Source: an uncultured Prevotellaceae bacterium | GTDB lineage: Bacteria; Bacteroidota; Bacteroidia; Bacteroidales; Bacteroidaceae | Length of the DNA stretch: 64,000 nucleotides | Reading direction: 5' to 3' | Assembly (NCBI GenBank): GCA_902767775.1 | Contig: CACXIP010000015.1 | Coordinates: 1-64,000, forward strand | The notes under the pieces: model-generated | Database searches by the model: none | What the model was told of the DNA's origin: nothing | What the model saw: the letters and a program-made list of their open reading frames with translations, nothing else | In this document: in pieces, positions 1-64,000 of the stretch | How positions within the stretch are numbered: the first letter of the stretch is position 1 | Layout of the letters: every line of letters starts with the position of its first letter | Translations under genes and position numbers: made by a program

Positions 1-53
1 GACAGATTAAGATTCATCACTACTGTCAGCAAGAGCAAGAATGTCTTTTTCAT
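1..53 (-). CDS. start of a secreted protein, cut by window edge
   Basis: Only the first 17 codons are inside the window. They read MKKTFLLLLTVVMNLNL, a charged start followed by a long hydrophobic stretch, as in an export signal peptide. The ATG lies about 10 nt after the stop of the integrase fragment and in another frame. Nothing can be said about function. The signal-peptide look makes a real gene likely, but so short a piece could be chance. Confidence 0.5.
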   Translation of the reverse strand, partial: MKKTFLLLLTVVMNLNL

Positions 54-63
54 TTGAGCGCAT

Positions 64-543
64 TTAATAAGTCATTATGAATTGTTCCATTGCTGGCCAG
101 TCGATAAAGTCATTACAGAAAGAAGAGTCAAATTGATAGGCATATTTGATGGGAGTTCCAAGCGTCTCTATGAACTCCTTCAAGATATTGACTCTTGAAG
201 TGTAGCTTTGACGTGTCTTCTTCCTGTCCATACGCTCAACATGGTCAAGGTATCTCTGCATGCAATCCTCGAAGAGGACAAAACCACGAGAGTCATCAGC
301 ATTCGCCCATGGGTTCCATCCCTGCATGAGCTGCTTGGTGAGAGTTTCTATAATCTCTGCGGCACGCCGTTTCTTTTCGGAAACTTTCAATCCGTTGCCG
401 ATGTAATACCTCTTGCGTTTCATGCCATTGCTGACAGGGTCAAGAGCGAAGAAATCAACGAACCATCTTTCTCCTTTGTGGAGCGTGGGATAGGTGTAGC
501 CCACGAGTTTTGAAATTGAACCAGTACGAAATTTAGAGCACAT
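64..543 (-). pseudogene. truncated tyrosine recombinase (integrase) N-terminal fragment
   Basis: This 159-residue product resembles the N-terminal arm-binding and SAM-like core-binding region of Bacteroidota tyrosine recombinases: a basic start with Lys/Arg-rich beta strands, then a helical segment with YLDHVERMDRKKTRQSY and FCNDFIDW. Full integrases have about 400 residues, with a C-terminal catalytic domain carrying R-H-R-Y. That domain is absent here: the frame stops after 'FIMTY' and a different gene begins. The gene is therefore a remnant, or a fragment that lost its 3' part by deletion or insertion. It lies about 146 bp downstream of the 3' end of tRNA-Ser and in the same direction, a common site for integrated elements. 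The reading frame is otherwise intact, so loss may be recent. No recombinase activity is expected. Confidence 0.6.
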
Positions 544-551
544 TTTTTTAA

Positions 552-588
552 CATTCTTTATGACACTGGCGTCAATGTCCTAAGAATG
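552..588. promoter_or_regulatory. 37-bp imperfect inverted repeat upstream of the integrase fragment
   Basis: Outer arms CATTCTT and AAGAATG enclose inner arms GACA and TGTC around a near-palindromic centre, GACACTGGCGTCAATGTC, which matches its own reverse complement at 14 of 18 positions. It begins 9 bp upstream of the integrase start. It could be an operator for the integrase gene, a leader hairpin, or the end of the lost mobile element. The sequence does not decide between these. Confidence 0.4.
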
Positions 589-640
589 CTCGTCCTACAT
601 TAGAACCAAAACTGGCGCATATTTGTCGCACCCTTTTAAT

Positions 641-681
641 GAAAATCAGCGTAACTTGTTGAGTTTCAACTTGTTACGCTG
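641..681 (-). terminator. hairpin terminator after tRNA-Ser
   Basis: Perfect 8-bp arms AGCGTAAC (648-655) and GTTACGCT (673-680), with an inner GTTG/CAAC pairing, begin 8 nt beyond the tRNA 3' end. A short T tract (GATTTTC) follows on the minus strand, and there is a TTTT on the plus side as well. A rho-independent terminator for tRNA-Ser is the simplest reading. Confidence 0.55.
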
Positions 682-688
682 GTTTTAG

Positions 689-773
689 CGGAGAGAGAGG
701 GATTCGAACCCCCGGTACGTCTCCGTACGACGGTTTTCAAGACCGTTGCAATCGACCACTCTGCCATCTCTCC
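689..773 (-). tRNA. tRNA-Ser (anticodon TGA)
   Basis: On the minus strand a 7-bp acceptor stem (GGAGAGA/TCTCTCC) with discriminator G encloses a D arm, an anticodon loop CTTGAAA giving anticodon TGA, a long variable arm typical of serine tRNAs, and a T arm with GGTTCGAATCC. Length is 85 nt without CCA. A TAATTTTG promoter element lies about 60 bp upstream and a hairpin follows the 3' end. Confidence 0.95.
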
Positions 774-833
774 TTGGCGAAAACCTTATGGTTGTCCTTA
801 TGGCGACCTTGGGTGGTTTTCCGAAAGCGAGTG

Positions 834-865
834 CAAAATTAAGGGAATTATTTGTTTTAACCAAA
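834..865 (-). promoter_or_regulatory. promoter of tRNA-Ser
   Basis: The -7 element TAATTTTG (841-834) and a TTTG -33 element (865-862) are separated by 20 bp, matching the Bacteroidota sigma-ABfr consensus. They lie upstream of tRNA-Ser. Confidence 0.7.
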
Positions 866-910
866 TTTTCATTTGATTTTTTTATGTTAGTTAGGTTTTT
901 TGCATGCTGT

Positions 911-1220
911 TTGGGAGTTTAGATATATGATTTTTGCTAGGAGTTTAGGAGTTTAGGAGATTAGGAGTTTAGACATATGATTTTTGTTAGGAGTTTGGGA
1001 GTTTGGGAGATTGGGAGTTTAGATATATGATTTTTGTTAGGAGTTTAGGAGTTTAGGAAATTAGGAGTTTAGACATATGATTTTTATTAGGAGTTTAGGA
1101 GTTTAGAAGTTTAGGAGTTTGGGAGTTTAGACATATGATTGTTGTTAGGAGTTTCGGAGTTTGAGAGTTTAGGAGTTTAGACATATGATTGTTGTTAGGA
1201 GTTTGGGAGTTTAGACATTT
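911..1220. repeat. octamer-based tandem repeat (GGAGTTTA/GGAGTTTG units)
   Basis: About 310 bp are built from runs of an 8-bp unit (GGAGTTTA, GGAGTTTG and close variants), broken at intervals by an 18-bp spacer of the type GACATATGATTTTTGTTA. The spacer occurs about six times with small changes. The array fills most of the 507-bp gap between tRNA-Ser and mutS2 and ends just before the mutS2 promoter. A related array with the same GTTTAGACATATGATT core is at 56985-57060, and a third, diverged octamer array is at 63481-63595. It has no credible coding content. This is not a CRISPR array, because repeat and spacer lengths vary. Confidence 0.85.
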
Positions 1221-1242
1221 ACGAAAGTTGAGATGGTTTTTG

Positions 1243-1274
1243 TTTGGCATTTCACTCGTTTCATCGTAACTTTG
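1243..1274 (+). promoter_or_regulatory. promoter of mutS2 that fixes its start codon
   Basis: TTTG (1243-1246), 20 bp, then TAACTTTG (1267-1274) is a near-perfect Bacteroidota promoter. The ATG chosen for mutS2 begins at 1281, only 6 nt after the -7 element, so the mRNA should be leaderless or nearly so. The longer reading frame starting at 1233 would begin upstream of the -33 element and is ruled out. Confidence 0.75.
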
Positions 1275-1280
1275 CATCCT

Positions 1281-3812
1281 ATGACATATCCAGAGAATTT
1301 TGAAGCCAAGATAGGTTTTGGCGATATCCGCCAGTTGCTGCGTGAGCGTTGTCTCTCTACATTAGGCAAAGACCGGGCAGACCAGATGAGACCCTCGACA
1401 GATGCCGACACCATCAACCGGTGGATGAGTGAGGTCCGCGAGTTTCGTCGCATACAGGAGGAGGCAGATGACTTTCCCCTCCACTTTTTCTTTGACATGA
1501 GGCAGAGCATCAGCCGTCTGCGATTGGAAGGTACCCACCTTGATGAAGGAGAGTTGTTTGACCTTCGCCGCTCGCTGGAAACCATCATCGACATCGTCCG
1601 CTTTCTCAACCGCACATCAGGAGGAGATACAGCTGAAGGCGAAGAGGCAGATTACGCCTACCCCACCCTGCATGAACTGACTTACCATGTGGCGACATTT
1701 CCCATGATAGTTCAGAAAATCAACCAATTGCTGGACAAATATGGTAAAATGCGCGACAACGCCTCTCCCCACCTTCTCGCCATCAGACAGGAGCTTTCTC
1801 GCACCGAGGGGTCTGTCTCCCGTGCGCTCAACTCCATCTTGCGTGCAGCCCAAAGTGAGGGCTTGGTGGACAAGGATGCAGCTCCGACCATGCGTGACGG
1901 GCGGTTGGTGCTCCCTGTCGCTCCAGCGATGAAGCGCCGTCTACGGGGTATCGTACATGATGAGAGTGCGTCGGGCAAGACCGTGTTCATCGAACCCGCC
2001 GAGGTGGTGGAAGCCAACAACCGCATCCGTGAGTTGGAGTCGGAGGAACGCCGTGAAATCATCCGTATCCTGACCGATTTTTCCAAGGAACTGCGTCCTC
2101 ATGTCACAGAGATGCTCGAATCCTACGATTTCCTTGCCACCATCGACCTCATCAGAGCCAAGGCAGAGTTGGCCCGCCTCACCTCCGCTATAGAACCAGA
2201 GGTGGGCAATGCTCCACATATCGACTGGATTAGGGCTGTCCACCCGCTTCTGCAATTATCCTTAGCCAAGCAAGGCAAGCAGGTTGTCCCCCTTGATATC
2301 ATGTTGACAGCCGATAAGCATATCCTGATTATTTCCGGTCCTAATGCCGGCGGCAAGTCTGTCTGTCTGAAGACCGTGGGGTTGCTTCAGTATATGCTGC
2401 AATGTGGATTGCCAATTCCCATAGGCGACCGTTCCCGTGCAGGTATCTTCCAACGCATCATGATAGACATCGGCGACGAGCAGAGCATTGAGAATGACTT
2501 GAGCACCTATTCCAGCCATTTGCTCAACATGAAGATGATGATGCGTCATGCCGATGCCCACACCCTGCTGCTCATCGATGAGTTCGGCACCGGCACAGAG
2601 CCACAGATAGGCGGTGCCATTGCCGAATCCGTACTCAAGCAGTTTTGGAAGCACAAGGCATGGGGTGTCATCACCACCCACTATCAGAATCTGAAGCATT
2701 TTGCAGAAGACCATCCTGGTGTAGCCAACGGAGCGATGCTCTATGACCGGCATGAGATGCGTCCCTTATTCCAACTGGAGATAGGCAGACCAGGCAGTTC
2801 GTTTGCCATAGAAATTGCCCGCAAGACCGGTATTCCCGAGGAGGTCATCCATGATGCCTCCGAGATTGTTGGCAGCGACTACATCCAAAGCGACAAATAC
2901 CTTCAGGACATTGTCCGTGACAAGCGATACTGGGAAGGGAAGCGCCAGACCATCCATCAGCGAGAGAAGACCATGGAGGCCACCATTGCACGATACGAGG
3001 AAGAAATCAGGCAGTTGCACGAGAGCCGCAAGAACATCCTCGCCCGTGCCAAGCAGGAGGCAGAGGAACTGTTGGCAGAGAGCAACCGCCGCATAGAGAA
3101 CACCATCCGTGAGATTCGTGAGCATCAGGCGGAGAAGGAAGAGACCCGCCGTATCCGTGAGCAGTTGACCGACTTCCGCGAGGAGGTGCAGGGCATTGAT
3201 GAGGGAGCCGCCGACGAACTGGTCTCGAAGAAAATCAAGCAGATACAGGAGCGCAAGGAGCGCCGCGAGAAACGCCGTCGCGAGAAAGCCAACCAACCAC
3301 CAGCCGCTACAGTCCCATCCACGCCGAAGAAAACCATAGAGTCGGAGCCCCTGAAAGCAGGAGACACGGTAAGGATAAAAGGACTCACGACGGTGGGACG
3401 CATTGAGAGCATCCAAGGCAAGATGGCCAGCGTAGTATTCGGTGATATGCGCACCAAGATGCGCACGGAGCGTCTTGAGCGAGCCGAAATGCCTGTCAAG
3501 GAGCAGGCACCCTCGTATATGGCCGTTGGCCGTCAAACCCGTGAGACCATTGATGACCATAAGCTCAACTTCAAGCAAGACCTTGATGTCAGGGGGATGC
3601 GCGGTGATGAGGCCATCAATGCCGTGACCTATTTTATCGATGATGCCATCCTCGTGGGAATGAGCCGTGTGCGTATCCTCCATGGTACGGGAGCCGGCAT
3701 TCTGCGTCAACTGATCAGGCAGTATTTAGCAACAGTGCCCGCCGTGGAAGCTTACCACGACGAGCACGTGCAATTTGGTGGAGCCGGCATCACTGTTGTC
3801 GACCTGTCATAG
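1281..3812 (+). CDS. mutS2: MutS2 family ATPase/endonuclease
   Basis: An 843-residue MutS2 protein. The order is family-typical: clamp/lever helices, an ATPase domain with Walker A GPNAGGKS (353-360) and Walker B LLLIDEFGTGTEP (Asp about 433), a charged coiled coil at about 540-640, a KOW-like stretch, and a C-terminal Smr domain (about 768-843) with LDVRGMRG and HGTGAG. MutS2 lacks the mismatch-recognition domain of MutS. In other bacteria it acts in suppressing recombination or in splitting collided ribosomes; which role applies here cannot be read from the sequence. Start ATG 1281 was chosen because it gives the usual MTYPENFE-type N terminus and follows the promoter directly. The gene is monocistronic and converges on the DUF5723 gene, with 20 bp between stops. 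Confidence 0.95.
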   Translation: MTYPENFEAKIGFGDIRQLLRERCLSTLGKDRADQMRPSTDADTINRWMSEVREFRRIQEEADDFPLHFFFDMRQSISRLRLEGTHLDEGELFDLRRSLETIIDIVRFLNRTSGGDTAEGEEADYAYPTLHELTYHVATFPMIVQKINQLLDKYGKMRDNASPHLLAIRQELSRTEGSVSRALNSILRAAQSEGLVDKDAAPTMRDGRLVLPVAPAMKRRLRGIVHDESASGKTVFIEPAEVVEANNRIRELESEERREIIRILTDFSKELRPHVTEMLESYDFLATIDLIRAKAELARLTSAIEPEVGNAPHIDWIRAVHPLLQLSLAKQGKQVVPLDIMLTADKHILIISGPNAGGKSVCLKTVGLLQYMLQCGLPIPIGDRSRAGIFQRIMIDIGDEQSIENDLSTYSSHLLNMKMMMRHADAHTLLLIDEFGTGTEPQIGGAIAESVLKQFWKHKAWGVITTHYQNLKHFAEDHPGVANGAMLYDRHEMRPLFQLEIGRPGSSFAIEIARKTGIPEEVIHDASEIVGSDYIQSDKYLQDIVRDKRYWEGKRQTIHQREKTMEATIARYEEEIRQLHESRKNILARAKQEAEELLAESNRRIENTIREIREHQAEKEETRRIREQLTDFREEVQGIDEGAADELVSKKIKQIQERKERREKRRREKANQPPAATVPSTPKKTIESEPLKAGDTVRIKGLTTVGRIESIQGKMASVVFGDMRTKMRTERLERAEMPVKEQAPSYMAVGRQTRETIDDHKLNFKQDLDVRGMRGDEAINAVTYFIDDAILVGMSRVRILHGTGAGILRQLIRQYLATVPAVEAYHDEHVQFGGAGITVVDLS

Positions 3813-3832
3813 GGATGCCTTCTATCAGTGCC

Positions 3833-5230
3833 TTAGAGCACCACGTTGAATCCGAAGGCTACTCCGCCGTTGGATGACAGCGGAATCATCTCCTTGCTCA
3901 GTTTCCCAAGCAGGCTGTCCATGCCTACGAAGAAATTGAATCCTTTGGTGTGGAAGTTGGCCAGGAATCCAAAATTGGCCGTATAGTTGTTGACGGCAAG
4001 GCTTATGGAGCCATCAAACCATTTCACAGGAGCGATATTGCCGGACAGACGTGCTTCCGCCCATGAGTACGGGCCGTTGATGCGGGCAGTTCCCAACAGT
4101 CCCACTTTAAGTGTCCTATATGTTGGGATGATATATTCGCCACCTGCCGTCACCGTGGCACCAATGCCCGTGATTCTTGACCCCTTGTCGCCTTTGTCAC
4201 GCAGATTGATGAAGTCAAGCATCTGGTCGGCATATCTGTCTGCCTTATCGTCGAGGACACCCGGTGAGTCTTCCCCCACCGTCACATCATGGAATCCGTC
4301 GAAAGTGAATGATTTGACATCGTTGGCTGCATAGTGGTCGCTCGACCACATGATTGCGCCAAGGTCACGGACAGCAGCACTGACAGTAAGGTCATCATTC
4401 ACCTTATATACTGCGCCGGCATCAATCGCAGCACCGAATCCTGCTATGCCCACGCCATCTACGTCCACATCATCAACTTGTTGATACGTACCAGGAGCGG
4501 CATTGTAGTTCTCGGTCTTGCTGATGTATTTGAACCCCTTCATGCTCACATGCGATTCAGCATTGGCTTTGATGGTCCACTGGTCTTTTTTGCTGAGGTC
4601 GGCATCCACATCATCCATTTTCACATTGACGTCGGCAATGCCCACAAGCAATTTTACCTTGGCACCCACACGCAGTTTGCGGTCATACTGTCGTGAGTGT
4701 CCGAAACTCAATTCGGTGAAAGTCTGGGCGCTGGCACTGATATTGCCGATATCATAATGGCTATTGGAAGCATCGGCGGCAAACTGGAACAGTTTGAAAG
4801 GCGCCTTGACATTTGCCTGTCCCCTCACATTGAGTTCCACGGTGTTGTAGCCCTTCCATTTCTTGAATCCCACCGACAGGACGGTCATCTTCACCTCACC
4901 ATTGATTTTGTTGTCGCCCGAGGCGAAGCCCTTCAGTGGGTTGCTGAGATATGGGTTGAGGAAAGATGTCATTTTCTTATTGCTCTCATGAGGATAGAGA
5001 GGGTTTTCCTTCACGAGGTCATTGTACCCGAAATTACCCATCATCGTCATGTTGACATTGCCCACGACGGGAATGGAGAAATAATTGGAGTCATTGGCGA
5101 TGGCCGGATTGAGGTCATGCCTGTAGAGGAAGTGGTCAGAGAAATAGCCTGTTTTCAGGTCCTGGGCATTGGCCATTGTGGAGCAAGCAGTCAAGATGGC
5201 CACAGCCATATATTTTGCATATGATTTCAT
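3833..5230 (-). CDS. DUF5723-family secreted/outer-membrane protein
   Basis: A 465-residue protein with a signal peptide (MKSYAKYMAVAILTACSTMANA, cleaved before QDL). The mature part has the look of Bacteroidota DUF5723 proteins: an opening about a 'YFSDHFLYRHDLNPA' segment, then many alternating beta-strand segments with aromatic residues and glycines, suggesting an outer-membrane beta barrel related in shape to PorV/PorQ. Its function is unknown. It is the second gene of a two-gene unit, starting 21 bp after the lipoprotein at 5252-7066, so the two may act together at the outer membrane. The cysteine in the signal region (LTACS) could suggest a lipobox, but the AXA site before Gln fits better. 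Confidence 0.75.
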   Translation of the reverse strand: MKSYAKYMAVAILTACSTMANAQDLKTGYFSDHFLYRHDLNPAIANDSNYFSIPVVGNVNMTMMGNFGYNDLVKENPLYPHESNKKMTSFLNPYLSNPLKGFASGDNKINGEVKMTVLSVGFKKWKGYNTVELNVRGQANVKAPFKLFQFAADASNSHYDIGNISASAQTFTELSFGHSRQYDRKLRVGAKVKLLVGIADVNVKMDDVDADLSKKDQWTIKANAESHVSMKGFKYISKTENYNAAPGTYQQVDDVDVDGVGIAGFGAAIDAGAVYKVNDDLTVSAAVRDLGAIMWSSDHYAANDVKSFTFDGFHDVTVGEDSPGVLDDKADRYADQMLDFINLRDKGDKGSRITGIGATVTAGGEYIIPTYRTLKVGLLGTARINGPYSWAEARLSGNIAPVKWFDGSISLAVNNYTANFGFLANFHTKGFNFFVGMDSLLGKLSKEMIPLSSNGGVAFGFNVVL

Positions 5231-5251
5231 ATCCTTAACGATGATTAGTGA

Positions 5252-7066
5252 TTAATTGAGGTCAACGGCCATTTTGCCATATTTCTGCACCTTGATATCA
5301 GTGATTTTGATGGTCTGGTGATAAGCGTTGAGTTTCACTCCCACCACCTGCTGACTGCCTTCACGGGCAGCCATCTCCACGCGGAATCCCAATCCGTCGA
5401 GCGTTTTGAACACGTTGTTGTCCTTAGGCCTGATATTGATTACCTCTTCGGTTTTTGCAGCTGTCTTTCCATCGGAAGAAGCCTTGATGACCTTCTCCAC
5501 CTCTACTTCCAGTTTGTCGGGACCAACAATATTGCCATTGATGTCGATACCGTATGCCTTGAGAGTGAGGAATGCGGGAATTTTATTGGCAATATTGGCA
5601 TAAACCCTGATGAAGCCATCGATGCTCTTCTTTCCCTCGCTCTCTGTCTCCACGAATCGGATGTCTTTGAACTGGTCGTTCCATCCCCGGTAGTCATCTT
5701 TATACACGATAATGGCATCGCTACCGAGCGAGATGCCCGAAGCCACTGACAATCTTAGTCTTCCCTCGTAGTATTTTGACAAGGTGATATCCGTTGTCTC
5801 GCTGTCATCACCCACACCCACCAGGTCGACCAGAGCGATGCTGTCGGGGATGTTGCGGATGACGTCGCATATCTCAGGCAACACCACCACCGTTGTGTCG
5901 CTCTCGTGTGATGCAGGGCGGCGCCTGAGGCTGACGATGCTGTGTCCGTTTGCCTTGTAGGAGAACTGCGGCACATCGATGCGTCGAATCACATTTCCCT
6001 TCATGTCTTTCGACACGATGGCACCTGTCATCTTGGTAGCGAAAGGCACGCTGCTGAAGATGTCGATGTTGAGTTGAGGGTCATACAGGTCGAGGTTGAC
6101 CTCATCGTCGTTGAGGAATGCCGGAACGTTGCGCAGCGACACACCACCCACCTGGTCGAAGTCTCTGACGGGTGTGAATCCACCTCTTGCACTTGTCACG
6201 CTGAAATTGTCGAGAACAGCAGTTCCGCTTACCGACAGGTCTTTGGCTACAGCCACCTTGTCGAAATCGATAGCCGACTCCATCACTCCCACGGACATGT
6301 TGAGGGAGCCATGGAACTGCAGTCCTTCTCCTTGCTTATAGGACATATAACTGCCGTCGGGCTTTTTCTCCGAAAGGTCTACGCCCACAACATTGATGAC
6401 GAGTCTCACTCCGTCGGAAGTCTTCACATCTCTCAGTTCATATGTATTGTTGTTTGCACTGATAGAATCTCCGTTCCAGGCTGCCTTTCCCAGTTGCAGG
6501 CATTGCGGCAGCGTGAATGAAAGCCGGCTGATATCGCTCAGTGCCCCCTGAAGGTCCTTAGCAAAGGTCAGGGCGACAGACAGTTTGGCAGAGAATCCGA
6601 TTTTCTCCAGGCGTGTGATGGCATCAGACTTGTAGTTCACCGAGAAGTCGAGGTCAACCATAGGAGCATTGAACGAAATATCCTCGTTGGCTTTCTTCGC
6701 CTTTCTCATCACAGATTTTCTTGGGTCGAAGTCGCCTAAGTCGATAACATAAGTTCCTTTATAAGTCTTTTTGGGCACGCTGAATCTTGGCACTCCCATA
6801 TGAGCGACGAATTCGTTGTCGTCGATAGCAGAGATATTGTACATCCCATCGTCGCTAATTGACAAGAAGTTATTGGAGCCCAAGTCGAGCACATCATCCA
6901 AGCATATATCAGCAGTGGAGTTGTTGCTTGGCAACTGGATGGTATTACCCAAACCCACCGTCATGTCGACATTGTCCAAATCATAGTCCTTGTCCACACA
7001 GGCAGTCATTGCCAAAGTTAAAAGCGCGGCACTCCATAATGGAACAATCCGCTTGATTCTATTCAT
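5252..7066 (-). CDS. large lipoprotein of unknown function
   Basis: A 604-residue lipoprotein. The N terminus MNRIKRIVPLW, then a hydrophobic stretch and the lipobox LAMTAC, puts the lipidated cysteine at residue 23. The rest is beta-rich with many Asp-containing turns and no motif I recognise. A longer frame begins at 7105, but that codon lies inside the TAATTTTG -7 element (7110-7103), so it cannot be translated from this promoter. The ATG at 7066 gives the best signal peptide. It is the first gene of a likely operon with the DUF5723 protein. An assembly or adhesin role at the cell surface is possible but only a guess. Confidence 0.75.
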   Translation of the reverse strand: MNRIKRIVPLWSAALLTLAMTACVDKDYDLDNVDMTVGLGNTIQLPSNNSTADICLDDVLDLGSNNFLSISDDGMYNISAIDDNEFVAHMGVPRFSVPKKTYKGTYVIDLGDFDPRKSVMRKAKKANEDISFNAPMVDLDFSVNYKSDAITRLEKIGFSAKLSVALTFAKDLQGALSDISRLSFTLPQCLQLGKAAWNGDSISANNNTYELRDVKTSDGVRLVINVVGVDLSEKKPDGSYMSYKQGEGLQFHGSLNMSVGVMESAIDFDKVAVAKDLSVSGTAVLDNFSVTSARGGFTPVRDFDQVGGVSLRNVPAFLNDDEVNLDLYDPQLNIDIFSSVPFATKMTGAIVSKDMKGNVIRRIDVPQFSYKANGHSIVSLRRRPASHESDTTVVVLPEICDVIRNIPDSIALVDLVGVGDDSETTDITLSKYYEGRLRLSVASGISLGSDAIIVYKDDYRGWNDQFKDIRFVETESEGKKSIDGFIRVYANIANKIPAFLTLKAYGIDINGNIVGPDKLEVEVEKVIKASSDGKTAAKTEEVINIRPKDNNVFKTLDGLGFRVEMAAREGSQQVVGVKLNAYHQTIKITDIKVQKYGKMAVDLN

Positions 7067-7102
7067 ATACATAAACATACATGTTTGTTGATTCATATCG
7101 TG

Positions 7103-7110
7103 CAAAATTA
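7103..7110 (-). promoter_or_regulatory. -7 element for the lipoprotein-DUF5723 operon
   Basis: TAATTTTG on the minus strand matches the TAnnTTTG consensus. Transcription should start near 7097, which excludes the upstream in-frame ATG at 7105 and supports the ATG at 7066. No clear -33 element was seen. Confidence 0.55.
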
Positions 7111-7155
7111 AGGGTTTTTAGCATAATAAGCGTTCGAATGGATGTTAAAATATAC

Positions 7156-7186
7156 AAAAAGCCGTGTCAACCTCTATTGACACGGC
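7156..7186 (-). terminator. terminator after tRNA-Thr
   Basis: A perfect 10-bp stem, GCCGTGTCAA/TTGACACGGC (7161-7186), with a 6-nt loop is followed on the minus strand by TTTTT. It starts 8 nt past the tRNA-Thr 3' end and ends the SRP RNA-tRNA transcript. Confidence 0.9.
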
Positions 7187-7193
7187 CTTCCTG

Positions 7194-7268
7194 AGCCTCT
7201 TGTCGGATTCGAACCAACGACCCCGAGATTACAAATCACGTGCTCTGGCCAACTGAGCTAAAGAGGCG
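7194..7268 (-). tRNA. tRNA-Thr (anticodon TGT)
   Basis: Acceptor stem GCCTCTT/AAGAGGC with discriminator T, D arm TAGCTCAGTTGGCCAGAGCA, anticodon loop TTTGTAA (anticodon TGT) and T arm with GGTTCGAATCC make a canonical 75-nt tRNA. It has no promoter of its own. It directly follows the SRP RNA on the same strand, so both are probably cut from one precursor. Confidence 0.95.
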
Positions 7269-7369
7269 GGGTGGGCAAGCTGCTTGCATCGCGCCGCTCA
7301 ACCTACTACCTTTGCTACGTTCCCGTCCTGGAGGATTTGCAGGGAGCTGGCCGTACAAGACTTGCCCGT
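7269..7369 (-). ncRNA. ffs: signal recognition particle RNA, small bacterial (4.5S) type
   Basis: On the minus strand this about 100-nt RNA starts CGGGCAAG and ends CTTGCCCACCCC, so its ends pair into a terminal helix. The apical part CAGGACGGGAACGTAGCAAAGGTAG aligns by eye with the conserved domain IV of E. coli 4.5S RNA (purine-rich loop, then AGCA), the site bound by Ffh. A TACCTTTG -7 element lies 12 nt upstream. The 3' end is within a few nt of the 5' end of tRNA-Thr. The RNA guides membrane-protein ribosomes to the translocon together with Ffh and FtsY. Confidence 0.88.
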
Positions 7370-7380
7370 TTTGCGGCTGC

Positions 7381-7409
7381 AAAGGTAAGAAAAAAACTGG
7401 AGACACAAC
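7381..7409 (-). promoter_or_regulatory. promoter of the SRP RNA-tRNA-Thr unit
   Basis: Minus-strand TACCTTTG (7388-7381) with TTG (7409-7407) about 18 bp upstream fits the Bacteroidota promoter consensus. The predicted start is close to the first base of the SRP RNA. Confidence 0.75.
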
Positions 7410-7454
7410 GAGGTGAGTCTTTAATTTTAGGTTTTTTAACAAGTCGAGAGGGTA

Positions 7455-9056
7455 TTAAGGATGGTTTTTCCTGAACTCATCCAGTTGTTTGAAGCAGTGT
7501 TTGTCGATGATTTGCTGGAGATGCCGGTCGGGGTTGTTGCGGATGCGGCATTTGTGGTCGAATATCATCATCACGCCATTTTTAGGTGAGTATGCTTTCC
7601 ATTTTGGCAATCCTTTGATGTTGGGATTGCCTGTATGTGCAAACTGTGCCCACGCGCTGCTCATGAGGTCAGCCAGTTTCAGGTCTTCCGCCGTGGCTTC
7701 CGGCAGTTCGTTTTTGGAGTGATGCAATGTGTTGAAGCAGAATTTCAGCTCATGTCCATGTTGTGACGCCTTTGTAAGAGGAGACCTCCAAGTGAACATA
7801 TAAGTATAGGTCTTCGCTTTTCTTGTTTCTGCTATCTCATCGGCAGTAATCAGTGTTTTGGGACGGAAGAGCCAGTCGATGCTGAGCAAGTCCTGCGGAA
7901 TGCATTCCGGATATGCCTCCTTGAAAGCCTGTATATACTCATCCGTATCGCCGCCGAATGTAGGCAGGAGCGCCTCTCTTGCCTGTTCGAATGTCATGGT
8001 CTGCTGATAGGTCAGTCTTTGCAACTCATTGAAGGTTGTACCGATGATGATGGGTATATTGTCGGAGATGTTGGCAAAACCCGGTTGGAAAGGTTGTTGG
8101 AGCAGTGTTACCCCATCGGGCGTGGGACCAAATCCCCACATCATTGGGGTGCCCGGCCTTCGTGTTCCTATGCTTGCAGCCATCGCCCTTTGTCCGGCAG
8201 CATATAGTTCCTGATAAGGAATATCCTTTATTCTGTCGATGTTGTTTTGGTCGATACCCAGTTCCTTGAGCACTGCAGCACCTAATTGCTCACTCATCTT
8301 CTTGGTGTTCACATTGAGGATGGTGCCACTGAGGATAATTGCCTTGTGGAACAGTCCTTTAGCTGGAGGCATGCAGAGTAGGGTACCCACTTTTCCTCCC
8401 CCACCCGACTCACCAAAGACCGTGACATTTCCAGGGTCTCCACCAAAGTTGCGGATGTTATCCCTCACCCATTGCAACGCCGCCACGACATCGAGCATGC
8501 CGACATTTGCCGAGTTCTTGTATTTCTCAGAGCACGCCGACAGGTCGAGGAAGCCGAGAATATTGAGTCTATGGTTGACGCTGACGACCACCACGTCCTT
8601 TTTTGCCAATCCCATCCCTGGGTTCCATGCAGAGGTGCCAGAGTCGAAGCCACCGCCATGCAGCCACACCATCACGGGTTTGCTTGCTTTCCGGTCTGTA
8701 GTCCACACATTGAGCACACATGAGTTTTTCTCAGACATCTCAGCCTCGCTGAGTGTTCTGCCACCCACGTTCTGCATGGCCTGTGGCCCCCAATGGTCGC
8801 AGATTCTGATGGTATCCCAGGGGTCGACAGGCAGCGGAGGCTGGAATCTCTCCACCTTGGCATAAGGTATGCCGAGGAAAGCCATAGTCTCCTCCTGGTC
8901 GAATCCCTTTACCAATCCCGATGTGGTGCTGACCAGCAGTCGGTCAGGTTGTTTGTCATCCTGTGTTTGCAGCATTTTGTCTGTCTGGAAGCCGAATGTT
9001 GTCACTGAATAGACAGACATTAACGCTGTGGCCCAAAAGAAACGTGTTTTTATCAT
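7455..9056 (-). CDS. secreted type B carboxylesterase
   Basis: A 533-residue carboxylesterase/lipase family protein (COesterase fold) with an N-terminal signal peptide (MIKTRFFWATALMSVYSVTTFG). The nucleophile elbow GESGGGG places the catalytic serine at 217. The oxyanion segment VWLHGGGFDSGTSA lies before it, and the HGHE segment near 434 probably carries the catalytic histidine. It should hydrolyse carboxylic esters outside the cytoplasm; the substrate cannot be named, although acylated plant compounds are plausible in a fibre degrader. It starts 16 bp after the lipoprotein gene at 9073-9552 and likely shares its promoter. Confidence 0.88.
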   Translation of the reverse strand: MIKTRFFWATALMSVYSVTTFGFQTDKMLQTQDDKQPDRLLVSTTSGLVKGFDQEETMAFLGIPYAKVERFQPPLPVDPWDTIRICDHWGPQAMQNVGGRTLSEAEMSEKNSCVLNVWTTDRKASKPVMVWLHGGGFDSGTSAWNPGMGLAKKDVVVVSVNHRLNILGFLDLSACSEKYKNSANVGMLDVVAALQWVRDNIRNFGGDPGNVTVFGESGGGGKVGTLLCMPPAKGLFHKAIILSGTILNVNTKKMSEQLGAAVLKELGIDQNNIDRIKDIPYQELYAAGQRAMAASIGTRRPGTPMMWGFGPTPDGVTLLQQPFQPGFANISDNIPIIIGTTFNELQRLTYQQTMTFEQAREALLPTFGGDTDEYIQAFKEAYPECIPQDLLSIDWLFRPKTLITADEIAETRKAKTYTYMFTWRSPLTKASQHGHELKFCFNTLHHSKNELPEATAEDLKLADLMSSAWAQFAHTGNPNIKGLPKWKAYSPKNGVMMIFDHKCRIRNNPDRHLQQIIDKHCFKQLDEFRKNHP

Positions 9057-9072
9057 GAGGTTGCGATTTGAG

Positions 9073-9552
9073 TTACTTATTCAAAACCTTCTTCACTTCC
9101 GATTTGTCTATCACCACATAGATGGTATCAATGACATGACCTTGGGCATTGCCGCCGCTTCGCATGACGTTGGCAAAGTTCTTGTCCAAAACCTCCACAT
9201 CGTCGACGAAATAATCAAACCTTCCACGGTTTTCGAACCAGTTCCATCCCTGCACGCGATGGTATTTGATTTTGATTTTCCAACCCTCAACTTGTGCCTT
9301 TTGCAAGAGGGATATAAGACTATCCTGGTCGTTTCTGTCGTTGTCGAAAGAGAACTCAAAAGGCTCTCCAGCCGTGTTCATACCCGTCTGTGTCAGGTTG
9401 AGCCGTCCGTCCCATGAGTCCCAAATCAAACCCGACTTGGCAAACTCCGTGAGTGTGCCCACTTTTTCGCCTACCGAATAATTCTCCTTGCATGATACGA
9501 GCAGCAGGCATAACAAAACGACAGCTAAGACATTATTTGCTTTTGTTCTCAT
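9073..9552 (-). CDS. small lipoprotein of unknown function
   Basis: A 159-residue protein with signal peptide and lipobox LLVSC (lipidated Cys at 21). The mature part has 'VGTLTEFAKSGLIWDSWDGRLN' and a beta-rich tail, and similar small lipoproteins occur in other Bacteroidota. I know no function. The ATG at 9552 was chosen because the frame's earlier ATG (9606) lies inside the -7 element CAAAGGTA (9604-9611, minus strand). It is the first gene of a probable operon with the carboxylesterase downstream. Confidence 0.7.
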   Translation of the reverse strand: MRTKANNVLAVVLLCLLLVSCKENYSVGEKVGTLTEFAKSGLIWDSWDGRLNLTQTGMNTAGEPFEFSFDNDRNDQDSLISLLQKAQVEGWKIKIKYHRVQGWNWFENRGRFDYFVDDVEVLDKNFANVMRSGGNAQGHVIDTIYVVIDKSEVKKVLNK

Positions 9553-9603
9553 ATGAATGTGTTGATAGATTGAATTAATGATATAGTTGATGAAATCCGA
9601 TTG

Positions 9604-9611
9604 CAAAGGTA
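9604..9611 (-). promoter_or_regulatory. -7 element for the lipoprotein-carboxylesterase operon
   Basis: Minus-strand TACCTTTG is an exact match to TAnnTTTG and lies 52 bp before the chosen start. A TTG about 18 bp further upstream may be the -33 element. It sits between the NRPS stop and this gene. Confidence 0.6.
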
Positions 9612-9628
9612 ATGTATTTTTCCAACAA

Positions 9629-12600
9629 TCAATGATAAAGTTTCTTTTTGTTCAGTATCAAGTTGAGCAGGAGTTCCCCTACTCCCGTTTTGTGCTGACA
9701 AAATAGTAGGTGACGGAAATCGTCATCAGGCAAGATGGGCAATTCCTTTCCCGCAAAATCATCCGCCATTTTTTTCATAGAAGACCGTTTCAGGCATTCC
9801 CCATGCAGCACAGGATGAGAAGGGCATGCAGCCGTGGTCATGTAGACCATGTCGGCCACATCGTCAACGTGCGCCCATTCTATCTCCATATGAGAAGCAG
9901 ACTCTGGACATCCTCCAATCGATTTCATCACCTGCAACAAAGAAAAAAACATGTTTACCTGGGCATTGATAGGTCCTTTTCCATTTTGGGAGTTTGGTGT
10001 GAGATACCCGACACGGATGATATTGGCTTTCAGTTCATCATGCGCCATCTGCTCAAGAATGTATCTCTCCGCCATGAATTTGGAGTAGGAATACTGGTCA
10101 TGCATCTGCTGGTGTTGGTAAAGTGAGGTAGGCAATAATGCAGACGGACAGCCTATAGAATCGATGCCGGCTATGCTTAAAGTGGAAATCTGAATCAAGC
10201 GAACATCTTTTTTCATGCACAGTTTTGCCAAATATTCCACTCCATCGGCATTCACCATCTTGATTGTGTTGTCTTTAGCGAAATATCTCACATCGGCTGC
10301 GCAGTTGACGATGACATCAAAAGACGTTTTTTCCAGCTTTTCCAAACTTGATGGCAGTGTGAGGTCACCATAAACGATATTTACTCTTTCCACATCAAGT
10401 TTGGCTTGTCCGAAATAGTATGTCCATCTGCCTTTCAGTCTTTCCCATGCCTTGTTTTCATCTTCATCACGAAGCATGCAAATCACGTCCCATTTCTCTG
10501 AAGCGAGAAAACGAGCCAGCACATGGATGCCCAGAAAGCCTGTAGCACCTGTAAGTAGAAGAGTACCTCCATTTGGAAAAGGCTCCCCGCAGCAGGTCTT
10601 TTTTTGTGACAACAGAAGATTGATGTCGCTGTAATCATAGTTTCCTACATCAAATAGAAGGTTTTCGCCTGTTTTGTTGACATATCTGCCCAACAACCTT
10701 GGAGTGGGATGAGCGAAGACATCACCGTATTCGAGAGAGAATCCTTGTTTTCCAGCTTCCGCCACCAACTGCATGGCACTTAAGGATGTTCCTCCCAAAG
10801 CAAAGAAATCATCTGTAGCACCAATTTGTTGCATACCCAGCACCTTTGCCATCAGTCGGCATAACGCACATTCCGTGGCATCCGCTGGAGCCACCTCTGG
10901 CAGATGTGGCATCTCTGCATGCAGACTGTTCTTGTCAATTTTGCCCGAAGCGGTGAGTGGCATTTTCTCTACCCTCACCAATTGTTTTGGAACCATCTGT
11001 GACGGAAGCAGTTCTCTGATTATCTGTAAGATATTATTGTTGGTGATAGTGTTGCTTGAAGTATAGAAAGCCTGTATTTGGGGTTTGCCATTGATGTCAC
11101 GGGACACCACAGCAGCCTCTTTTATCTGAGGAATTTCAAGAAGGCATTGTTCTATTTCCTCCAAAGAGATGCGCATGCCATCTATTTTCACCTGATTGTC
11201 GAGCCGACCCACATATTCCAACAGACCGTCATCGTTCCATCTCGCCAAGTCGCCCGTATGGTATGCCGTCCCGCTATAAAATTGGCAAGGAGTGAACTTC
11301 ACCTTATTCAGTTCCGAAGCATTCCTATAGCCCGCAGCCACTTGAGGACCCGCCAACCATAGTTCGCCTACTGCACCTTGTGGCAAAAGCCGCCCGAAGG
11401 TGTCCACGACAAAGGCATGGCAGTTGTCCACAGGCCGCCCGATAGGGATGTCGTCATATACTTTATCCTTCTCTAGTTCAAAATACGTCGCATCCACGGT
11501 GAACTCTGTCGGGCCGTATGTATTGTATACCCTTCCATTGATTTCCGGATTCGACAACAGTTTCTCACCTCCCAGACAAAAGTAATCCACACAGATGGAA
11601 TGCGTTTCAGCAAGCGCAACTCCAAGTCTTGTAGTGAAACATCCGCCCGTGATTTTGTGTTGGCGCAGAAAATGAGCCAAATTGTCGAAGTCTGTTCTGA
11701 CTTCAGAGGGAGCGAACACCACGCAGCCTCCCACAGTCAGCACGGGGAAGATATCCTCAACTGAAGCATCGAAAGCCAATGTCGACTGGCATGCGATGCG
11801 GCTATTGCTGGTGAGCGGCCATCGTCGGACGCAGAAACACACCAGGTTGGTCAATCCCATGTGTCTGATGACCACCCCTTTGGGCATGCCCGTCGTTCCC
11901 GATGTATATATCATATAGGCAAATCCTTGTGAATCGGAATCGTCTATGGGAGAAACAGCTTCGTTGAAGATGGCATGTGCTCTGACATATGAGGCATCCA
12001 CCACCATCTGTATTGCTGCATCATCAATGATATGTTTCTGTCGTTTTTGGGGCCATTTTGCATCGATGGGCACATAAGCCCCGCCAGCGCGCATGATGGC
12101 CAAAGCGGCAACCATGAACTCGCAGCATGGTGTGGTGTCCAGTCCCACAAATGAGCCTTGTTTCACACCTTCGTTTACCAGATGATGAGCCAACGTACGT
12201 GAAAGAATTTCCAGCTCCCTATATGTCAGTTGACGAACCGTGTCATCCACAGCAATGGCATGAGGCGTTTTCTCCGCCTGACGGAGGAACATGCTCACAA
12301 AGGTTTGATGTATGTTGACTTCCGTCTGCAAACCTGCCGACAAAGCCAGTAATAGTTTTTTCTGATGTTCATCAATTAGGTCTATCTCACCTATAGGCTT
12401 ATTCGCATTGAGCATCAGTTCGTCAATGCAATGTTGTAGAGCGGAGCAAAACCGTTGCAGTTCAGATTTGTTATACAAGGCATCGCTTGCCTCTGTTCTT
12501 ATCTCATATTCATCTGATGATGAGTAGACCATCACGCTGAGGTCGCTCTGTGAGTCATGGCGCGACAACTGCATCCCCTTGTATACATGTCCGTCGATGA

Positions 12601-13615
12601 CCGTTTGCTCCAATATGCCATTGCTTTGAAAGCCAAAGGTAATTTTGGGAACCATCCCCATATCTGAACAGAAATGTGTGAACGGATAGGTTCGGTGCCT
12701 ATAGTTGTCCATCAATCGTTTTTTGACCTGTGCCACCAACATCTCGACAGTCATGCTTCCATCGATGTCGGCGACAAATGGCATGGTGTTGACAAACATC
12801 CCATATGCGTCACCCAAACGCTTGTCATACCGTCCGTGATTAAGAGTGCAGAAAATGACTCTTTTCTGATGCAACAGTTTGCTCAGTGTCAGGCAGAAAG
12901 CCGCCATCAAGAAATGATTGGGAGAAATGTGGCGGGCAGCACACCATTCATCCACGGCACTCATGCTCAGAGACGTTTTCGCCATGATTCCCCTCCCGCT
13001 GGTTTCTGTGTGTGCCACCGAAAGTTGGGTTGCCTCTCCATCGGCAAAGCATGTCAGGTAAAAATCCTTGGCACGTGTGTAGGCAGGATTTCTCATCTCC
13101 TCCTGTTCACGCAATGCCCAATCGAAAAGAGTCATTTTGGGCTGTCCAAGAGATTGCCCGTTATATGCGGCAGGCAAGTCGGTTCCGATGAGTTGACGTG
13201 CTATGGTGAATCCATCTGCGATACTATGGTGAAGGTCGCTCAACAACAGGGTTCTTTTCTCTGTTTCCACAATCTCGAACCGGCACAGCGGCTGATGGCT
13301 GAACAGCAGAAAAGGACGAACGAATCCCTTTTTCATATAATCATCCGCCTCCCTGTCAGTCATCTTGGTGTGTGTGACAGGGATTTGCACAGAGGAATCA
13401 GCATATTGTCTGATTGTACCCTCCTCCGTTCGAAGGAATTGTACATGCAGTTCTGCCCTACTCTCACAAATGGCAGTGACCGCCTGAAACAGCCTTTTCG
13501 CAGAGATGGTCTTGTCGAAGAACATCACCGAAGGCAGGTTCCATGCTGTCGTTGAAGGCGTTGTGCCACAAGCCAGCAGCACACCAAGTTGAGCGTCAAG
13601 CAGCGGGTATGTATT
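9629..13615 (-). CDS. single-module nonribosomal peptide synthetase, C-A-T-reductase
   Basis: A 1328-residue NRPS. Condensation domain: intact HHSIADG (about 129-135). Adenylation domain: AYMIYTSGTTGMPKG (A3), NTYGPTE (A5), YHTGDLARW (A7), VKIDGMRI (A8) and PLTASGKID with the catalytic lysine (A10). Thiolation domain: LGGTS with the phosphopantetheine serine near 944. Terminal thioester reductase domain: GATGFLG NADPH site near 1022 and a YSYSKFMAE Tyr-x3-Lys motif. The likely chemistry is acylation of one activated amino acid by the starter C domain, then reductive release as an N-acyl amino aldehyde or alcohol. Aligned by eye to GrsA, the pocket reads D-A-E-C-F-L-T-V-D-K, which I cannot assign. 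No phosphopantetheinyl transferase is in the window. The ATG at 13615 follows the promoter; an earlier one at 13657 lies within it. Confidence 0.92.
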   Translation of the reverse strand, partial: NTYPLLDAQLGVLLACGTTPSTTAWNLPSVMFFDKTISAKRLFQAVTAICESRAELHVQFLRTEEGTIRQYADSSVQIPVTHTKMTDREADDYMKKGFVRPFLLFSHQPLCRFEIVETEKRTLLLSDLHHSIADGFTIARQLIGTDLPAAYNGQSLGQPKMTLFDWALREQEEMRNPAYTRAKDFYLTCFADGEATQLSVAHTETSGRGIMAKTSLSMSAVDEWCAARHISPNHFLMAAFCLTLSKLLHQKRVIFCTLNHGRYDKRLGDAYGMFVNTMPFVADIDGSMTVEMLVAQVKKRLMDNYRHRTYPFTHFCSDMGMVPKITFGFQSNGILEQTVIDGHVYKGMQLSRHDSQSDLSVMVYSSSDEYEIRTEASDALYNKSELQRFCSALQHCIDELMLNANKPIGEIDLIDEHQKKLLLALSAGLQTEVNIHQTFVSMFLRQAEKTPHAIAVDDTVRQLTYRELEILSRTLAHHLVNEGVKQGSFVGLDTTPCCEFMVAALAIMRAGGAYVPIDAKWPQKRQKHIIDDAAIQMVVDASYVRAHAIFNEAVSPIDDSDSQGFAYMIYTSGTTGMPKGVVIRHMGLTNLVCFCVRRWPLTSNSRIACQSTLAFDASVEDIFPVLTVGGCVVFAPSEVRTDFDNLAHFLRQHKITGGCFTTRLGVALAETHSICVDYFCLGGEKLLSNPEINGRVYNTYGPTEFTVDATYFELEKDKVYDDIPIGRPVDNCHAFVVDTFGRLLPQGAVGELWLAGPQVAAGYRNASELNKVKFTPCQFYSGTAYHTGDLARWNDDGLLEYVGRLDNQVKIDGMRISLEEIEQCLLEIPQIKEAAVVSRDINGKPQIQAFYTSSNTITNNNILQIIRELLPSQMVPKQLVRVEKMPLTASGKIDKNSLHAEMPHLPEVAPADATECALCRLMAKVLGMQQIGATDDFFALGGTSLSAMQLVAEAGKQGFSLEYGDVFAHPTPRLLGRYVNKTGENLLFDVGNYDYSDINLLLSQKKTCCGEPFPNGGTLLLTGATGFLGIHVLARFLASEKWDVICMLRDEDENKAWERLKGRWTYYFGQAKLDVERVNIVYGDLTLPSSLEKLEKTSFDVIVNCAADVRYFAKDNTIKMVNADGVEYLAKLCMKKDVRLIQISTLSIAGIDSIGCPSALLPTSLYQHQQMHDQYSYSKFMAERYILEQMAHDELKANIIRVGYLTPNSQNGKGPINAQVNMFFSLLQVMKSIGGCPESASHMEIEWAHVDDVADMVYMTTAACPSHPVLHGECLKRSSMKKMADDFAGKELPILPDDDFRHLLFCQHKTGVGELLLNLILNKKKLYH

Positions 13616-13627
13616 CATTACGAGCAT

Positions 13628-13659
13628 CAAAGGTAATGCAAACCGAGCATAGAACAAAA
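13628..13659 (-). promoter_or_regulatory. promoter of the NRPS gene
   Basis: Minus-strand TTTTG (13659-13655), 19 bp, TACCTTTG (13635-13628) is a near-ideal Bacteroidota promoter. The start codon at 13615 is 12 nt past the -7 element, so the 5' leader would be only a few nt. The in-frame ATG at 13657 is inside the -33 element and is excluded. Confidence 0.75.
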
Positions 13660-13833
13660 TAATTAACCAAATTCTTTTTTGTTAGCGAAGAATTGACTAC
13701 CTTAGCGGCCATATTGTACAAGGGGGAAACATTATTCTAGTCAACACCATCATGCTGCCGAATATCCAGACTTGATGGTGAGATAAGAGAATAGATGCCA
13801 TTGAAGAAAATGAACAAACAAATAATTGAAGAC

Positions 13834-15273
13834 ATGAAAAGAATGATGACTTTTGTCCTGTTGCTGATGGTCATAGCGGCACAGGCACAGACCACAAGGA
13901 AATTCACCATCAACCTGACAGAAGGCGGAGAGGCCAACATGGTATCTTTTCTGCCAGAGCATCCCAGCGGCAAGGCTATTGTAGGCATCCCCGGCGGCGG
14001 ATATTCCATGCTCTCCAACACCCACGAGGGAACACAATGGTCGGACTGGCTCAACAAGCAAGGCATTGCCTATTTTGTGGTGAACTACCGTCTTCCTCAT
14101 GGCGACCGCAGCATCCCCATCGGCGATGTGGAGAAAGGATTCCGCATTGTGCGTGACTCTGCATCCGTATGGGGCATCAACCCCCATGATGTCGGCATCA
14201 TGGGATTTTCTGCCGGTGGTCACCTGGCATCCGTCATCTCCACCATGTCACCCTATGAGGTGCGTCCAGACTTCACCATCCTGTTCTATCCCGTCATCTC
14301 AATGGACGAACGCGTCTCACACAAGTATTCCTGTATCAATTTCCTTGGTGAGGAAGGGTACAAGAATCCCGAATTGGTGAAGAAATACTCCACCAATAAT
14401 GCTGTGAAGCGCCACCTGACACCACCTGCCATCATCATTACCGCCAACGACGACCGCCTGGTGCCTCCCGTCACCAATGCCATCGCCTATTATTCCGCCA
14501 TGCGCAATGCTGGTAACGAATGTACCATGCACATCTATCCCACGGGTGACCATGGATTCGGTGTAGGGCCATGGTTCAAATACCACGACCAGATGCTGAC
14601 TGACCTTGGCAACTGGCTGAACAATCTCAAGGTGCACCAACCCGATGCCATCAGAGTAGCCTGCATCGGCAACAGCATCACCGACGGCCATGGCATAGAG
14701 ATGGCTCCCCAACATGGTTATCCCGCCCTTTTGCAACAACGACTTGGCGAAGGCTACTGGGTCAAGAACTTTGGAGTCAGTGCCCGTACTATGCTCAACA
14801 AAGGTGACCATCCTTATATGAATGAGATGGCCTGGCGTGATGCCTTGGCATTCAACCCGGACATTGTGATTATCAAGTTAGGCACCAATGACAGTAAACC
14901 ACAGAACTGGCAGTATGGTTCGGAATTCAAGCAAGACCTGAAGCAGATGATCACCCAACTCTGTCCCACCCTCGCTGCTCCAGCCAAGAAAAAAGGCAAG
15001 AAAGCCAAGACAACAGTTCCTGTCAAGCCCCAGATATACCTCTGCACCCCCATTCCCGCATTCAAGTCGACATGGGAAATCAACGACTCCGTCATTGTCA
15101 ATGGCATCATTCCCATCCAGCAGGAAGTAGCTAAGGAATACGGCTTGCAGGTGATAGACCTCCACACCCTTTTTGCCGAAGACAGTGACAAGGTGCTTCC
15201 CGACGGCATCCATCCCAACGAGAAGGGAGTGCGCAAGATGGCAGAGATTATCGCCGGAGTTCTGAAACCATAA
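13834..15273 (+). CDS. secreted two-domain esterase: alpha/beta hydrolase + SGNH hydrolase
   Basis: A 479-residue fusion with signal peptide (MKRMMTFVLLLMVIAAQAQ). The N-terminal half is an alpha/beta hydrolase of the acetylxylan-esterase/BD-FAE-like type: GIPGGGYSML oxyanion motif, GFSAGGH with Ser126, and GDHGFG with the likely catalytic His. The C-terminal half is an SGNH/GDSL esterase: GNSITDG with Ser281, LGTND, and DGIHPN with Asp457 and His460. A Lys-rich insert (KKKGKKAK) interrupts the second domain. Both triads look complete, so the protein may remove two kinds of acyl group from plant glycans. Two further ATGs upstream (13795, 13813) are in frame; 13834 gives the best signal peptide. 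A weak promoter-like TACCTTAG is at 13698-13705. It heads a likely operon with the DUF6057 and propeller genes. Confidence 0.88.
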   Translation: MKRMMTFVLLLMVIAAQAQTTRKFTINLTEGGEANMVSFLPEHPSGKAIVGIPGGGYSMLSNTHEGTQWSDWLNKQGIAYFVVNYRLPHGDRSIPIGDVEKGFRIVRDSASVWGINPHDVGIMGFSAGGHLASVISTMSPYEVRPDFTILFYPVISMDERVSHKYSCINFLGEEGYKNPELVKKYSTNNAVKRHLTPPAIIITANDDRLVPPVTNAIAYYSAMRNAGNECTMHIYPTGDHGFGVGPWFKYHDQMLTDLGNWLNNLKVHQPDAIRVACIGNSITDGHGIEMAPQHGYPALLQQRLGEGYWVKNFGVSARTMLNKGDHPYMNEMAWRDALAFNPDIVIIKLGTNDSKPQNWQYGSEFKQDLKQMITQLCPTLAAPAKKKGKKAKTTVPVKPQIYLCTPIPAFKSTWEINDSVIVNGIIPIQQEVAKEYGLQVIDLHTLFAEDSDKVLPDGIHPNEKGVRKMAEIIAGVLKP

Positions 15274-15299
15274 CCCCAATCCTATTGTCTTACTGAATC

Positions 15300-17192
15300 A
15301 TGAAACTACGAATCAATCATGTCATCATTTGGGTGGCTGCACTTGCAGTGACGGCATGTGCTCTGCTGGTGTATGAAAAATTCTTTCTGTGGAAGGTGCA
15401 GGAGATGAACCTATTTCAGAGCACCCCTCTGTTTTTTCGGCAGGAGATGGTCGTTCCCGGTGGATTCCTCAGTTATGTGGCAACCTACCTCACTCAATAT
15501 CTCCATTATCCATGGTTGGGTGTGTTGATGCTCATGCTCTGCTGGCTACTTCTGATGTGGCTGACCAAGCGAGCCTTCCGCATACCTGACAAGTGGGCAA
15601 CGCTGATGCTCATCCCTGTAGTCCTGTTGCTGCTTACCATCGTCGACATGGGCTACTGGGTGTATATCCTCAAACTCCATGGGCATTTCTTTGTCGCCAC
15701 GCTTGGTGCTTTATTTGTGGCCGCTTTGTTATGGGCTTTCCGCAGCCTGCCTCAGAAATACCATCTGAGGGCAGTCTTTATCGTGATGACCGCAGTGGTT
15801 GGCTTCCCCTTGGCAGGCATTTATGGCATCGCCGCCACCCTGCTGATGGGTATCTTCACCTGGAGATTGGAATCAAAAGGAAGAAGTGCTGCCTATTGCA
15901 TCCTCGCCTTATTAATGGCAATAGCCACCCCTCTGGTATATTATCGTTATGTGTACCATGAGACCAATCTTGCCAACATCTATTGGGCGGAACTTCCCCT
16001 GTTTTTCATTCAGGAGAATTATCATAACTATTATATTCCTTATTATTTGCTCGCCCTATTTTATGCCATAGTTGCCATCACTTATAAGTCGGACATATCG
16101 GACAAGTCGGACAGGTCGGACAAGTCGGACAAGTCGGGCAAGGCAAAAAAGGTGGTCAAGGCGAAGAGTGGCGAAAAGTCTGGCAAGCGTTGGATGTGGA
16201 TAGCAGGCCAGGCAGCTATTATCGCCATCTTGGTAGCTGCGGTAGTGAAATTCTGGTATAAAGACGAGAATTTCCATCGCGAACTTGCCATGCAGTATGC
16301 CGTGGAGCAACTTGACTGGGAAGGAGTGCTTAAGGAAGCCGCCCAACAGCAGGATGAGCCGACGAGAGCCATCTGGATGATGAAGAACCTCGCTCTTGGA
16401 CGGTTGGGCCGTCAAGGCAGCGATATGTACTATTACAGGAATGGTTCCAAGCAAAGCAATGCTCCCTTTATGATGCGTCTGATGCAGGTGATTGGACCGA
16501 TGATTTACTACCAGTATGGCATGCTCAACTATTGCACTCGCCTGAGTACAGAGATGGGTGTGGAGTATGGTTGGCGTCCAGAATACCTCAAGAACCTCAC
16601 CCGTTGTGCCCTTCTCAACCGAGAGTGGCAGGTGGCACGGAAATATATCCACGAATTGAAGCAGACCACTTTTTTTGATGACTGGGCAGCCCATGCCGAA
16701 AGCCTGATAGGTCAACCTGCAGAGATAGCCAAGGAACCAGAGATGGAACCCATCACCCACATGATGCATTTTGAGAACATCCTATCCGCCGACCAAGGTT
16801 TTGTGGAAAAGTTCCTGATGAAAGAATTGGCGTATCGCCATGAGGTCAATGACCCCATCTTCCAGGAGCAAGCCCTGCTTGCCTCATTGTGGACCAAGAA
16901 CCCCAAGGAGTTTTGGTATCATTTTGCCCACTACACCATGGCGCATCCCAACACGCAGATACCCATCCACTATCAGGAAGCCGCCTATCTATATGCTGTG
17001 ATGGAAGGTCGCCCAGAAGCAGAAAAGGCTCCTTTCAGTCCTGGAGTAAAGGAGAGTTACAATAAGTTTGTAGAACTCTCGTCCAAATACAACGGAATGG
17101 ACCTTGAGGAGGTCAGGGAGATTCTCAGGCCCACTTTTGGACACACCTACTACTATGATTATTTCCTGATGTACAACCTACCGGAATATTGA
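15300..17192 (+). CDS. DUF6057 membrane protein, copy 1
   Basis: A 630-residue protein. Residues 1 to about 265 and a helix near 300-320 are strongly hydrophobic and contain some nine to ten membrane helices. The remainder is soluble and helical, with repeated pattern segments such as YGWRPEYLKNLTRCALLNREWQVARKYI that resemble TPR-like pairs. This fits DUF6057, a Bacteroidota family without known function. A paralogue with matching order and motifs is at 41796-43625 (for example FFLWKVQEMNLF here, YLWKVQELNLF there). A Ser/Asp/Lys repeat (residues 263-280) encoded by six 9-bp units is inserted between membrane helices and is absent from the paralogue. It lies 26 bp after the esterase and 4 bp before the propeller lipoprotein. 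Confidence 0.8.
   Translation: MKLRINHVIIWVAALAVTACALLVYEKFFLWKVQEMNLFQSTPLFFRQEMVVPGGFLSYVATYLTQYLHYPWLGVLMLMLCWLLLMWLTKRAFRIPDKWATLMLIPVVLLLLTIVDMGYWVYILKLHGHFFVATLGALFVAALLWAFRSLPQKYHLRAVFIVMTAVVGFPLAGIYGIAATLLMGIFTWRLESKGRSAAYCILALLMAIATPLVYYRYVYHETNLANIYWAELPLFFIQENYHNYYIPYYLLALFYAIVAITYKSDISDKSDRSDKSDKSGKAKKVVKAKSGEKSGKRWMWIAGQAAIIAILVAAVVKFWYKDENFHRELAMQYAVEQLDWEGVLKEAAQQQDEPTRAIWMMKNLALGRLGRQGSDMYYYRNGSKQSNAPFMMRLMQVIGPMIYYQYGMLNYCTRLSTEMGVEYGWRPEYLKNLTRCALLNREWQVARKYIHELKQTTFFDDWAAHAESLIGQPAEIAKEPEMEPITHMMHFENILSADQGFVEKFLMKELAYRHEVNDPIFQEQALLASLWTKNPKEFWYHFAHYTMAHPNTQIPIHYQEAAYLYAVMEGRPEAEKAPFSPGVKESYNKFVELSSKYNGMDLEEVREILRPTFGHTYYYDYFLMYNLPEY
16086..16139 (+). repeat. six 9-bp tandem repeats inside the DUF6057 gene
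   Basis: Units AAGTCGGAC, ATATCGGAC, AAGTCGGAC, AGGTCGGAC, AAGTCGGAC and AAGTCGGGC are in frame and encode K/I/R-S-D triplets (KSD ISD KSD RSD KSD KSG). Because the unit is a multiple of three, changes in copy number would alter loop length without shifting the frame. Confidence 0.9.
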
Positions 17193-17196
17193 GATT

Positions 17197-18720
17197 ATGA
17201 AACTGAAGTTTTTTTCCATAGCAGCATTGGCCTCATTCCTTATGACGGCATGCATGCAGCCCTCCATACCCACCGAGTTCAGCCAGTCGGACAAGTTGCC
17301 CAACATCTATCCCGACTATATCGATGTGACCATCCCCATCAACATAGCACCGCTGACCTTTATGCTTGACGAGCCAAACGACGGTATGGTGGCCCGATAT
17401 TCCATAGACGGTGAGGAGATAGTCTGCGCTGATGCGATGCAACCGGAAGAGGGAGATTGGCGCCAATTGGTAGAGAAAGCCAAGGGCGGGGCTATCGAAG
17501 TGGATGTCTTCTCAAAAAACGGAGAGCAGTGGACACGTTTCAAGCCTTTCCACATCTACGTTTCCCCCGACTCCATCGACCCATATATCAGTTATCGTCT
17601 CATCGCTCCATCATTTGTCACCTACGAGTCGCTCACCATCAACCAACGCTGTTTGGAGAATTATGACGAGGATGTCATCTACGACAATGTCCTCTGCGGA
17701 TTTGAGAAAGACGGCCAATGTATCAACTGCCACCACTACCAGAACTATAATCCACAGCGGATGCAGTTCCATGCCCGTCAGTTCCGTGGCGGTACGCTCA
17801 TCGCTTACGACGGCAAACTCAGGAAAATCAACATGGGCAACGACTCCATCCTGTCGGCAGGTGTGTACCCCGCCTGGCATCCCACCATCAACTACATTGT
17901 CTATTCCACCGACAAAACTCACCAGAGTTTTCACACCACAGCTCCCAACAAGGTGGAGGTCTATGACGGAGAGAGCGACCTCATCGGCTATGACGTGGAA
18001 AACAACGAGGTGACCAACCTGGAGAATGACAGCACCGAGTTTGAGGTATTTCCTTGCTGGGCTCCCGATGGCAAGACGCTTTATTACTGCAGCGCACATT
18101 TCGAGCGCAAGGACACTGCCGTGTCAAAGACGGTGGAAGTGCTGGCACGCTACTCAGAAATCAAATACAACATCTACAAGAAGAGTTTTGACCCCGCCAC
18201 CAAAAGTTTTGGTCCAAGAGAACTGGTGTATGATGCCGCTGCCCATGACCAAAGCGCCACGCTCCCAAGAGTGTCGCCCGACGGTCGTTGGCTCCTCTTC
18301 ACCGCAGGCCAATTTGGCTGTTTCCATATCTGGCACCATGATGCCGATATCTGGATGATGGACTTGCAGACCGGTGAGGTAAGAGCGATGAGCGAAGTGA
18401 ACTCCCCCGACACGGAGAGTTACCACTCCTGGTCGAGCAACGGCCGTTGGGTTATCATCAGCAGTAGGAGGTATGACGGCAACTTCACCCGCCCATTCAT
18501 CGCACATGTTGATGCTAATGGAAAGGGCACCAAACCCTTCGAACTGCCATCGGCATATCCCGACTATCACCGGCAGTTCTTGAGGAGCTACAACATCCCA
18601 GAGTTCATGCGCGGTCCGGTGACCATCAATCCCAAGACTTTCGCCGATGTGCTCAAGGGAGACGCCACTTCGGTGAAATATGTTCCGAGAAAAAAGTGGA
18701 ATGATTCTATCCCCCAATGA
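17197..18720 (+). CDS. TolB/WD40-like propeller lipoprotein with CxxCH motif, copy 1
   Basis: A 507-residue lipoprotein: signal peptide with lipobox LMTAC (Cys19), then a beta-rich N-terminal domain (IYPDYIDVTIPINIAPL), a cysteine-rich segment, and PD40/TolB-type propeller blades with repeated 'SPDGRWLLF' and 'APDGKTLYY' patterns. The cysteine segment holds QRCLENY, a further Cys and CINCH (175-179), a CxxCH motif of the kind that binds covalent heme in c-type cytochromes. The paralogue at 40256-41779 has the same length and keeps these cysteines. Function is unknown; the partner is probably the DUF6057 membrane protein 4 bp upstream. The 3' end overlaps the convergent activase gene by 14 bp. 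Confidence 0.82.
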   Translation: MKLKFFSIAALASFLMTACMQPSIPTEFSQSDKLPNIYPDYIDVTIPINIAPLTFMLDEPNDGMVARYSIDGEEIVCADAMQPEEGDWRQLVEKAKGGAIEVDVFSKNGEQWTRFKPFHIYVSPDSIDPYISYRLIAPSFVTYESLTINQRCLENYDEDVIYDNVLCGFEKDGQCINCHHYQNYNPQRMQFHARQFRGGTLIAYDGKLRKINMGNDSILSAGVYPAWHPTINYIVYSTDKTHQSFHTTAPNKVEVYDGESDLIGYDVENNEVTNLENDSTEFEVFPCWAPDGKTLYYCSAHFERKDTAVSKTVEVLARYSEIKYNIYKKSFDPATKSFGPRELVYDAAAHDQSATLPRVSPDGRWLLFTAGQFGCFHIWHHDADIWMMDLQTGEVRAMSEVNSPDTESYHSWSSNGRWVIISSRRYDGNFTRPFIAHVDANGKGTKPFELPSAYPDYHRQFLRSYNIPEFMRGPVTINPKTFADVLKGDATSVKYVPRKKWNDSIPQ

Positions 18721-19624
18721 CCACCTTCATGCCAAAGGAGGTCAGCAAGGCCGAACAATGATGAAGTGTCTCCTCTGACGGGGTGGACATGTGATAGCCA
18801 TCTGGATTGAATACAGACCACATGCGCTGATGTTTGTCTTTACCCACATCATGATAGGGCAGCAAATGTACGACAGGTTTTTTCCCTGGCAAAGTGTCAA
18901 GGAAAAGACCTGTCTCTTTTATGTTTTCATCATCGGTATTGATACCCTCTATCAAAGGTATACGGATACGGAAGTCATGGCCATTTTCAGCCAGCCAACG
19001 TATGTTGTCCAATATAAGTTGGTTGGGTACACCAGTAAAAAGCCTGTGTTTTTCCGAGTCCATGAGTTTCAGGTCAACAAGCATTAGTTCACATTCCTCA
19101 GCCACCTGAGCAACCACCTGCTGGCTGGCATAGAGAGAAGTGTCCACGGTTCGGTGAAATCCCCTTTTTCGAAGTTCCTTCAGCAGTTGTAACGTATACT
19201 GTGGATGCATCAGAGGTTCGCCACCACAAATGGTCACACCTCCCCCACTCTCCTCCATCACCTCACGTTCCTTCTCTATCTCCGTCATCAACGCCTCCCA
19301 CGTCCACTCCTTGCCGCATATTTCCAATGCCATCGTAGGACACTCCTCAGCGCAACGACCACATAGGAAACAGGCATCCTTTCTGTTGATGATACCTCTT
19401 TCCTCCCATTCCAGCGCATGGTGCGGGCAAGAGTTTACGCAGCTGCGACATCCGAGACATCTGCTTGGCTTGTACAATAACTGTTTGGTTTCTGTCCAAC
19501 TTTCGGGGTTGTGGCACCACACACAACGCAGCGGGCACCCTTTGATGAAGAGTGTTGTCCGAATGCCCGGTCCGTCATTGATGGCATAGCGCTTGATGTC
19601 GAATATCAGTGGTTGTCTCACCAT
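18707..19624 (-). CDS. glycyl radical enzyme activase (radical SAM, PflA/HypE-like)
   Basis: A 305-residue radical SAM enzyme. The SAM-cluster motif is CPLRCVWC (Cys30, 34, 37, the C-x3-C-x2-C pattern). It is followed by two ferredoxin-type 4Fe-4S clusters (Cys56, 59, 62, 66 and Cys85, 88, 91, 95), as in activases of the larger dehydratase-type glycyl radical enzymes rather than simple PflA. Further motifs are DGPGIRT and GGGVTICGGEP. It should install the glycyl radical on the enzyme encoded 5 bp upstream. Oxygen-sensitive chemistry implies an anaerobic lifestyle. Its last 14 bp overlap the 3' end of the convergent propeller gene. Confidence 0.93.
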   Translation of the reverse strand: MVRQPLIFDIKRYAINDGPGIRTTLFIKGCPLRCVWCHNPESWTETKQLLYKPSRCLGCRSCVNSCPHHALEWEERGIINRKDACFLCGRCAEECPTMALEICGKEWTWEALMTEIEKEREVMEESGGGVTICGGEPLMHPQYTLQLLKELRKRGFHRTVDTSLYASQQVVAQVAEECELMLVDLKLMDSEKHRLFTGVPNQLILDNIRWLAENGHDFRIRIPLIEGINTDDENIKETGLFLDTLPGKKPVVHLLPYHDVGKDKHQRMWSVFNPDGYHMSTPSEETLHHCSALLTSFGMKVVIGG

Positions 19625-19629
19625 GTATT

Positions 19630-22017
19630 TTACATCTCTTCGTTCTGTGTCCGTGCAATGATTTCGTTTTGCAATTGCTCGGTCATGTCATTGAAATAGT
19701 CGGAATATCCCGCCACGCGTACGAGGAGGTCGCGGTAGTTCTCCGGATGCCGCTGTGCGTCGTGCAGCGTCTCTGTATCCACCACATTGAATTGGATATG
19801 ATGTCCTCCCATCTTGAAATAAGTCCGGATAAGGCTGCCCAGTTTGCGCATGTCCTCCTCACGGTGGAGCAGGGCCGGAACGAGCCTCACATTGAGGAGA
19901 GTGCCCCCGCTCTTTGTTTGGTCAAGTTTTCCCAGTGACTTGATGACAGCCGTGGGTCCGTGGCTGTCGGAACCATGGGCAGGTGATGTGCCGTCGCTGA
20001 TGGCAAAATGTGCCAGTCGTCCATTAGGTGTCGCCCCACATACAGAACCGAAATAATTGTGACAAGTGGTGCTGAGCATATTGAGATAGGTTTTTCCACC
20101 TCTTGTGTTGGGTCTTCCCTCTATAGCCTTCACCAAATCCTCATAGATGCGTGAGGCGATGGTGTCGGCATAGTCATCGTCGTTGCCGAAGAATGGCGTG
20201 TGGTATCGTATATACTGTCTCATCACCTCATTTCCCTCAAAATTGTTTGCCACCGCCTCAAGGATTTGCTCCATAGTGTAACGCTTATCCTCAAAGACAT
20301 GTTTTTTGATTGTGGTGAAGCAGTCTGTCAGGGTCCCCAACCCGGTGCATTGGATGTAGGTGGTGTTGTATCTTGCCCCGCCGCTGTAATAATCCTTCCC
20401 TTTCTCTATGCAGTCATCGATATACAGGCTGAGGAAGGTGGCTGGTGCATAGAGTGAGAACATCCGCTCGATATAATTGTTGACAGACAGTTTCAGGTTG
20501 ACGAAATACGTCATCTGTTGGTGCCAAGCCTCATAGAGTTGTTCAAACGAATTGAAATCCTTTGGGTCGCCCGTCTGGAGTCCGAGTCTTTTTCCCGTTT
20601 CCGGGTCGATGCCGTTGTTGAGTGTGATTTCCAATATTTTTGGCGTGTTGAGATATCCTGTGAGCAGGTATGCCTCCTTGCCGAACGCCCCTACTTCTAT
20701 ACATCCAGAGCATCCGCCCTCACGTGCATCCTCTTCCGACTTCCCTGCCCGCATCATCTCACGGACATATGTGTCGGGATTGAAGACGGAAGGATATCCA
20801 TGTCCCTGTCTGATAACCTTGATGCCCTCCATTAAGAAATCGTCGGGCGTGTCGTGAGCGATATGGATACTCAGTCCTGGCTGCAACTGATGAAGTTCCT
20901 CCTGAATCTCAAGGATGATATATGACAGTTCGTTGGCAGCGCTTTTGCCATTTCTGTCAATGCCCCCAATGTTGATATTGGTGAAATCGTTGTATGTGCC
21001 CGACTCGAGAGCCGTCACTCCTACCTTTGGCGGTGCCGGTTGGTTGTTGAACTTAATCCAGAGACAACAGAGCAGTTCTTTGGCTTTTTCCCGAGTCAGC
21101 GAACCGTCATCCAATCCTTTCTGATAGAAAGGCATGAGGTGCTGGTCGATATGTCCCGGATTCATGGAGTCCCATCCATTCAGTTCTGTCACGGTGCCAA
21201 GATGCACGAACCAATACATCTGAATTGCTTCCCACAAGTTGCGTGGTGCATGGGCAGGCACCCAGTGGCAGACCTCAGCGATTTTCAGCAGTTCCTGTTT
21301 TCTCTGTTCATTTTTCTCTTCCACAGCCATTTGCTCCGCCAACTGAGCATGCCTTTCAGCGAAAAGAATGGCTGCGTCGCAAGAGACCGCCATTGCCTCA
21401 AGTTCCTGCTGTTTGTCTGTCGCCTCTGGGTCGTAGATGAAATCCAACGCCTCCAATCTCTTCTTGATTCGCTCTTTCACATCAAGGAGGCCTTCCCGGT
21501 ACATCTTTCCATCCATTGCGGTATGTCCTGCAGCACGTTGTTCCATGAACTCGGTGAACACGCCCGCCTGATAGGCCTCCCGCCATTCATCCGACACATG
21601 GTTGAAGATGCGTTCACGCTGTGTCTTTCCCCTCCAGTAGGGAATTACCTCCCTTTGATAGGTGTCGATGTCCTCCTGACTGATGAGATAAGGCTGAAGT
21701 TTCCTACTATTGAGCGTATGAAGGTCCTCTACGGAATGGCAGGTGAGTTCAGGGAAAGTTGGTACCGCCTTGGGTTGGGGTCCTCGCTCCCCAACAATCA
21801 ATTCATCGTCGCCGATATAGATGGTTTTCTTCTTGCAGATTTCATAGAAATTGCGTGCTCTGAGCATGGGCACCGGCATGGTGCCGTAGTTTTTCTTATA
21901 GAAATCTGTCTCTATGAGCGCCCTCTCGATGCTCAGTGTCGTAGGCGTCTGCATGTTTAGCTGTCGCAGTCGTCTGATGCGGGCATTCATGCCTTTGTCG
22001 TTTTCTGAATGTTTCAC
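19630..22017 (-). CDS. hypD: glycyl radical enzyme, HypD-like (trans-4-hydroxy-L-proline dehydratase family)
   Basis: A 795-residue pyruvate-formate-lyase-superfamily protein. The C-terminal glycyl radical motif RVAGYSDYF puts the radical Gly at 770, and the active-site loop GCSGCIEVG gives thiyl Cys439 and Glu441. From memory of Clostridioides difficile HypD (Cys434, Glu436, Gly765), all three are shifted by five residues, and long blocks agree (SIERA start, FTEFMEQRA.GHT, KFNNQPAPPKVG, GHHIQFNV). This supports loss of water from trans-4-hydroxy-L-proline to give pyrroline-5-carboxylate. No proC is adjacent in this window. A related dehydratase with another substrate remains possible. The gene begins 3 bp after the phospholipase stop and precedes its activase, so all three appear co-transcribed. 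Confidence 0.8.
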   Translation of the reverse strand: MKHSENDKGMNARIRRLRQLNMQTPTTLSIERALIETDFYKKNYGTMPVPMLRARNFYEICKKKTIYIGDDELIVGERGPQPKAVPTFPELTCHSVEDLHTLNSRKLQPYLISQEDIDTYQREVIPYWRGKTQRERIFNHVSDEWREAYQAGVFTEFMEQRAAGHTAMDGKMYREGLLDVKERIKKRLEALDFIYDPEATDKQQELEAMAVSCDAAILFAERHAQLAEQMAVEEKNEQRKQELLKIAEVCHWVPAHAPRNLWEAIQMYWFVHLGTVTELNGWDSMNPGHIDQHLMPFYQKGLDDGSLTREKAKELLCCLWIKFNNQPAPPKVGVTALESGTYNDFTNINIGGIDRNGKSAANELSYIILEIQEELHQLQPGLSIHIAHDTPDDFLMEGIKVIRQGHGYPSVFNPDTYVREMMRAGKSEEDAREGGCSGCIEVGAFGKEAYLLTGYLNTPKILEITLNNGIDPETGKRLGLQTGDPKDFNSFEQLYEAWHQQMTYFVNLKLSVNNYIERMFSLYAPATFLSLYIDDCIEKGKDYYSGGARYNTTYIQCTGLGTLTDCFTTIKKHVFEDKRYTMEQILEAVANNFEGNEVMRQYIRYHTPFFGNDDDYADTIASRIYEDLVKAIEGRPNTRGGKTYLNMLSTTCHNYFGSVCGATPNGRLAHFAISDGTSPAHGSDSHGPTAVIKSLGKLDQTKSGGTLLNVRLVPALLHREEDMRKLGSLIRTYFKMGGHHIQFNVVDTETLHDAQRHPENYRDLLVRVAGYSDYFNDMTEQLQNEIIARTQNEEM

Positions 22018-22020
22018 TTT

Positions 22021-25000
22021 TTATTCCTTGTTGTTGATACGTGAACGTCCATTGAATACATACTTGTTGTTTTGTTTGATGACGGCTTGGAGTAGTGCAT
22101 TTCCGCCATTGCTGGTACTTCCCATATAGTCGGCATAGACATAACCCAGCGAACCGTTCAGGTTGGCAATGATGCCTACTGTGTATGGGTTGAGCGTTGC
22201 GGCATACGATGCCGGACTGTTGGCGATATTGAGGAAAGTATAGACAAATCGGAAGTGGTCGGTATTGCTGCTTGCCAAAGACAGCGAGGTGCTCACTTGC
22301 GACTCTTTGTCCGATGTGCTGCTGTTGTAGGCATCCTCTACGCTTGCCCAGCAGTCAGTCCAATTCAATGCCTGCGTCATTCCACAGCTGAAATTATCCA
22401 CGATGTCATCGTCGGGCCAGTTTTCTATGATTGCGCCATATACAACATCACGGTAACCATTGTCGCTGTTGCCGTAAGGATTCTTGCTGACGATAGACAC
22501 CTTGCCACGCACATCATCCAATGTGTGCATGCCTCTGACGCTGGGCATGATGTATGCGCTGCGCGACTCATCCGAGAAACACTCTCTGATGCTTGCTCTC
22601 CATGTCTCACTGTAATCGGTGAGGGAGAAAAGACTGCTGGAATTTTCTTTCTGCATGATGACCGACACCGCCTCACTGGGATTGGTTTTTACGAAGTCGA
22701 TGAGCACATCTATGGCATCCTTGAATTTTACGTCGGTGGACACCATGCCATGATAAATGGTTAGATTGTCGAGCATGATGTCGCTCTCGGAATTGGAAGT
22801 ATAACGCGGTCTCAGGTCAAATGCCCTCACACCATTGGCGAGCAGTCCGGCAAGGTCCTCACTTTGGCATTTAGCAGCAGAAACAGACACCTTGCTTGTG
22901 CATGCATCGTGTGCGCCTGGAGTGGAAAGCATGCTGAAAAAGACATTTCCCGGGATGGTGCTCATCCACAGATTGGTGGGGTGGGTTTCTGTAAAGGATA
23001 GTTTGTTGACCGCCATTGTGGTGATGTCATCGAATTGTTGGCTATAGCATTTTCCATCTGTTGTACGAACCGTTACGAGAAGTCCGTTGTTCAATGTCTG
23101 CGGCAGGAGATACAGCAGATATGTATCCTGTCCGTTGCCCCTAACGGTAACCACATCACTTTGTGCAGAAGAGGCATATGTGGAGGCTTCGCCCGCTGGG
23201 AATGTAAAGGAGACTTCGTCGCCTTTCCTCACCAAGGACATCGGTCCCGCTATGGCAGTATGGTCGGGAGCGAAGACGCTCACACTCTCTGTGTTGGAGA
23301 ACGGCACGTCTATCTGCAATGTCGTCAGCCATTCTGCGATGTCATAATGTGTGCTGACATCCTCACCTGTAAGTGTGCAAGTAGCATTGGTAAGGATATA
23401 GTCAGCACCCTCTGCATTCTCCTCGGCAGATTGCTCAGCAGCCACCAATGCATTGAGCTGAGCGTATGTGTAGGTCATATCGATGTATCGTCTCTCCAAT
23501 CTTCCCGCCAGGACATTAACCAAATAAAGTACATCGGTCACAGTGAAGGATTGGTCATCATTCATGTCAATTCTCTTCAGTTCGCATGTCAGATTCCCAT
23601 ATTTCAACATTCCTACCATGGACATGACGTCGGAGACGGTAAGGTCGCCATCGCTGTTGACATCGCCAGCGAGTATTTTCAGACTCTCAATCAGGTCGGC
23701 AATCTCCTGGTCCTCTGGGTCGAGTCCGTCGGTTTCCGGGTCGTAAAATCGTGTGATTTCGATTCCGTCGGTGGCATAGCACGTCCAATGTTGATTGTTG
23801 CCAGGGTTGCCCTGGTTGCGTATGCCATACTGCCAAGTGCCCAATTGGTCGGCTGTGACGCGCACATAGATGACATTTTGATACAGGCCTTCTTTGAAAG
23901 CGACGAGCGCGCCTCCCTGACCATTGGGATAGTTGTTGCCATCAATGGAGAAATCAGTGGAACCCTCAGTAGGTTTTTCAAATATGCTGCACAGTTGCAC
24001 CTTCGTGTCTCCAAAATAGGCATATACGGGTGGGCTGTCAGCTTTTTGCTGATGAATGGGATAGGCCACATCGTTGGAGGCCATGCGGTTGAAAGCCTGA
24101 ATGGAGAAGCGATAGATGCCCGGTGCCGTGATGTCGAACGAACCGCTCATCACCTCGCCAGTACCCTGGTATTGTTCCGCCGTTGCTGTTGGTTCTGCTT
24201 TGAGGTATGTTTTGGATGTGAGTCCCTCCGTCTCCTCCTCCAATGCGGCGCACTCTTCCCGCAACTGCATCATGTCCGCATGATGGTTGGAAGGATTCTC
24301 CACCATCCATCCGCAGCCACCATCATTCGAACTGTCACCGTCAGTCAGGAGGTTGCCATCTTTGTCTATTCTTACATAGCGTCCCTCCTGTTGCGCGCTT
24401 TCCAGCAGAATCGTCTTACCCTTTGCGATGAAGTGCCAAGTCGATTTCTCCTCCACCGTGCCCCAGTCGGTATATGCCTCTCCGTCGATGTTGTAAAGAT
24501 ATAGACCATTGTCTGCAAATTGAATTGACGTGTTGTTTTCTCCATCGGTAGTGATGACCACCGGCAATCCCCACTCGTCGACGATGGCATGGGTGTTCCA
24601 TGTGTTGCCCCTTGCCAGATAGCGGTGGTCGTAGGTCCGTAGGAAATAGGTTCCGTCGAAAATGGGAATGGTTGTGAGCGACAGCGTCTGTGCTGAGTTG
24701 CCCTCCTGTCCCTCAAAAGCAATGGCACCCGCGGGAATGGAGAGAGAATATGTTGTCTGAGACATCAATTCCGGCACTACAAACGAGAAACCATTTTCTG
24801 TTTCCGTGACCTCCAATGTCTTTCCACTGAGTGTGACGCCGCTGAAATCCAACTTGAGCACAGCATCGGGGTCATTGGTGGAGGTATCGTTGAAAGATAC
24901 GGTGACAGTCTGGCCTGGTTGGATAAACTTGGCGTCTGTCGTCGCCTCCCCGACGTGATAGGCGTAAGAAGTTGGCACAAGTGATATGACAACTGCTGCC

Positions 25001-26277
25001 GATGCTTTCAGGTATAGTTTTCCTGCCGCCAAATCCAAAATCTCGCCCGTTGTGGTTTTCATCTGGTCGGTTACCAATCTGTTCGCTTCCTGTGTAAAAT
25101 AGACAGTTGCATCGCCGTCGACAGAAAGCATATAAGAACCAGCAATAGGTACATCCACGTGATACCAGAAATCGGGCGTAACTGTGGTTTGGGGCAATGC
25201 GAATGCGCCATAACTCACATAAGGAGTTTTCATTTGGCAAACACTGCATGTTGATACCGTCAGCCAGTTGGCACCCTCTTCCAGATTGCCCACCTCGAAG
25301 GAGAGTATTCCATCAGTCACCTCTATGTCTTCGAAATGATAAGTTTTTGGCTCGTAAGCGACAAAGTTGTTGTCATTGATTACCTCGGTAGGTTTTGTGA
25401 TGTTGTTGGCTTTGATGAAAGCGTTGAGTGTGCCATTGCTCACGACTTGGTTGATCCATGCATTGTGAGCCTGGAAAATGATATCCGCACTGTAAGTACC
25501 GTTTTCTACCTCATACACCAACTTCATAACCGGGCCAGTGTAGTGATTGTCCATGTAGTATTCTGGGTAGGTATTATTGTAAAACTTTTGATATCCCTCC
25601 CAATCTTTCAGTCTATAGCTTGTTCCAGGCATGAGCGACTCTGCGGCATTGTAGGCTTCTATTTTGACGTGGTCGATGAAGACCTTGGCATTGTTACCCG
25701 AGCCTTCGGAAACAGCCCCCAGTCCCACGCATATTTTTCCCTTTGTGGGTTCGGAGAGGTGCAGATAGATTTCATCCTCCATCCACGTCTGGTAGAGAAA
25801 ATTGTTGATGATACCATAATGCTCATCACCGTCGTCAGTTATGAAACCGATGAAGTTGAAACTCTGTGTGGCGGATGGACTATTGTTGTATGCGGAGTAT
25901 GAGATGCGATATTTGCCGGCAGGCAGTTCGACTTGCTGCTCATAGCAAATTTTGCCACCCCATCCTGTGCTGATGCCGAGTGCTCCGCCAGAGTTATTTC
26001 CGTCAGGACCGTTAGCAGGTACTTCAGCGCCATTGGCCTGTCCTGTAGTACCATATCCGAAAGCCGCACTTGATGACCACCCTGCACTGGCGGTTAGTTT
26101 CCATCCAGTTACCTCAGCGGAGTTGGGATTTTCAGTAGAAGGCATATTTCCTGATTGCCAGGAACTGCTGTCGTCAAATCCTGCATTGGTCAGGTAGATG
26201 CTCGTCACATCAGTTTGCGCCATAGCATTTGCTGCAAGAAGCAGGAGTACCCATAGTATGAAGTATGTCTTTTTCAT
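22021..26277 (-). CDS. secreted multidomain phosphatidylinositol-specific phospholipase C
   Basis: A 1418-residue exported protein (signal peptide MKKTYFILWVLLLLAANAMA). The N-terminal region (about 25-190) is a beta-sandwich of the carbohydrate-binding kind common in Bacteroidota, followed by several beta-rich segments. Residues about 875-925 form a dockerin-like double EF-hand (DVNSDGDLTVSDV and DMNDDQSFTVTDV). The C-terminal about 320 residues are a PI-PLC X domain: GAHD with His1123 and Asp1124, GVRAFDLRPR, YHGM with His1176, and FVKTNPSEAV, all aligning by eye with Bacillus cereus PI-PLC (His32, Asp33, Arg69, His82). It should cleave phosphatidylinositol or GPI anchors outside the cell. 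No T9SS tail was recognised. It is first in an operon with the HypD-like enzyme and its activase. Confidence 0.85.
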   Translation of the reverse strand: MKKTYFILWVLLLLAANAMAQTDVTSIYLTNAGFDDSSSWQSGNMPSTENPNSAEVTGWKLTASAGWSSSAAFGYGTTGQANGAEVPANGPDGNNSGGALGISTGWGGKICYEQQVELPAGKYRISYSAYNNSPSATQSFNFIGFITDDGDEHYGIINNFLYQTWMEDEIYLHLSEPTKGKICVGLGAVSEGSGNNAKVFIDHVKIEAYNAAESLMPGTSYRLKDWEGYQKFYNNTYPEYYMDNHYTGPVMKLVYEVENGTYSADIIFQAHNAWINQVVSNGTLNAFIKANNITKPTEVINDNNFVAYEPKTYHFEDIEVTDGILSFEVGNLEEGANWLTVSTCSVCQMKTPYVSYGAFALPQTTVTPDFWYHVDVPIAGSYMLSVDGDATVYFTQEANRLVTDQMKTTTGEILDLAAGKLYLKASAAVVISLVPTSYAYHVGEATTDAKFIQPGQTVTVSFNDTSTNDPDAVLKLDFSGVTLSGKTLEVTETENGFSFVVPELMSQTTYSLSIPAGAIAFEGQEGNSAQTLSLTTIPIFDGTYFLRTYDHRYLARGNTWNTHAIVDEWGLPVVITTDGENNTSIQFADNGLYLYNIDGEAYTDWGTVEEKSTWHFIAKGKTILLESAQQEGRYVRIDKDGNLLTDGDSSNDGGCGWMVENPSNHHADMMQLREECAALEEETEGLTSKTYLKAEPTATAEQYQGTGEVMSGSFDITAPGIYRFSIQAFNRMASNDVAYPIHQQKADSPPVYAYFGDTKVQLCSIFEKPTEGSTDFSIDGNNYPNGQGGALVAFKEGLYQNVIYVRVTADQLGTWQYGIRNQGNPGNNQHWTCYATDGIEITRFYDPETDGLDPEDQEIADLIESLKILAGDVNSDGDLTVSDVMSMVGMLKYGNLTCELKRIDMNDDQSFTVTDVLYLVNVLAGRLERRYIDMTYTYAQLNALVAAEQSAEENAEGADYILTNATCTLTGEDVSTHYDIAEWLTTLQIDVPFSNTESVSVFAPDHTAIAGPMSLVRKGDEVSFTFPAGEASTYASSAQSDVVTVRGNGQDTYLLYLLPQTLNNGLLVTVRTTDGKCYSQQFDDITTMAVNKLSFTETHPTNLWMSTIPGNVFFSMLSTPGAHDACTSKVSVSAAKCQSEDLAGLLANGVRAFDLRPRYTSNSESDIMLDNLTIYHGMVSTDVKFKDAIDVLIDFVKTNPSEAVSVIMQKENSSSLFSLTDYSETWRASIRECFSDESRSAYIMPSVRGMHTLDDVRGKVSIVSKNPYGNSDNGYRDVVYGAIIENWPDDDIVDNFSCGMTQALNWTDCWASVEDAYNSSTSDKESQVSTSLSLASSNTDHFRFVYTFLNIANSPASYAATLNPYTVGIIANLNGSLGYVYADYMGSTSNGGNALLQAVIKQNNKYVFNGRSRINNKE

Positions 26278-26305
26278 TGTAGTGATAGAATTAGCATTTT
26301 AGCTA

Positions 26306-26337
26306 CAAAGATAATTCAAATTTAGTGAAAATCAAAA
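26306..26337 (-). promoter_or_regulatory. promoter of the PI-PLC operon
   Basis: Minus-strand TTTTG (26337-26333), 19 bp, TATCTTTG (26313-26306) matches the Bacteroidota consensus. It lies about 30 bp before the phospholipase start. Confidence 0.7.
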
Positions 26338-26465
26338 TGGAATATGTTTCTTTTTTGAATTTGTGAATCTTTGTGTATTCTGCACATATTGTAAACCAAA
26401 AAGTATTTGTAACAAAGCCAATAATAAATAAGTTGATAAAATGCAAGAAAATGATTTTAAGTGCA

Positions 26466-26473
26466 TAATTTTG
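26466..26473 (+). promoter_or_regulatory. -7 element for the GH5-GH43 gene
   Basis: TAATTTTG is an exact consensus match 37 bp upstream of the ATG. No good -33 element was found at normal spacing, which would fit an activator-dependent promoter. It is divergent from the PI-PLC promoter about 150 bp away, so one regulator could serve both. Confidence 0.5.
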
Positions 26474-26510
26474 CACCAAACAAATCAAACCAAACTTTTA
26501 TTTAACAAGA

Positions 26511-29500
26511 ATGAGAAGGATTCTGACTCTTTTTTTATCAGTCCTATTCGCCATGGGAGCATGGTCGCAAGGTGTGAAGCCTCTGCCCACGCTCCATCAG
26601 GAAGGCAAGTGGCTGATGGATGAACACGGCAACCATGTGGTGTTGCACGGTGTGATGGACACCCCTAATGCCTGGTTCAATGGGGGGCGTTGGGGATGGA
26701 GTTACAGCAGCGTATCTCCCTGCATCAACTATTTTGAGAAACTATTTACCGGTCTGGAGAAGGCCAAGTGTGATGTGTTCCGCCTGCACATGGACCCCGC
26801 CTGGACCAATGACCCCAACAAACAGAGTGACGGCAAAGAAAGCGGCGAGGCCGATATCTCCCGATTCAGTTCGGCACGTCTCACCACCTACCTCCGCACA
26901 CTCTACTTCCCTCTCGCCAAACGAGCCATGAACCACGGTATGTATGTCGTGGTGCGCCCGCCGGGAGTATGTCCTGGCAACCTGAAAGTAGGCGACTACT
27001 ACAATCAATATCTGATGACTGTATGGGACATTTTCTCAAAGAATGATTCCATCCGCAAATACTCAGGACAAATCAGCATTGAGCTTGCCAATGAACCTGT
27101 GTCGTTGAAGAATAGCAACGGAGAGGAAGACCCTGCAGCCTTACATGATTTCTTCCAACCTATTGTGGACAAGATTCGTGCCAATGGCTTTACCGGCATT
27201 ATTTGGGTGCCCGGCACTGGCTGGCAGGCCAACTACACGAGTTATGCCACCCACCCCATTGAAGGTTACAACATCGGTTATGCCGTCCACGACTACTGTG
27301 GTTGGTATGGTTGCAGTGACGATACACCCAGTCCGACGAACAAAATCAACCAGTTCCACAAGCAGGTTCCCGTGGTGGACACCAACCCCATCATCATCAC
27401 CGAGGTGGACTGGAGTCCGAAGAAAGAAGGCACCGGCCACTACAACGAGCACAACGAGTGGGTAGAAAGCAATTGGGGCACTTGGGCAACAGGTTCCACC
27501 TCAAAATGGGGCAAGGCTTTTAAAGCCATGCTCGACCACTATGGAAATATCTCAATGACGCTCTCTGGCACCAGTTGCCTCATTGATGTTGACAAACTGC
27601 TTGCCAATGGTTCTGTTGTACCCGCTTTTGATGGTTATGAGGAAGCCTGCGGCAAGGCCTGTATGGACTGGTATGCCGAGTATTATGAAGTAGACTGGCC
27701 CCGTGCAGACTTCAAGGTCAAGTCGGTGAGTGACCAAGGAAACGGACGTTACAAGAACCCCATCATCGCAGCCGATTTCCCCGACCCTGACGTTATCCGC
27801 GTGGGTGACACCTATTATATGGTGACGACGACGATGCACCACTTCCCCGGTGCCACTATTGTTAAATCCAAGGATTTGGTGAACTGGGAATACTGCGCCA
27901 AACCCCTTGTGCAGTTGGCCGCCACCGACCGTTACAATCTACAAAACGGTCAGAACGCCTATGCCGCCGGCATGTGGGCGTGTTCAATGAAATACCATAA
28001 TGGGAGATTCTATCTGCTCATCAACGGCAACGACACAGGCGGTTGGTTGCTTACCGCCACCGACCCTGAGGGTAAATGGGAGCAGAAATCACTCTCGCGC
28101 ATCTACTACGACCCCGGTATGCTGTTTGACAACGGCAAGGTGTATGTGGCATGTGGCATCGGCAATATCCAGATGTGCGAACTTGACGAGAAGTTCAACT
28201 TCATCCAAGAGCGGCGCATCATCAGTGACAAAGACGGACTTGAAGGCAGTCATCTTTACAAAATCGGCGACTACTATTATCTCTACGCCACATATGGCGG
28301 ATGGCCGTCAGGTCAGGCTGTCTTCCGCTCTAAAAACATCTTTGGACCATACGAGGAGAAGATGCTTGTAGAGAAAACCATCAACGGCAAGGTCAATACC
28401 GTTCATCAAGGAGCATTGTTTGACACCCCCAACGGTGAGTGGTGGACCATTATGCAGGAAGACCTCGGTGCCCTTGGCCGCATGCCCAACCTCCAACCTG
28501 TGAAGTGGCAGGATGACTGGCCTATCGTTGGCAATAATGGTGTGCCATATGCCAGCTACACCAAACCCGCAGTTGGGGCGAGTTATCCCCGCACAGGCAT
28601 GCCCACGAACGATAATTTCCGTTCCTATCCTATTGGTCAGCAGTGGGAATGGAACCACAATCCCAACAACGGAGCATGGTCGCTTTTCGAGCGTCAGGGA
28701 TGGTTGCGGCTCAAGACGTCAGACAAAGCAGACCGTCTGACTCAAGCACGCAATATGCTCACCCAGCGCATCTTTGCTTTCACCGACCGAGCATCGGCAG
28801 GAACCATCCGTCTGGATGTGAGCCATTTGGATGAGGGTGACCATGCCGGCATCTGCATTCTCCAAGACCCCTATGCCATGATTGCCATGGAGAAGAAAAA
28901 CGGTCAGTATCAGCTGATTTGGCAGGAGGGAACGCTTAATGAAGGCGAACCGACAAACAAAAGGGTGACTTTGCCTATCGATGAATTGGAAGACGGCATC
29001 ATCTATCTGCGTGCCACGGTGAGTTACAACACCAGCAAGACACAGTTCTATTATTCCACAGACAACCAGACCTTCAACAAGCTTGGCAGAGAGACAACAC
29101 TTGGTTTCAACCTCTCCATCTTTGTCGGTGCCCGTTTTGGACTTTTCTGCTACTCGACACAAGATGACAGTGAGGGATATGCCGACTTCGACTGGTTCTC
29201 CACTGAGGCCAACTTTGAAGAGACCATGTTCTATCCAGAGAACTTCGAGGGATTCAGCGAGGATATGCTCACTGCAGTCGACTTAGTAGTCAAGGGAACA
29301 GCTGCTGAAGTCATGGTAGGCAACAGCGGTCAACTTCAGATTGAAGCGACCTATCGTGATGGCCACAAGGACAATGTTGCAGCACAATGCTGTTTTGAAA
29401 CCGACAACAGTGGTGTGGTTGAAATCAAAAATGGTCAGATTCGCGGACTGAGCGAGGGAAGTGCCAATGTCAACGTGACCTATACAGATCCCATGGGTAA

Positions 29501-30119
29501 TGAACTGATGGGAACGTTCTCCGTGCGCTCCACCTTCTTCCCATTCGGTGCACAATACATCAACACGTCGTTGTTTGCTCAAGGCACATACAACGAAAAC
29601 ACCCGTACCTTCCGTCCCGGCCAATGGGGACAGATGGGTTGGGAATATCCCAATGGAGCTGATATGTCGGGCTACAAATACCTGGTCATCAAACTGAAAC
29701 AAGCTCAAACATGTGGTGCCCACTTGAACATTTTCACGTCGGGCAACATCTGGGGCGACTGTTATGCGTCGAATGATTTCGGTTCAAGAAAACAAATCAA
29801 TATCAACCTGAAGAATGCCAAATACACGTCAGACGGCAAGAAGGGACAACCACTCGACACCAAGAACATCCACATCGTGGACTTCTGGGGTAATGGCAAT
29901 GGCACCATTGTGGTGGAGGATATGTATCTGACCAACAATGACGACTTTTCGCCTATGTCCACCGCCATCCATGACATTATGGTGGCAAGTGATGAACCTG
30001 TGAGCGTGTACACACTGTCAGGTCAACTCATCCGCCGTGGAGCCAATATGCAGGAAGCCATGCAAGGACTGTCACGAGGTATATTTATCATCGGAGGCAA
30101 AAAAGTGGTCATCAGATAA
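26511..30119 (+). CDS. GH5-GH43 bifunctional glycoside hydrolase with T9SS-type tail
   Basis: A 1202-residue secreted enzyme. After a signal peptide (MRRILTLFLSVLFAMGAWS), residues 20-400 are a GH5 (beta/alpha)8 domain with acid/base Glu195 in NEP and nucleophile Glu298 in ITEVDW. Residues about 415-720 are a GH43 five-bladed propeller with the base in DFPDPDV (Asp425). A concanavalin-like GH43 C-terminal domain follows (about 720-900), then an Ig-like segment and another beta domain. The end (GIFIIGGKKVVIR) resembles a type A T9SS sorting tail. The pair would cut a beta-linked backbone and remove arabinofuranosyl or xylosyl units from arabinoxylan or arabinogalactan-like glycans; the exact substrate cannot be read. 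A hairpin terminator separates it from the GH27 gene, which has its own promoter. Confidence 0.88.
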   Translation: MRRILTLFLSVLFAMGAWSQGVKPLPTLHQEGKWLMDEHGNHVVLHGVMDTPNAWFNGGRWGWSYSSVSPCINYFEKLFTGLEKAKCDVFRLHMDPAWTNDPNKQSDGKESGEADISRFSSARLTTYLRTLYFPLAKRAMNHGMYVVVRPPGVCPGNLKVGDYYNQYLMTVWDIFSKNDSIRKYSGQISIELANEPVSLKNSNGEEDPAALHDFFQPIVDKIRANGFTGIIWVPGTGWQANYTSYATHPIEGYNIGYAVHDYCGWYGCSDDTPSPTNKINQFHKQVPVVDTNPIIITEVDWSPKKEGTGHYNEHNEWVESNWGTWATGSTSKWGKAFKAMLDHYGNISMTLSGTSCLIDVDKLLANGSVVPAFDGYEEACGKACMDWYAEYYEVDWPRADFKVKSVSDQGNGRYKNPIIAADFPDPDVIRVGDTYYMVTTTMHHFPGATIVKSKDLVNWEYCAKPLVQLAATDRYNLQNGQNAYAAGMWACSMKYHNGRFYLLINGNDTGGWLLTATDPEGKWEQKSLSRIYYDPGMLFDNGKVYVACGIGNIQMCELDEKFNFIQERRIISDKDGLEGSHLYKIGDYYYLYATYGGWPSGQAVFRSKNIFGPYEEKMLVEKTINGKVNTVHQGALFDTPNGEWWTIMQEDLGALGRMPNLQPVKWQDDWPIVGNNGVPYASYTKPAVGASYPRTGMPTNDNFRSYPIGQQWEWNHNPNNGAWSLFERQGWLRLKTSDKADRLTQARNMLTQRIFAFTDRASAGTIRLDVSHLDEGDHAGICILQDPYAMIAMEKKNGQYQLIWQEGTLNEGEPTNKRVTLPIDELEDGIIYLRATVSYNTSKTQFYYSTDNQTFNKLGRETTLGFNLSIFVGARFGLFCYSTQDDSEGYADFDWFSTEANFEETMFYPENFEGFSEDMLTAVDLVVKGTAAEVMVGNSGQLQIEATYRDGHKDNVAAQCCFETDNSGVVEIKNGQIRGLSEGSANVNVTYTDPMGNELMGTFSVRSTFFPFGAQYINTSLFAQGTYNENTRTFRPGQWGQMGWEYPNGADMSGYKYLVIKLKQAQTCGAHLNIFTSGNIWGDCYASNDFGSRKQININLKNAKYTSDGKKGQPLDTKNIHIVDFWGNGNGTIVVEDMYLTNNDDFSPMSTAIHDIMVASDEPVSVYTLSGQLIRRGANMQEAMQGLSRGIFIIGGKKVVIR

Positions 30120-30138
30120 TCAGCAGATTTAGTGTATT

Positions 30139-30176
30139 AGAGGTGTGTCTTTTGTGGGACACACCTCTTTTGCTTT
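30139..30176 (+). terminator. terminator after GH5-GH43
   Basis: Stem AGGTGTGTC/GACACACCT (30141-30166) is followed by CTTTTGCTTTTTCT. It begins 21 bp after the stop codon. Confidence 0.85.
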
Positions 30177-30299
30177 TTCTATAATACAGCTATCGCAAAT
30201 TATAAGTAGTTGTGTAGTTGATGTAGTAGTTGAAGTTGTTGAGCTTTACATGGAACGTTTTTTTGTATCCATTTAGTAGATTATTTGACGTTTTTTTTC

Positions 30300-30307
30300 T
30301 AATTTTG
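30300..30307 (+). promoter_or_regulatory. -7 element for the GH27 gene
   Basis: TAATTTTG lies 31 bp before the ATG at 30339 and follows the GH5-GH43 terminator. No clear -33 element was seen, similar to the GH5-GH43 promoter. Confidence 0.55.
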
Positions 30308-30338
30308 CCAACATCACAAACTACTCATTTTTATTATT

Positions 30339-32855
30339 ATGAAAAAAGCTTTACTCATTTCATTATTGTCCGTGCTGATGGCATGGACATACTTACCCGT
30401 TCAGGCACAAGACGATATGGCGACATTCCGAACATGGGCTTTGACACCACCGATGGGTTGGAACTCATGGGATTGTTATTACTCCTCCGTTACTGAGAAA
30501 GAAGTGATGCAGAACGCCAAATATCTTGTTGACAATGACCTTGTCAAATATGGATGGGAATACGTTGTCATTGACATCAGATGGTATTGCAACCATCCAT
30601 CTTTAGGTGGCGGCAATTACAATCAACGAGGTACTCAGGATTATGTATTAGATGAGTATGGCAGATACCTGCCCTCACCCACCCGATTCCCCTCCGCTAT
30701 AGTAGACGGAGTCAACCAAGGCTTCAAGGCTATAGCCGACAGTCTTCACAAGATGGGGCTCAAACTGGGCATCCACATCATGCGAGGTGTCCCATCGTCA
30801 GTAATTGGTGGCAACTATCGGCTCAAGGGCAGCGAGTCTACGCCTTGGAATCAGGTTTACAGCAGTACTACATCGCCATGCACATGGCTGAAAGACAATC
30901 TGTTGGTGCGCAACAACCAATATGGTCAGCAATATTACAACAGCATCATGGACCTTTATGCCCAGTGGGGTGTCGACTTCATCAAGGTTGATGACCTCTC
31001 ACGTCCATTCTATACTGATGAGATACACATGATTCGCAAAGCCATCGACCAAACAGGCCGTCCTATTGTCCTGTCGCTCAGTCCGGGCAAGACGCAATAT
31101 ACCTATGCAGAAGAATGCTTGGATAATGCCAACATGTGGCGAATGATGGATGACCTATGGGACAACTGGAGCGATGTGGACGCTGTATTCAATGAGGCCA
31201 ATTTCTGGAGTCAGCACACCCGTCCGGGTAATTTCGCTGACTGCGACATGCTTCCATTGGGTCAAATCGCGATGACCATCAGTGACCCAGGCTACACCGC
31301 AGCCCAAAACGGACGTTGGACCCGTCTGACACAGAATGAGCAGCAATCAATGATGACGTTATGGGGTATTTGCCATTCACCTCTCTTTTTTGGTGGAGAG
31401 ATGACGCGTAATGATGCATTCACGCTCTCTTTGCTGAACAATGAGGAATATCATCAAATGCACAAATATGGAGAGGATGCGCATCAGGTAATGAATGACG
31501 AAGACAAGGGCCGAGTGGCATGGACATCAACCGACCCAGCCACAGGAAACCGATATCTGGCATTGTTTCAGCGTGACAATACCCGCTGGATTGTAGGCAG
31601 CAAGGCACTCTATTGTTCAGAAACCGTATCATACACGACCGACGGCCATGCTGTCGATGTAGATATAGAATGGCCAGAAGGCAGCAAGATACTTGTCTTG
31701 GTGATTGACGACGGTGGAGACAACTACAACTACGACCATGGTGACTGGATTAACCCCACCCTGATTCTGAGAGATGGGTCGGAAGTGGCGCTCACCGGTT
31801 CATATAAGACACGCGACTATACCAAATCCTATTTCAACCGCATCTATGAGAATAGGAATGTGGACAACGGAGGAAAGATGAAAGTGATGGGTGAAACCTA
31901 CGACCGCGGATTCTCTGCTGACGCCAATGCCGCCATATTCTTTCAGATACCCGATGGTATGGATGTGGTGCGTTTCAAGGCGATGGCAGCAGCCGACGAC
32001 TCCGGTATCGGACAGTCTGGTTCTACCACGACAATCCGCTTTATGGTGTTCGACCAGAATCCCCTCAGCAGTGAGCAAGACGACTATGCCGCTCGCTCCG
32101 GTTTGATTTCCCGTACTGGAACGAAATCCAAAATACTGGAAGCCGATGTAACTGGTGCCGAGCAGTTGAAGATTGTCGTGAGCAACTACGGTGATGGGTT
32201 CGCATACGACAGAGCCGACCTCATCAATCCTGTGCTGATTGATGTTGAAGGAAATGAGACATCCCTCACAACATTGAAAGCCACTTCCTACACATCAGAA
32301 TGGGGGACGCTCCACACGAACCAGAACGTCGAAGGCGGAACGCTCCGTGTAGAAGGTCAGGCATACACCACGGGGTTGGGGCTCAATGCTCAGTGCACAC
32401 TCATTTATGATCTTCCCGAGGGCCATACTTATACCACGTTTCGTGCCCTTTGCGGTTATGATTCCAGTTGTGACCAAGACAACACCTCTTCTTCTGGAAC
32501 TACGATGGAGTTTATCTTCTATGTTACCAAAAGCGATTCTTTTGACTTTGACCTCACCCAATTGGGTTATGGAGCCGAAGAGTCGGTACCTGTTTATGAT
32601 GTCTGGGCCAAACATGATGTAGGCGCCGCCGTCGGTATTTTGTCGTCTGAAGTGCCCAGCCATGGAGTAAAACTTTACCGTTTGGGCGACAGTGTTGCTG
32701 ATGGCATTGAGTCAATCAACCAAGACAACTCTTCTGACAGGTATCATCGTGAAACCATCGAATCACCTGTTTACTTCAACGTGATGGGCATCGCCACACA
32801 TCATCCAGGCAGAGGCATATATGTCAAAGATGGGAGAAAGATAGTTGTGAGATAG
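30339..32855 (+). CDS. GH27 alpha-galactosidase/beta-L-arabinopyranosidase-like enzyme with NPCBM domains
   Basis: An 838-residue secreted protein. Signal peptide to about residue 23, then a GH27 barrel (about 30-420) opening with TPPMGWNSWDCY. Nucleophile candidate Asp218 is in FIKVDDLS and acid/base candidate Asp303 in ADCDMLPLG. Two NPCBM-type beta-sandwiches follow (about 455-600 and 615-770); they share the pattern 'GDWINP/ADLINP.L...G' and 'RGFSADANA / TGLGLNAQC'. The C terminus GIYVKDGRKIVVR resembles a T9SS tail like that of the GH5-GH43 protein. GH27 members release terminal alpha-galactose or, in some, beta-L-arabinopyranose from plant glycans. A strong bidirectional terminator follows. 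Confidence 0.87.
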   Translation: MKKALLISLLSVLMAWTYLPVQAQDDMATFRTWALTPPMGWNSWDCYYSSVTEKEVMQNAKYLVDNDLVKYGWEYVVIDIRWYCNHPSLGGGNYNQRGTQDYVLDEYGRYLPSPTRFPSAIVDGVNQGFKAIADSLHKMGLKLGIHIMRGVPSSVIGGNYRLKGSESTPWNQVYSSTTSPCTWLKDNLLVRNNQYGQQYYNSIMDLYAQWGVDFIKVDDLSRPFYTDEIHMIRKAIDQTGRPIVLSLSPGKTQYTYAEECLDNANMWRMMDDLWDNWSDVDAVFNEANFWSQHTRPGNFADCDMLPLGQIAMTISDPGYTAAQNGRWTRLTQNEQQSMMTLWGICHSPLFFGGEMTRNDAFTLSLLNNEEYHQMHKYGEDAHQVMNDEDKGRVAWTSTDPATGNRYLALFQRDNTRWIVGSKALYCSETVSYTTDGHAVDVDIEWPEGSKILVLVIDDGGDNYNYDHGDWINPTLILRDGSEVALTGSYKTRDYTKSYFNRIYENRNVDNGGKMKVMGETYDRGFSADANAAIFFQIPDGMDVVRFKAMAAADDSGIGQSGSTTTIRFMVFDQNPLSSEQDDYAARSGLISRTGTKSKILEADVTGAEQLKIVVSNYGDGFAYDRADLINPVLIDVEGNETSLTTLKATSYTSEWGTLHTNQNVEGGTLRVEGQAYTTGLGLNAQCTLIYDLPEGHTYTTFRALCGYDSSCDQDNTSSSGTTMEFIFYVTKSDSFDFDLTQLGYGAEESVPVYDVWAKHDVGAAVGILSSEVPSHGVKLYRLGDSVADGIESINQDNSSDRYHRETIESPVYFNVMGIATHHPGRGIYVKDGRKIVVR

Positions 32856-32911
32856 AGAGGCGAGAATTTGCTGGCACTCAACTACATCGCAATTGATTTT
32901 CAGTTCAAAAT

Positions 32912-32942
32912 AAAAATCCGCCCCACTTAGGGCGGATTTTTA
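32912..32942. terminator. bidirectional terminator between GH27 and nqrF
   Basis: AAAAATCCGCCC, a short loop, then GGGCGGATTTTT form a 12-bp A/T-flanked hairpin that can end transcription from both sides. The GH27 and nqrF genes converge here. Confidence 0.9.
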
Positions 32943-32969
32943 TAGATGTGTATTCTCAATCGGATAGCC

Positions 32970-34238
32970 TTATCCGAAGTTGTCGAACATGATGCTCTCT
33001 GGCTCTACGCCCAGGGAGTCGAGCATTCCCTGCACAGCCTTCGACATGGGGCCAGGACCGCACATATAGTACTCGATATCCTCGGGAGCCTCATGGTCTT
33101 TGAGGTAAGTCTCGTACATCACCTGATGCACAAAACCAGCGGTGTACTTCACGCCCGCCTCATCAGCAGCAGGGTCAGGACGGTCGAGTGCGAGGTGGAA
33201 ATGGAAGTTGGGGAACTCCTTCTCCAAAGCCAGGAAATCTTCGATGAAGAAAGCCTCGACCAATGCGCGGGCACCATAGAAGAAGTGCATCTCACGGTCA
33301 CGAGTCTGCAAAGTCTTGGTCATATGCATAATCTGTGCGCGGAGAGGAGCCATGCCGGCACCGCCGCCCACCCATATCATCTCCTTCTTGGAGTCGAAGA
33401 TGGGGTGGAAGTCACCGTAAGGACCGCTCATAATCACCTTGTCGCCCGGTTTGCGAGAGAAGATGTAAGAAGAGGCAATACCCGTAGGCACATCCATGAA
33501 GCCAACCTCAGGTTTGGGCTTGAACGGAGTAGTGGCAATACGCACTGTCAGTGTGATGCGGTCGCCCTCTGCCGGATAGTTTGCCATAGAGTATGCACGG
33601 ATGGTAGGTTCGGGATTGTGTGCTTTCAGCGAGAAGATATTGAACCTCTCCCATGAGCCAATGTATTCCTTACCTATATCCTCTTTATCAAAGTCCTTGT
33701 CATAGTCGATGCAGTCGTATGCCGGAATCTTGATTTGGGCATATGAACCTGGGATGAAGTCCATGTGCTCTCCTGGAGGCAGTGCCACAATGAACTCCTT
33801 GATGAACGATGACACATTCTTGTTGGAGATGACGGTGCACTCCCATTCCTTGACACCCAATACACTCTCAGGTACCTTGATTTTGAGGTCGCCCTTCACC
33901 TTGCATTGGCATCCGAGCCTCCAGTGGTCCTTGATTTCCTTGCGTGTGAAATGAGGCCTCTCTGAGTCGAGGATTTCTCCACCACCCTCAAGCACTTGCA
34001 CCTTGCACTGTCCGCATGAGGCCTTACCGCCACAAGCAGACGGGAGGAAGATGCCGTTTTCGTTGAGTGTGGTCATGAGGCTGCTTCCCTGTCCCACTGA
34101 AATGGTCTTCTCACCATTGATGAGGATATTGACATTGCCGCTTGGTGAAAGATATTTCTTCGCCACCAGCAAGACGATGACCAAAAGGAGAATGGTAACG
34201 AGAAAAACTCCTATGCTTGCTAAAATAAACTGATACAT
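32970..34238 (-). CDS. nqrF: Na+-translocating NADH:quinone reductase subunit F
   Basis: A 422-residue NADH-oxidising subunit. One N-terminal membrane helix (about 5-27), a 2Fe-2S ferredoxin domain with Cys69, Cys75, Cys78 and Cys110, then FAD-binding (RAYSMANYP) and NADH-binding (GGGAGMAPLRAQI, FFYGAR, YYMCGPGPM) domains as in ferredoxin reductases. It passes electrons from NADH through FAD and the cluster into the membrane subunits. It is last in the nqrABCDEF operon, 19 bp after nqrE. Confidence 0.97.
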   Translation of the reverse strand: MYQFILASIGVFLVTILLLVIVLLVAKKYLSPSGNVNILINGEKTISVGQGSSLMTTLNENGIFLPSACGGKASCGQCKVQVLEGGGEILDSERPHFTRKEIKDHWRLGCQCKVKGDLKIKVPESVLGVKEWECTVISNKNVSSFIKEFIVALPPGEHMDFIPGSYAQIKIPAYDCIDYDKDFDKEDIGKEYIGSWERFNIFSLKAHNPEPTIRAYSMANYPAEGDRITLTVRIATTPFKPKPEVGFMDVPTGIASSYIFSRKPGDKVIMSGPYGDFHPIFDSKKEMIWVGGGAGMAPLRAQIMHMTKTLQTRDREMHFFYGARALVEAFFIEDFLALEKEFPNFHFHLALDRPDPAADEAGVKYTAGFVHQVMYETYLKDHEAPEDIEYYMCGPGPMSKAVQGMLDSLGVEPESIMFDNFG

Positions 34239-34257
34239 ATTGCAAATCCTCCTTTCT

Positions 34258-34890
34258 TTAGATGTTAAGACCAGAGAAACACATCATGGCCATAGCCATG
34301 AGTCCTACGGTGATGAAAGTGATACCAAGACCTTTGAGGGGTTCTGGCACATCACTATACTCCATTTTCTCCCTGATGGCACCCATTGCCACAATAGCCA
34401 GTGTCCATCCGATACCACTGCCGAGCGCATAGACGAGCGCATCGAGGATGCTTCCGATGTACTGTGAACTCGACGGGTCAAGGTTGATGCGCTGCTGCAT
34501 GAAGAGCGACGCACCCATGATGGCACAGTTGACGGCAATGAGCGGCAGGAAGATGCCAAGTGCTGCATAGAGCGAAGGGGAATACTTCTCCACGGTCATC
34601 TCCACCAGTTGCACCATACCTGCGATAACCGCAATGAACAGGATGAAACTGAGATAAGAGAGGTCGACACCCTGGATGAGGCAGTCGGGACCCAGCACTT
34701 TGGTCTGCAGCAGGTAGTCAACAGGAACGGTGACGAGCAGCACGAAGGTGACTGCGAGTCCCAGTCCGAGTGAGGTCTTGACGTTCTTTGAAACGGCGAG
34801 GAAGGAGCACATTCCAAGGAAGAACGCGAATATCATGTTGTCGACAAAAATCGACCTGAAAAACAAACTAACTAGATGTTCCATAATCAT
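34258..34890 (-). CDS. nqrE: Na+-NQR subunit E
   Basis: A 210-residue integral membrane protein with about six helices and the family start [30 protein letters not shown]. Its conserved cysteine region (GMCSFLA near the N terminus, MCFSGLNI at the end) helps form the intramembrane iron site shared with NqrD. The start at 34890 gives an ATGA overlap with the nqrD stop and follows a GGAGGAG sequence; the alternative ATG two codons later (34884) matches the usual family start and cannot be excluded. Confidence 0.96.
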
Positions 34891-35516
34891 TTCTCCTCCT
34901 TGTAAAAGTAAGCCCTATGAACCCAGATGACACATCCGAGCAGGATGAGCGCCATGGCCGGCATGGTCATCATTCCATTGTTGATATATCCTGCATCGTA
35001 GGCAGCCTGCGGGATGAGTTGGAAACCCAGAAGCGAACCACGTCCGAGCAATTCGCGGGCTGCTCCCACGATGACCAATATCATGGCATAGCCCAATCCG
35101 TTGCCCACTCCGTCGAGGAAACTCGGCCATGGCTTATTCATCATGGCGAAAGCCTCCAGACGTCCCATCAGGATACAGTTGGTGATGATAAGTCCCACAT
35201 AGACAGACAGCTGCACACTCACGTCGTATGCAAAAGCCTTGAGTATTTGACTGACGATGGTGACAAGTGTGGCCACCACCACCAGTTGCACGATGATTCG
35301 GATGCGGTTGGGGATGGTGTTGCGTATAAGAGATATAATGACATTGGAGAAAGCCGTGATGATGGTTACGGCAAGTCCCATGACGATAGCCGGCTTGAGC
35401 TGCGATGTGACAGCGAGCGCGGAGCAGATGCCCAGCACCTGGATGAGAATGGGATGGTCGAGGTTGAGCGGTTTTGCAAAAGCCTCTTTGTTCTCCTTTG
35501 AAAACAGTTTACTCAT
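34887..35516 (-). CDS. nqrD: Na+-NQR subunit D
   Basis: A 209-residue, six-helix membrane subunit, homologous to NqrE in fold, with typical segments [17 protein letters not shown]-like near the N terminus and [14 protein letters not shown]. It forms the sodium channel and membrane Fe site with NqrE. It lies 2 bp after nqrC and overlaps nqrE by 4 bp. Confidence 0.96.
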
Positions 35517-35518
35517 AT

Positions 35519-36265
35519 CTATTGTTCTCCGTTATTTTGAAGTGACTTGAAGAATACAGCATATTTGGCAAAGCCATCCTTGAGCATGTCGCGCACACCA
35601 TTTGAGGTGAGCGTGGCGCCGGTGACGGCATCCACCTCACTGGCAGTGTTGGTAACATTCTTTTCCACAGACAATGCGACATCGTCGCTGCCATCGGCAT
35701 AGACTTTCTTGCCTTGGAACAGTTCCTGCCATGCCTTGCTGTCCTTGATTTCAGCACCGAGACCAGCCGTCTCGCCTTCGTGGTTGAAATAAGCCCCATA
35801 AATGGTGTTGCCGTCAGCATTGACAGCTATATAGCCATTGATAGGCCCCCAAAGTCCCATTCCATACACGGGCACGACATATTTGTCCTCGCCATCAACC
35901 TTACAGAAATAGACAACCAAGTCGCCATTCTTGTAGTCGGCGCTATTGAGTAAGAAACCGTTGCTCTCCGCACCCTCATGGTCGTTGGGGGTGGCGACGC
36001 CGTCATCGTTGAGAATGACATCACTGAGCACTACTTCCTCATACTTCTTTGCAGCCTCGCTGTCGCCAAGTCCTCTGATGTTGAGTGCATAAAGGATTTG
36101 CTTTTTCTTATCGAGCGCCACGTTGGCATCCTGTCTTTCCTTAAGCATCTGATAGACGAAGGCAAGCAAGAACGCCACGATAATGACCATGACGGCCGAA
36201 TATACAATCGTATAGGTATTTGAATTGGTATTCAATCCCTTTTTGGTATCATTTGCCATAGTCAT
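35519..36265 (-). CDS. nqrC: Na+-NQR subunit C, covalent FMN
   Basis: A 248-residue protein with one N-terminal membrane helix (about 18-42) and a periplasmic FMN-binding domain. The flavinylation motif is VTGATLTS near residue 218, matching the [ST]GAT consensus whose last Thr carries FMN through a phosphoester bond. This needs an ApbE flavin transferase, which is not in the window. An in-frame ATG two codons in (36259) is an alternative start. Gap to nqrB is 3 bp. Confidence 0.95.
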   Translation of the reverse strand: MTMANDTKKGLNTNSNTYTIVYSAVMVIIVAFLLAFVYQMLKERQDANVALDKKKQILYALNIRGLGDSEAAKKYEEVVLSDVILNDDGVATPNDHEGAESNGFLLNSADYKNGDLVVYFCKVDGEDKYVVPVYGMGLWGPINGYIAVNADGNTIYGAYFNHEGETAGLGAEIKDSKAWQELFQGKKVYADGSDDVALSVEKNVTNTASEVDAVTGATLTSNGVRDMLKDGFAKYAVFFKSLQNNGEQ

Positions 36266-36268
36266 ACA

Positions 36269-37426
36269 TTATTTGTTGTTGATACGTTTCATACGCTTAG
36301 AAACATTACGCTGCACCACGCAATGGTCGATGAGCGGTGCGAACATGTTCATGAAGAGAATGGCGAGCATCATACCCTCGGGATATCCTGGGTTCATCAC
36401 GCGTATGATGATAGCCATGACACCGATGAGGAATCCATAGACCCATTTTCCGCACTCCGTACGTGCGCTGGTGACAGGGTCGGTTGCCATGAATACGGCA
36501 CCAAATGCAAAGCCACCCAAAACGAGGTGCTCATAGAACGGGATGGAGGTCATCCCCACTGCCTTGAAGATGGCAGCCATGACGCTTCCGCCGACGAATA
36601 CGCTGAGCATGGTCTTCCACGATGCGATGCCTGTCCAAAGGAGGAGGATGGCACCGAGAGCGATGGCGATGACACTCGTCTCACCGATTGACCCAGGGAT
36701 GAAACCCGTAATCATGTCGCAGAGGCTTGAAGTAGCATCTGTCCCCTGACCGATTTGTGCGAGCGGTGTGGCACAAGTATAGGTATCAGGGAGCGTATTG
36801 CCCAGACCGAAGATTTTATCGGAGGCTACCCACACGGTGTCGCCGCTCATCTTCTGCGGATAGGAGAAGAAGAGGAAGGCACGTGTGACAAGTGCCACGT
36901 TGAAGATGTTCATGCCTGTTCCGCCGAAAATCTCCTTGGCGAAGATAACAGCGAAGGCACATGCGATAGCGAGTATCCATAGCGGGCAACCCACCGGGAT
37001 GATAAGGGGAATGAGAATACCCGATACGAGGTAGCCCTCCTGAATCTCCTCACCTTTCCATTGTGCCCATGCAAATTCGATGCCCAGTCCTACGATGTAA
37101 CTGACCAGTATTTTGGGCAGTACAGCGAGGAAGCCATAGAAGAAGATGCTCCAGAACCCAGCCTGTTGGAGTGTTCCAGCAGCAAGGTAGTTCTGATAAC
37201 CCACATTATACATACCGAACAACATGGCAGGCATCAATGCGATGACCACCATGCTCATGATGCGCTTCGAGTCGATGGCATCATGGATATGCGCGCCGCT
37301 TTTTGCGGTGGTGTTGGGCACAAAGAGGAACGTCTCGAATCCGTCGAACACGCTTCTGAAAGCATGCAGTTTCCCACCTTCCTCGAAGGAGGGCTTGAGT
37401 TTGTTTAGATAATTTCTCAATGACAT
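36269..37426 (-). CDS. nqrB: Na+-NQR subunit B
   Basis: A 385-residue membrane subunit with about ten helices, starting MSLRNYLNKLKPSFEEGGKL. A longer open frame runs upstream to 37648 inside nqrA but has no NqrB-like sequence, so the ATG at 37426 (22 bp after the nqrA stop) is right. NqrB normally carries a covalent FMN on the last Thr of [ST]GAT; the equivalent place here appears to read DTYTCATPL, with Cys replacing Gly. This may be a lineage variant. The rest is ordinary (quinone-side GGTGMNIFN and HLVLGGFAFGAVFMATDP). Confidence 0.96.
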   Translation of the reverse strand: MSLRNYLNKLKPSFEEGGKLHAFRSVFDGFETFLFVPNTTAKSGAHIHDAIDSKRIMSMVVIALMPAMLFGMYNVGYQNYLAAGTLQQAGFWSIFFYGFLAVLPKILVSYIVGLGIEFAWAQWKGEEIQEGYLVSGILIPLIIPVGCPLWILAIACAFAVIFAKEIFGGTGMNIFNVALVTRAFLFFSYPQKMSGDTVWVASDKIFGLGNTLPDTYTCATPLAQIGQGTDATSSLCDMITGFIPGSIGETSVIAIALGAILLLWTGIASWKTMLSVFVGGSVMAAIFKAVGMTSIPFYEHLVLGGFAFGAVFMATDPVTSARTECGKWVYGFLIGVMAIIIRVMNPGYPEGMMLAILFMNMFAPLIDHCVVQRNVSKRMKRINNK

Positions 37427-37448
37427 AATTCCAAGTGCTTTTAGTGAT

Positions 37449-38801
37449 TTATGCGTTCTCTTTGCGCAACAGGTCAAGTCCCTCGCGCACGATGCGTTGC
37501 AGTTCAAGTTTGGACGAGTCGACGAACTCCGCCAAAGCGAAATCCTCAGGAGCCACCTCATATATGCCAAGTTGTTCCTGCTTGTCAATGTTTCCTGTGA
37601 TGATAGCCTTGATGAGGTATTCAGGATAGATGTCCATGGGGAATACACTGTCGTACTCGCCGCTCATGATCATGTGTCGCTCACCTCCCTTGACCCTGGC
37701 GTCGAGCGTATATTCACGCTTCTTCCCAAAGAGCCATGAGAAGTAACTGCGGTTGGCAGAGAACTGCTTGAAACGCGGCATGATCCATCCCAGCATTTCG
37801 TCGTTGTCATCACCCTCAGGAATGGCTGTCACCTCCGATGCAAGTGCGCCAACATAACCATCGAGTGAGCATTTGCGTCCTGTAAGCGGATTACCGCTGA
37901 TGAGGCGGGTGTGCTCACGTCCGTCGAAATGTCCTGCGAGTACATCGCAAAGCGGTTGTCCCACCACCACGTCAGCATAGCAAGGATTGGCCATCTCGCT
38001 GCCTGCCAGTGCGATAGTGCGCCTCAAATCCACCTTGCCCTCATCGAATAGTCTTCCGATGAAAATGACGACAGTAGGATTGACAGTCCACACCACCTCG
38101 CCTTTGTTGACCGGGTCAAGGTGATTGACCTGCACACCCACATTGGCAGCCGGACAAGGTCCGTCGAAGACGTTTACCTCTACGTTTTTCATAGAAGCAA
38201 GTGCTCCAGACGACTGTTCCTTGGAGATTCCAAGGTAAGTCTTAGCTACGCGGCTGAGCGCTGTCAGTCCGGTTTGGAAAGCCTTCTCATTGCCTTGCAA
38301 CTCCATGTCGAAGTCAGCCGACAGCGGCATGTCGCGGAAAGCGCTGACAAAAATCGCCTTTGGCTTGGTGTCGGGAGTCGTTGACACGGCATAGGGCAAT
38401 TGATAGATGTAGCCGAACAGTCCGCCTTCGAGCAGTCTTTTGACCACCGCCTCTCCATCGAGTTGTGCAGGATCTTTGACCCCAAAGTCACGATAGGACT
38501 GTTTTTCATCGGCCTTCACCTTCACGCACAGCAATTTGCGCCGCTCTCCCCTTACCACCGCTGTAACGGTGCCACTGACAGGCGAAGCAAATGCCACCTC
38601 TGGGAACTTCTTGTTGACAAACAAGGCGTCCCCGGCCTTAACTTGTTCTCCCTCTTTGACCACCACTTTGGGCATCACACCGATGAAATCCTCAGGTACG
38701 AGAGCATACTCGCCCGATGGTTTCACCGCCACCCTTTGGTTGCTGGCTTTTCCTTCGAGGTTGATGTTAAGGCCTTTTCGTAATTTGATTACTTGAGCCA
38801 T
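37449..38801 (-). CDS. nqrA: Na+-NQR subunit A
   Basis: A 450-residue soluble subunit with family start MAQVIKLRKGLNINLEGKA and a biotinyl/lipoyl-like hammerhead segment (MPKVVVKEGEQVKAGDALF). NqrA binds ubiquinone/menaquinone on the cytoplasmic side of the complex. It is first in the operon. The 5' leader of about 85 nt contains a strong hairpin (38860-38879). Confidence 0.96.
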   Translation of the reverse strand: MAQVIKLRKGLNINLEGKASNQRVAVKPSGEYALVPEDFIGVMPKVVVKEGEQVKAGDALFVNKKFPEVAFASPVSGTVTAVVRGERRKLLCVKVKADEKQSYRDFGVKDPAQLDGEAVVKRLLEGGLFGYIYQLPYAVSTTPDTKPKAIFVSAFRDMPLSADFDMELQGNEKAFQTGLTALSRVAKTYLGISKEQSSGALASMKNVEVNVFDGPCPAANVGVQVNHLDPVNKGEVVWTVNPTVVIFIGRLFDEGKVDLRRTIALAGSEMANPCYADVVVGQPLCDVLAGHFDGREHTRLISGNPLTGRKCSLDGYVGALASEVTAIPEGDDNDEMLGWIMPRFKQFSANRSYFSWLFGKKREYTLDARVKGGERHMIMSGEYDSVFPMDIYPEYLIKAIITGNIDKQEQLGIYEVAPEDFALAEFVDSSKLELQRIVREGLDLLRKENA

Positions 38802-38859
38802 AAAAACTTAGATTAATGAAATATGTCTATTCTTTGTTGTCAGACAATTAATCATCCTC

Positions 38860-38879
38860 ACGGGCAAAGACTTGCCCGT
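38860..38879 (-). promoter_or_regulatory. hairpin in the nqr leader
   Basis: On the minus strand ACGGGCAA-GTCT-TTGCCCGT forms an 8-bp perfect stem with a 4-nt loop about 10 nt after the predicted transcription start. No T run follows on this strand, so it is not a terminator for nqr. It may stabilise the transcript or bind a regulator. Its first arm shares the 16-mer AAAACGGGCAAGTCTT with the 5' end of the SRP RNA. Confidence 0.6.
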
Positions 38880-38892
38880 TTTCATAACGCTG

Positions 38893-38924
38893 CAAAATTA
38901 ATAATTTTTAAACAAACAGCAAAA
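38893..38924 (-). promoter_or_regulatory. promoter of nqrABCDEF
   Basis: Minus-strand TTTTG (38924-38920), 19 bp, TAATTTTG (38900-38893) is a full consensus match. Confidence 0.75.
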
Positions 38925-39022
38925 AGAAATCAATCGTTTTTACTGTCTCGATTAGCGCATACTCTTGTTTTGTATGGTTTTGATGTATTTCGGTCGCTTT
39001 GCCTGGAGATTTTGAGGTGATA

Positions 39023-40129
39023 TTACAAGGCTACTGGTTCGTATGGCAGTCCGAAGACATCCGCTACGGCCTTGAAGGTGACTTTTCCGTGCACCACATT
39101 GAGTCCCATATAAAGGGCGTGGTCTTCCCGGCAGGCCTGCTGCCATCCTTTGTCGGCCAAGGCGACCGCATAGCGCAGTGTGGCATTGGTGAGTGCGATG
39201 GTAGATGTGTTGGGCACAGCACCTGGGATGTTGGCCACTGCGTAATGAATAATGCCATCCACCTCATAGACTGGTTCGGAATGGGTTGTGGGTCTGGAGG
39301 TCTCGAAGCATCCACCTTGGTCGATGGCCACATCCACCATCACCGTTCCAGGTTCCATCATCTTCAGCATATCCTTTGTGATGAGTCTTGGTGCCTTGTC
39401 GCCCGGAATAAGTACAGACCCCACGATAATGTCCACATCGGGGAGTTCCCTTTCTATATTGTGCCTATTGGAATATATAGGCATTACATTGGCGGGCATT
39501 TCCGACTTCAGTCTTCTGAGCAAAGGCAAGGAGATATCGGTGATGATGACCTGAGCACCCATACCTGCAGCTACTCGAGCCGCAGCCTGTCCTACGACAC
39601 CGCCACCCAGGACCAGCACCTTGGCGGGTTTGACGCCAGGCACACCACAAATGAGTTTTCCCTTTCCGCCTTTTGTCTTTTGGAGGTAGTATGCCCCATT
39701 GATTGTTGCCATGCGTCCAGCCACCTCACTCATCGGAATCAGCAGGGGCAGAGAACGGTCGGGTAATTGAACCGTCTCATATGCGATACACACACCGCCG
39801 CTTGCTATCATCGCATCAGTAAGTGGTTTGTCGCATGCGAAATGGAAATAGGTAAAGATGATTTGGCCAGGCTTCACCAATTTGTATTCCTGCTCAATGG
39901 GTTCCTTGACTTTGACAATCATTTCTGCCACCTCATAGGTATCCTCGATGGTGGGGAGAATTTTGGCACCAGCCTTCACATACCGCTCGTCTGCAAATCC
40001 GCTTCCTTCTCCAGCTGTATGCTGCACATAGACCTCATGCCCATGGGCAACCAGCTCTGCCACACCGGCGGGTGTCATGCCCACCCTGTTCTCATTGTTC
40101 TTGATTTCTTTTGGAATACCGATTTTCAT
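39023..40129 (-). CDS. ald: alanine dehydrogenase
   Basis: A 368-residue alanine dehydrogenase. Start MKIGIPKEIKNNENRVGMTP carries the substrate-binding Arg, and Lys/His residues follow in KVKEPIEQEY and FTYFHFA. The NAD site is VLVLGGGVVGQAAARVAAGMGAQV. The enzyme interconverts L-alanine and pyruvate plus ammonia with NAD. It is transcribed alone from a TATATTTG promoter; the nqr operon downstream has its own promoter. Confidence 0.96.
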   Translation of the reverse strand: MKIGIPKEIKNNENRVGMTPAGVAELVAHGHEVYVQHTAGEGSGFADERYVKAGAKILPTIEDTYEVAEMIVKVKEPIEQEYKLVKPGQIIFTYFHFACDKPLTDAMIASGGVCIAYETVQLPDRSLPLLIPMSEVAGRMATINGAYYLQKTKGGKGKLICGVPGVKPAKVLVLGGGVVGQAAARVAAGMGAQVIITDISLPLLRRLKSEMPANVMPIYSNRHNIERELPDVDIIVGSVLIPGDKAPRLITKDMLKMMEPGTVMVDVAIDQGGCFETSRPTTHSEPVYEVDGIIHYAVANIPGAVPNTSTIALTNATLRYAVALADKGWQQACREDHALYMGLNVVHGKVTFKAVADVFGLPYEPVAL

Positions 40130-40207
40130 TATGATAAAGATTTTTGGTTAAACATATAGGCAAAGACACGTATGTTTTAGCATAAATGTCCTGTCATTAT
40201 TTGGGAG

Positions 40208-40215
40208 CAAATATA
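40208..40215 (-). promoter_or_regulatory. -7 element for ald
   Basis: Minus-strand TATATTTG matches TAnnTTTG and lies 79 bp before the ald start. It separates ald from the propeller gene whose stop is at 40256. Confidence 0.55.
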
Positions 40216-40255
40216 AACAAAAAATGTGGAACTGAAACAAAAAAAGAATAAAAAA

Positions 40256-41779
40256 TTATTTTTTCAGTCGGTCGACATATTTCACTGGTATTCCCTCTGT
40301 TTTGAGTACGTCGGCAAAAGTCTGGGGGGATATGGTCACAGGCCCCTTCATGAACTCGGGAATGTTGAAGCATTTCATCGACTGACGGTTGCAGTCGGGA
40401 TATGGCTGAGGCAGTTCGAAAGGTTTTGAACCTTTACCTTCAGCATCTATATGCGCAAAGAATGGACGTGTGAATCCGCCATCATCTCGTCTACTGCTGA
40501 ACACCACCCACCGGCTGTTGCTCGACCACGAATGATAACTTTCTGTTTGTGGAGAGTTGAGTTCATCCGCCCTTCTTGCCTCTGAATTCAGCAAGTCAAT
40601 CATCCACAGATCGGCATCGCGATGCCAAATGTGGAAGCAACCGTATTGTCCGAGTATGAATAAGAGCCATCGTCCGTCGGGAGAGATTCTCGGCAAGGTA
40701 GCGCTCTTATCGAGAGAGTCGGCATTGAAAACCAATTGCCGAGGACCAAATTGAAAGGTTTGCGGGTCAAAGGATTTTTTGTATATGTTGTACTTGATTT
40801 CCTTTGCTCTTCTTATGGTCTCAACACCCTTATCCACCGTATCCTTGTATTCAAAGTGTGCGCTGCAATAGAACAGTGTCTTCCCATCGGGAGCCCAAAA
40901 AGGAAAAACCTCCATCTCATCAGGGTCATTCTCAATGTTGGTCACTTCGCATTTATCCACATCAAAGGCAATGAGGTCGCTTCCGGCATCGAACACCTCT
41001 ATTTTGTTGAGGTCGCGTGTGTGGAATGTCTGGCTCGTCTTGTTGGTGGAATATACGATAAGTTTGAGCCATGGATGCCATGTGGGATATACTCCAGCAG
41101 ACAGGATGGAATCATTGCTCATATTGATTTTTGACAGTTTCCCATCATAGTTGATGACTGTTCCACCCATGTTCTGTCGGGCATGGAACTGCATACGGTC
41201 GGGGTTATACTGTTGATAATTATGACAGTTGATGCACTGTCCTTCTGTAGGTGTGCTGCAGAGCATGTTGTCGTAAATGACCTTCTCGTTGTAGTTTTCG
41301 AGACACCGTTGGTTGATGGTCAGTTCCTCATATGTCACATATGATGGCGAAATCAGTCGGTAACTGATGTAGGGGTCGATGCTGTCGGGAGATACCGTGA
41401 TGGAAAATGGCTGGTAACGTGTCCATTGTCCATTTTGTTTGGCATATACCTCTACTTGGATGTCATGCCCCTTTGCCTCGGCGGTGATGCGCTTCCATTC
41501 CTTTTCTTCGGGCCGGACATCCTCACCTCCACAAATAATCTCAGTGTTGCCGAATGACATCCTTGCTACCATTTCCTCGGCCTTTCCATCCATTTTGAAC
41601 GTGAGGGGAGCAATATTGACAGGGATGGTCACTCCCACATAATCAGGATATATATGCGGCATCTCCTCCGCCTGTTGGTAGGAGTCGGGCAAACCTACGC
41701 CACCACAGGCAGTCAGCATCAAGGCAAGAACAATGATTCCCACGCCAGCATATCTTGTCATAAAACTCATCTTTTTCAT
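40256..41779 (-). CDS. TolB/WD40-like propeller lipoprotein with CxxCH motif, copy 2
   Basis: A 507-residue lipoprotein, the same length as copy 1 at 17197-18720. Signal peptide with lipobox LMLTAC; the N-terminal IYPDYVGVTIPVNIAPL and QRCLENY blocks and CINCH (182-186) are retained, followed by TolB-type blades (APDGKTLFY, SPDGRWLLF). The stretch around CINCH is nearly identical to copy 1 in protein, while the DNA differs at many third positions, so the duplication is old and the motif is under selection. A covalent heme or a metal site is possible; neither is proved. It lies 16 bp after DUF6057 copy 2. Confidence 0.82.
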   Translation of the reverse strand: MKKMSFMTRYAGVGIIVLALMLTACGGVGLPDSYQQAEEMPHIYPDYVGVTIPVNIAPLTFKMDGKAEEMVARMSFGNTEIICGGEDVRPEEKEWKRITAEAKGHDIQVEVYAKQNGQWTRYQPFSITVSPDSIDPYISYRLISPSYVTYEELTINQRCLENYNEKVIYDNMLCSTPTEGQCINCHNYQQYNPDRMQFHARQNMGGTVINYDGKLSKINMSNDSILSAGVYPTWHPWLKLIVYSTNKTSQTFHTRDLNKIEVFDAGSDLIAFDVDKCEVTNIENDPDEMEVFPFWAPDGKTLFYCSAHFEYKDTVDKGVETIRRAKEIKYNIYKKSFDPQTFQFGPRQLVFNADSLDKSATLPRISPDGRWLLFILGQYGCFHIWHRDADLWMIDLLNSEARRADELNSPQTESYHSWSSNSRWVVFSSRRDDGGFTRPFFAHIDAEGKGSKPFELPQPYPDCNRQSMKCFNIPEFMKGPVTISPQTFADVLKTEGIPVKYVDRLKK

Positions 41780-41795
41780 GTCCTTTCAAATCAGT

Positions 41796-43625
41796 TCAAT
41801 ACAGTTCCTGATCCCTGTTGAGAAAATACTCATAGTAGAAGGTGTGTCCAAACTCAGGATACATCCGCTCTTTCAATATGCTCTCCGGAGCTCCACCTGA
41901 TTGCTGCACCCGTGTCATAAAGTTGGCATAAGTCTGTTTGACGACATCGTCTATCGGGATGGCGTTGATATCTACATGATGCTCAAGTGATTCATAGAGA
42001 TAGGCTGCCTCCTGGTAGTGGGTGGGAATACGCTGTCCGGGATGAAGTTCCATATACTTGAAGAATCTCGGCCAGAATGTCATAATGTCCTTGCTCCATA
42101 AGGCACCGATGAGTGTTTGCTCTTGCAGGATGGGGTCGTTGGTCTCAATTCTGACCATCTCGGTATAAAGGTACTGCTCCAATATCGCACGGTCGCTTGT
42201 CAGTTGGTCTTGATATCCCATCATGTGCAGCACAGGTGCATAATCCTTGTCTTTTCTCAGTTCGTCGGGATTGCCAACCAACTTTTCCTGTTGCTCTGCC
42301 CATCCTCTATGGAAAAGCGTATGTTTGAGGATTTCAAGGTATTTGCGTGCTGTCTGGTTCTCACCATTCACCAATGCACATTTTGCCAGGTATTTTAAGT
42401 ATTCTGTCCTCCATCCATACTCTACACCATCCTCCAGGCACCATCTGTAACAGAAATTGATTTGCCCATAGTTGTAATAGATGGATTTCCCCGCCACCTG
42501 TATCATTTTAACAGGGAAGGGAGCTGTCGGTTTTTTTGACCCAACACGATAATGGTACATCTCATCACCTTGTCTGCCCAATCGTGAGAGAGCCAGGTTG
42601 CGCAGCATCACGATGGCACGTGTAGGTTCATCATCCTGGAGCTTCTCTTCCGCGAGTACGCCCTCCCAATTGCATTGCTCCATCGCCTGTTGCATCCTCA
42701 GTTCCTTGTGGAAATTGCCATCCTTGTACCAAAAAGTATAAGTTGCATAGACGACAGCCGCCAGGAGCAGACATTGCAAAGTGCCCCACAGAATAGGACG
42801 TCTTACTTCAGCGCAGCGATTTCTTGGGGCATAGCAAGCTGTCGCTACAACAGCCCAAATCAACAAGAGATAAAAAGGAATATAATATAATGAGTATTCC
42901 TTGCCAAAGGAGAATTCCGGCCATCCTGCTCTTAAAAGGTAGTCGATGTTGGTCTGGTAGAAGACATATCTGTAATATAATAGAGGAACAGCCACTATGC
43001 AAAGGATGGCCACGACTGTATCTATGCCTTTCGACACCAACTTCTTGTTCAATCTCCATGAGATGACTGCCATCAGCACAGTGGCAAGCAAACCATATAC
43101 ACCCAAAAGAGGGTAAGCACAGACCGTTGCCAAAACAATGAAAACAGTCCTTAGGCTGTATTTGGAAGTTATCAGCCGGTAGAGCCACACCATAGAGACT
43201 GCAGCTGTCATTCCAATTGTCGCTACGAAGAAATAACCCCTTAGTTTGATATAATACAACCAATACCCCAGGAAGACATCAGAAATCAACAGCAGTGCCA
43301 CTGGTATGAGCAGCACGGTCAACCACTTCCATGGAATGCGGAACGCTCTTGCCGACACCCATACAAAGAGTGCCCACCATGCGCATAGCATGACGGTCCC
43401 CAACCAAGGGATGTAGAAAAACTGTGTGAAAAACGTGCCCAACCAAGTGAGCATGCCAGCAGGTACCACCATCTGCTGCCAGAAGAAAGCCTTGGTGTCG
43501 AGGAACAGATTCAGTTCCTGAACTTTCCACAAATACTCACTCTCAAAAACAGTCAGAATGACTGCTATGCCAATAAGAGCAGCAACAACGATGAGGGACG
43601 GTATGAGCTTAATTCGTGTCAGCAT
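41796..43625 (-). CDS. DUF6057 membrane protein, copy 2
   Basis: A 609-residue protein with about nine to ten membrane helices in the first 300 residues and a helical soluble half ending FGHTFYYEYFLNRDQELY, parallel to FGHTYYYDYFLMYNLPEY in copy 1. Matched blocks include YRYVF/YHETN-type loops, QEEPTRAI-like and GVEYGWR.EYLK. It lacks the Ser-Asp-Lys repeat of copy 1. It starts 9 bp after the Na+/Pi symporter gene, in contrast to copy 1, which follows an esterase. Function unknown. Confidence 0.8.
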   Translation of the reverse strand: MLTRIKLIPSLIVVAALIGIAVILTVFESEYLWKVQELNLFLDTKAFFWQQMVVPAGMLTWLGTFFTQFFYIPWLGTVMLCAWWALFVWVSARAFRIPWKWLTVLLIPVALLLISDVFLGYWLYYIKLRGYFFVATIGMTAAVSMVWLYRLITSKYSLRTVFIVLATVCAYPLLGVYGLLATVLMAVISWRLNKKLVSKGIDTVVAILCIVAVPLLYYRYVFYQTNIDYLLRAGWPEFSFGKEYSLYYIPFYLLLIWAVVATACYAPRNRCAEVRRPILWGTLQCLLLAAVVYATYTFWYKDGNFHKELRMQQAMEQCNWEGVLAEEKLQDDEPTRAIVMLRNLALSRLGRQGDEMYHYRVGSKKPTAPFPVKMIQVAGKSIYYNYGQINFCYRWCLEDGVEYGWRTEYLKYLAKCALVNGENQTARKYLEILKHTLFHRGWAEQQEKLVGNPDELRKDKDYAPVLHMMGYQDQLTSDRAILEQYLYTEMVRIETNDPILQEQTLIGALWSKDIMTFWPRFFKYMELHPGQRIPTHYQEAAYLYESLEHHVDINAIPIDDVVKQTYANFMTRVQQSGGAPESILKERMYPEFGHTFYYEYFLNRDQELY

Positions 43626-43634
43626 TGATGATGA

Positions 43635-45362
43635 TTACTTACCCAATCTTGCCTCCACTATATTCACCACATAGTCACCAAGTTTCTCGCACTCACTGAC
43701 CACATCGGTATACATAGTTCCGATAGCATATGAATATTTCTGGTTGTTGACGTCGTCAATATTCTGCTTTTTGAGTTTGTTGCGAAGAGAGTTGATATCA
43801 TTCTCAATGCGGTAGGTCTCATTGATATCCAGTTCATCTCTTCTTCCCTTCATCACCTTATTCATCTGTGTGAGTGAGTCATCGGTAAGTTGCATCATTT
43901 CATGTAGATGCTGATACTGTTCTTCTGTGAAGTCTGCCTCTCCTTGATTCTTTCGGTTGAGAGAGCGAGCCAGATTGTAGCATGCGTCACCCACGCTCTC
44001 CAGTTCGCTAATCTCACGTAGCATTGCCCTGATCTTGCTCTTGGTCTCATCACTGACGTGAGCATAGCTCACCTGTTCAAGGTACTTGGCGATTTCAATC
44101 TCCATACGGTCACTGATGCCCTCATATTTCTCTATCCGTGTGAAATTCTTGGTAAACTCCTCATCATTTTTCTCCTCAAGCAGCGACTTCACCATGCCAA
44201 ACATACGCTGCATACGAACGGCGAAGAGTGCCACTTCTTTCTGTGCCTGCATGACCGCGATTTCCGGTGTCTGCAAAAGACCACCTTCGATGTAACGCAA
44301 CCTGACCACCTCGGGCTCCTCCTCACCTTCAACTTCCTTGGTCTTGATGATTCTGCAGACGATTTTTTCGATTTGAGGAATGAACCAAATCAAGATGAAA
44401 GTATTGATGACATTGAATGCTGTATGGAAAGTAGCCAATACGACACTCAGTTTGGCAGCATTGGCCAGGAATGCCTGCTCTCCTACCGTCTCCTTGGTCA
44501 TGGTCACATCATATCCAGCGAACCCACAAACCATATTGACAAACGGCTGGAAAATAATGAGTATCCAGAAAACGCCGAACAAGTTGAAGAGCATGTGTGC
44601 CAAAGCCGCTCTCCTTGCCTGTACAGGAGCCGTCAGCGCAGCGAAGTTGGAGGTGACAGTTGTACCGATATTCTCGCCCATAACCAAAGCAATACCCTGA
44701 TAAATGGGCAATGCACCACTTGAGCACAGAATCATGGTGATGGCCATGACAGCAGCCGAAGACTGTACACACATGGTCAGGATACCACCTATAAGCAAGA
44801 AGAGCAATGTGGTAGTAAAGCTTTGCGGATCAAAAGACGCAAAGAAATTAAGCACTGCCTCCTGTTCGCCGAGGTGCATGTTCTCACCCGTCGCCCTCAA
44901 CGTGCCCAGTCCGAGGAACATGAAAGCCAATCCAAACAGGAAGTCACCCTTGTTGGTGTGTTTCTTGGTGTAGATGAGGATGATGGAGATGATGAATGCC
45001 GGCCAGACGAAATCAGCGATATTGAATTTGAAACCAGCCGTCATGATCCATGCAGTGAGAGTTGTTCCGATGTTCGCTCCCATGATTACACTGATGGCCT
45101 GAGCCAGAGTAAGCAATCCGGCACTGACAAACGACACCGTCATCACCGTCGTTGCAGTACTCGACTGCACGGCTGCTGTCACCATCATACCTGTGAACAT
45201 ACCCGTGAAGCGGTTGGTCGTCATCCGCCCGAGAATATGCCTGAGTTGCGGACCTGCCATCTTTTGCAGGGTCTCACTCATCAATTTCATACCAAACATC
45301 AGCAGGGCCAAAGAACCCAGCAGTTTGAACACCATCATCAAAACTTCACCTTGACTGAACAT
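43635..45362 (-). CDS. Na+/phosphate cotransporter (NptA-like) with PhoU domain
   Basis: A 575-residue protein. The membrane half has two inverted Na_Pi_cotrans repeats, each with the QSS motif (AAVQSSTATTV and CVQSSAAVMAI) and GANIGTT/GENIGTT. The C-terminal half (about 350-575) is a PhoU-like helical domain. It should import inorganic phosphate, or another anion, with sodium; a Na+ gradient from the NQR complex nearby would drive it. A TAATTTTG -7 element is about 60 bp upstream. It is followed at 9 bp by the DUF6057 and propeller genes, so the three form a likely operon. Confidence 0.93.
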   Translation of the reverse strand: MFSQGEVLMMVFKLLGSLALLMFGMKLMSETLQKMAGPQLRHILGRMTTNRFTGMFTGMMVTAAVQSSTATTVMTVSFVSAGLLTLAQAISVIMGANIGTTLTAWIMTAGFKFNIADFVWPAFIISIILIYTKKHTNKGDFLFGLAFMFLGLGTLRATGENMHLGEQEAVLNFFASFDPQSFTTTLLFLLIGGILTMCVQSSAAVMAITMILCSSGALPIYQGIALVMGENIGTTVTSNFAALTAPVQARRAALAHMLFNLFGVFWILIIFQPFVNMVCGFAGYDVTMTKETVGEQAFLANAAKLSVVLATFHTAFNVINTFILIWFIPQIEKIVCRIIKTKEVEGEEEPEVVRLRYIEGGLLQTPEIAVMQAQKEVALFAVRMQRMFGMVKSLLEEKNDEEFTKNFTRIEKYEGISDRMEIEIAKYLEQVSYAHVSDETKSKIRAMLREISELESVGDACYNLARSLNRKNQGEADFTEEQYQHLHEMMQLTDDSLTQMNKVMKGRRDELDINETYRIENDINSLRNKLKKQNIDDVNNQKYSYAIGTMYTDVVSECEKLGDYVVNIVEARLGK

Positions 45363-45422
45363 TTTTCTATCGGTTTTTATTTAAAAATCTGTCAACAAGC
45401 ATTGCACTTGTCAATTCCGCTC

Positions 45423-45430
45423 CAAAATTA
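45423..45430 (-). promoter_or_regulatory. -7 element for the Na+/Pi-DUF6057-propeller operon
   Basis: Minus-strand TAATTTTG, an exact match to TAnnTTTG. The rest of the gap from 45431 to 45575 is AT-rich and shows nothing else. Confidence 0.5.
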
Positions 45431-45575
45431 CAAATAATATTTCTCATTAAGAAAAAAATTATGGTGTTTTGAGCATTAGAAATGACGGCGCAATCATGCC
45501 ATTAATGTTTTTTAACAAATCAGCGGGGATATATCATTTGGGAGGGCATTTTGTAGAAGTTGGCGGAAGGAATGT

Positions 45576-46178
45576 TTATCTCTTTTGGGAATCAAGGGCT
45601 TTGCTGACGATATGCTCATACACCTCACCCAGTTGTGCCAATTTCATCAAGCAATTGTAGGCAGCATGGCGCACTCCCACAGACTCATCTTGCAGAGCAG
45701 TGAGAGCTTGGTCGATGATTTCGTTAATGCCCCTGTCATCGGGGACATCCCCTTTCAACATGCATCTGGACAGCACATGATATCCCCCTATCTGATAGAG
45801 GGGCTTAGGTGATGATATCCACTCAAAGGCGAGAACAGGAGCATAATCCAAGTATTGGAAAAGGTTGAGAGCCAGCAGTTCCACCAACTCCTGCGTGTCA
45901 GCCTGTTCCATCCATAAGTCAGCCAGTTCGGCAGGCATTTCCTCTGCAGGCATAATCAAGGTAGCCAAAATCTTGCATTCACGGATGTTCTCTTTCCATA
46001 GGCCAACAGCCAGGTGGAAGTCCTTCCCGTATTCCTCAGCCATTTTTTTCAAGTCGGTGAATGATACTCCCCAATTCAGGTGATAATTCACTCCGTTCTC
46101 CCTCATGTAGCGAGAAGTCTCGCCATTCATAAGAAGTCTGAATGACTGTTTGATTTGTTTTATTTTATCCTCTGTCAT
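45576..46178 (-). CDS. HEAT-repeat protein related to DNA alkylation repair (AlkD) family
   Basis: A 200-residue all-helical protein. Segments such as SRYMRENGVNYHLNWGVSFTDLKKMAEEY and LWKENIRECKILATLI match the start of AlkD-like DNA glycosylases made of HEAT-like repeats. The downstream repeats are less typical, and the Trp/Asp catalytic set cannot be confirmed, so base excision is uncertain. The start overlaps the stop of the dipeptidyl peptidase gene by 4 bp (ATGA), indicating translational coupling. Confidence 0.65.
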   Translation of the reverse strand: MTEDKIKQIKQSFRLLMNGETSRYMRENGVNYHLNWGVSFTDLKKMAEEYGKDFHLAVGLWKENIRECKILATLIMPAEEMPAELADLWMEQADTQELVELLALNLFQYLDYAPVLAFEWISSPKPLYQIGGYHVLSRCMLKGDVPDDRGINEIIDQALTALQDESVGVRHAAYNCLMKLAQLGEVYEHIVSKALDSQKR

Positions 46179-48133
46179 AATGCAGCATAGTCATGTGAAT
46201 AGCGCATCATCTGCTCCCAATATGTTTCTGAGTAGTCAGCATTCACATCGATAATGGAACCATCAGCTGAGCTGACAGGTGTGAGCCGTGGGTTAAGGAA
46301 TCCCTTGTATGGAGCCAGATTCAGTTTTTTATATCTTTCAAGGATTTCGCTGTGCAGCACAGGATCTATCTTGACGGCATAAGTTTCCACCAACTCCTTT
46401 GCTGCCTCATAGTCACCCTCGCTCTTGATTCTCTGTATTTCAGCGAGCAGTTCGGCAAAAGCTTTTCTCAAGCGGGAATAATCAGTGATGACAAGAAAAG
46501 TCTTATCCTCCTGCTTAACCATTTTCATGGCACCGTCGGCATGCTCGTATGTCCATCTGGCAATGAGGGCGCGGTTGCGCATATGTGCCTCCTCGATGAC
46601 GTTGCCTGGTTGAATCCGTGTCAGTTGGGTCATCATACCGTTCATCAGATATGAGTAATATTGTGCCTTGTAGGCGTCGCCATCAGGCAACAAGCCCAGT
46701 TCAACCAGTTTGGGGGCAGCCATGTAATACAGTCCGAACAAATCGGCCCTTGCCTCCTCGATGGTGCTTCCATATGCCCGCAATGCGTCAGGGTCTGTTC
46801 CAGGCAATAGCTGTCCGCTTCCATGTCCCAGACATTCATGCAGGTCGGTGTGCAGGTCATCACAAGCATCACCATATTTCTCAATGAGAGCAAGTGTTTC
46901 CTTGTCGCCCACGAACTCCTCCTTGAACCCGCTGCCTTTGGCCGCCTTGTTGTAAGCGTCAGTAATGTTGCTGATGGTGATGCTCTTGCTGCCATGTGCC
47001 GCCCTTATCCAATCGGCATTGGGCAGATTGATGCCTATGGCGGTAGATGGGTATTCCCCACCACCGAGCATGGCTGCGCAGATGGCATTGGCGGTAACGC
47101 CCTTTACAGTTTTTTTTCGGAATCTATTATCGATTGGCGAGTGGTCCTCAAACCATTGAGCATGGTCACTGATGGTACGTGTCCGTTTGCTTGCCTCTTT
47201 GTCCTTGTATTCCACCAAACCCTCCCATGTCGCCTTGATGCCGAGAGGATCGTCGTATACCTCAATGAAGCCATTAATGAAATCAATGTCCCCCTCATGG
47301 CACTCAACCCATTTGATGGAATAGTTATCAAATGTGCGCAAGTCGCCAGATTGGTAATAGCTGATGAGTAGTTTTAGCACCTCACGCTGACCTTCATTTT
47401 CCGCCACTTCGACAGCTTTTTTGAGCCAATATATGATATGGGTGATGGCCTCTCCATAAAGTCCGTCCTCCTTCCACACACATTCACTGAGTTGTCCATC
47501 CTCTTTTTTGACCAACTGGCTGTTGAGTCCCCAAGAAGGGGGTTGCATGTCGTTGCTATCCTTCTTTTCCGCATAAAAAGCCTCTACCTCTTTCTGTGTC
47601 ACATTTTTGTAGAAGTTGCATGCGGAAGTAACGACGAGGTCCTCTCCGTTGGTCTTGTTTACCCTTTTGGAGCAGACGTTTGGGTCAAAGATAATCTTTG
47701 CCAGATGGTGAATCATCCCGTCCACAGACTGTCCTTCCCTTAGCGGCAATGAGACGGGGTCGATTTTGCGGACCATATCTTCCCAATATTGTTCGGTGAA
47801 ATCTGGGATGAATTTCTCTCCTCCGTAGTGGTGGTGGATGCCATTAGAGAACCACAGCCTTTTCAGGTAGGTCTCCATAGCTTCATATTCCCTACCATGA
47901 TCAACCCCATTCTCCTTGGCATACAAACAGACAATCTCCATCAGTTTCCTGATTTGGAGATTGTCTGCACCCATTTGGTCAAAAGTGATGTCACGCCCCC
48001 AAAGTGTAGCTTCAGAGAGATAATAGACGTAAAGTTTCTGCTGTAGACTCAGTTGGTCGAATCCGTTGAGACGATATCTCAGCATCTGTATGTCGGCAAA
48101 TCTCTCACCGGCGTAACAAAAATCCTCTGCCAT
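46175..48133 (-). CDS. dipeptidyl peptidase III (M49 metallopeptidase)
   Basis: A 652-residue M49 enzyme with the zinc motif HECLGH (432-437) and the second motif EEARAD (from 459) supplying the third zinc ligand. It removes dipeptides from the N terminus of short peptides. Many Bacteroidota homologues have a signal peptide; this one starts MAEDFCYAGERFADIQMLRYRLNGF with none, so it is probably cytoplasmic. It lies 4 bp after the AraC-type gene and overlaps the HEAT-repeat gene downstream. Confidence 0.94.
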   Translation of the reverse strand: MAEDFCYAGERFADIQMLRYRLNGFDQLSLQQKLYVYYLSEATLWGRDITFDQMGADNLQIRKLMEIVCLYAKENGVDHGREYEAMETYLKRLWFSNGIHHHYGGEKFIPDFTEQYWEDMVRKIDPVSLPLREGQSVDGMIHHLAKIIFDPNVCSKRVNKTNGEDLVVTSACNFYKNVTQKEVEAFYAEKKDSNDMQPPSWGLNSQLVKKEDGQLSECVWKEDGLYGEAITHIIYWLKKAVEVAENEGQREVLKLLISYYQSGDLRTFDNYSIKWVECHEGDIDFINGFIEVYDDPLGIKATWEGLVEYKDKEASKRTRTISDHAQWFEDHSPIDNRFRKKTVKGVTANAICAAMLGGGEYPSTAIGINLPNADWIRAAHGSKSITISNITDAYNKAAKGSGFKEEFVGDKETLALIEKYGDACDDLHTDLHECLGHGSGQLLPGTDPDALRAYGSTIEEARADLFGLYYMAAPKLVELGLLPDGDAYKAQYYSYLMNGMMTQLTRIQPGNVIEEAHMRNRALIARWTYEHADGAMKMVKQEDKTFLVITDYSRLRKAFAELLAEIQRIKSEGDYEAAKELVETYAVKIDPVLHSEILERYKKLNLAPYKGFLNPRLTPVSSADGSIIDVNADYSETYWEQMMRYSHDYAAL

Positions 48134-48137
48134 TGTC

Positions 48138-48623
48138 CTATTCGGTTTTCGCTAAAACAGCCGTTTTAGGTTTCCTTCCTCTTTTCTTCCCTTCTTTTTG
48201 TGCTGGGTGCTGGGCAAAATGCCTCATTTTATACTCCCTGGGTGTCACGCCATTGATTTTATAGAAAGAGGCGTAGAACGACTGTCTGTTGGAGAACCCC
48301 ACCATGTTGCTGATGTCCTCCATGTTCAAATCCTGATATCTCTTGTCCACCAACAATGTCATGGCTTCCTCGATGCGGAACTTATTGACAAAAGAAGTAT
48401 AATTCATATGAAACCTCACATTGACAACAGCGGAGATATACCTGGTGTTGGTGCCCAAGTCTTCAGCCAATTTCTTAGCAGAGTAATCCTTATCCTTGTA
48501 CTTTTTCTGAATCAGGATAAGGTCAAGAATTTTCTCCTTCAGCTCATCCATGAGCCGGGGACTCACAAGGCTGCGATAAGCCGCCTCCTTTTCCTTCTTT
48601 TCTGTAATGTTGTACTTTGCCAT
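48138..48623 (-). CDS. short AraC-type DNA-binding protein with AT-hook-like tail
   Basis: A 161-residue protein that is almost only the double helix-turn-helix domain of the AraC family (about 28-135: YSAKKLAEDLGTNTRYISAVVN and ISNMVGFSNRQSFYASFYKINGVTPREYK). There is no sensor domain. The basic tail contains RGRKPK (148-153), like an AT-hook that binds the minor groove of AT-rich DNA. Similar short proteins occur in Bacteroidota. It is first in a likely operon with dipeptidyl peptidase III and may control it or the long AT-rich region upstream. Confidence 0.82.
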   Translation of the reverse strand: MAKYNITEKKEKEAAYRSLVSPRLMDELKEKILDLILIQKKYKDKDYSAKKLAEDLGTNTRYISAVVNVRFHMNYTSFVNKFRIEEAMTLLVDKRYQDLNMEDISNMVGFSNRQSFYASFYKINGVTPREYKMRHFAQHPAQKEGKKRGRKPKTAVLAKTE

Positions 48624-48673
48624 ATCTACCCTATTAAAATAAAATGAAAATATTAGATTTTTGATATTTGTTG

Positions 48674-48705
48674 CAAATATAATTACATTTTTTCAAATTT
48701 GCAAA
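48674..48705 (-). promoter_or_regulatory. promoter of the AraC-type gene operon
   Basis: Minus-strand TTTG (48705-48702), 20 bp, TATATTTG (48681-48674) is a consensus match 50 bp before the start codon. Confidence 0.65.
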
Positions 48706-48931
48706 TCATTTTATTATTTTTTGTATAAAAAAATATTCTTTTCTACCTTATTTTGCATTATTCGATTTATCAGAATTGAGCAAATAACATTTTTAAAGTC
48801 CATTAGGAAAAACTATCCATAAGATGTTTCTATAAGATAAAGATATTGAATATTTTCAGTATAAAGGCATCAAAAAAAACTCAAAAACACTTTTTTATGC
48901 GAATAAATGAGCAAAAATGACAGAAAAGCCT
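48706..48931. other. AT-rich divergent intergenic region
   Basis: The 343-bp gap between the AraC-type gene and purU holds the two divergent promoters at its ends. Between them is very AT-rich DNA with A and T runs but no gene, no strong hairpin and no clear repeat. It could be an AT-hook or nucleoid-protein target; nothing more can be supported. Confidence 0.6.
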
Positions 48932-48939
48932 TACCTTTG
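48932..48939 (+). promoter_or_regulatory. -7 element for purU and the his genes
   Basis: TACCTTTG, an exact consensus match, lies 27 bp before the purU start. No clear -33 element was seen. Confidence 0.55.
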
Positions 48940-48966
48940 CACTAATTTTTTGAGAGAAAGGAAATA

Positions 48967-49830
48967 ATGAGACCAACAGCCATACTGTTATTGCATTGTC
49001 CCGACCAACCGGGCATCATCTCTGAAGTGACGAAGTTCATCACTGACAACCAAGGCAACATTGTCTATCTCGACCAATATGTAGACCGTCAGGACAGTGT
49101 GTTCTTCATGCGCATAGAATGGGAATTGGACAAGTTTTTGATACCACGTGAGAAGATAGAGGAATATATAACGACCTTGTATGCTCAGCGTTATCAAATG
49201 ACATTCAATCTCTACTTCAACGATATCCGTCCGCGTATGGCGATTTTTGTCAGCAAGATGAGCCATTGCCTTTATGACCTCCTTGCCCGTTACAAGGCAG
49301 GAGAGTGGGATGTTGACATCCCCTGCATCATCAGCAACCATGAAGACCTGCGCTATGTGGCGGAGCAGTTTGATATTCCCTACTATGTATGGTCGGTGAA
49401 AAAGGACCATTCCAACAAAGAAGAGGTTGAGGCCGCAGAGATGCAATTGCTGAAGGAGAAGAAGGTCACCTTCATTGTTCTCGCCCGATATATGCAGATT
49501 ATAACCGACAAGATGATAGAGGCCTATCCTCACCACATCATCAACATCCACCACTCCTTCCTCCCCGCCTTCGTGGGTGCCAAACCTTATCATCAGGCTT
49601 GGGAGCGGGGTGTGAAAATCATCGGTGCCACCAGCCATTATGTGACCAACGAATTAGACGCCGGTCCCATCATTGAGCAGGATGTGGTTCGCATCACCCA
49701 TAAGGAAGACCCTGACAGTCTTGTCCTGAAGGGCCGCGACTTGGAGAAGATAGTGCTCTCACGTGCCGTGACCAAACACATCCAGCGCAAGATACTCACC
49801 TATCACAACAAGACGATTATTTTCAGTTGA
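48967..49830 (+). CDS. purU: formyltetrahydrofolate deformylase
   Basis: A 287-residue protein: N-terminal ACT domain (LLLHCPDQPGIISEVTKF, QYVDRQDSVFFMRIEW) and formyl-transferase-type domain with NIHHSFLPAF near 193 and TSHYVTNELDAGPIIEQ, including the catalytic Asn-His-Asp set. It hydrolyses 10-formyl-THF to formate and THF, balancing one-carbon pools and supplying formate for purine synthesis. It is followed by hisH at 18 bp. The link to histidine synthesis makes sense, since the HisH/HisF step releases AICAR, which needs a formyl group to re-enter purine synthesis. Confidence 0.95.
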   Translation: MRPTAILLLHCPDQPGIISEVTKFITDNQGNIVYLDQYVDRQDSVFFMRIEWELDKFLIPREKIEEYITTLYAQRYQMTFNLYFNDIRPRMAIFVSKMSHCLYDLLARYKAGEWDVDIPCIISNHEDLRYVAEQFDIPYYVWSVKKDHSNKEEVEAAEMQLLKEKKVTFIVLARYMQIITDKMIEAYPHHIINIHHSFLPAFVGAKPYHQAWERGVKIIGATSHYVTNELDAGPIIEQDVVRITHKEDPDSLVLKGRDLEKIVLSRAVTKHIQRKILTYHNKTIIFS

Positions 49831-49848
49831 CCCTCAACGCCTACTGAC

Positions 49849-50475
49849 ATGGAAGTCGCAATCGTAAAATACAATGCAGGCAACATCTTCTCAGTGGAGA
49901 GTGCTCTTCGCCGCCTTGGTGTGACCCCTTGTCTCACCGATGACGCAGAGACCCTACGCCGTGCCGACTGTGTGCTATTCCCCGGACAGGGAGAGGCCAG
50001 CGGAGCTATGAGTTACCTTTGTGAGCGTGGTCTTGACGACATCATTCGCTCCCTTCGTCAACCAGTTTTAGGTATCTGTATCGGCCAACAGCTCCTTTGC
50101 CGGCACTCAGAAGAAGGAGATACCGACTGTTTGGGCATTTTCGATGCCGATGTGCGACGATTTATGCCAGAAAGCCATGAGGACAAGATTCCCGCGATGG
50201 GATGGAACGAACTCACCCAACTTCAAACTCCACTCTTTGCCGGGCTCAAGGAGGGTGACTTTGTGTACTTTGTCCACAGTTACTACGTGCCGCTTTGCAG
50301 TCAGACCATCGCGACTACCGACTATGTGCAGCCTTACAGCGCAGCCATGCACAAGGACAATTTCTATGCCACTCAGTTTCATCCTGAGAAGAGCGGGCGT
50401 GTCGGAGAGACTATTCTCAGCAATTTCTTGCAGATAGCAGCGGAAGCATCCATTCTTAAAACCCAGACAAAATGA
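49849..50475 (+). CDS. hisH: imidazole glycerol phosphate synthase glutaminase subunit
   Basis: A 208-residue class I glutamine amidotransferase. The nucleophile is Cys77 in GICIGQQLL, and His/Glu are in ATQFHPEKSG. It produces ammonia for HisF. Its stop overlaps the hisA start by 4 bp (ATGA), indicating translational coupling. Confidence 0.97.
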   Translation: MEVAIVKYNAGNIFSVESALRRLGVTPCLTDDAETLRRADCVLFPGQGEASGAMSYLCERGLDDIIRSLRQPVLGICIGQQLLCRHSEEGDTDCLGIFDADVRRFMPESHEDKIPAMGWNELTQLQTPLFAGLKEGDFVYFVHSYYVPLCSQTIATTDYVQPYSAAMHKDNFYATQFHPEKSGRVGETILSNFLQIAAEASILKTQTK

Positions 50476-51194
50476 TAGAGCTTATCCCTGCCATCGACAT
50501 CATCAACGGACAGTGCGTCAGACTCACCCAAGGTGACTATGATGCCAAGACCGTGTATAGCAGCAACCCCGCCGAAGTGGCGATATCCTTTGAGCAAAAG
50601 GGATTTAAGCGGCTTCATGTGGTGGATCTTGACGGAGCAAAATCCCATCATATTGTCAACACGGAAGTGTTGCGTTCCATCACAGCAAACACCTCCCTCA
50701 AGGTGGATTTTGGTGGTGGCCTCAAGACCGATGCCGACATTGAGGAGGCTTTTGCCTGTGGCGCATCCATGGTGACCGTGGGTTCGGTAGCGGTAACCTC
50801 CCCCACCCTCTTTGCCCGATGGCTCAGGAAGTACGGTACAGAAAGAATCATCCTCGGAGCCGATGTGCGCAATGGTATGGTCAGTATCAATGGGTGGAAA
50901 GAAGATTCCTCGAAAAGCCTCCTTCCCTTTCTCCGCTATTATGTGGAGCAAGGAGTGAGCCATGTGCTTTGTACAGACATATCACGTGACGGCATGCTGG
51001 GCGGTCCTGCATTTGACCTTTACACCTCCGTCATGCGTGAATATCCCACGCTGCATCTGATAGCCAGCGGTGGTGTCTCCTCCAATGAGGACATCGAGGA
51101 ACTGGAGCGTCGCGGCATTCCCGCCGTGGTGTTCGGCAAAGCGTATTATGAAGGTAAGATAGACATCAGCAAACTGACACAGCCATGGGTTTAG
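50472..51194 (+). CDS. hisA: ProFAR isomerase
   Basis: A 240-residue (beta/alpha)8 protein with start [23 protein letters not shown] and phosphate sites [10 protein letters not shown] and [15 protein letters not shown]. Catalytic Asp is in the AIDI segment (strand 1) and in [10 protein letters not shown] (strand 5). It converts ProFAR to PRFAR in histidine synthesis. Overlaps hisF by 10 bp. Confidence 0.97.
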
Positions 51195-51943
51195 CCAAGA
51201 GAATCATCCCCTGCCTCGACGTCAAGGACGGCATGACCGTCAAAGGCACTAATTTTGTCAACCTCCGTCAGGCTGGTGACCCAGTGGAGCTGGGCAAGGC
51301 CTACAGCGATGCGGGTGCCGACGAGCTTGTTTTCCTCGACATCACAGCCAGTCACGAAGGTCGCAAGACCTTTACCGATATGGTGACCCGAGTGGCAGCT
51401 GAGGTCAACATTCCCTTTACTGTTGGCGGCGGTGTCAACGAACTTTCAGACGTTGAGCGGTTGTTGTATGCTGGAGCTGACAAGGTGAGCATCAACAGCG
51501 CCGCCCTTCGCCGCCCCGAAATTATCGATGAGATAGCCAAGCGCTTTGGTTCACAGGTATGTGTGTGCGCCATCGACGCCCGCTTAGCCGATGGAGTCTG
51601 GACCTGCTATGTCAACGGCGGTCGTGTGCCTACCAACCGCACGCTAATAGATTGGGCATGCGAGGTGGCTGACCGTGGAGCAGGTGAGATATTGTTTACC
51701 AGCATGAACCACGACGGCGTCAAACACGGATTTGCCCTTGAGGCATTGGCCGCCCTCCACGAACGTCTCCCCATCCCTGTGATTGCCAGTGGCGGAGCGG
51801 GGTGCATGCAAGACTTTTTGGAAGCCTTCACTGAAGGCAAGGCAGATGCAGCCCTTGCAGCCAGTGTCTTCCACTTCGGCGAGATTTCCATCCCCGACCT
51901 GAAGGCATATCTCCGTTCCAATGGCATCAAAACAAGAATGTAA
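51185..51943 (+). CDS. hisF: imidazole glycerol phosphate synthase cyclase subunit
   Basis: A 252-residue (beta/alpha)8 cyclase with start [16 protein letters not shown], catalytic Asp in CLDV and in TSMNHDG, and phosphate sites [12 protein letters not shown] and IASGGAG. With HisH it forms imidazole glycerol phosphate and AICAR. Gap to hisIE is 12 bp. Confidence 0.97.
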
Positions 51944-51955
51944 ACAACCTACGAT

Positions 51956-52570
51956 ATGGACATTAATTTTGAGAAATGCGGCGGACTCGTTCCCGCCATC
52001 ATACAAGACGCTGAGACACGCCAGGTACTCATGCTCGGCTATATGAACCAAGAGGCACTCGACAAAACACTGTCGACCGGTTTGGTCACCTTCTTCAGCC
52101 GCACCCGTCAGACGTTGTGGACCAAAGGTGAGACCTCTGGCAACTATCTGAAACTGGTTGACATCAAATCCGACTGTGACAACGACACGCTTCTTGTGAG
52201 AGTCCATCCCACAGGACCTGTCTGCCATAAGGGCACTGATACATGCTGGGAGGAGCGCAATGAGAGCAATCCCCTCCTTTTTCTCACCCAGCTGCAGGAT
52301 TTCATAGAGAAACGTCATGAGGAGATGCCAGAAGGCAGTTACACCACCAGCCTCTTCCGCGACGGTCTCAACCGAATGGCCCAAAAGGTTGGAGAAGAAG
52401 CTTTGGAACTCGTCATCGAAGCCACCAACGGCAGCAATGAACGCTTGATTTACGAAGGTTCCGACATGCTCTACCATCTGATAGTCCTGCTCACCAGCAA
52501 GGGACTTCGCATTGAGGATTTGGCGAGTGAGTTGCGTACCCGCCATGACCCTAATTGGAAAAAACATTGA
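51956..52570 (+). CDS. hisI: bifunctional PR-AMP cyclohydrolase/PR-ATP pyrophosphatase
   Basis: A 204-residue HisIE fusion. The HisI part (1-105) has MLGYMNQEALDKTL, DCDNDTLLV and PTGPVCHKGTDTCW with the zinc Cys/His residues. The HisE part (about 110-204) has VGEEALELVIEA, a MazG-like metal site. It catalyses steps 2 and 3 of histidine synthesis. hisG, hisD, hisC and hisB are not in the window, so the pathway is split between loci. Confidence 0.97.
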   Translation: MDINFEKCGGLVPAIIQDAETRQVLMLGYMNQEALDKTLSTGLVTFFSRTRQTLWTKGETSGNYLKLVDIKSDCDNDTLLVRVHPTGPVCHKGTDTCWEERNESNPLLFLTQLQDFIEKRHEEMPEGSYTTSLFRDGLNRMAQKVGEEALELVIEATNGSNERLIYEGSDMLYHLIVLLTSKGLRIEDLASELRTRHDPNWKKH

Positions 52571-52589
52571 ACAACTAAAAACCATCAAC

Positions 52590-53297
52590 ATGCTGATTGA
52601 TTATCAAAAAGTGAATGTCGTGCAGGACGACAACGTCGTGCTGAAAGACGTGAATCTGCAAGTAAACGAAGGTGACTTCGTCTACATCATCGGCAAGGTG
52701 GGCTCAGGCAAAAGCTCACTGCTTAAGACCATGTATTGCGAGCTTGACCACTCCTCCCCCGAGAAGGCAGAAGTGCTTGGCCGCGATGTAGCCCATATCC
52801 GCCGCAAGGATGTCCCTGCTCTCCGCCGTGAGATGGGCATCATCTTCCAAGATTTCCAACTGCTTCATGACCGTTCGGTCAGGAAGAATCTTGATTTCGT
52901 GCTTCGTGCCACTGGTTGGCGCAAGCGCAAGGAGCGCGACGAGCGCATCACGCATGTACTTGAGGCCGTAGACATGGCCGACAAAATAGACAAAATGCCC
53001 TACGAGCTCTCTGGTGGTGAGCAGCAGCATATCGCAATAGCCCGCGCCATACTCAACAAGCCCCGTATCATCATAGCAGATGAGCCAACCGGCAACATCG
53101 ACATGGAAACAGCCCGCCATATCGTGAGTCTGCTCAAGCGCATCAGTGAGGATGGGACAGCTGTGGTGATGACCACCCACAACATCCACCTGCTTGACGA
53201 ATTCCCGGGCAAGGTATACCGTTGTAAGGATGGACTTCTTTCCGATGTCACCCATGAGTATCGGCAGATGGACCTTACGGAAGACAGCAAAGACTGA
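52590..53297 (+). CDS. FtsE-like ABC transporter ATPase
   Basis: A 235-residue ABC ATPase. Walker A GKVGSGKSS, Q loop IIFQDFQLL, signature LSGGEQQ, Walker B IIIADEPTGN and the switch His in TTHN are all present; the signature has His after QQ instead of Arg. It is closest to FtsE, which with FtsX controls peptidoglycan hydrolases at division, but no ftsX is adjacent. The frame extends upstream to 52512 inside hisIE; the ATG at 52590 gives the FtsE-type start (MLIDYQKVNVVQDDNVVLKDVN). Confidence 0.85.
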   Translation: MLIDYQKVNVVQDDNVVLKDVNLQVNEGDFVYIIGKVGSGKSSLLKTMYCELDHSSPEKAEVLGRDVAHIRRKDVPALRREMGIIFQDFQLLHDRSVRKNLDFVLRATGWRKRKERDERITHVLEAVDMADKIDKMPYELSGGEQQHIAIARAILNKPRIIIADEPTGNIDMETARHIVSLLKRISEDGTAVVMTTHNIHLLDEFPGKVYRCKDGLLSDVTHEYRQMDLTEDSKD

Positions 53298-53302
53298 TAG
53301 TA

Positions 53303-53340
53303 GTTCATCATTCAAAGTTCATCATTCAAAGTTCGTGAGT
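53303..53340 (+). repeat. short direct repeat before lysC
   Basis: Two exact copies of AGTTCATCATTCAA (53303-53316 and 53318-53331) are followed by a partial third, AGTTCGTGAG. They lie in the 75-bp gap between the FtsE-like gene and lysC. This could be a protein-binding site or simple duplication. Confidence 0.6.
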
Positions 53341-53372
53341 TTTAAAGTTTAGAATAATATATAAAAACGACC

Positions 53373-54689
53373 ATGATAGTAATGAAATTTGGCGGTACAT
53401 CCGTCGGCAGTCCAGAGCGAATGAAATCAGTGGCATCACTTGTCACCCGTAGCGGAGAACCCACTTTTGTGGTGCTTTCAGCGATGTCGGGCACAACCAA
53501 CACACTGATAGAGATATCTGACTATCTCTACAAGAAAAACCCCGATGGTGCCAATGAGGTTATCAACATGCTTGAGAACAAATATATGAAGCATGTGGAT
53601 GAACTTTACAGAACGGAGGAATGGCGAGAGAAAACCCGTCTGTTTCTTGCAGAAGAGTTCAACTACCTCCGTTCGTTCACCAAAGACCTTTTCACCAGCT
53701 TTGAGGAAAAGAGCATAGTCGCCCAGGGTGAGATTATCAGTACCAACATGATGGCCAACTACCTTCATGAGATAGGCATCAACGCAGTCCTTCTGTCTGC
53801 CCTTGACTTTATGCGCACCGATAAGAACACTGAGCCCGACCCACAATACATCAAGGAAAAGCTGAGTGCTATCCTTCAGGAAAACGAGGGTTATCAGGTG
53901 TATGTCACCCAAGGTTTCATCTGCCGGAACGCATATGGCGAGATAGACAATCTTCTCCGTGGCGGCAGTGACTATACCGCCTCTCTCATCGGTGCTGCCA
54001 TTGATGCAGAGGAGATACAGATATGGACAGACATCGACGGCATGCACAATAACGACCCACGTGTGGTCGACCACACCGATGCAGTGCGTCAACTCAATTT
54101 TGAGGAGGCCGCTGAGTTGGCCTATTTCGGCGCTAAGATTCTGCACCCCACTTGCATCCAACCCGCCAAATATGCCGGCATTCCTGTCCGTCTGCTCAAT
54201 ACGATGCAGCCCGATGCTGAAGGCACCATTGTGGATAATGTCATCATGCGCGGTCAAATCAAGGCCGTGGCTGCAAAGGACAATATCATTGCCATCAAAA
54301 TCAAGAGTTCACGAATGTTGCTTGCCACCGGCTTCCTCCGCAAGGTTTTTGAGATTTTCGAGAGTTACCAGACCCCCATCGACATGGTCTGCACCTCAGA
54401 GGTTGGTGTTTCCGTAACCATCGACAATGACCGTCACCTGACCCCCATTGTCAATGAACTGAAGAAATACGGTACTGTCACCGTAGATACCCATATGTGC
54501 ATCATCTGCGTGGTTGGCGACCTTGACTGGAGCAATCTCGGCTTTGAGACGCTTGCCACCGATGCCATGAAGGACATTCCTGTCAGGATGATTTCATACG
54601 GCGGTTCCAACTACAACATCTCGTTCCTCGTGAAAGAGCAAGACAAGAAACGCGCTTTGCAGAACCTGAGTGCCAAACTTTTCCAATGA
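53373..54689 (+). CDS. lysC: aspartate kinase
   Basis: A 438-residue monofunctional aspartokinase: N-terminal MKFGGTSVGSPERM, LLRGGSDYTASLIGAAI and TDIDGMHNNDPR, then two C-terminal ACT domains (about 300-438) for feedback control, probably by lysine given lysA next to it. It makes aspartyl phosphate, the first step to lysine, threonine and methionine. Stop is 4 bp before lysA. Confidence 0.95.
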   Translation: MIVMKFGGTSVGSPERMKSVASLVTRSGEPTFVVLSAMSGTTNTLIEISDYLYKKNPDGANEVINMLENKYMKHVDELYRTEEWREKTRLFLAEEFNYLRSFTKDLFTSFEEKSIVAQGEIISTNMMANYLHEIGINAVLLSALDFMRTDKNTEPDPQYIKEKLSAILQENEGYQVYVTQGFICRNAYGEIDNLLRGGSDYTASLIGAAIDAEEIQIWTDIDGMHNNDPRVVDHTDAVRQLNFEEAAELAYFGAKILHPTCIQPAKYAGIPVRLLNTMQPDAEGTIVDNVIMRGQIKAVAAKDNIIAIKIKSSRMLLATGFLRKVFEIFESYQTPIDMVCTSEVGVSVTIDNDRHLTPIVNELKKYGTVTVDTHMCIICVVGDLDWSNLGFETLATDAMKDIPVRMISYGGSNYNISFLVKEQDKKRALQNLSAKLFQ

Positions 54690-54693
54690 CTTT

Positions 54694-55851
54694 ATGAAAG
54701 GGCATTTTCCTACCGACAAGTTCCAAGAAATAGAGACACCTTTTTATTATTATGACACCCAGTTGTTGCGTGATACCCTCCAGGCCATCAAGCAGGAGGT
54801 GTCAAGGCATGCCGGCTATATGGTACATTACGCCATCAAGGCCAATGCCAACCCCAAGGTGCTCAACATCATAGCGCAGGCTGGTTTCGGAGCCGACTGT
54901 GTGAGTGGCGGTGAGATACGAGCTGCCTTGGCGGTCGGCATCCCTCCCAGCAAGATTGTGTATGCAGGTGTGGGGAAGGCCGACTGGGAAATCCAACTTG
55001 GTCTGAGCAAGAATATTTTTTGCTTCAATGTGGAGAGCCTTGCCGAACTTAAAGTCATCAATGAGTTGGCAGGCCAGATGGGCAAAACGGCACGTGTGGC
55101 CTTCCGCATCAACCCTGACGTGGGAGCACATACTCACGCAAAGATTACCACCGGACTTGCTGAGAACAAGTTCGGTATCACCATGAGTGACATGGAAAAT
55201 GTGATAGAGGTAGCCGCCTCGATGGAGCATGTGAAATTTGTCGGCCTCCATTTCCATATTGGTTCGCAGATTCTCAACATGGATGACTTCGCAGCTCTTT
55301 GCAACCGCGTCAATGACCTACAGCAGCAGTTGGAGCGCAAGCGTATCCATGTCGAGCACATCAATGTAGGCGGTGGTCTTGGGGTGGACTACCAACATCC
55401 CAATCGTGTGCCCATTCCCGATTTCAAAAGCTATTTCAGCACATACGCCCGCCTGTTGCGACTCCGTCCAGGTCAAACGCTTCATTTCGAACTCGGTCGT
55501 GCGGTTGTCGCCCAGTGTGGTTCGCTCATCACCCGCACACTCTATGTAAAACAAGGTACAGCCAAGCAATTTGCCATTGTTGATGCAGGTTTCACCGACC
55601 TCATCCGTCCTGCCCTCTATCAAGCCTACCACAAGATAGAAAATATCTCGAGCGAAGGGCCGATAGCCACTTACGATGTGGTAGGTCCCATCTGCGAGTC
55701 AACCGACGTTTTTGGTAAGGCTGTCGACCTCAATACCACCAGTCGTGGCGACCTGATAGCCCTCCGTTCCGCAGGAGCCTATGGAGAAATCATGGCCTCA
55801 CAATATAACTGCCGACGTCTTCCCATCGGATATATCACAGAAGACCTATGA
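54694..55851 (+). CDS. lysA: diaminopimelate decarboxylase
   Basis: A 385-residue fold III PLP enzyme. PLP lysine is in HYAIKANANP, the phosphate loop in GGGLGVDY, and the active-site Cys in GPICESTDVFG. The usual EPGR motif reads ELGR. It converts meso-DAP to lysine. The ATG at 54694, just after the lysC stop, is preferred over the in-frame 54670, which overlaps lysC. The next gene overlaps by 4 bp. Confidence 0.95.
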   Translation: MKGHFPTDKFQEIETPFYYYDTQLLRDTLQAIKQEVSRHAGYMVHYAIKANANPKVLNIIAQAGFGADCVSGGEIRAALAVGIPPSKIVYAGVGKADWEIQLGLSKNIFCFNVESLAELKVINELAGQMGKTARVAFRINPDVGAHTHAKITTGLAENKFGITMSDMENVIEVAASMEHVKFVGLHFHIGSQILNMDDFAALCNRVNDLQQQLERKRIHVEHINVGGGLGVDYQHPNRVPIPDFKSYFSTYARLLRLRPGQTLHFELGRAVVAQCGSLITRTLYVKQGTAKQFAIVDAGFTDLIRPALYQAYHKIENISSEGPIATYDVVGPICESTDVFGKAVDLNTTSRGDLIALRSAGAYGEIMASQYNCRRLPIGYITEDL

Positions 55852-56984
55852 CCATCGACTTGCTCACCATTACGGCTGGTGCTGTACTGTTTGTTCTGGC
55901 GCTTCTCACCCCTTTGTTGAATCCATTTTTCAGGAGGATTCGCAAGACGCAGGTTTCTGCATCCAGTGAGCAGCCGCCTGTCACTATCCTGTTGGTTTCC
56001 AATGGTGACCATGTCGCCCTCGATGAGCACCTCCCTATTTTCCTCACTCAGGAATATGGCCCTGGTTATGAGGTTGTCGTGGTGACGGAGAAAGCCGATG
56101 TGGAGACAGAGAACGTGCTTAAGCGCTACTCCCAGAACGAGCGGCTCTACCACACTTTTGTGCCTGAGAGTTCCCGTTATATGAGCAAGAGCAAACTTGC
56201 CATTACACTTGGTGTGAAAGCCGCCAAGAACGAGTGGATTATTCTCACCGACCCACGCTGCAAGCCTGAAGACAGTCATTGGATAGAGGCGATGTCGCGG
56301 CAGATGGGAGCTCACAATAGCCTTGTCCTCGGCTATGCCAATTATTCAGAAGAAGCCAAGCCCTATCATCGTTTTGAACGTCTCCACACCGCCCTGTATC
56401 TTCTGCGAGAGGCACAGCAAGGACGTCCCTACCGCACCAACAGTATGAATGTGGCTTTCCGCAAAAGCGAGTATATGGAGCAGCAGGGCTTCTTGGAATA
56501 CCTTAAATACTCCATCGGAGAGTATGACTTCTTGGTCAACAAATTCGGTCGTCAGGGAACAGCAGCTATTGCCACAGATTCGGACACGTTGCTGACGGAA
56601 AACGCCGTCTCCTCAAAGACATGGCAAAACCGTCAGGTGTATTACCATGAGGTAGGCAAGCACCTTGACGGTGGAGCATGGCTCCGTGTATTGCGAGCCC
56701 TTGACCGTTGGTCAATGATGCTCAACTATCTCCTCATTATTGGCACAGGCATCTTTGCCGGTTTCACCCATCGTTGGATATTGTTGGGAGCCGCAGTCGC
56801 TGCCCTCATCCTTACCATCGTTCTCCGCTCACTGATTGGCAAGAAGGCGTTGCAGGAGTTTCAAGTCAATATACCAGCCTGGAAGGTTGTTCCTTTGGAA
56901 CTCAACATGCAGTGGCATCGTTTCCTCACCCGCATGCGTTATGAGTATGCAGATAAGAATGATTTTATCAGTCATAAGGTTTAG
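55848..56984 (+). CDS. membrane glycosyltransferase family 2
   Basis: A 378-residue protein with one N-terminal membrane helix (about 4-26), a GT2 domain (about 45-260) and two C-terminal helices (about 290-330). The donor region has VTILLVSNGD and the metal-site equivalent TDPRCKPE, where the usual DxD is Asp-Pro-Arg. The acceptor-side NSMNVAFRKSEY and the ED-like EYDFLVNK follow. It probably adds a sugar to a lipid-linked or surface glycan. It overlaps lysA by 4 bp and is last in the long plus-strand run from purU. Confidence 0.83.
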   Translation: MTIDLLTITAGAVLFVLALLTPLLNPFFRRIRKTQVSASSEQPPVTILLVSNGDHVALDEHLPIFLTQEYGPGYEVVVVTEKADVETENVLKRYSQNERLYHTFVPESSRYMSKSKLAITLGVKAAKNEWIILTDPRCKPEDSHWIEAMSRQMGAHNSLVLGYANYSEEAKPYHRFERLHTALYLLREAQQGRPYRTNSMNVAFRKSEYMEQQGFLEYLKYSIGEYDFLVNKFGRQGTAAIATDSDTLLTENAVSSKTWQNRQVYYHEVGKHLDGGAWLRVLRALDRWSMMLNYLLIIGTGIFAGFTHRWILLGAAVAALILTIVLRSLIGKKALQEFQVNIPAWKVVPLELNMQWHRFLTRMRYEYADKNDFISHKV

Positions 56985-57060
56985 GAGTGTAGGAGCTTAG
57001 GAGTATAGGGGTTTAGACATATGATTCTTTTGGGCGTTTAGGAGTTTTGGAGTGTAGACA
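56985..57060. repeat. octamer-based repeat, second locus
   Basis: About 75 bp of GGAGTGTA/GGAGCTTA/GGAGTATA-type octamers with the block GTTTAGACATATGATT, which is identical to the spacer core of the array at 911-1220. It fills the gap between the GT2 gene and the promoter of the next gene. Confidence 0.8.
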
Positions 57061-57126
57061 ATAGAATTGTTTGTAGGGATTGATTCTTTTTTCTGTTTTC
57101 CAGACAAGTAATTGGAATAAATATTG

Positions 57127-57134
57127 TATATTTG
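57127..57134 (+). promoter_or_regulatory. -7 element that fixes the start of the GT-B-like gene
   Basis: TATATTTG matches TAnnTTTG. The frame's first ATG (57132) lies inside this element, so translation must start at 57144, 9 nt after it. The mRNA leader is therefore a few nt or absent. Confidence 0.6.
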
Positions 57135-57143
57135 CAATCTAGA

Positions 57144-58403
57144 ATGGAAATCAAAGTTTTATATTTTATTCCACACCTGCCAGCGAATGCTGACAGCAAT
57201 TCCATGCTTGAACTCTTCCTCGGCAAAATGGCAGAGGAAGTGAATGTTCATATTGCCACCCTTACCCCCTCTCAATTACCTCAAGGTCCATATACAATAC
57301 ACTGCATAGGTAACGGCAAAGCCAACTATGGCAAATATGGATTTGCCAATCTGCTGTCCCTGCAGAAACGATATCTCCGTCTGCTCTACGACCTCATGCC
57401 CGACCTTGTACATATTCATGGCAGTTACAGTTTTCTTGCCTCGCGGATTTCACGGTGGTCTGTCCAGCGCAATTTTCCTGTTGTGTTCAGTCCAAACGGC
57501 GGAATGTCGCCCGAATATATTGATGCTGCCTACGGTGAGCGCACATGGCGGTTGCTCACCTACCAGAAGGGCATGTCGCGAAAGGTCACTTGCATCATCA
57601 CCACCGATGAAAAAGAAGCAGAATATATTCACCATGAGCACCTGAATGACCGTGTGGAACTGATTGAAGACCCAACGGCAGGAGAATATCTGGACATAGA
57701 TGGTTGCGTAGAGCAAATTTATAGCATTTATCAAAAGGTTCTTGCCAGCGACAAGACACTTCGTCTGCACCAGCGTGAGCGAGAGGCCGTCAGTGCCCTA
57801 CTCCATCTCAGCATGGCTGGTGAGGGAGAGCGTCAACCTCTTTGTTCCGAAGATATCCTCAACTTGAGGAAGATTACTCCGCTCCAGTGGCGTGACATCC
57901 ATCTTTTTGCCGCAGAGCAAGGTATCACGAGTCATGTGATGGAAGGTATCAGCAAAGCGCAATTGGCAAGTGCCTCCAACCAAGTTCCCGACATCGATGT
58001 TTTCCCGTCACACACTGCCAAGAACAAAAACCAACTGGAAGGCGAGCGACTCCAGATGACCAATTTCGCTTCTTTCCGTATCAAGAGGAAGTTGAAAAAT
58101 GCCGACCCCACAGTGAGGAAAATCTGCTATATGCTCCTCAATATGCGGAAGCAGTTACGTGAGCATACCCTTACCCTCCGTCAACTCTGTGACCTTTACG
58201 AGACCTATCGTTATGAGGACATCGACGAGGAAAAACTCGCCCTCGCCCTCCGTTCGACAGGCCTCTACTCCTTTGCCTGCCGCATCAGCCAGGTGCTTGA
58301 TGAGACTGCCTACCTCGATGAGGGGTTCATGCCTGTCCCTGCCCTTGACGACCGCGGTACCGCCCGCATCAGAACCCACCTTATGAAAGACCCAACACCA
58401 TGA
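57144..58403 (+). CDS. GT4-like N-terminal half fused to an uncharacterised helical domain
   Basis: A 419-residue protein. Residues 1 to about 175 look like the N-terminal Rossmann half of a GT4-type glycosyltransferase (KVLYFIPHLPANADSNSMLELFLG, DLVHIHGSYSFLASRISRW, VFSPNGGMSPEYI). The donor-binding C-terminal Rossmann half with its E-x7-E motif is missing; instead about 240 mostly helical, charged residues follow. It may be a non-catalytic glycan-binding or partner protein, or a diverged transferase. It is first in an operon with fbp (4-bp ATGA overlap), an odd pairing. The ATG at 57144 was chosen because of the promoter. Confidence 0.65.
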   Translation: MEIKVLYFIPHLPANADSNSMLELFLGKMAEEVNVHIATLTPSQLPQGPYTIHCIGNGKANYGKYGFANLLSLQKRYLRLLYDLMPDLVHIHGSYSFLASRISRWSVQRNFPVVFSPNGGMSPEYIDAAYGERTWRLLTYQKGMSRKVTCIITTDEKEAEYIHHEHLNDRVELIEDPTAGEYLDIDGCVEQIYSIYQKVLASDKTLRLHQREREAVSALLHLSMAGEGERQPLCSEDILNLRKITPLQWRDIHLFAAEQGITSHVMEGISKAQLASASNQVPDIDVFPSHTAKNKNQLEGERLQMTNFASFRIKRKLKNADPTVRKICYMLLNMRKQLREHTLTLRQLCDLYETYRYEDIDEEKLALALRSTGLYSFACRISQVLDETAYLDEGFMPVPALDDRGTARIRTHLMKDPTP

Positions 58404-60394
58404 CAACTAAAACCCAAGACATTGTACAGGACATGCGTTATCTTGAACTGCTGTCCCACTCATTCCCCACCATTGCGGAGGCAAGCACGGAAATCATCAA
58501 CCTTCAGGCAATCCTCAACCTGCCAAAAGGCACAGAGCATTTCCTGGCAGATATCCATGGTGAGTTCGAAGCATTCCAACATATACTCAAGAATGCATCG
58601 GGCAACATCAAACGTAAGGTCAACGAGATTTTCGGCAACCAAATCAGAGAGTCTGAGAAAAAAGAACTCTGCACGCTCATCTATTATCCCCGTGAGAAAC
58701 TGGAATTGGTCAAGGAGAAAGAAGAAGACATCAACGACTGGTATCATATCACCATCCACCACTTGGTGAAGGTGTGCCGTGAGGTATCCAGCAAATATAC
58801 CCGTTCGAAGGTGCGCAAGAACTTGCCGCCCGAATTCAGTTACATCATTCAGGAACTGCTTCATGAGCATACGGAGGATGTGGACAAGACTGCTTATGTG
58901 AGTGCCATTATCGACACCATCATCTCCACTGGCAGTGCAGATGACTTCATCACCGCCTTGTCGAATGTCATCCATCGTCTTGCCGTAGACCAATTGCATA
59001 TCCTCGGTGACATCTATGACCGTGGTCCGGGAGCTCATCTCATCATGGACACGATGGCCGACCATCACAGTTGGGACATCCAATGGGGCAACCACGATAT
59101 TCTATGGATGGGGGCGTGTGCCGGTAATGAGGCCTGCATCTGCAATGTCATCCGCTTGTCGCTGCGCTATGCCAACCTCGCCACCTTGGAAGAAGGTTAT
59201 GGCATCAACCTCATCCCCCTTGCCACCTTTGCCCTCGACACTTATGGCGATGACCCCTGTGAGGAGTTTCAGCCTCGTGTGTTGGACGAGGACGCCAACA
59301 TGGATGAGAAAACCCGTTTCCTTACTGCCCGTATGCACAAGGCCATCTCTATCATCCAGTTTAAATTGGAAGCACAGATGGCAGCCAAGCATCCCGAATG
59401 GAACATGTATGACCGCAGTGTGCTGAGTTTTATCGACTATGCCAAGGGCACCATCCAACTTGATGGCAAAGAGTATAGGCTGACCAGTAATCAATTCCCC
59501 ACCGTCAACCCCACCACACCCAACGAACTGACTCAGGAAGAGCGCTCCCTACTCGACCGTCTGCGCCGTTCTTTTACCGTCAGTGAAAAACTGCACCGAC
59601 ATATCAGATTGTTGCTTCAGCATGGCTGCATGTATGCTGTTTTCAACAACAACCTGCTGTTCCATGCCTCTGTGCCCCTCAATGAAGATGGTTCGCTTAA
59701 AGAGGTGGAACTATATGATGGAAGGAAATACAAGGGAATGGACCTGCTTCACAACATCGGGATGATTATTCGTGCTGCTTTCCAGAACGACACCGACCCG
59801 AAGGAAAAAGCCTTTGCCATCGACTATTTCCTCTATCTTTGGTGCGGCAAGGATTCCCCATTGTTTGATAAATCCAAGATGGCTACGTTTGAGCGCTACT
59901 TCCTGAAGGAGAAGGAGACCCACAAGGAAGAGAAAGGCTATTACTTCAAGTTGCGTGACAATGCTGACATCTGCGACCGCATCATGGACGCATTTGGAGT
60001 GAAAGGCGACAACCGTCACATCATCAACGGCCATGTGCCCGTCCATGTGAAGACAGGAGAAAATCCCATCAAGGCCGATGGCAAGTTGATGGTCATCGAT
60101 GGAGGATTCTCAGAAGCCTATCATAAGGAGACCGGTATTGCCGGATACACCTTAGTGTATCACAGCCGTGGTTTTGAACTGGTGCAGCATGAGCCTTTCA
60201 CCTCTGCACGCGATGCCATCCTCCGCGGAACTGACATTCTGGGCACCACCCAGATTGTGGAGATGTCCACCCACCGCATGCGCGTCGCCGACACCGACAA
60301 AGGTGCCGACATCCGCAGCCAGATAGCAGATTTGGAAAAACTGCTCTATGCCTATCGGCATGGCATTATCAAGGAAAGAGAGAAAAGGGAATAG
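58400..60394 (+). CDS. fbp: fructose-1,6-bisphosphatase, class III
   Basis: A 664-residue class III FBPase with the calcineurin-like metallophosphatase motifs GDIYDRGPG and WGNHDILWMGA, then NGHVPVHVKTGENPIKADGKL and a C-terminal IDGGFSEAYH segment. The length is typical of the Firmicutes/Bacteroidota type. It catalyses the committed gluconeogenic step and suits growth on amino acids and organic acids. It is translationally coupled to the gene before it and ends at a bidirectional terminator. Confidence 0.96.
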   Translation: MTTKTQDIVQDMRYLELLSHSFPTIAEASTEIINLQAILNLPKGTEHFLADIHGEFEAFQHILKNASGNIKRKVNEIFGNQIRESEKKELCTLIYYPREKLELVKEKEEDINDWYHITIHHLVKVCREVSSKYTRSKVRKNLPPEFSYIIQELLHEHTEDVDKTAYVSAIIDTIISTGSADDFITALSNVIHRLAVDQLHILGDIYDRGPGAHLIMDTMADHHSWDIQWGNHDILWMGACAGNEACICNVIRLSLRYANLATLEEGYGINLIPLATFALDTYGDDPCEEFQPRVLDEDANMDEKTRFLTARMHKAISIIQFKLEAQMAAKHPEWNMYDRSVLSFIDYAKGTIQLDGKEYRLTSNQFPTVNPTTPNELTQEERSLLDRLRRSFTVSEKLHRHIRLLLQHGCMYAVFNNNLLFHASVPLNEDGSLKEVELYDGRKYKGMDLLHNIGMIIRAAFQNDTDPKEKAFAIDYFLYLWCGKDSPLFDKSKMATFERYFLKEKETHKEEKGYYFKLRDNADICDRIMDAFGVKGDNRHIINGHVPVHVKTGENPIKADGKLMVIDGGFSEAYHKETGIAGYTLVYHSRGFELVQHEPFTSARDAILRGTDILGTTQIVEMSTHRMRVADTDKGADIRSQIADLEKLLYAYRHGIIKEREKRE

Positions 60395-60396
60395 AC

Positions 60397-60428
60397 AAAA
60401 AATCCTCTCCGATTGGAGAGGATTTTTT
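60397..60428. terminator. bidirectional terminator between fbp and pgm
   Basis: AATCCTCTCC-GATT-GGAGAGGATT (60401-60424) is flanked by A and T runs, so it can end both converging transcripts. Confidence 0.9.
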
Positions 60429-60457
60429 GTTGGGTGTTTTCTTATTCTTTTGGAAAA

Positions 60458-62209
60458 TTAGTCAAGTTTGAGGCTCTTCTTGATGTCGCCGATGCGCTCC
60501 TCGGCAGCAGCCATGCAGCGCTCGTAGCATCCTGCGCACTTGAAGGTCGGGTCTTTCACCTCAATGTAGAACTTGATTTTCGGTTCGGTGCCTGACGGAC
60601 GGACACTTACCTTGGTGCCATCTTCACAGAACCACTGCAGCACGTTCGACTTGTCGGGCATGTCCAACTTCGTCACATTGCCATCAGCATCACGAGCCTC
60701 GAGAGCCTGGAAGTCTTTCGACAGCACAATCTTTGCCCCACCGAGGTCTTTCGGAGGATCATTGCGGAAGTCGGTCATCATCTGCTTGATTTCATCGGCA
60801 CCTGTCTTGCCCGGACGCACCACATTGATAGTGAACTCACGTGAGAATCCATATTCAGCATAGATGTCCATGAGCAGGTCGTAGAGCGTCTTGCCATTGT
60901 CCTTAGCCCATGCGGCAATCTCGCAGATGAGGCAGATGGAAGCTGGTGAATCCTTGTCGCGCACTTTGTCAAACGGCAGGAATCCGAAGCTCTCCTCGCC
61001 GCCACCGATATACTTGTTGACACCTTCGGAGACACGAATTTCATTGGCAATCCATTTGAATCCCGTGTAGCAGTCGCGCAGCTCCACTCCATTCTTGTCT
61101 GCGATTTTTTTGATGACCTCTGTGGTCACGATAGTCTTGACGAGGAACTCATTGCCCTTCAGCTGACCCAGTTTCTTCTTGTTGGCAATGATATACCAGC
61201 AGAACATCATACAGGTCTGGTTGCCGTTGAGAATTTCCCATTCACCCTTGGCATTGCGGCAGACGATAGCCAGACGGTCTGCATCCGGGTCGGAAGCGAT
61301 GACGAGGTCGGCATTGAGTCTTGTACCCAGTTTCATGCCCAGTGTCATGGCCTCAGCATTCTCGGGATTGGGCGACACCACAGTGGGGAAGTTGCCATCG
61401 ATGACCATCTGCTCTGGTACGACATGGATGTTCTGGAATCCCCATGAGCGGAGTGCTTCAGGAATGATTACACGTCCGGTGCCATGCATTGGTGAATAGA
61501 CAATGTTGAGGTCTTTCTGGCGTAGAATCACCTCTTGGTCGACCATTGCCTCTTTGACAGCCTGCAGGTAGTCCCAGTCCATCTCGCCGCCGATAATCTC
61601 AATGAGTTCCTTGTTGCCATCGAACTTCACGTCGTCGATTTTCACCTTGTTGACCTCATCAATGATACCTTTGTCGTGCGGAGCAAGCACCTGTGCGCCA
61701 TCGTCCCAGTATGCCTTGTAGCCGTTGTACTCGCGTGGGTTGTGCGAAGCCGTCACGTTGACACCAGCCTGGCATCCCAACTGACGGATGGCGAATGAGA
61801 TTTCCGGTGTGGGTCTCAAGCTTTCAAACAGATAAACCTTGATGCCGTTGGCGGAGAAGATGTCGGCCACTGTTTCAGCAAACATACGTCCATTGTTTCG
61901 GCAGTCGTGTCCTACGACCACACTGAGGTCATTGCGTCCTGGGAAAGCCTTGTTGATGTAGTTGGCAAACCCTTGTGTGGCCATACCGACGATATACTTG
62001 TTCATGCGGTTGGTTCCGGCACCCATGATGCCACGGAGTCCTCCCGTTCCAAATTCGAGGTCGCGATAGAAAGCATCGATGAGGTCTGATTTGTCCTCAT
62101 TGTCGAGCATTGCCTGCACTTCCTTTCTCGTTTCCTCATCAAACGACGGCGAAAGCCACTCTTTGGCTCTTGCCTCACACTGCAAAATAAGATCTGCGTT
62201 ATTTCCCAT
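60458..62209 (-). CDS. phosphoglucomutase/phosphomannomutase
   Basis: A 583-residue alpha-D-phosphohexomutase with phospho-serine loop TASHNPREYNGYK (Ser155), metal loop SDPDADRLA, sugar loop GGEESFGF and phosphate loop RPSGTEPKIKFY. Its length is that of the PGM/PMM2-like type. It interconverts hexose 1- and 6-phosphates for glycogen and surface sugar synthesis. Single gene with its own -7 element, converging on fbp. Confidence 0.94.
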   Translation of the reverse strand: MGNNADLILQCEARAKEWLSPSFDEETRKEVQAMLDNEDKSDLIDAFYRDLEFGTGGLRGIMGAGTNRMNKYIVGMATQGFANYINKAFPGRNDLSVVVGHDCRNNGRMFAETVADIFSANGIKVYLFESLRPTPEISFAIRQLGCQAGVNVTASHNPREYNGYKAYWDDGAQVLAPHDKGIIDEVNKVKIDDVKFDGNKELIEIIGGEMDWDYLQAVKEAMVDQEVILRQKDLNIVYSPMHGTGRVIIPEALRSWGFQNIHVVPEQMVIDGNFPTVVSPNPENAEAMTLGMKLGTRLNADLVIASDPDADRLAIVCRNAKGEWEILNGNQTCMMFCWYIIANKKKLGQLKGNEFLVKTIVTTEVIKKIADKNGVELRDCYTGFKWIANEIRVSEGVNKYIGGGEESFGFLPFDKVRDKDSPASICLICEIAAWAKDNGKTLYDLLMDIYAEYGFSREFTINVVRPGKTGADEIKQMMTDFRNDPPKDLGGAKIVLSKDFQALEARDADGNVTKLDMPDKSNVLQWFCEDGTKVSVRPSGTEPKIKFYIEVKDPTFKCAGCYERCMAAAEERIGDIKKSLKLD

Positions 62210-62264
62210 ATTGATTTAAAATTAAGTAATGTGTTTTTGTCAGTAGCCTGATAAATGTGATATG

Positions 62265-62272
62265 CAAAGATA
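62265..62272 (-). promoter_or_regulatory. -7 element for phosphoglucomutase
   Basis: Minus-strand TATCTTTG lies about 55 bp before the start codon. No clear -33 element was seen. Confidence 0.5.
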
Positions 62273-62368
62273 AGTGTTTTTTTTGAATTCGCATTACAAT
62301 TGGTGCATCTTTTTTGTAAAAAAAGACAAAAGAAATATTAAGATGTACCTTAAATGGAAAAAAATGCC

Positions 62369-62376
62369 TATTTTTG
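62369..62376 (+). promoter_or_regulatory. -7 element for rlmH
   Basis: TATTTTTG fits TAnnTTTG and lies 51 bp before the ATG at 62427. It agrees with rejecting the frame's upstream ATGs at 62274 and 62343, which precede it. Confidence 0.5.
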
Positions 62377-62426
62377 CCAATGGAAGACGAATGTCTATCC
62401 ACAAGCCACCATTCCTATTATCATAC

Positions 62427-62897
62427 ATGAAGACATTGTTGATTTGGGTGGGTAAGACCACTGACAAGCATATCCAGGCATGCCTAAACGACTATGTAGG
62501 GCGAATTGGTCACTACATGCCTTTTGACATCCGTGAGATTCCCGAACTGCGCAACACCAAGAAACTGACCGAGGCGCAGCAGAAGGAGCAAGAAGGAGAG
62601 CAAATCATAAAACTTCTTCAGGATGGCGACCATGTGGTGCTTCTCGATGAGCGAGGCACCGAGCGTCGCAGTGTGGCTTTTGCCGATTGGATTCAGAAGA
62701 AGAGCATGGCCACCCGTCGTTTGGTATTTGTCATCGGTGGTCCCTATGGCTTTTCAGAACGTGTATACCAACGCGCCAACGAACGTATCTCTTTGTCGTT
62801 AATGACCTTCTCACATCAGATGGTGAGACTGATTTTCACCGAGCAACTCTACCGTGCCTGCACCATCATCAAGGGAGAGCCTTATCACCACGAATAA
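62427..62897 (+). CDS. rlmH: 23S rRNA pseudouridine-1915 N3-methyltransferase
   Basis: A 156-residue SPOUT methyltransferase, matching the usual 155-160 residues from the ATG at 62427 (MKTLLIWVGKTTDKHI). The SAM knot is seen in VLLDERGTERRS, FVIGGPYGFSERVYQRA and SLSLMTFSHQMVRLIFTEQLYRACTII. It methylates pseudouridine 1915 in helix 69 of 23S rRNA. Its 3' end overlaps the convergent maf gene by 29 bp. Confidence 0.96.
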   Translation: MKTLLIWVGKTTDKHIQACLNDYVGRIGHYMPFDIREIPELRNTKKLTEAQQKEQEGEQIIKLLQDGDHVVLLDERGTERRSVAFADWIQKKSMATRRLVFVIGGPYGFSERVYQRANERISLSLMTFSHQMVRLIFTEQLYRACTIIKGEPYHHE

Positions 62898-63474
62898 GTT
62901 CGTTGACACCGAACATATCCACCAATTCCTGATAGATGCGCTGCACGGGCAGTCCCATGACATTGAAGTAACTGCCCTTCAATGCCGTTACACCAATATA
63001 CCCTATCCATTCCTGTATGCCGTATGCCCCAGCCTTGTCGTACGGACAGTAGTTGTCCACATAATAGTCTATCTCCTCATCTGCGAGTACTTTGAAGGTC
63101 ACCTCCGACGTGACCGACAGGGCACGCTGCTCTTCCGTTGTGGTGAGGCAAACACCAGTGATGACATGATGTGTCTTTCCGCTGAGTGCCCTAAGCATCT
63201 CCACCGCCTCGTCACGCGTAGCAGGTTTGCCCATCACCATGTCGTCGAGCACCACCACGGTGTCGGCTGTGATGACGAGTTCGTCATCACCGATGATGTT
63301 TTTATATGCTTCTGCCTTCGCATGTGAAATGAAGTTTGCCACCTCACAGGCGGGCAGGTCTTCAGGATAACTCTCATCAATATCTTTGAGTACATGGACC
63401 TCAAAGCCGATTCCAAGACCGGCGAGGAGTTCTTTTCTTCTGGGGGAGTTGCTGGCGAGAATGATTTTTTTCAT
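62869..63474 (-). CDS. maf: Maf nucleotide pyrophosphatase
   Basis: A 201-residue Maf/HAM1-type protein with ILASNSPRRKELL at the start, the ITADTVV metal/catalytic motif, GKPATRDEAVEML and the C-terminal DKAGAYGIQ. It hydrolyses non-canonical or modified nucleotides (dTTP/UTP class by motif, not proven). It lies downstream of kdsC on the same strand, separated by an octamer repeat. Confidence 0.94.
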   Translation of the reverse strand: MKKIILASNSPRRKELLAGLGIGFEVHVLKDIDESYPEDLPACEVANFISHAKAEAYKNIIGDDELVITADTVVVLDDMVMGKPATRDEAVEMLRALSGKTHHVITGVCLTTTEEQRALSVTSEVTFKVLADEEIDYYVDNYCPYDKAGAYGIQEWIGYIGVTALKGSYFNVMGLPVQRIYQELVDMFGVNELIRGDKALP

Positions 63475-63480
63475 GAGAAT

Positions 63481-63595
63481 TGGTTGTTTGGTCGTTTGGT
63501 TGTTTAGTTGTTTAGTTGTTTGGTTGTTTTGTTGTTTGGTCGTTTAGGCGTTTGGGGGTTGGGTGTTTGGGTGTTTGGGGGTTGAGGAATTTGAA
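63481..63595. repeat. octamer-based repeat, third locus
   Basis: About 115 bp of 8-bp units of the type GTTTGGTT, GTTTGGTC and GTTTAGTT, passing into GGGTGTTT-rich units. The period is the same as in the arrays at 911-1220 and 56985-57060, but the sequence has diverged and the GACATATGATT spacer is absent. It fills the gap between kdsC and maf, so its C/A-rich strand would form the leader of maf if the genes are co-transcribed. Confidence 0.75.
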
Positions 63596-63610
63596 TGATA
63601 GTTGCTTTTA

Positions 63611-64000
63611 TTACCAACCGAAGGCTTCTGCGCCTGAGAGCCATTTGCCTTGGGCACGGAGAACCTGTTCGATGACGTCTCGGGCACATCCGTCGCCACC
63701 ATTGCGATGACTCACGTATGTGCTGATGGCCTTGATGTCGGGCGCGGCGTCAGCAGGAGCGCACGGACATCCGCAACGCTGCATCACCTCATAGTCGGGA
63801 ATGTCGTCACCCATATAGATGACCTCCTCGTCGGATAGCCCATGCTGAGCGAGGTATTGCTCATAAGTTTTGATTTTGACAGCGCAACCCAGAAAAATAT
63901 CTTTCACCCCGAGGTATTCGTAACGCAACTTAATGTTTGGAGTACGTCCCCCGGTAAGGATGACGATACTTAGTCCAAGTTTCATTGCCAATTGAATGGC
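63611..64000 (-). CDS. kdsC: KdsC-like KDO-8-phosphate phosphatase, partial
   Basis: The last 130 codons of a HAD-superfamily phosphatase; the start lies beyond the right edge. ILTGG (motif II, Thr), LRYEYLGV, the motif III Lys in KIKTYEQ, and MGDDIPDYEVMQRCG (motif IV) match the small tetrameric KdsC. The enzyme dephosphorylates KDO-8-phosphate for lipopolysaccharide core synthesis. The frame is open to the window edge (AIQLAMKLG), so no start is given. Confidence 0.87.
   Translation of the reverse strand, partial: AIQLAMKLGLSIVILTGGRTPNIKLRYEYLGVKDIFLGCAVKIKTYEQYLAQHGLSDEEVIYMGDDIPDYEVMQRCGCPCAPADAAPDIKAISTYVSHRNGGDGCARDVIEQVLRAQGKWLSGAEAFGW

Follow-up and report, generated by a model that had tools for sequence, protein, structure and literature searches.

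In the HypD family the activase installs the glycyl radical and HypD converts trans-4-hydroxy-L-proline to P5C, and C. difficile provides the reference system for HypD and its activase. In bacterial PI-PLC the catalytic set is H32, D33, R69, H82 and D274. Enzymes with the fold and residues of the Bacillus-type PI-PLC cut GPI, according to PMC5773145 and PMC7575579, and the former states that strand Vb is absent from the Listeria enzyme, a poor GPI cleaver. PMC5773145 also describes an expansion of PI-PLC in plant-pathogenic fungi, proposed to free GPI-anchored proteins.

When analysing a stretch of 64,000 nt (the window), a minus-strand run was found in the order PI-PLC, HypD and activase, with gaps of 3 bp and then 5 bp. 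A preliminary description of this DNA had reported such a tight run with GH5-GH43 and GH27 genes divergent to it, and all these genes were located where it had placed them:

18707..19624, minus strand: radical SAM glycyl radical enzyme activase (PF04055 and 4Fe-4S domains)
19630..22017, minus strand: HypD, trans-4-hydroxy-L-proline dehydratase, with a GTG start (NF043068 over cut-off)
22021..26277, minus strand: secreted multi-module PI-PLC protein, 1418 aa long, opening the run (PF00388 over cut-off; signal peptide recognised by eye)
26306..26336, minus strand: Bacteroidetes-type promoter motif TTTG-N19-TATCTTTG, 28 nt upstream of the PI-PLC start codon
26511..30119, plus strand: GH5-GH43 protein, divergent to the run (domain search)
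30339..32855, plus strand: GH27, predicted beta-L-arabinopyranosidase (domain search, Ile80)

The same promoter motif is situated at 3846-3876 in L140, one of two further genomes with the run, while the 400 bp directly ahead of hypD, which close the PLC gene, contain no TAnnTTTG, and this pattern is consistent with the earlier proposal of an operon. The motif was matched nine times in total and one match, inside the activase gene (18863-18893), was regarded as a chance occurrence. The 1342-aa neighbour (9629-13657) was dropped as a candidate regulator, being a one-module NRPS.

The claim that the first gene encodes a secreted PI-PLC with all catalytic residues holds with regard to the five residues (H1123, D1124, R1156, H1176 and D1383) and the fold, but this domain makes up no more than the C-terminal quarter of the protein, which is multi-module:

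22066..22989, minus strand: PI-PLC domain, residues 1097-1404, over which the Bacillus-type enzyme aligns
23014..23457, minus strand: fimbrillin-like (Mfa_like_1) module, residues 941-1088 (29.1 bits, cut-off 27)
23509..23670, minus strand: dockerin type I module, residues 870-923 (24.2 bits, cut-off 22.9, when these residues were submitted alone; the whole protein at E 0.001 did not list dockerin)

The score for PF00388 (PI-PLC-X) was 26.4 bits with a cut-off of 23.1. An alignment of 17 PI-PLC rows, the window's included, revealed that the catalytic H, R, H and last D are kept in all of them, while the equivalent of D33 is D in 12 and N in five. When a structure model of residues 881-1418 was searched with Foldseek, the best 24 matches were all small bacterial PI-PLCs, with a best E of 3.7e-19 and a TM by target of 0.82. 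Two strands are modelled directly ahead of D1315/Y1317 in a stretch that aligns with the Bacillus enzyme, and might include strand Vb. By its residues and predicted fold the domain is a bacterial-type PI-PLC (EC 4.6.1.13). The model of residues 20-871 (pLDDT 54.9) was too poor for a structure search, and among relatives of the N-terminal modules no catalytic Pfam domain was found, only cohesin, Ig-like, small accessory or DUF domains.

The second gene product scored 1141.6 bits against NCBIfam NF043068 (cut-off 1100), its copies in the two further genomes scoring 1132.6 (G239) and 1132.8 bits (L140), and its best PDB sequence match was 6vxc. All 14 HypD residues checked are kept at an offset of n+5, the fourteenth being G765. 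The remaining thirteen, given in PMC7077986, are F152, R156, H160, W277, D278, K326, S334, D339, F340, C434, E436, Y450 and T645. Asp292, also named there, was kept out of the count because the aligned 6vxc chain, as well as the window HypD, has Phe there. Judged by the curated model and these residues, the HypD-like glycyl radical enzyme of the preliminary description is HypD. The activase is over the cut-off of the general activase family TIGR02494 but misses the HypD-activase equivalog, its best model NF043069 giving 326.9 bits (cut-off 425) and 324.9 bits for the L140 activase.

The same gene order was found in two other genomes, G239 (the L139 record) and L140, the gaps in the three genomes being 3/5, 3/5 and -4/0 bp. 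The arrangement is thus not unique to this strain, and a strain-specific accident or an assembly artefact is ruled out. Compared with the window, dS was 0.45-0.50 in one genome and 1.2-1.7 for the three genes in L140, whose PLC is 76% identical to that of the window (dS about 1.5). With dN/dS of 0.05-0.11 for the three genes (0.11 for the PLC), all three are under purifying selection. Conservation of the run, which the preliminary description had put forward as a check, hence extends to two further genomes but is not general in the genus: among 398 genomes the PLC adjoins hypD in two of the 55 that have hypD, the window's included. In a named scan for PLC, restricted to two peptide patterns so that distant relatives were missed, the link appeared in two of 18 loci. 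A general partnership of PLC and hypD is therefore ruled out. In a sample of relatives (149 genomes, E 1e-60) only G000 and G047 were recovered, and in G047 PLC and hypD are both present but unlinked.

Elsewhere in the genus hypD occurs in many different settings (53 other loci). At least 28 of these have a gene for an M24 Xaa-Pro-type peptidase in the vicinity of hypD, and at least four have a P5C-dehydrogenase-type gene there, both counts being lower bounds because a simple ORF picker was used and contigs sometimes end near hypD. The M24 neighbours are over Pfam cut-offs but over no NCBIfam Xaa-Pro equivalog cut-off; of the dehydrogenases one member was scored, over the TIGR01236 cut-off, and the hypD locus of L076 contains PutA. 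The window's own genome has M24 peptidases 43% and 64% identical to the two hypD-neighbour families. Since M24 genes recur beside hypD, and genes of P5C-oxidising enzymes occasionally lie there too, hydroxyproline peptides are the likely supply for hypD, and from the gene neighbourhoods the catabolism of such peptides looks like the core, with the phospholipase as a late addition.

The divergent glycoside hydrolases were earlier proposed to strip the sugars of the glycoprotein. GH27 Ile80 corresponds to Ile67 of GsAbp, as counted along the printed alignment, and has the mark of beta-L-arabinopyranosidases, Ile or Glu replacing the Asp of alpha-galactosidases, so the enzyme is predicted to be one. 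Its first PDB match was 3cc1 (named putative alpha-N-acetylgalactosaminidase) and its second 4nx0 (named Abp). This much agrees with the proposal, but GH27 was not found in the genome of L140 (a search without positive control, genome completeness not given) and GH5-GH43 is common in the genus. The latter, with enzymes acting on xylan and arabinofuranosides as the matches of its GH43 part, is kept in L140 (88%) and was found in 101 of the 398 genomes, with at most two candidates scored per genome; it lies within 10 kb of hypD only in G000 and G157 and is ruled out as a steady partner of hypD. In G239 it is on a separate contig from hypD, and in G266 the two share a contig but are separated by 2.4 Mb. 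Of the 55 hypD genomes 36 also have GH5-GH43, where 14 would be expected (without correction for genome size or kinship), which suits a plant-feeding life. No galactanase family was found among the 18 window proteins scanned; six GH127-like genes are present on other contigs of the genome.

Tentatively, and at somewhat under an even chance, we read the run as an operon for hydroxyproline catabolism in rumen-type Prevotella, of a variant form in which the PI-PLC would free GPI-anchored arabinogalactan proteins. One promoter would drive the secreted, dockerin-bearing PI-PLC of Bacillus type and, behind it, HypD with the activase, so that protein release and hydroxyproline use would be induced jointly. 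From what is known of the family, the activase would form the glycyl radical on HypD, HypD would turn trans-4-hydroxy-L-proline into P5C, and a P5C reductase, the domain of which is present in the genome but encoded elsewhere, would reduce P5C to proline. The hydroxyproline would probably originate from plant hydroxyproline-rich glycoproteins via Xaa-Pro peptidases, and the dockerin and beta modules may keep the PI-PLC bound to its glycoprotein target or within some larger assembly. The least certain step is that arabinogalactan proteins of the plasma membrane would have their GPI anchor cut by the PI-PLC; release of GPI-anchored plant glycoproteins appears plausible, with an unrelated target among lipids roughly equally likely. 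The further claim, that the operon couples a GPI-anchor-cutting secreted phospholipase to anaerobic hydroxyproline catabolism in a pathway beginning at the lipid anchor of a plant protein, we consider rather unlikely.

A serious contender, also short of even, is that, in an ancestor shared by the three genomes, hypD and the activase came to lie downstream of a PI-PLC gene unrelated to them and use its promoter without any common substrate, the PI-PLC scavenging lipid or inositol-phosphate from the membranes of plants or protozoa (PI and glycosyl inositol phosphorylceramides). The many settings of hypD and its activase fit such a move, as do the PI-PLC domains in 69 of the 398 genomes and the 16 of 18 named PLC loci that have no hypD beside them within the stretch fetched; no hydroxyproline gene adjoins the other PI-PLC loci, as judged by clustering the genes around them and comparing these with genes of the window only. 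The linked rows also form one clade both on the HypD tree (55 rows; L122, below 700 aa, left out) and on the PLC tree (18 rows; the duplicates L081, L097 and L098 left out, and L155, which did not cluster), a pattern that counts for the operon reading as well. Against it, the join survives to dS above 1 although the next genes have changed, PD40 and DUF6057 being absent at that place in L140, and HypD and PLC co-occur in 17 genomes where 9.5 are expected (p 0.006, with neither kinship nor genome size corrected for).

The preliminary description saw no other obvious explanation for the pairing, which went too far, as the genome has a myo-inositol-phosphate synthase and inositol-lipid gene clusters are common in Prevotella according to PMC9246714, so that the PI-PLC might target the inositol lipids of bacteria, whether of its own cell or of neighbouring ones, in membrane turnover or competition, with hypD linked incidentally; this is improbable, the synthase gene not being near the locus (contig C1 against C15) and a dockerin with several beta modules being presumably more usual for polymer-degrading secreted enzymes.

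Should the joint substrate of the operon reading be true, the run would represent a commensal nutrient pathway starting with the freeing of GPI-anchored plant proteins; a literature search, with most subscription journals outside its scope, found no paper on such a pathway. Even if it is wrong, the genus offers a testable picture in which hypD repeatedly goes with M24 genes, now and then with enzymes that oxidise P5C, while a single small lineage has added the phospholipase.

Compared with known systems, the run resembles the HypD and HypD activase of PMC7077986 in its 14 of 14 residues, adjoining activase and P5C reductase in the genome, whereas it opens with a secreted PI-PLC, has its reductase gene elsewhere and an activase below the equivalog cut-off. 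The Bacillus/Staphylococcus-type PI-PLCs (PDB 1ptd, 3v18) share the catalytic residues and, with a TM by target of about 0.8, the fold, at 20-24% identity in fold alignments, while the window domain is the C-terminal quarter of 1418 aa with dockerin, fimbrillin-like and beta modules. GH27 has the key Ile of Abp (4nx0) but carries extra NPCBM modules and was not found in the genome of L140. The fungal PI-PLCs of PMC5773145 are likewise secreted, of bacterial type, from plant-attacking organisms and with a similar proposed target, in a fungal system for which the available part mentions no hydroxyproline gene. Also related are the 53 hypD loci of the same genus, with HypD 76-86% identical and an activase found in 39; where those of the M24 type have peptidase genes, the window run has a PI-PLC.

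The preliminary description had placed three genes on the minus strand and two divergent glycosidase genes in this region, and the positions agree with that layout:

9629-13657, minus strand: one-module NRPS (condensation, adenylation, carrier, reductase)
15300-18720, plus strand: DUF6057 and PD40 gene pair, copy 1
18707-19624, minus strand: activase
19630-22017, minus strand: HypD
22021-26277, minus strand: PI-PLC protein
26511-30119, plus strand: GH5-GH43
30339-32855, plus strand: GH27
40256-43625, minus strand: DUF6057 and PD40 gene pair, copy 2

The gaps within the three-gene run are 3 and 5 bp, and a Bacteroidetes-type promoter motif (consensus TTTG-N19-TATCTTTG) was identified 28 nt upstream of the PI-PLC start. 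Shuffled sequence predicts 0.83 occurrences of this pattern, and the window has 9. The same motif lies upstream of the PI-PLC gene in the linked relative L140 (Prevotella sp. Tb.RUG.168), with a small interrupted gene (L140, 3880-4586) situated in between. A motif scan of the final 400 bp of the PI-PLC gene did not find TAnnTTTG.

HypD scored 1141.6 bits, over the curated model cut-off of 1100, and the solved structure closest to it by sequence is a hydroxyproline dehydratase, 6vxc. All 14 residues checked are kept, namely 13 drawn from passages of PMC7077986 and G765. The gene after hypD encodes a radical SAM activase, for which HypD activase is the best model, with a score below the cut-off of that model.

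The product of the first gene in the run is 1418 aa long. It combines a signal peptide (read by eye), an extended part to which no domain name could be given with confidence, a dockerin and a fimbrillin-like module, and the PI-PLC domain is at its C-terminal end. The predicted structure of residues 881-1418 is good (pLDDT 85.9), and a fold search with this model gave small bacterial PI-PLCs as the 24 top matches, followed by calcium-dependent Pseudomonas ones. A second protein of the window genome (C4:221351-221710; L138, 2303-5137) matches PI-PLC-X weakly, at a score under the cut-off, and also matches DUF4421.

Among 398 genomes of the same genus, screened for both proteins, a PI-PLC domain was found in 69 and HypD in 55, with the two adjacent only in the window genome and in G239, where the gaps are those of the window and HypD and the phospholipase are 95% and 90% identical; a further genome, G047, encodes both on different contigs. 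Scanning named genomes with an alignment of five PI-PLC sequences yielded 18 loci. Each comes from a metagenome assembly, and the titles name yak rumen (3), omasum (2; yak, roe deer), red deer (1), RUG (5) and RUI (1), both standing for rumen, or no such word (6). HypD follows in two of them, L139 (the same record as G239) and L140. Between L140 and the window identity is 88% for the divergent GH5-GH43, 76% for the full-length phospholipase, 90% for HypD and 74% for the activase, with dN/dS of 0.11, 0.05 and 0.11 and dS of 1.5, 1.2 and 1.7 for the last three. The three linked rows group together on both trees (HypD SH-aLRT 99, phospholipase 100/100). Conservation of the neighbourhood in relatives, the check earlier proposed, holds for G239 and L140; adjacency was found in 2 genomes of 398 and 2 of the 18 named loci.

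The genes next to the linked run differ. In L140 the activase gene is followed by an acetylxylan esterase gene, 89% identical to that of the window, the first DUF6057 and PD40 pair being absent between them, and beyond the esterase gene sits a 67% relative of the window NRPS. The best NCBIfam model for the window NRPS is aureusimine synthetase, with a score far below cut-off. The two DUF6057 and PD40 pairs of the window are inverted and flank the region, their proteins being 45% and 65% identical between copies.

In 53 further hypD loci (one per sampled hypD genome, minus the window genome and G239), a gene for an M24 peptidase with aminopeptidase-P-type domains lies within four genes of hypD in 28, and one for a HEFAH-motif lipoprotein in 20. 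A gene for malate or lactate dehydrogenase is this close in 16 loci, and a gene of one aldehyde dehydrogenase family in 4; the single protein scored from that family passes the TIGR01236 cut-off as a P5C dehydrogenase. In L076 a PutA-like gene is located two genes downstream of hypD. From two M24 families one protein each was scored; these exceed Pfam cut-offs and stay under the NCBIfam Xaa-Pro equivalog cut-offs. The neighbours of hypD support the view that HypD serves, in this genus, to use hydroxyproline released from peptides. On other contigs the window genome carries M24 peptidases 43% and 64% identical to the two M24 families found near hypD, and a single P5C reductase domain. The HEFAH proteins (L108, 8435-9289, and relatives; lipoproteins by eye) have no Pfam match and may be an unnamed metallopeptidase family. 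In L072 the gene immediately after hypD, on the same strand (3080-6847), encodes a 60% GH5-GH43 relative, and hypD there also has peptidase neighbours.

Use of GPI-anchored, hydroxyproline-rich plant glycoproteins had been proposed for the locus. Passages of PMC5773145 and PMC7575579 state that bacterial PI-PLCs cut PI and GPI, and that a plant-attacking fungus is rich in bacterial-type PI-PLCs, proposed to free GPI-anchored proteins; plant arabinogalactan proteins can carry a GPI anchor (PMC8424115). The adjoining GH27 has Ile80 at the site where Ile or Glu marks beta-L-arabinopyranosidases (PMC4598101). Among HypD genomes GH5-GH43 occurs in 36 of 55 against 14 expected (uncorrected statistic), and PI-PLC in 17 against 9.5, a mild, uncorrected excess (p 0.006). 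Counted against a shared plant substrate are that a search of the L140 genome, run without positive control, did not find GH27; that GH5-GH43 is common in the genus, its GH43 matches being xylan and arabinofuranoside enzymes; that 16 of the 18 named phospholipase loci have no hypD alongside; and that the window genome may make its own inositol lipids, since it encodes the first enzyme of inositol synthesis (compare PMC9246714). On balance, a plant substrate shared by PI-PLC and HypD is a reasonable hypothesis rather than something demonstrated, and the earlier proposal is supported in part. No title or opening of an abstract among the literature matches listed describes such a PI-PLC-hypD operon. 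Compared with the known hydroxyproline-catabolism locus, the one described here is a real variant of it, conserved and rare.
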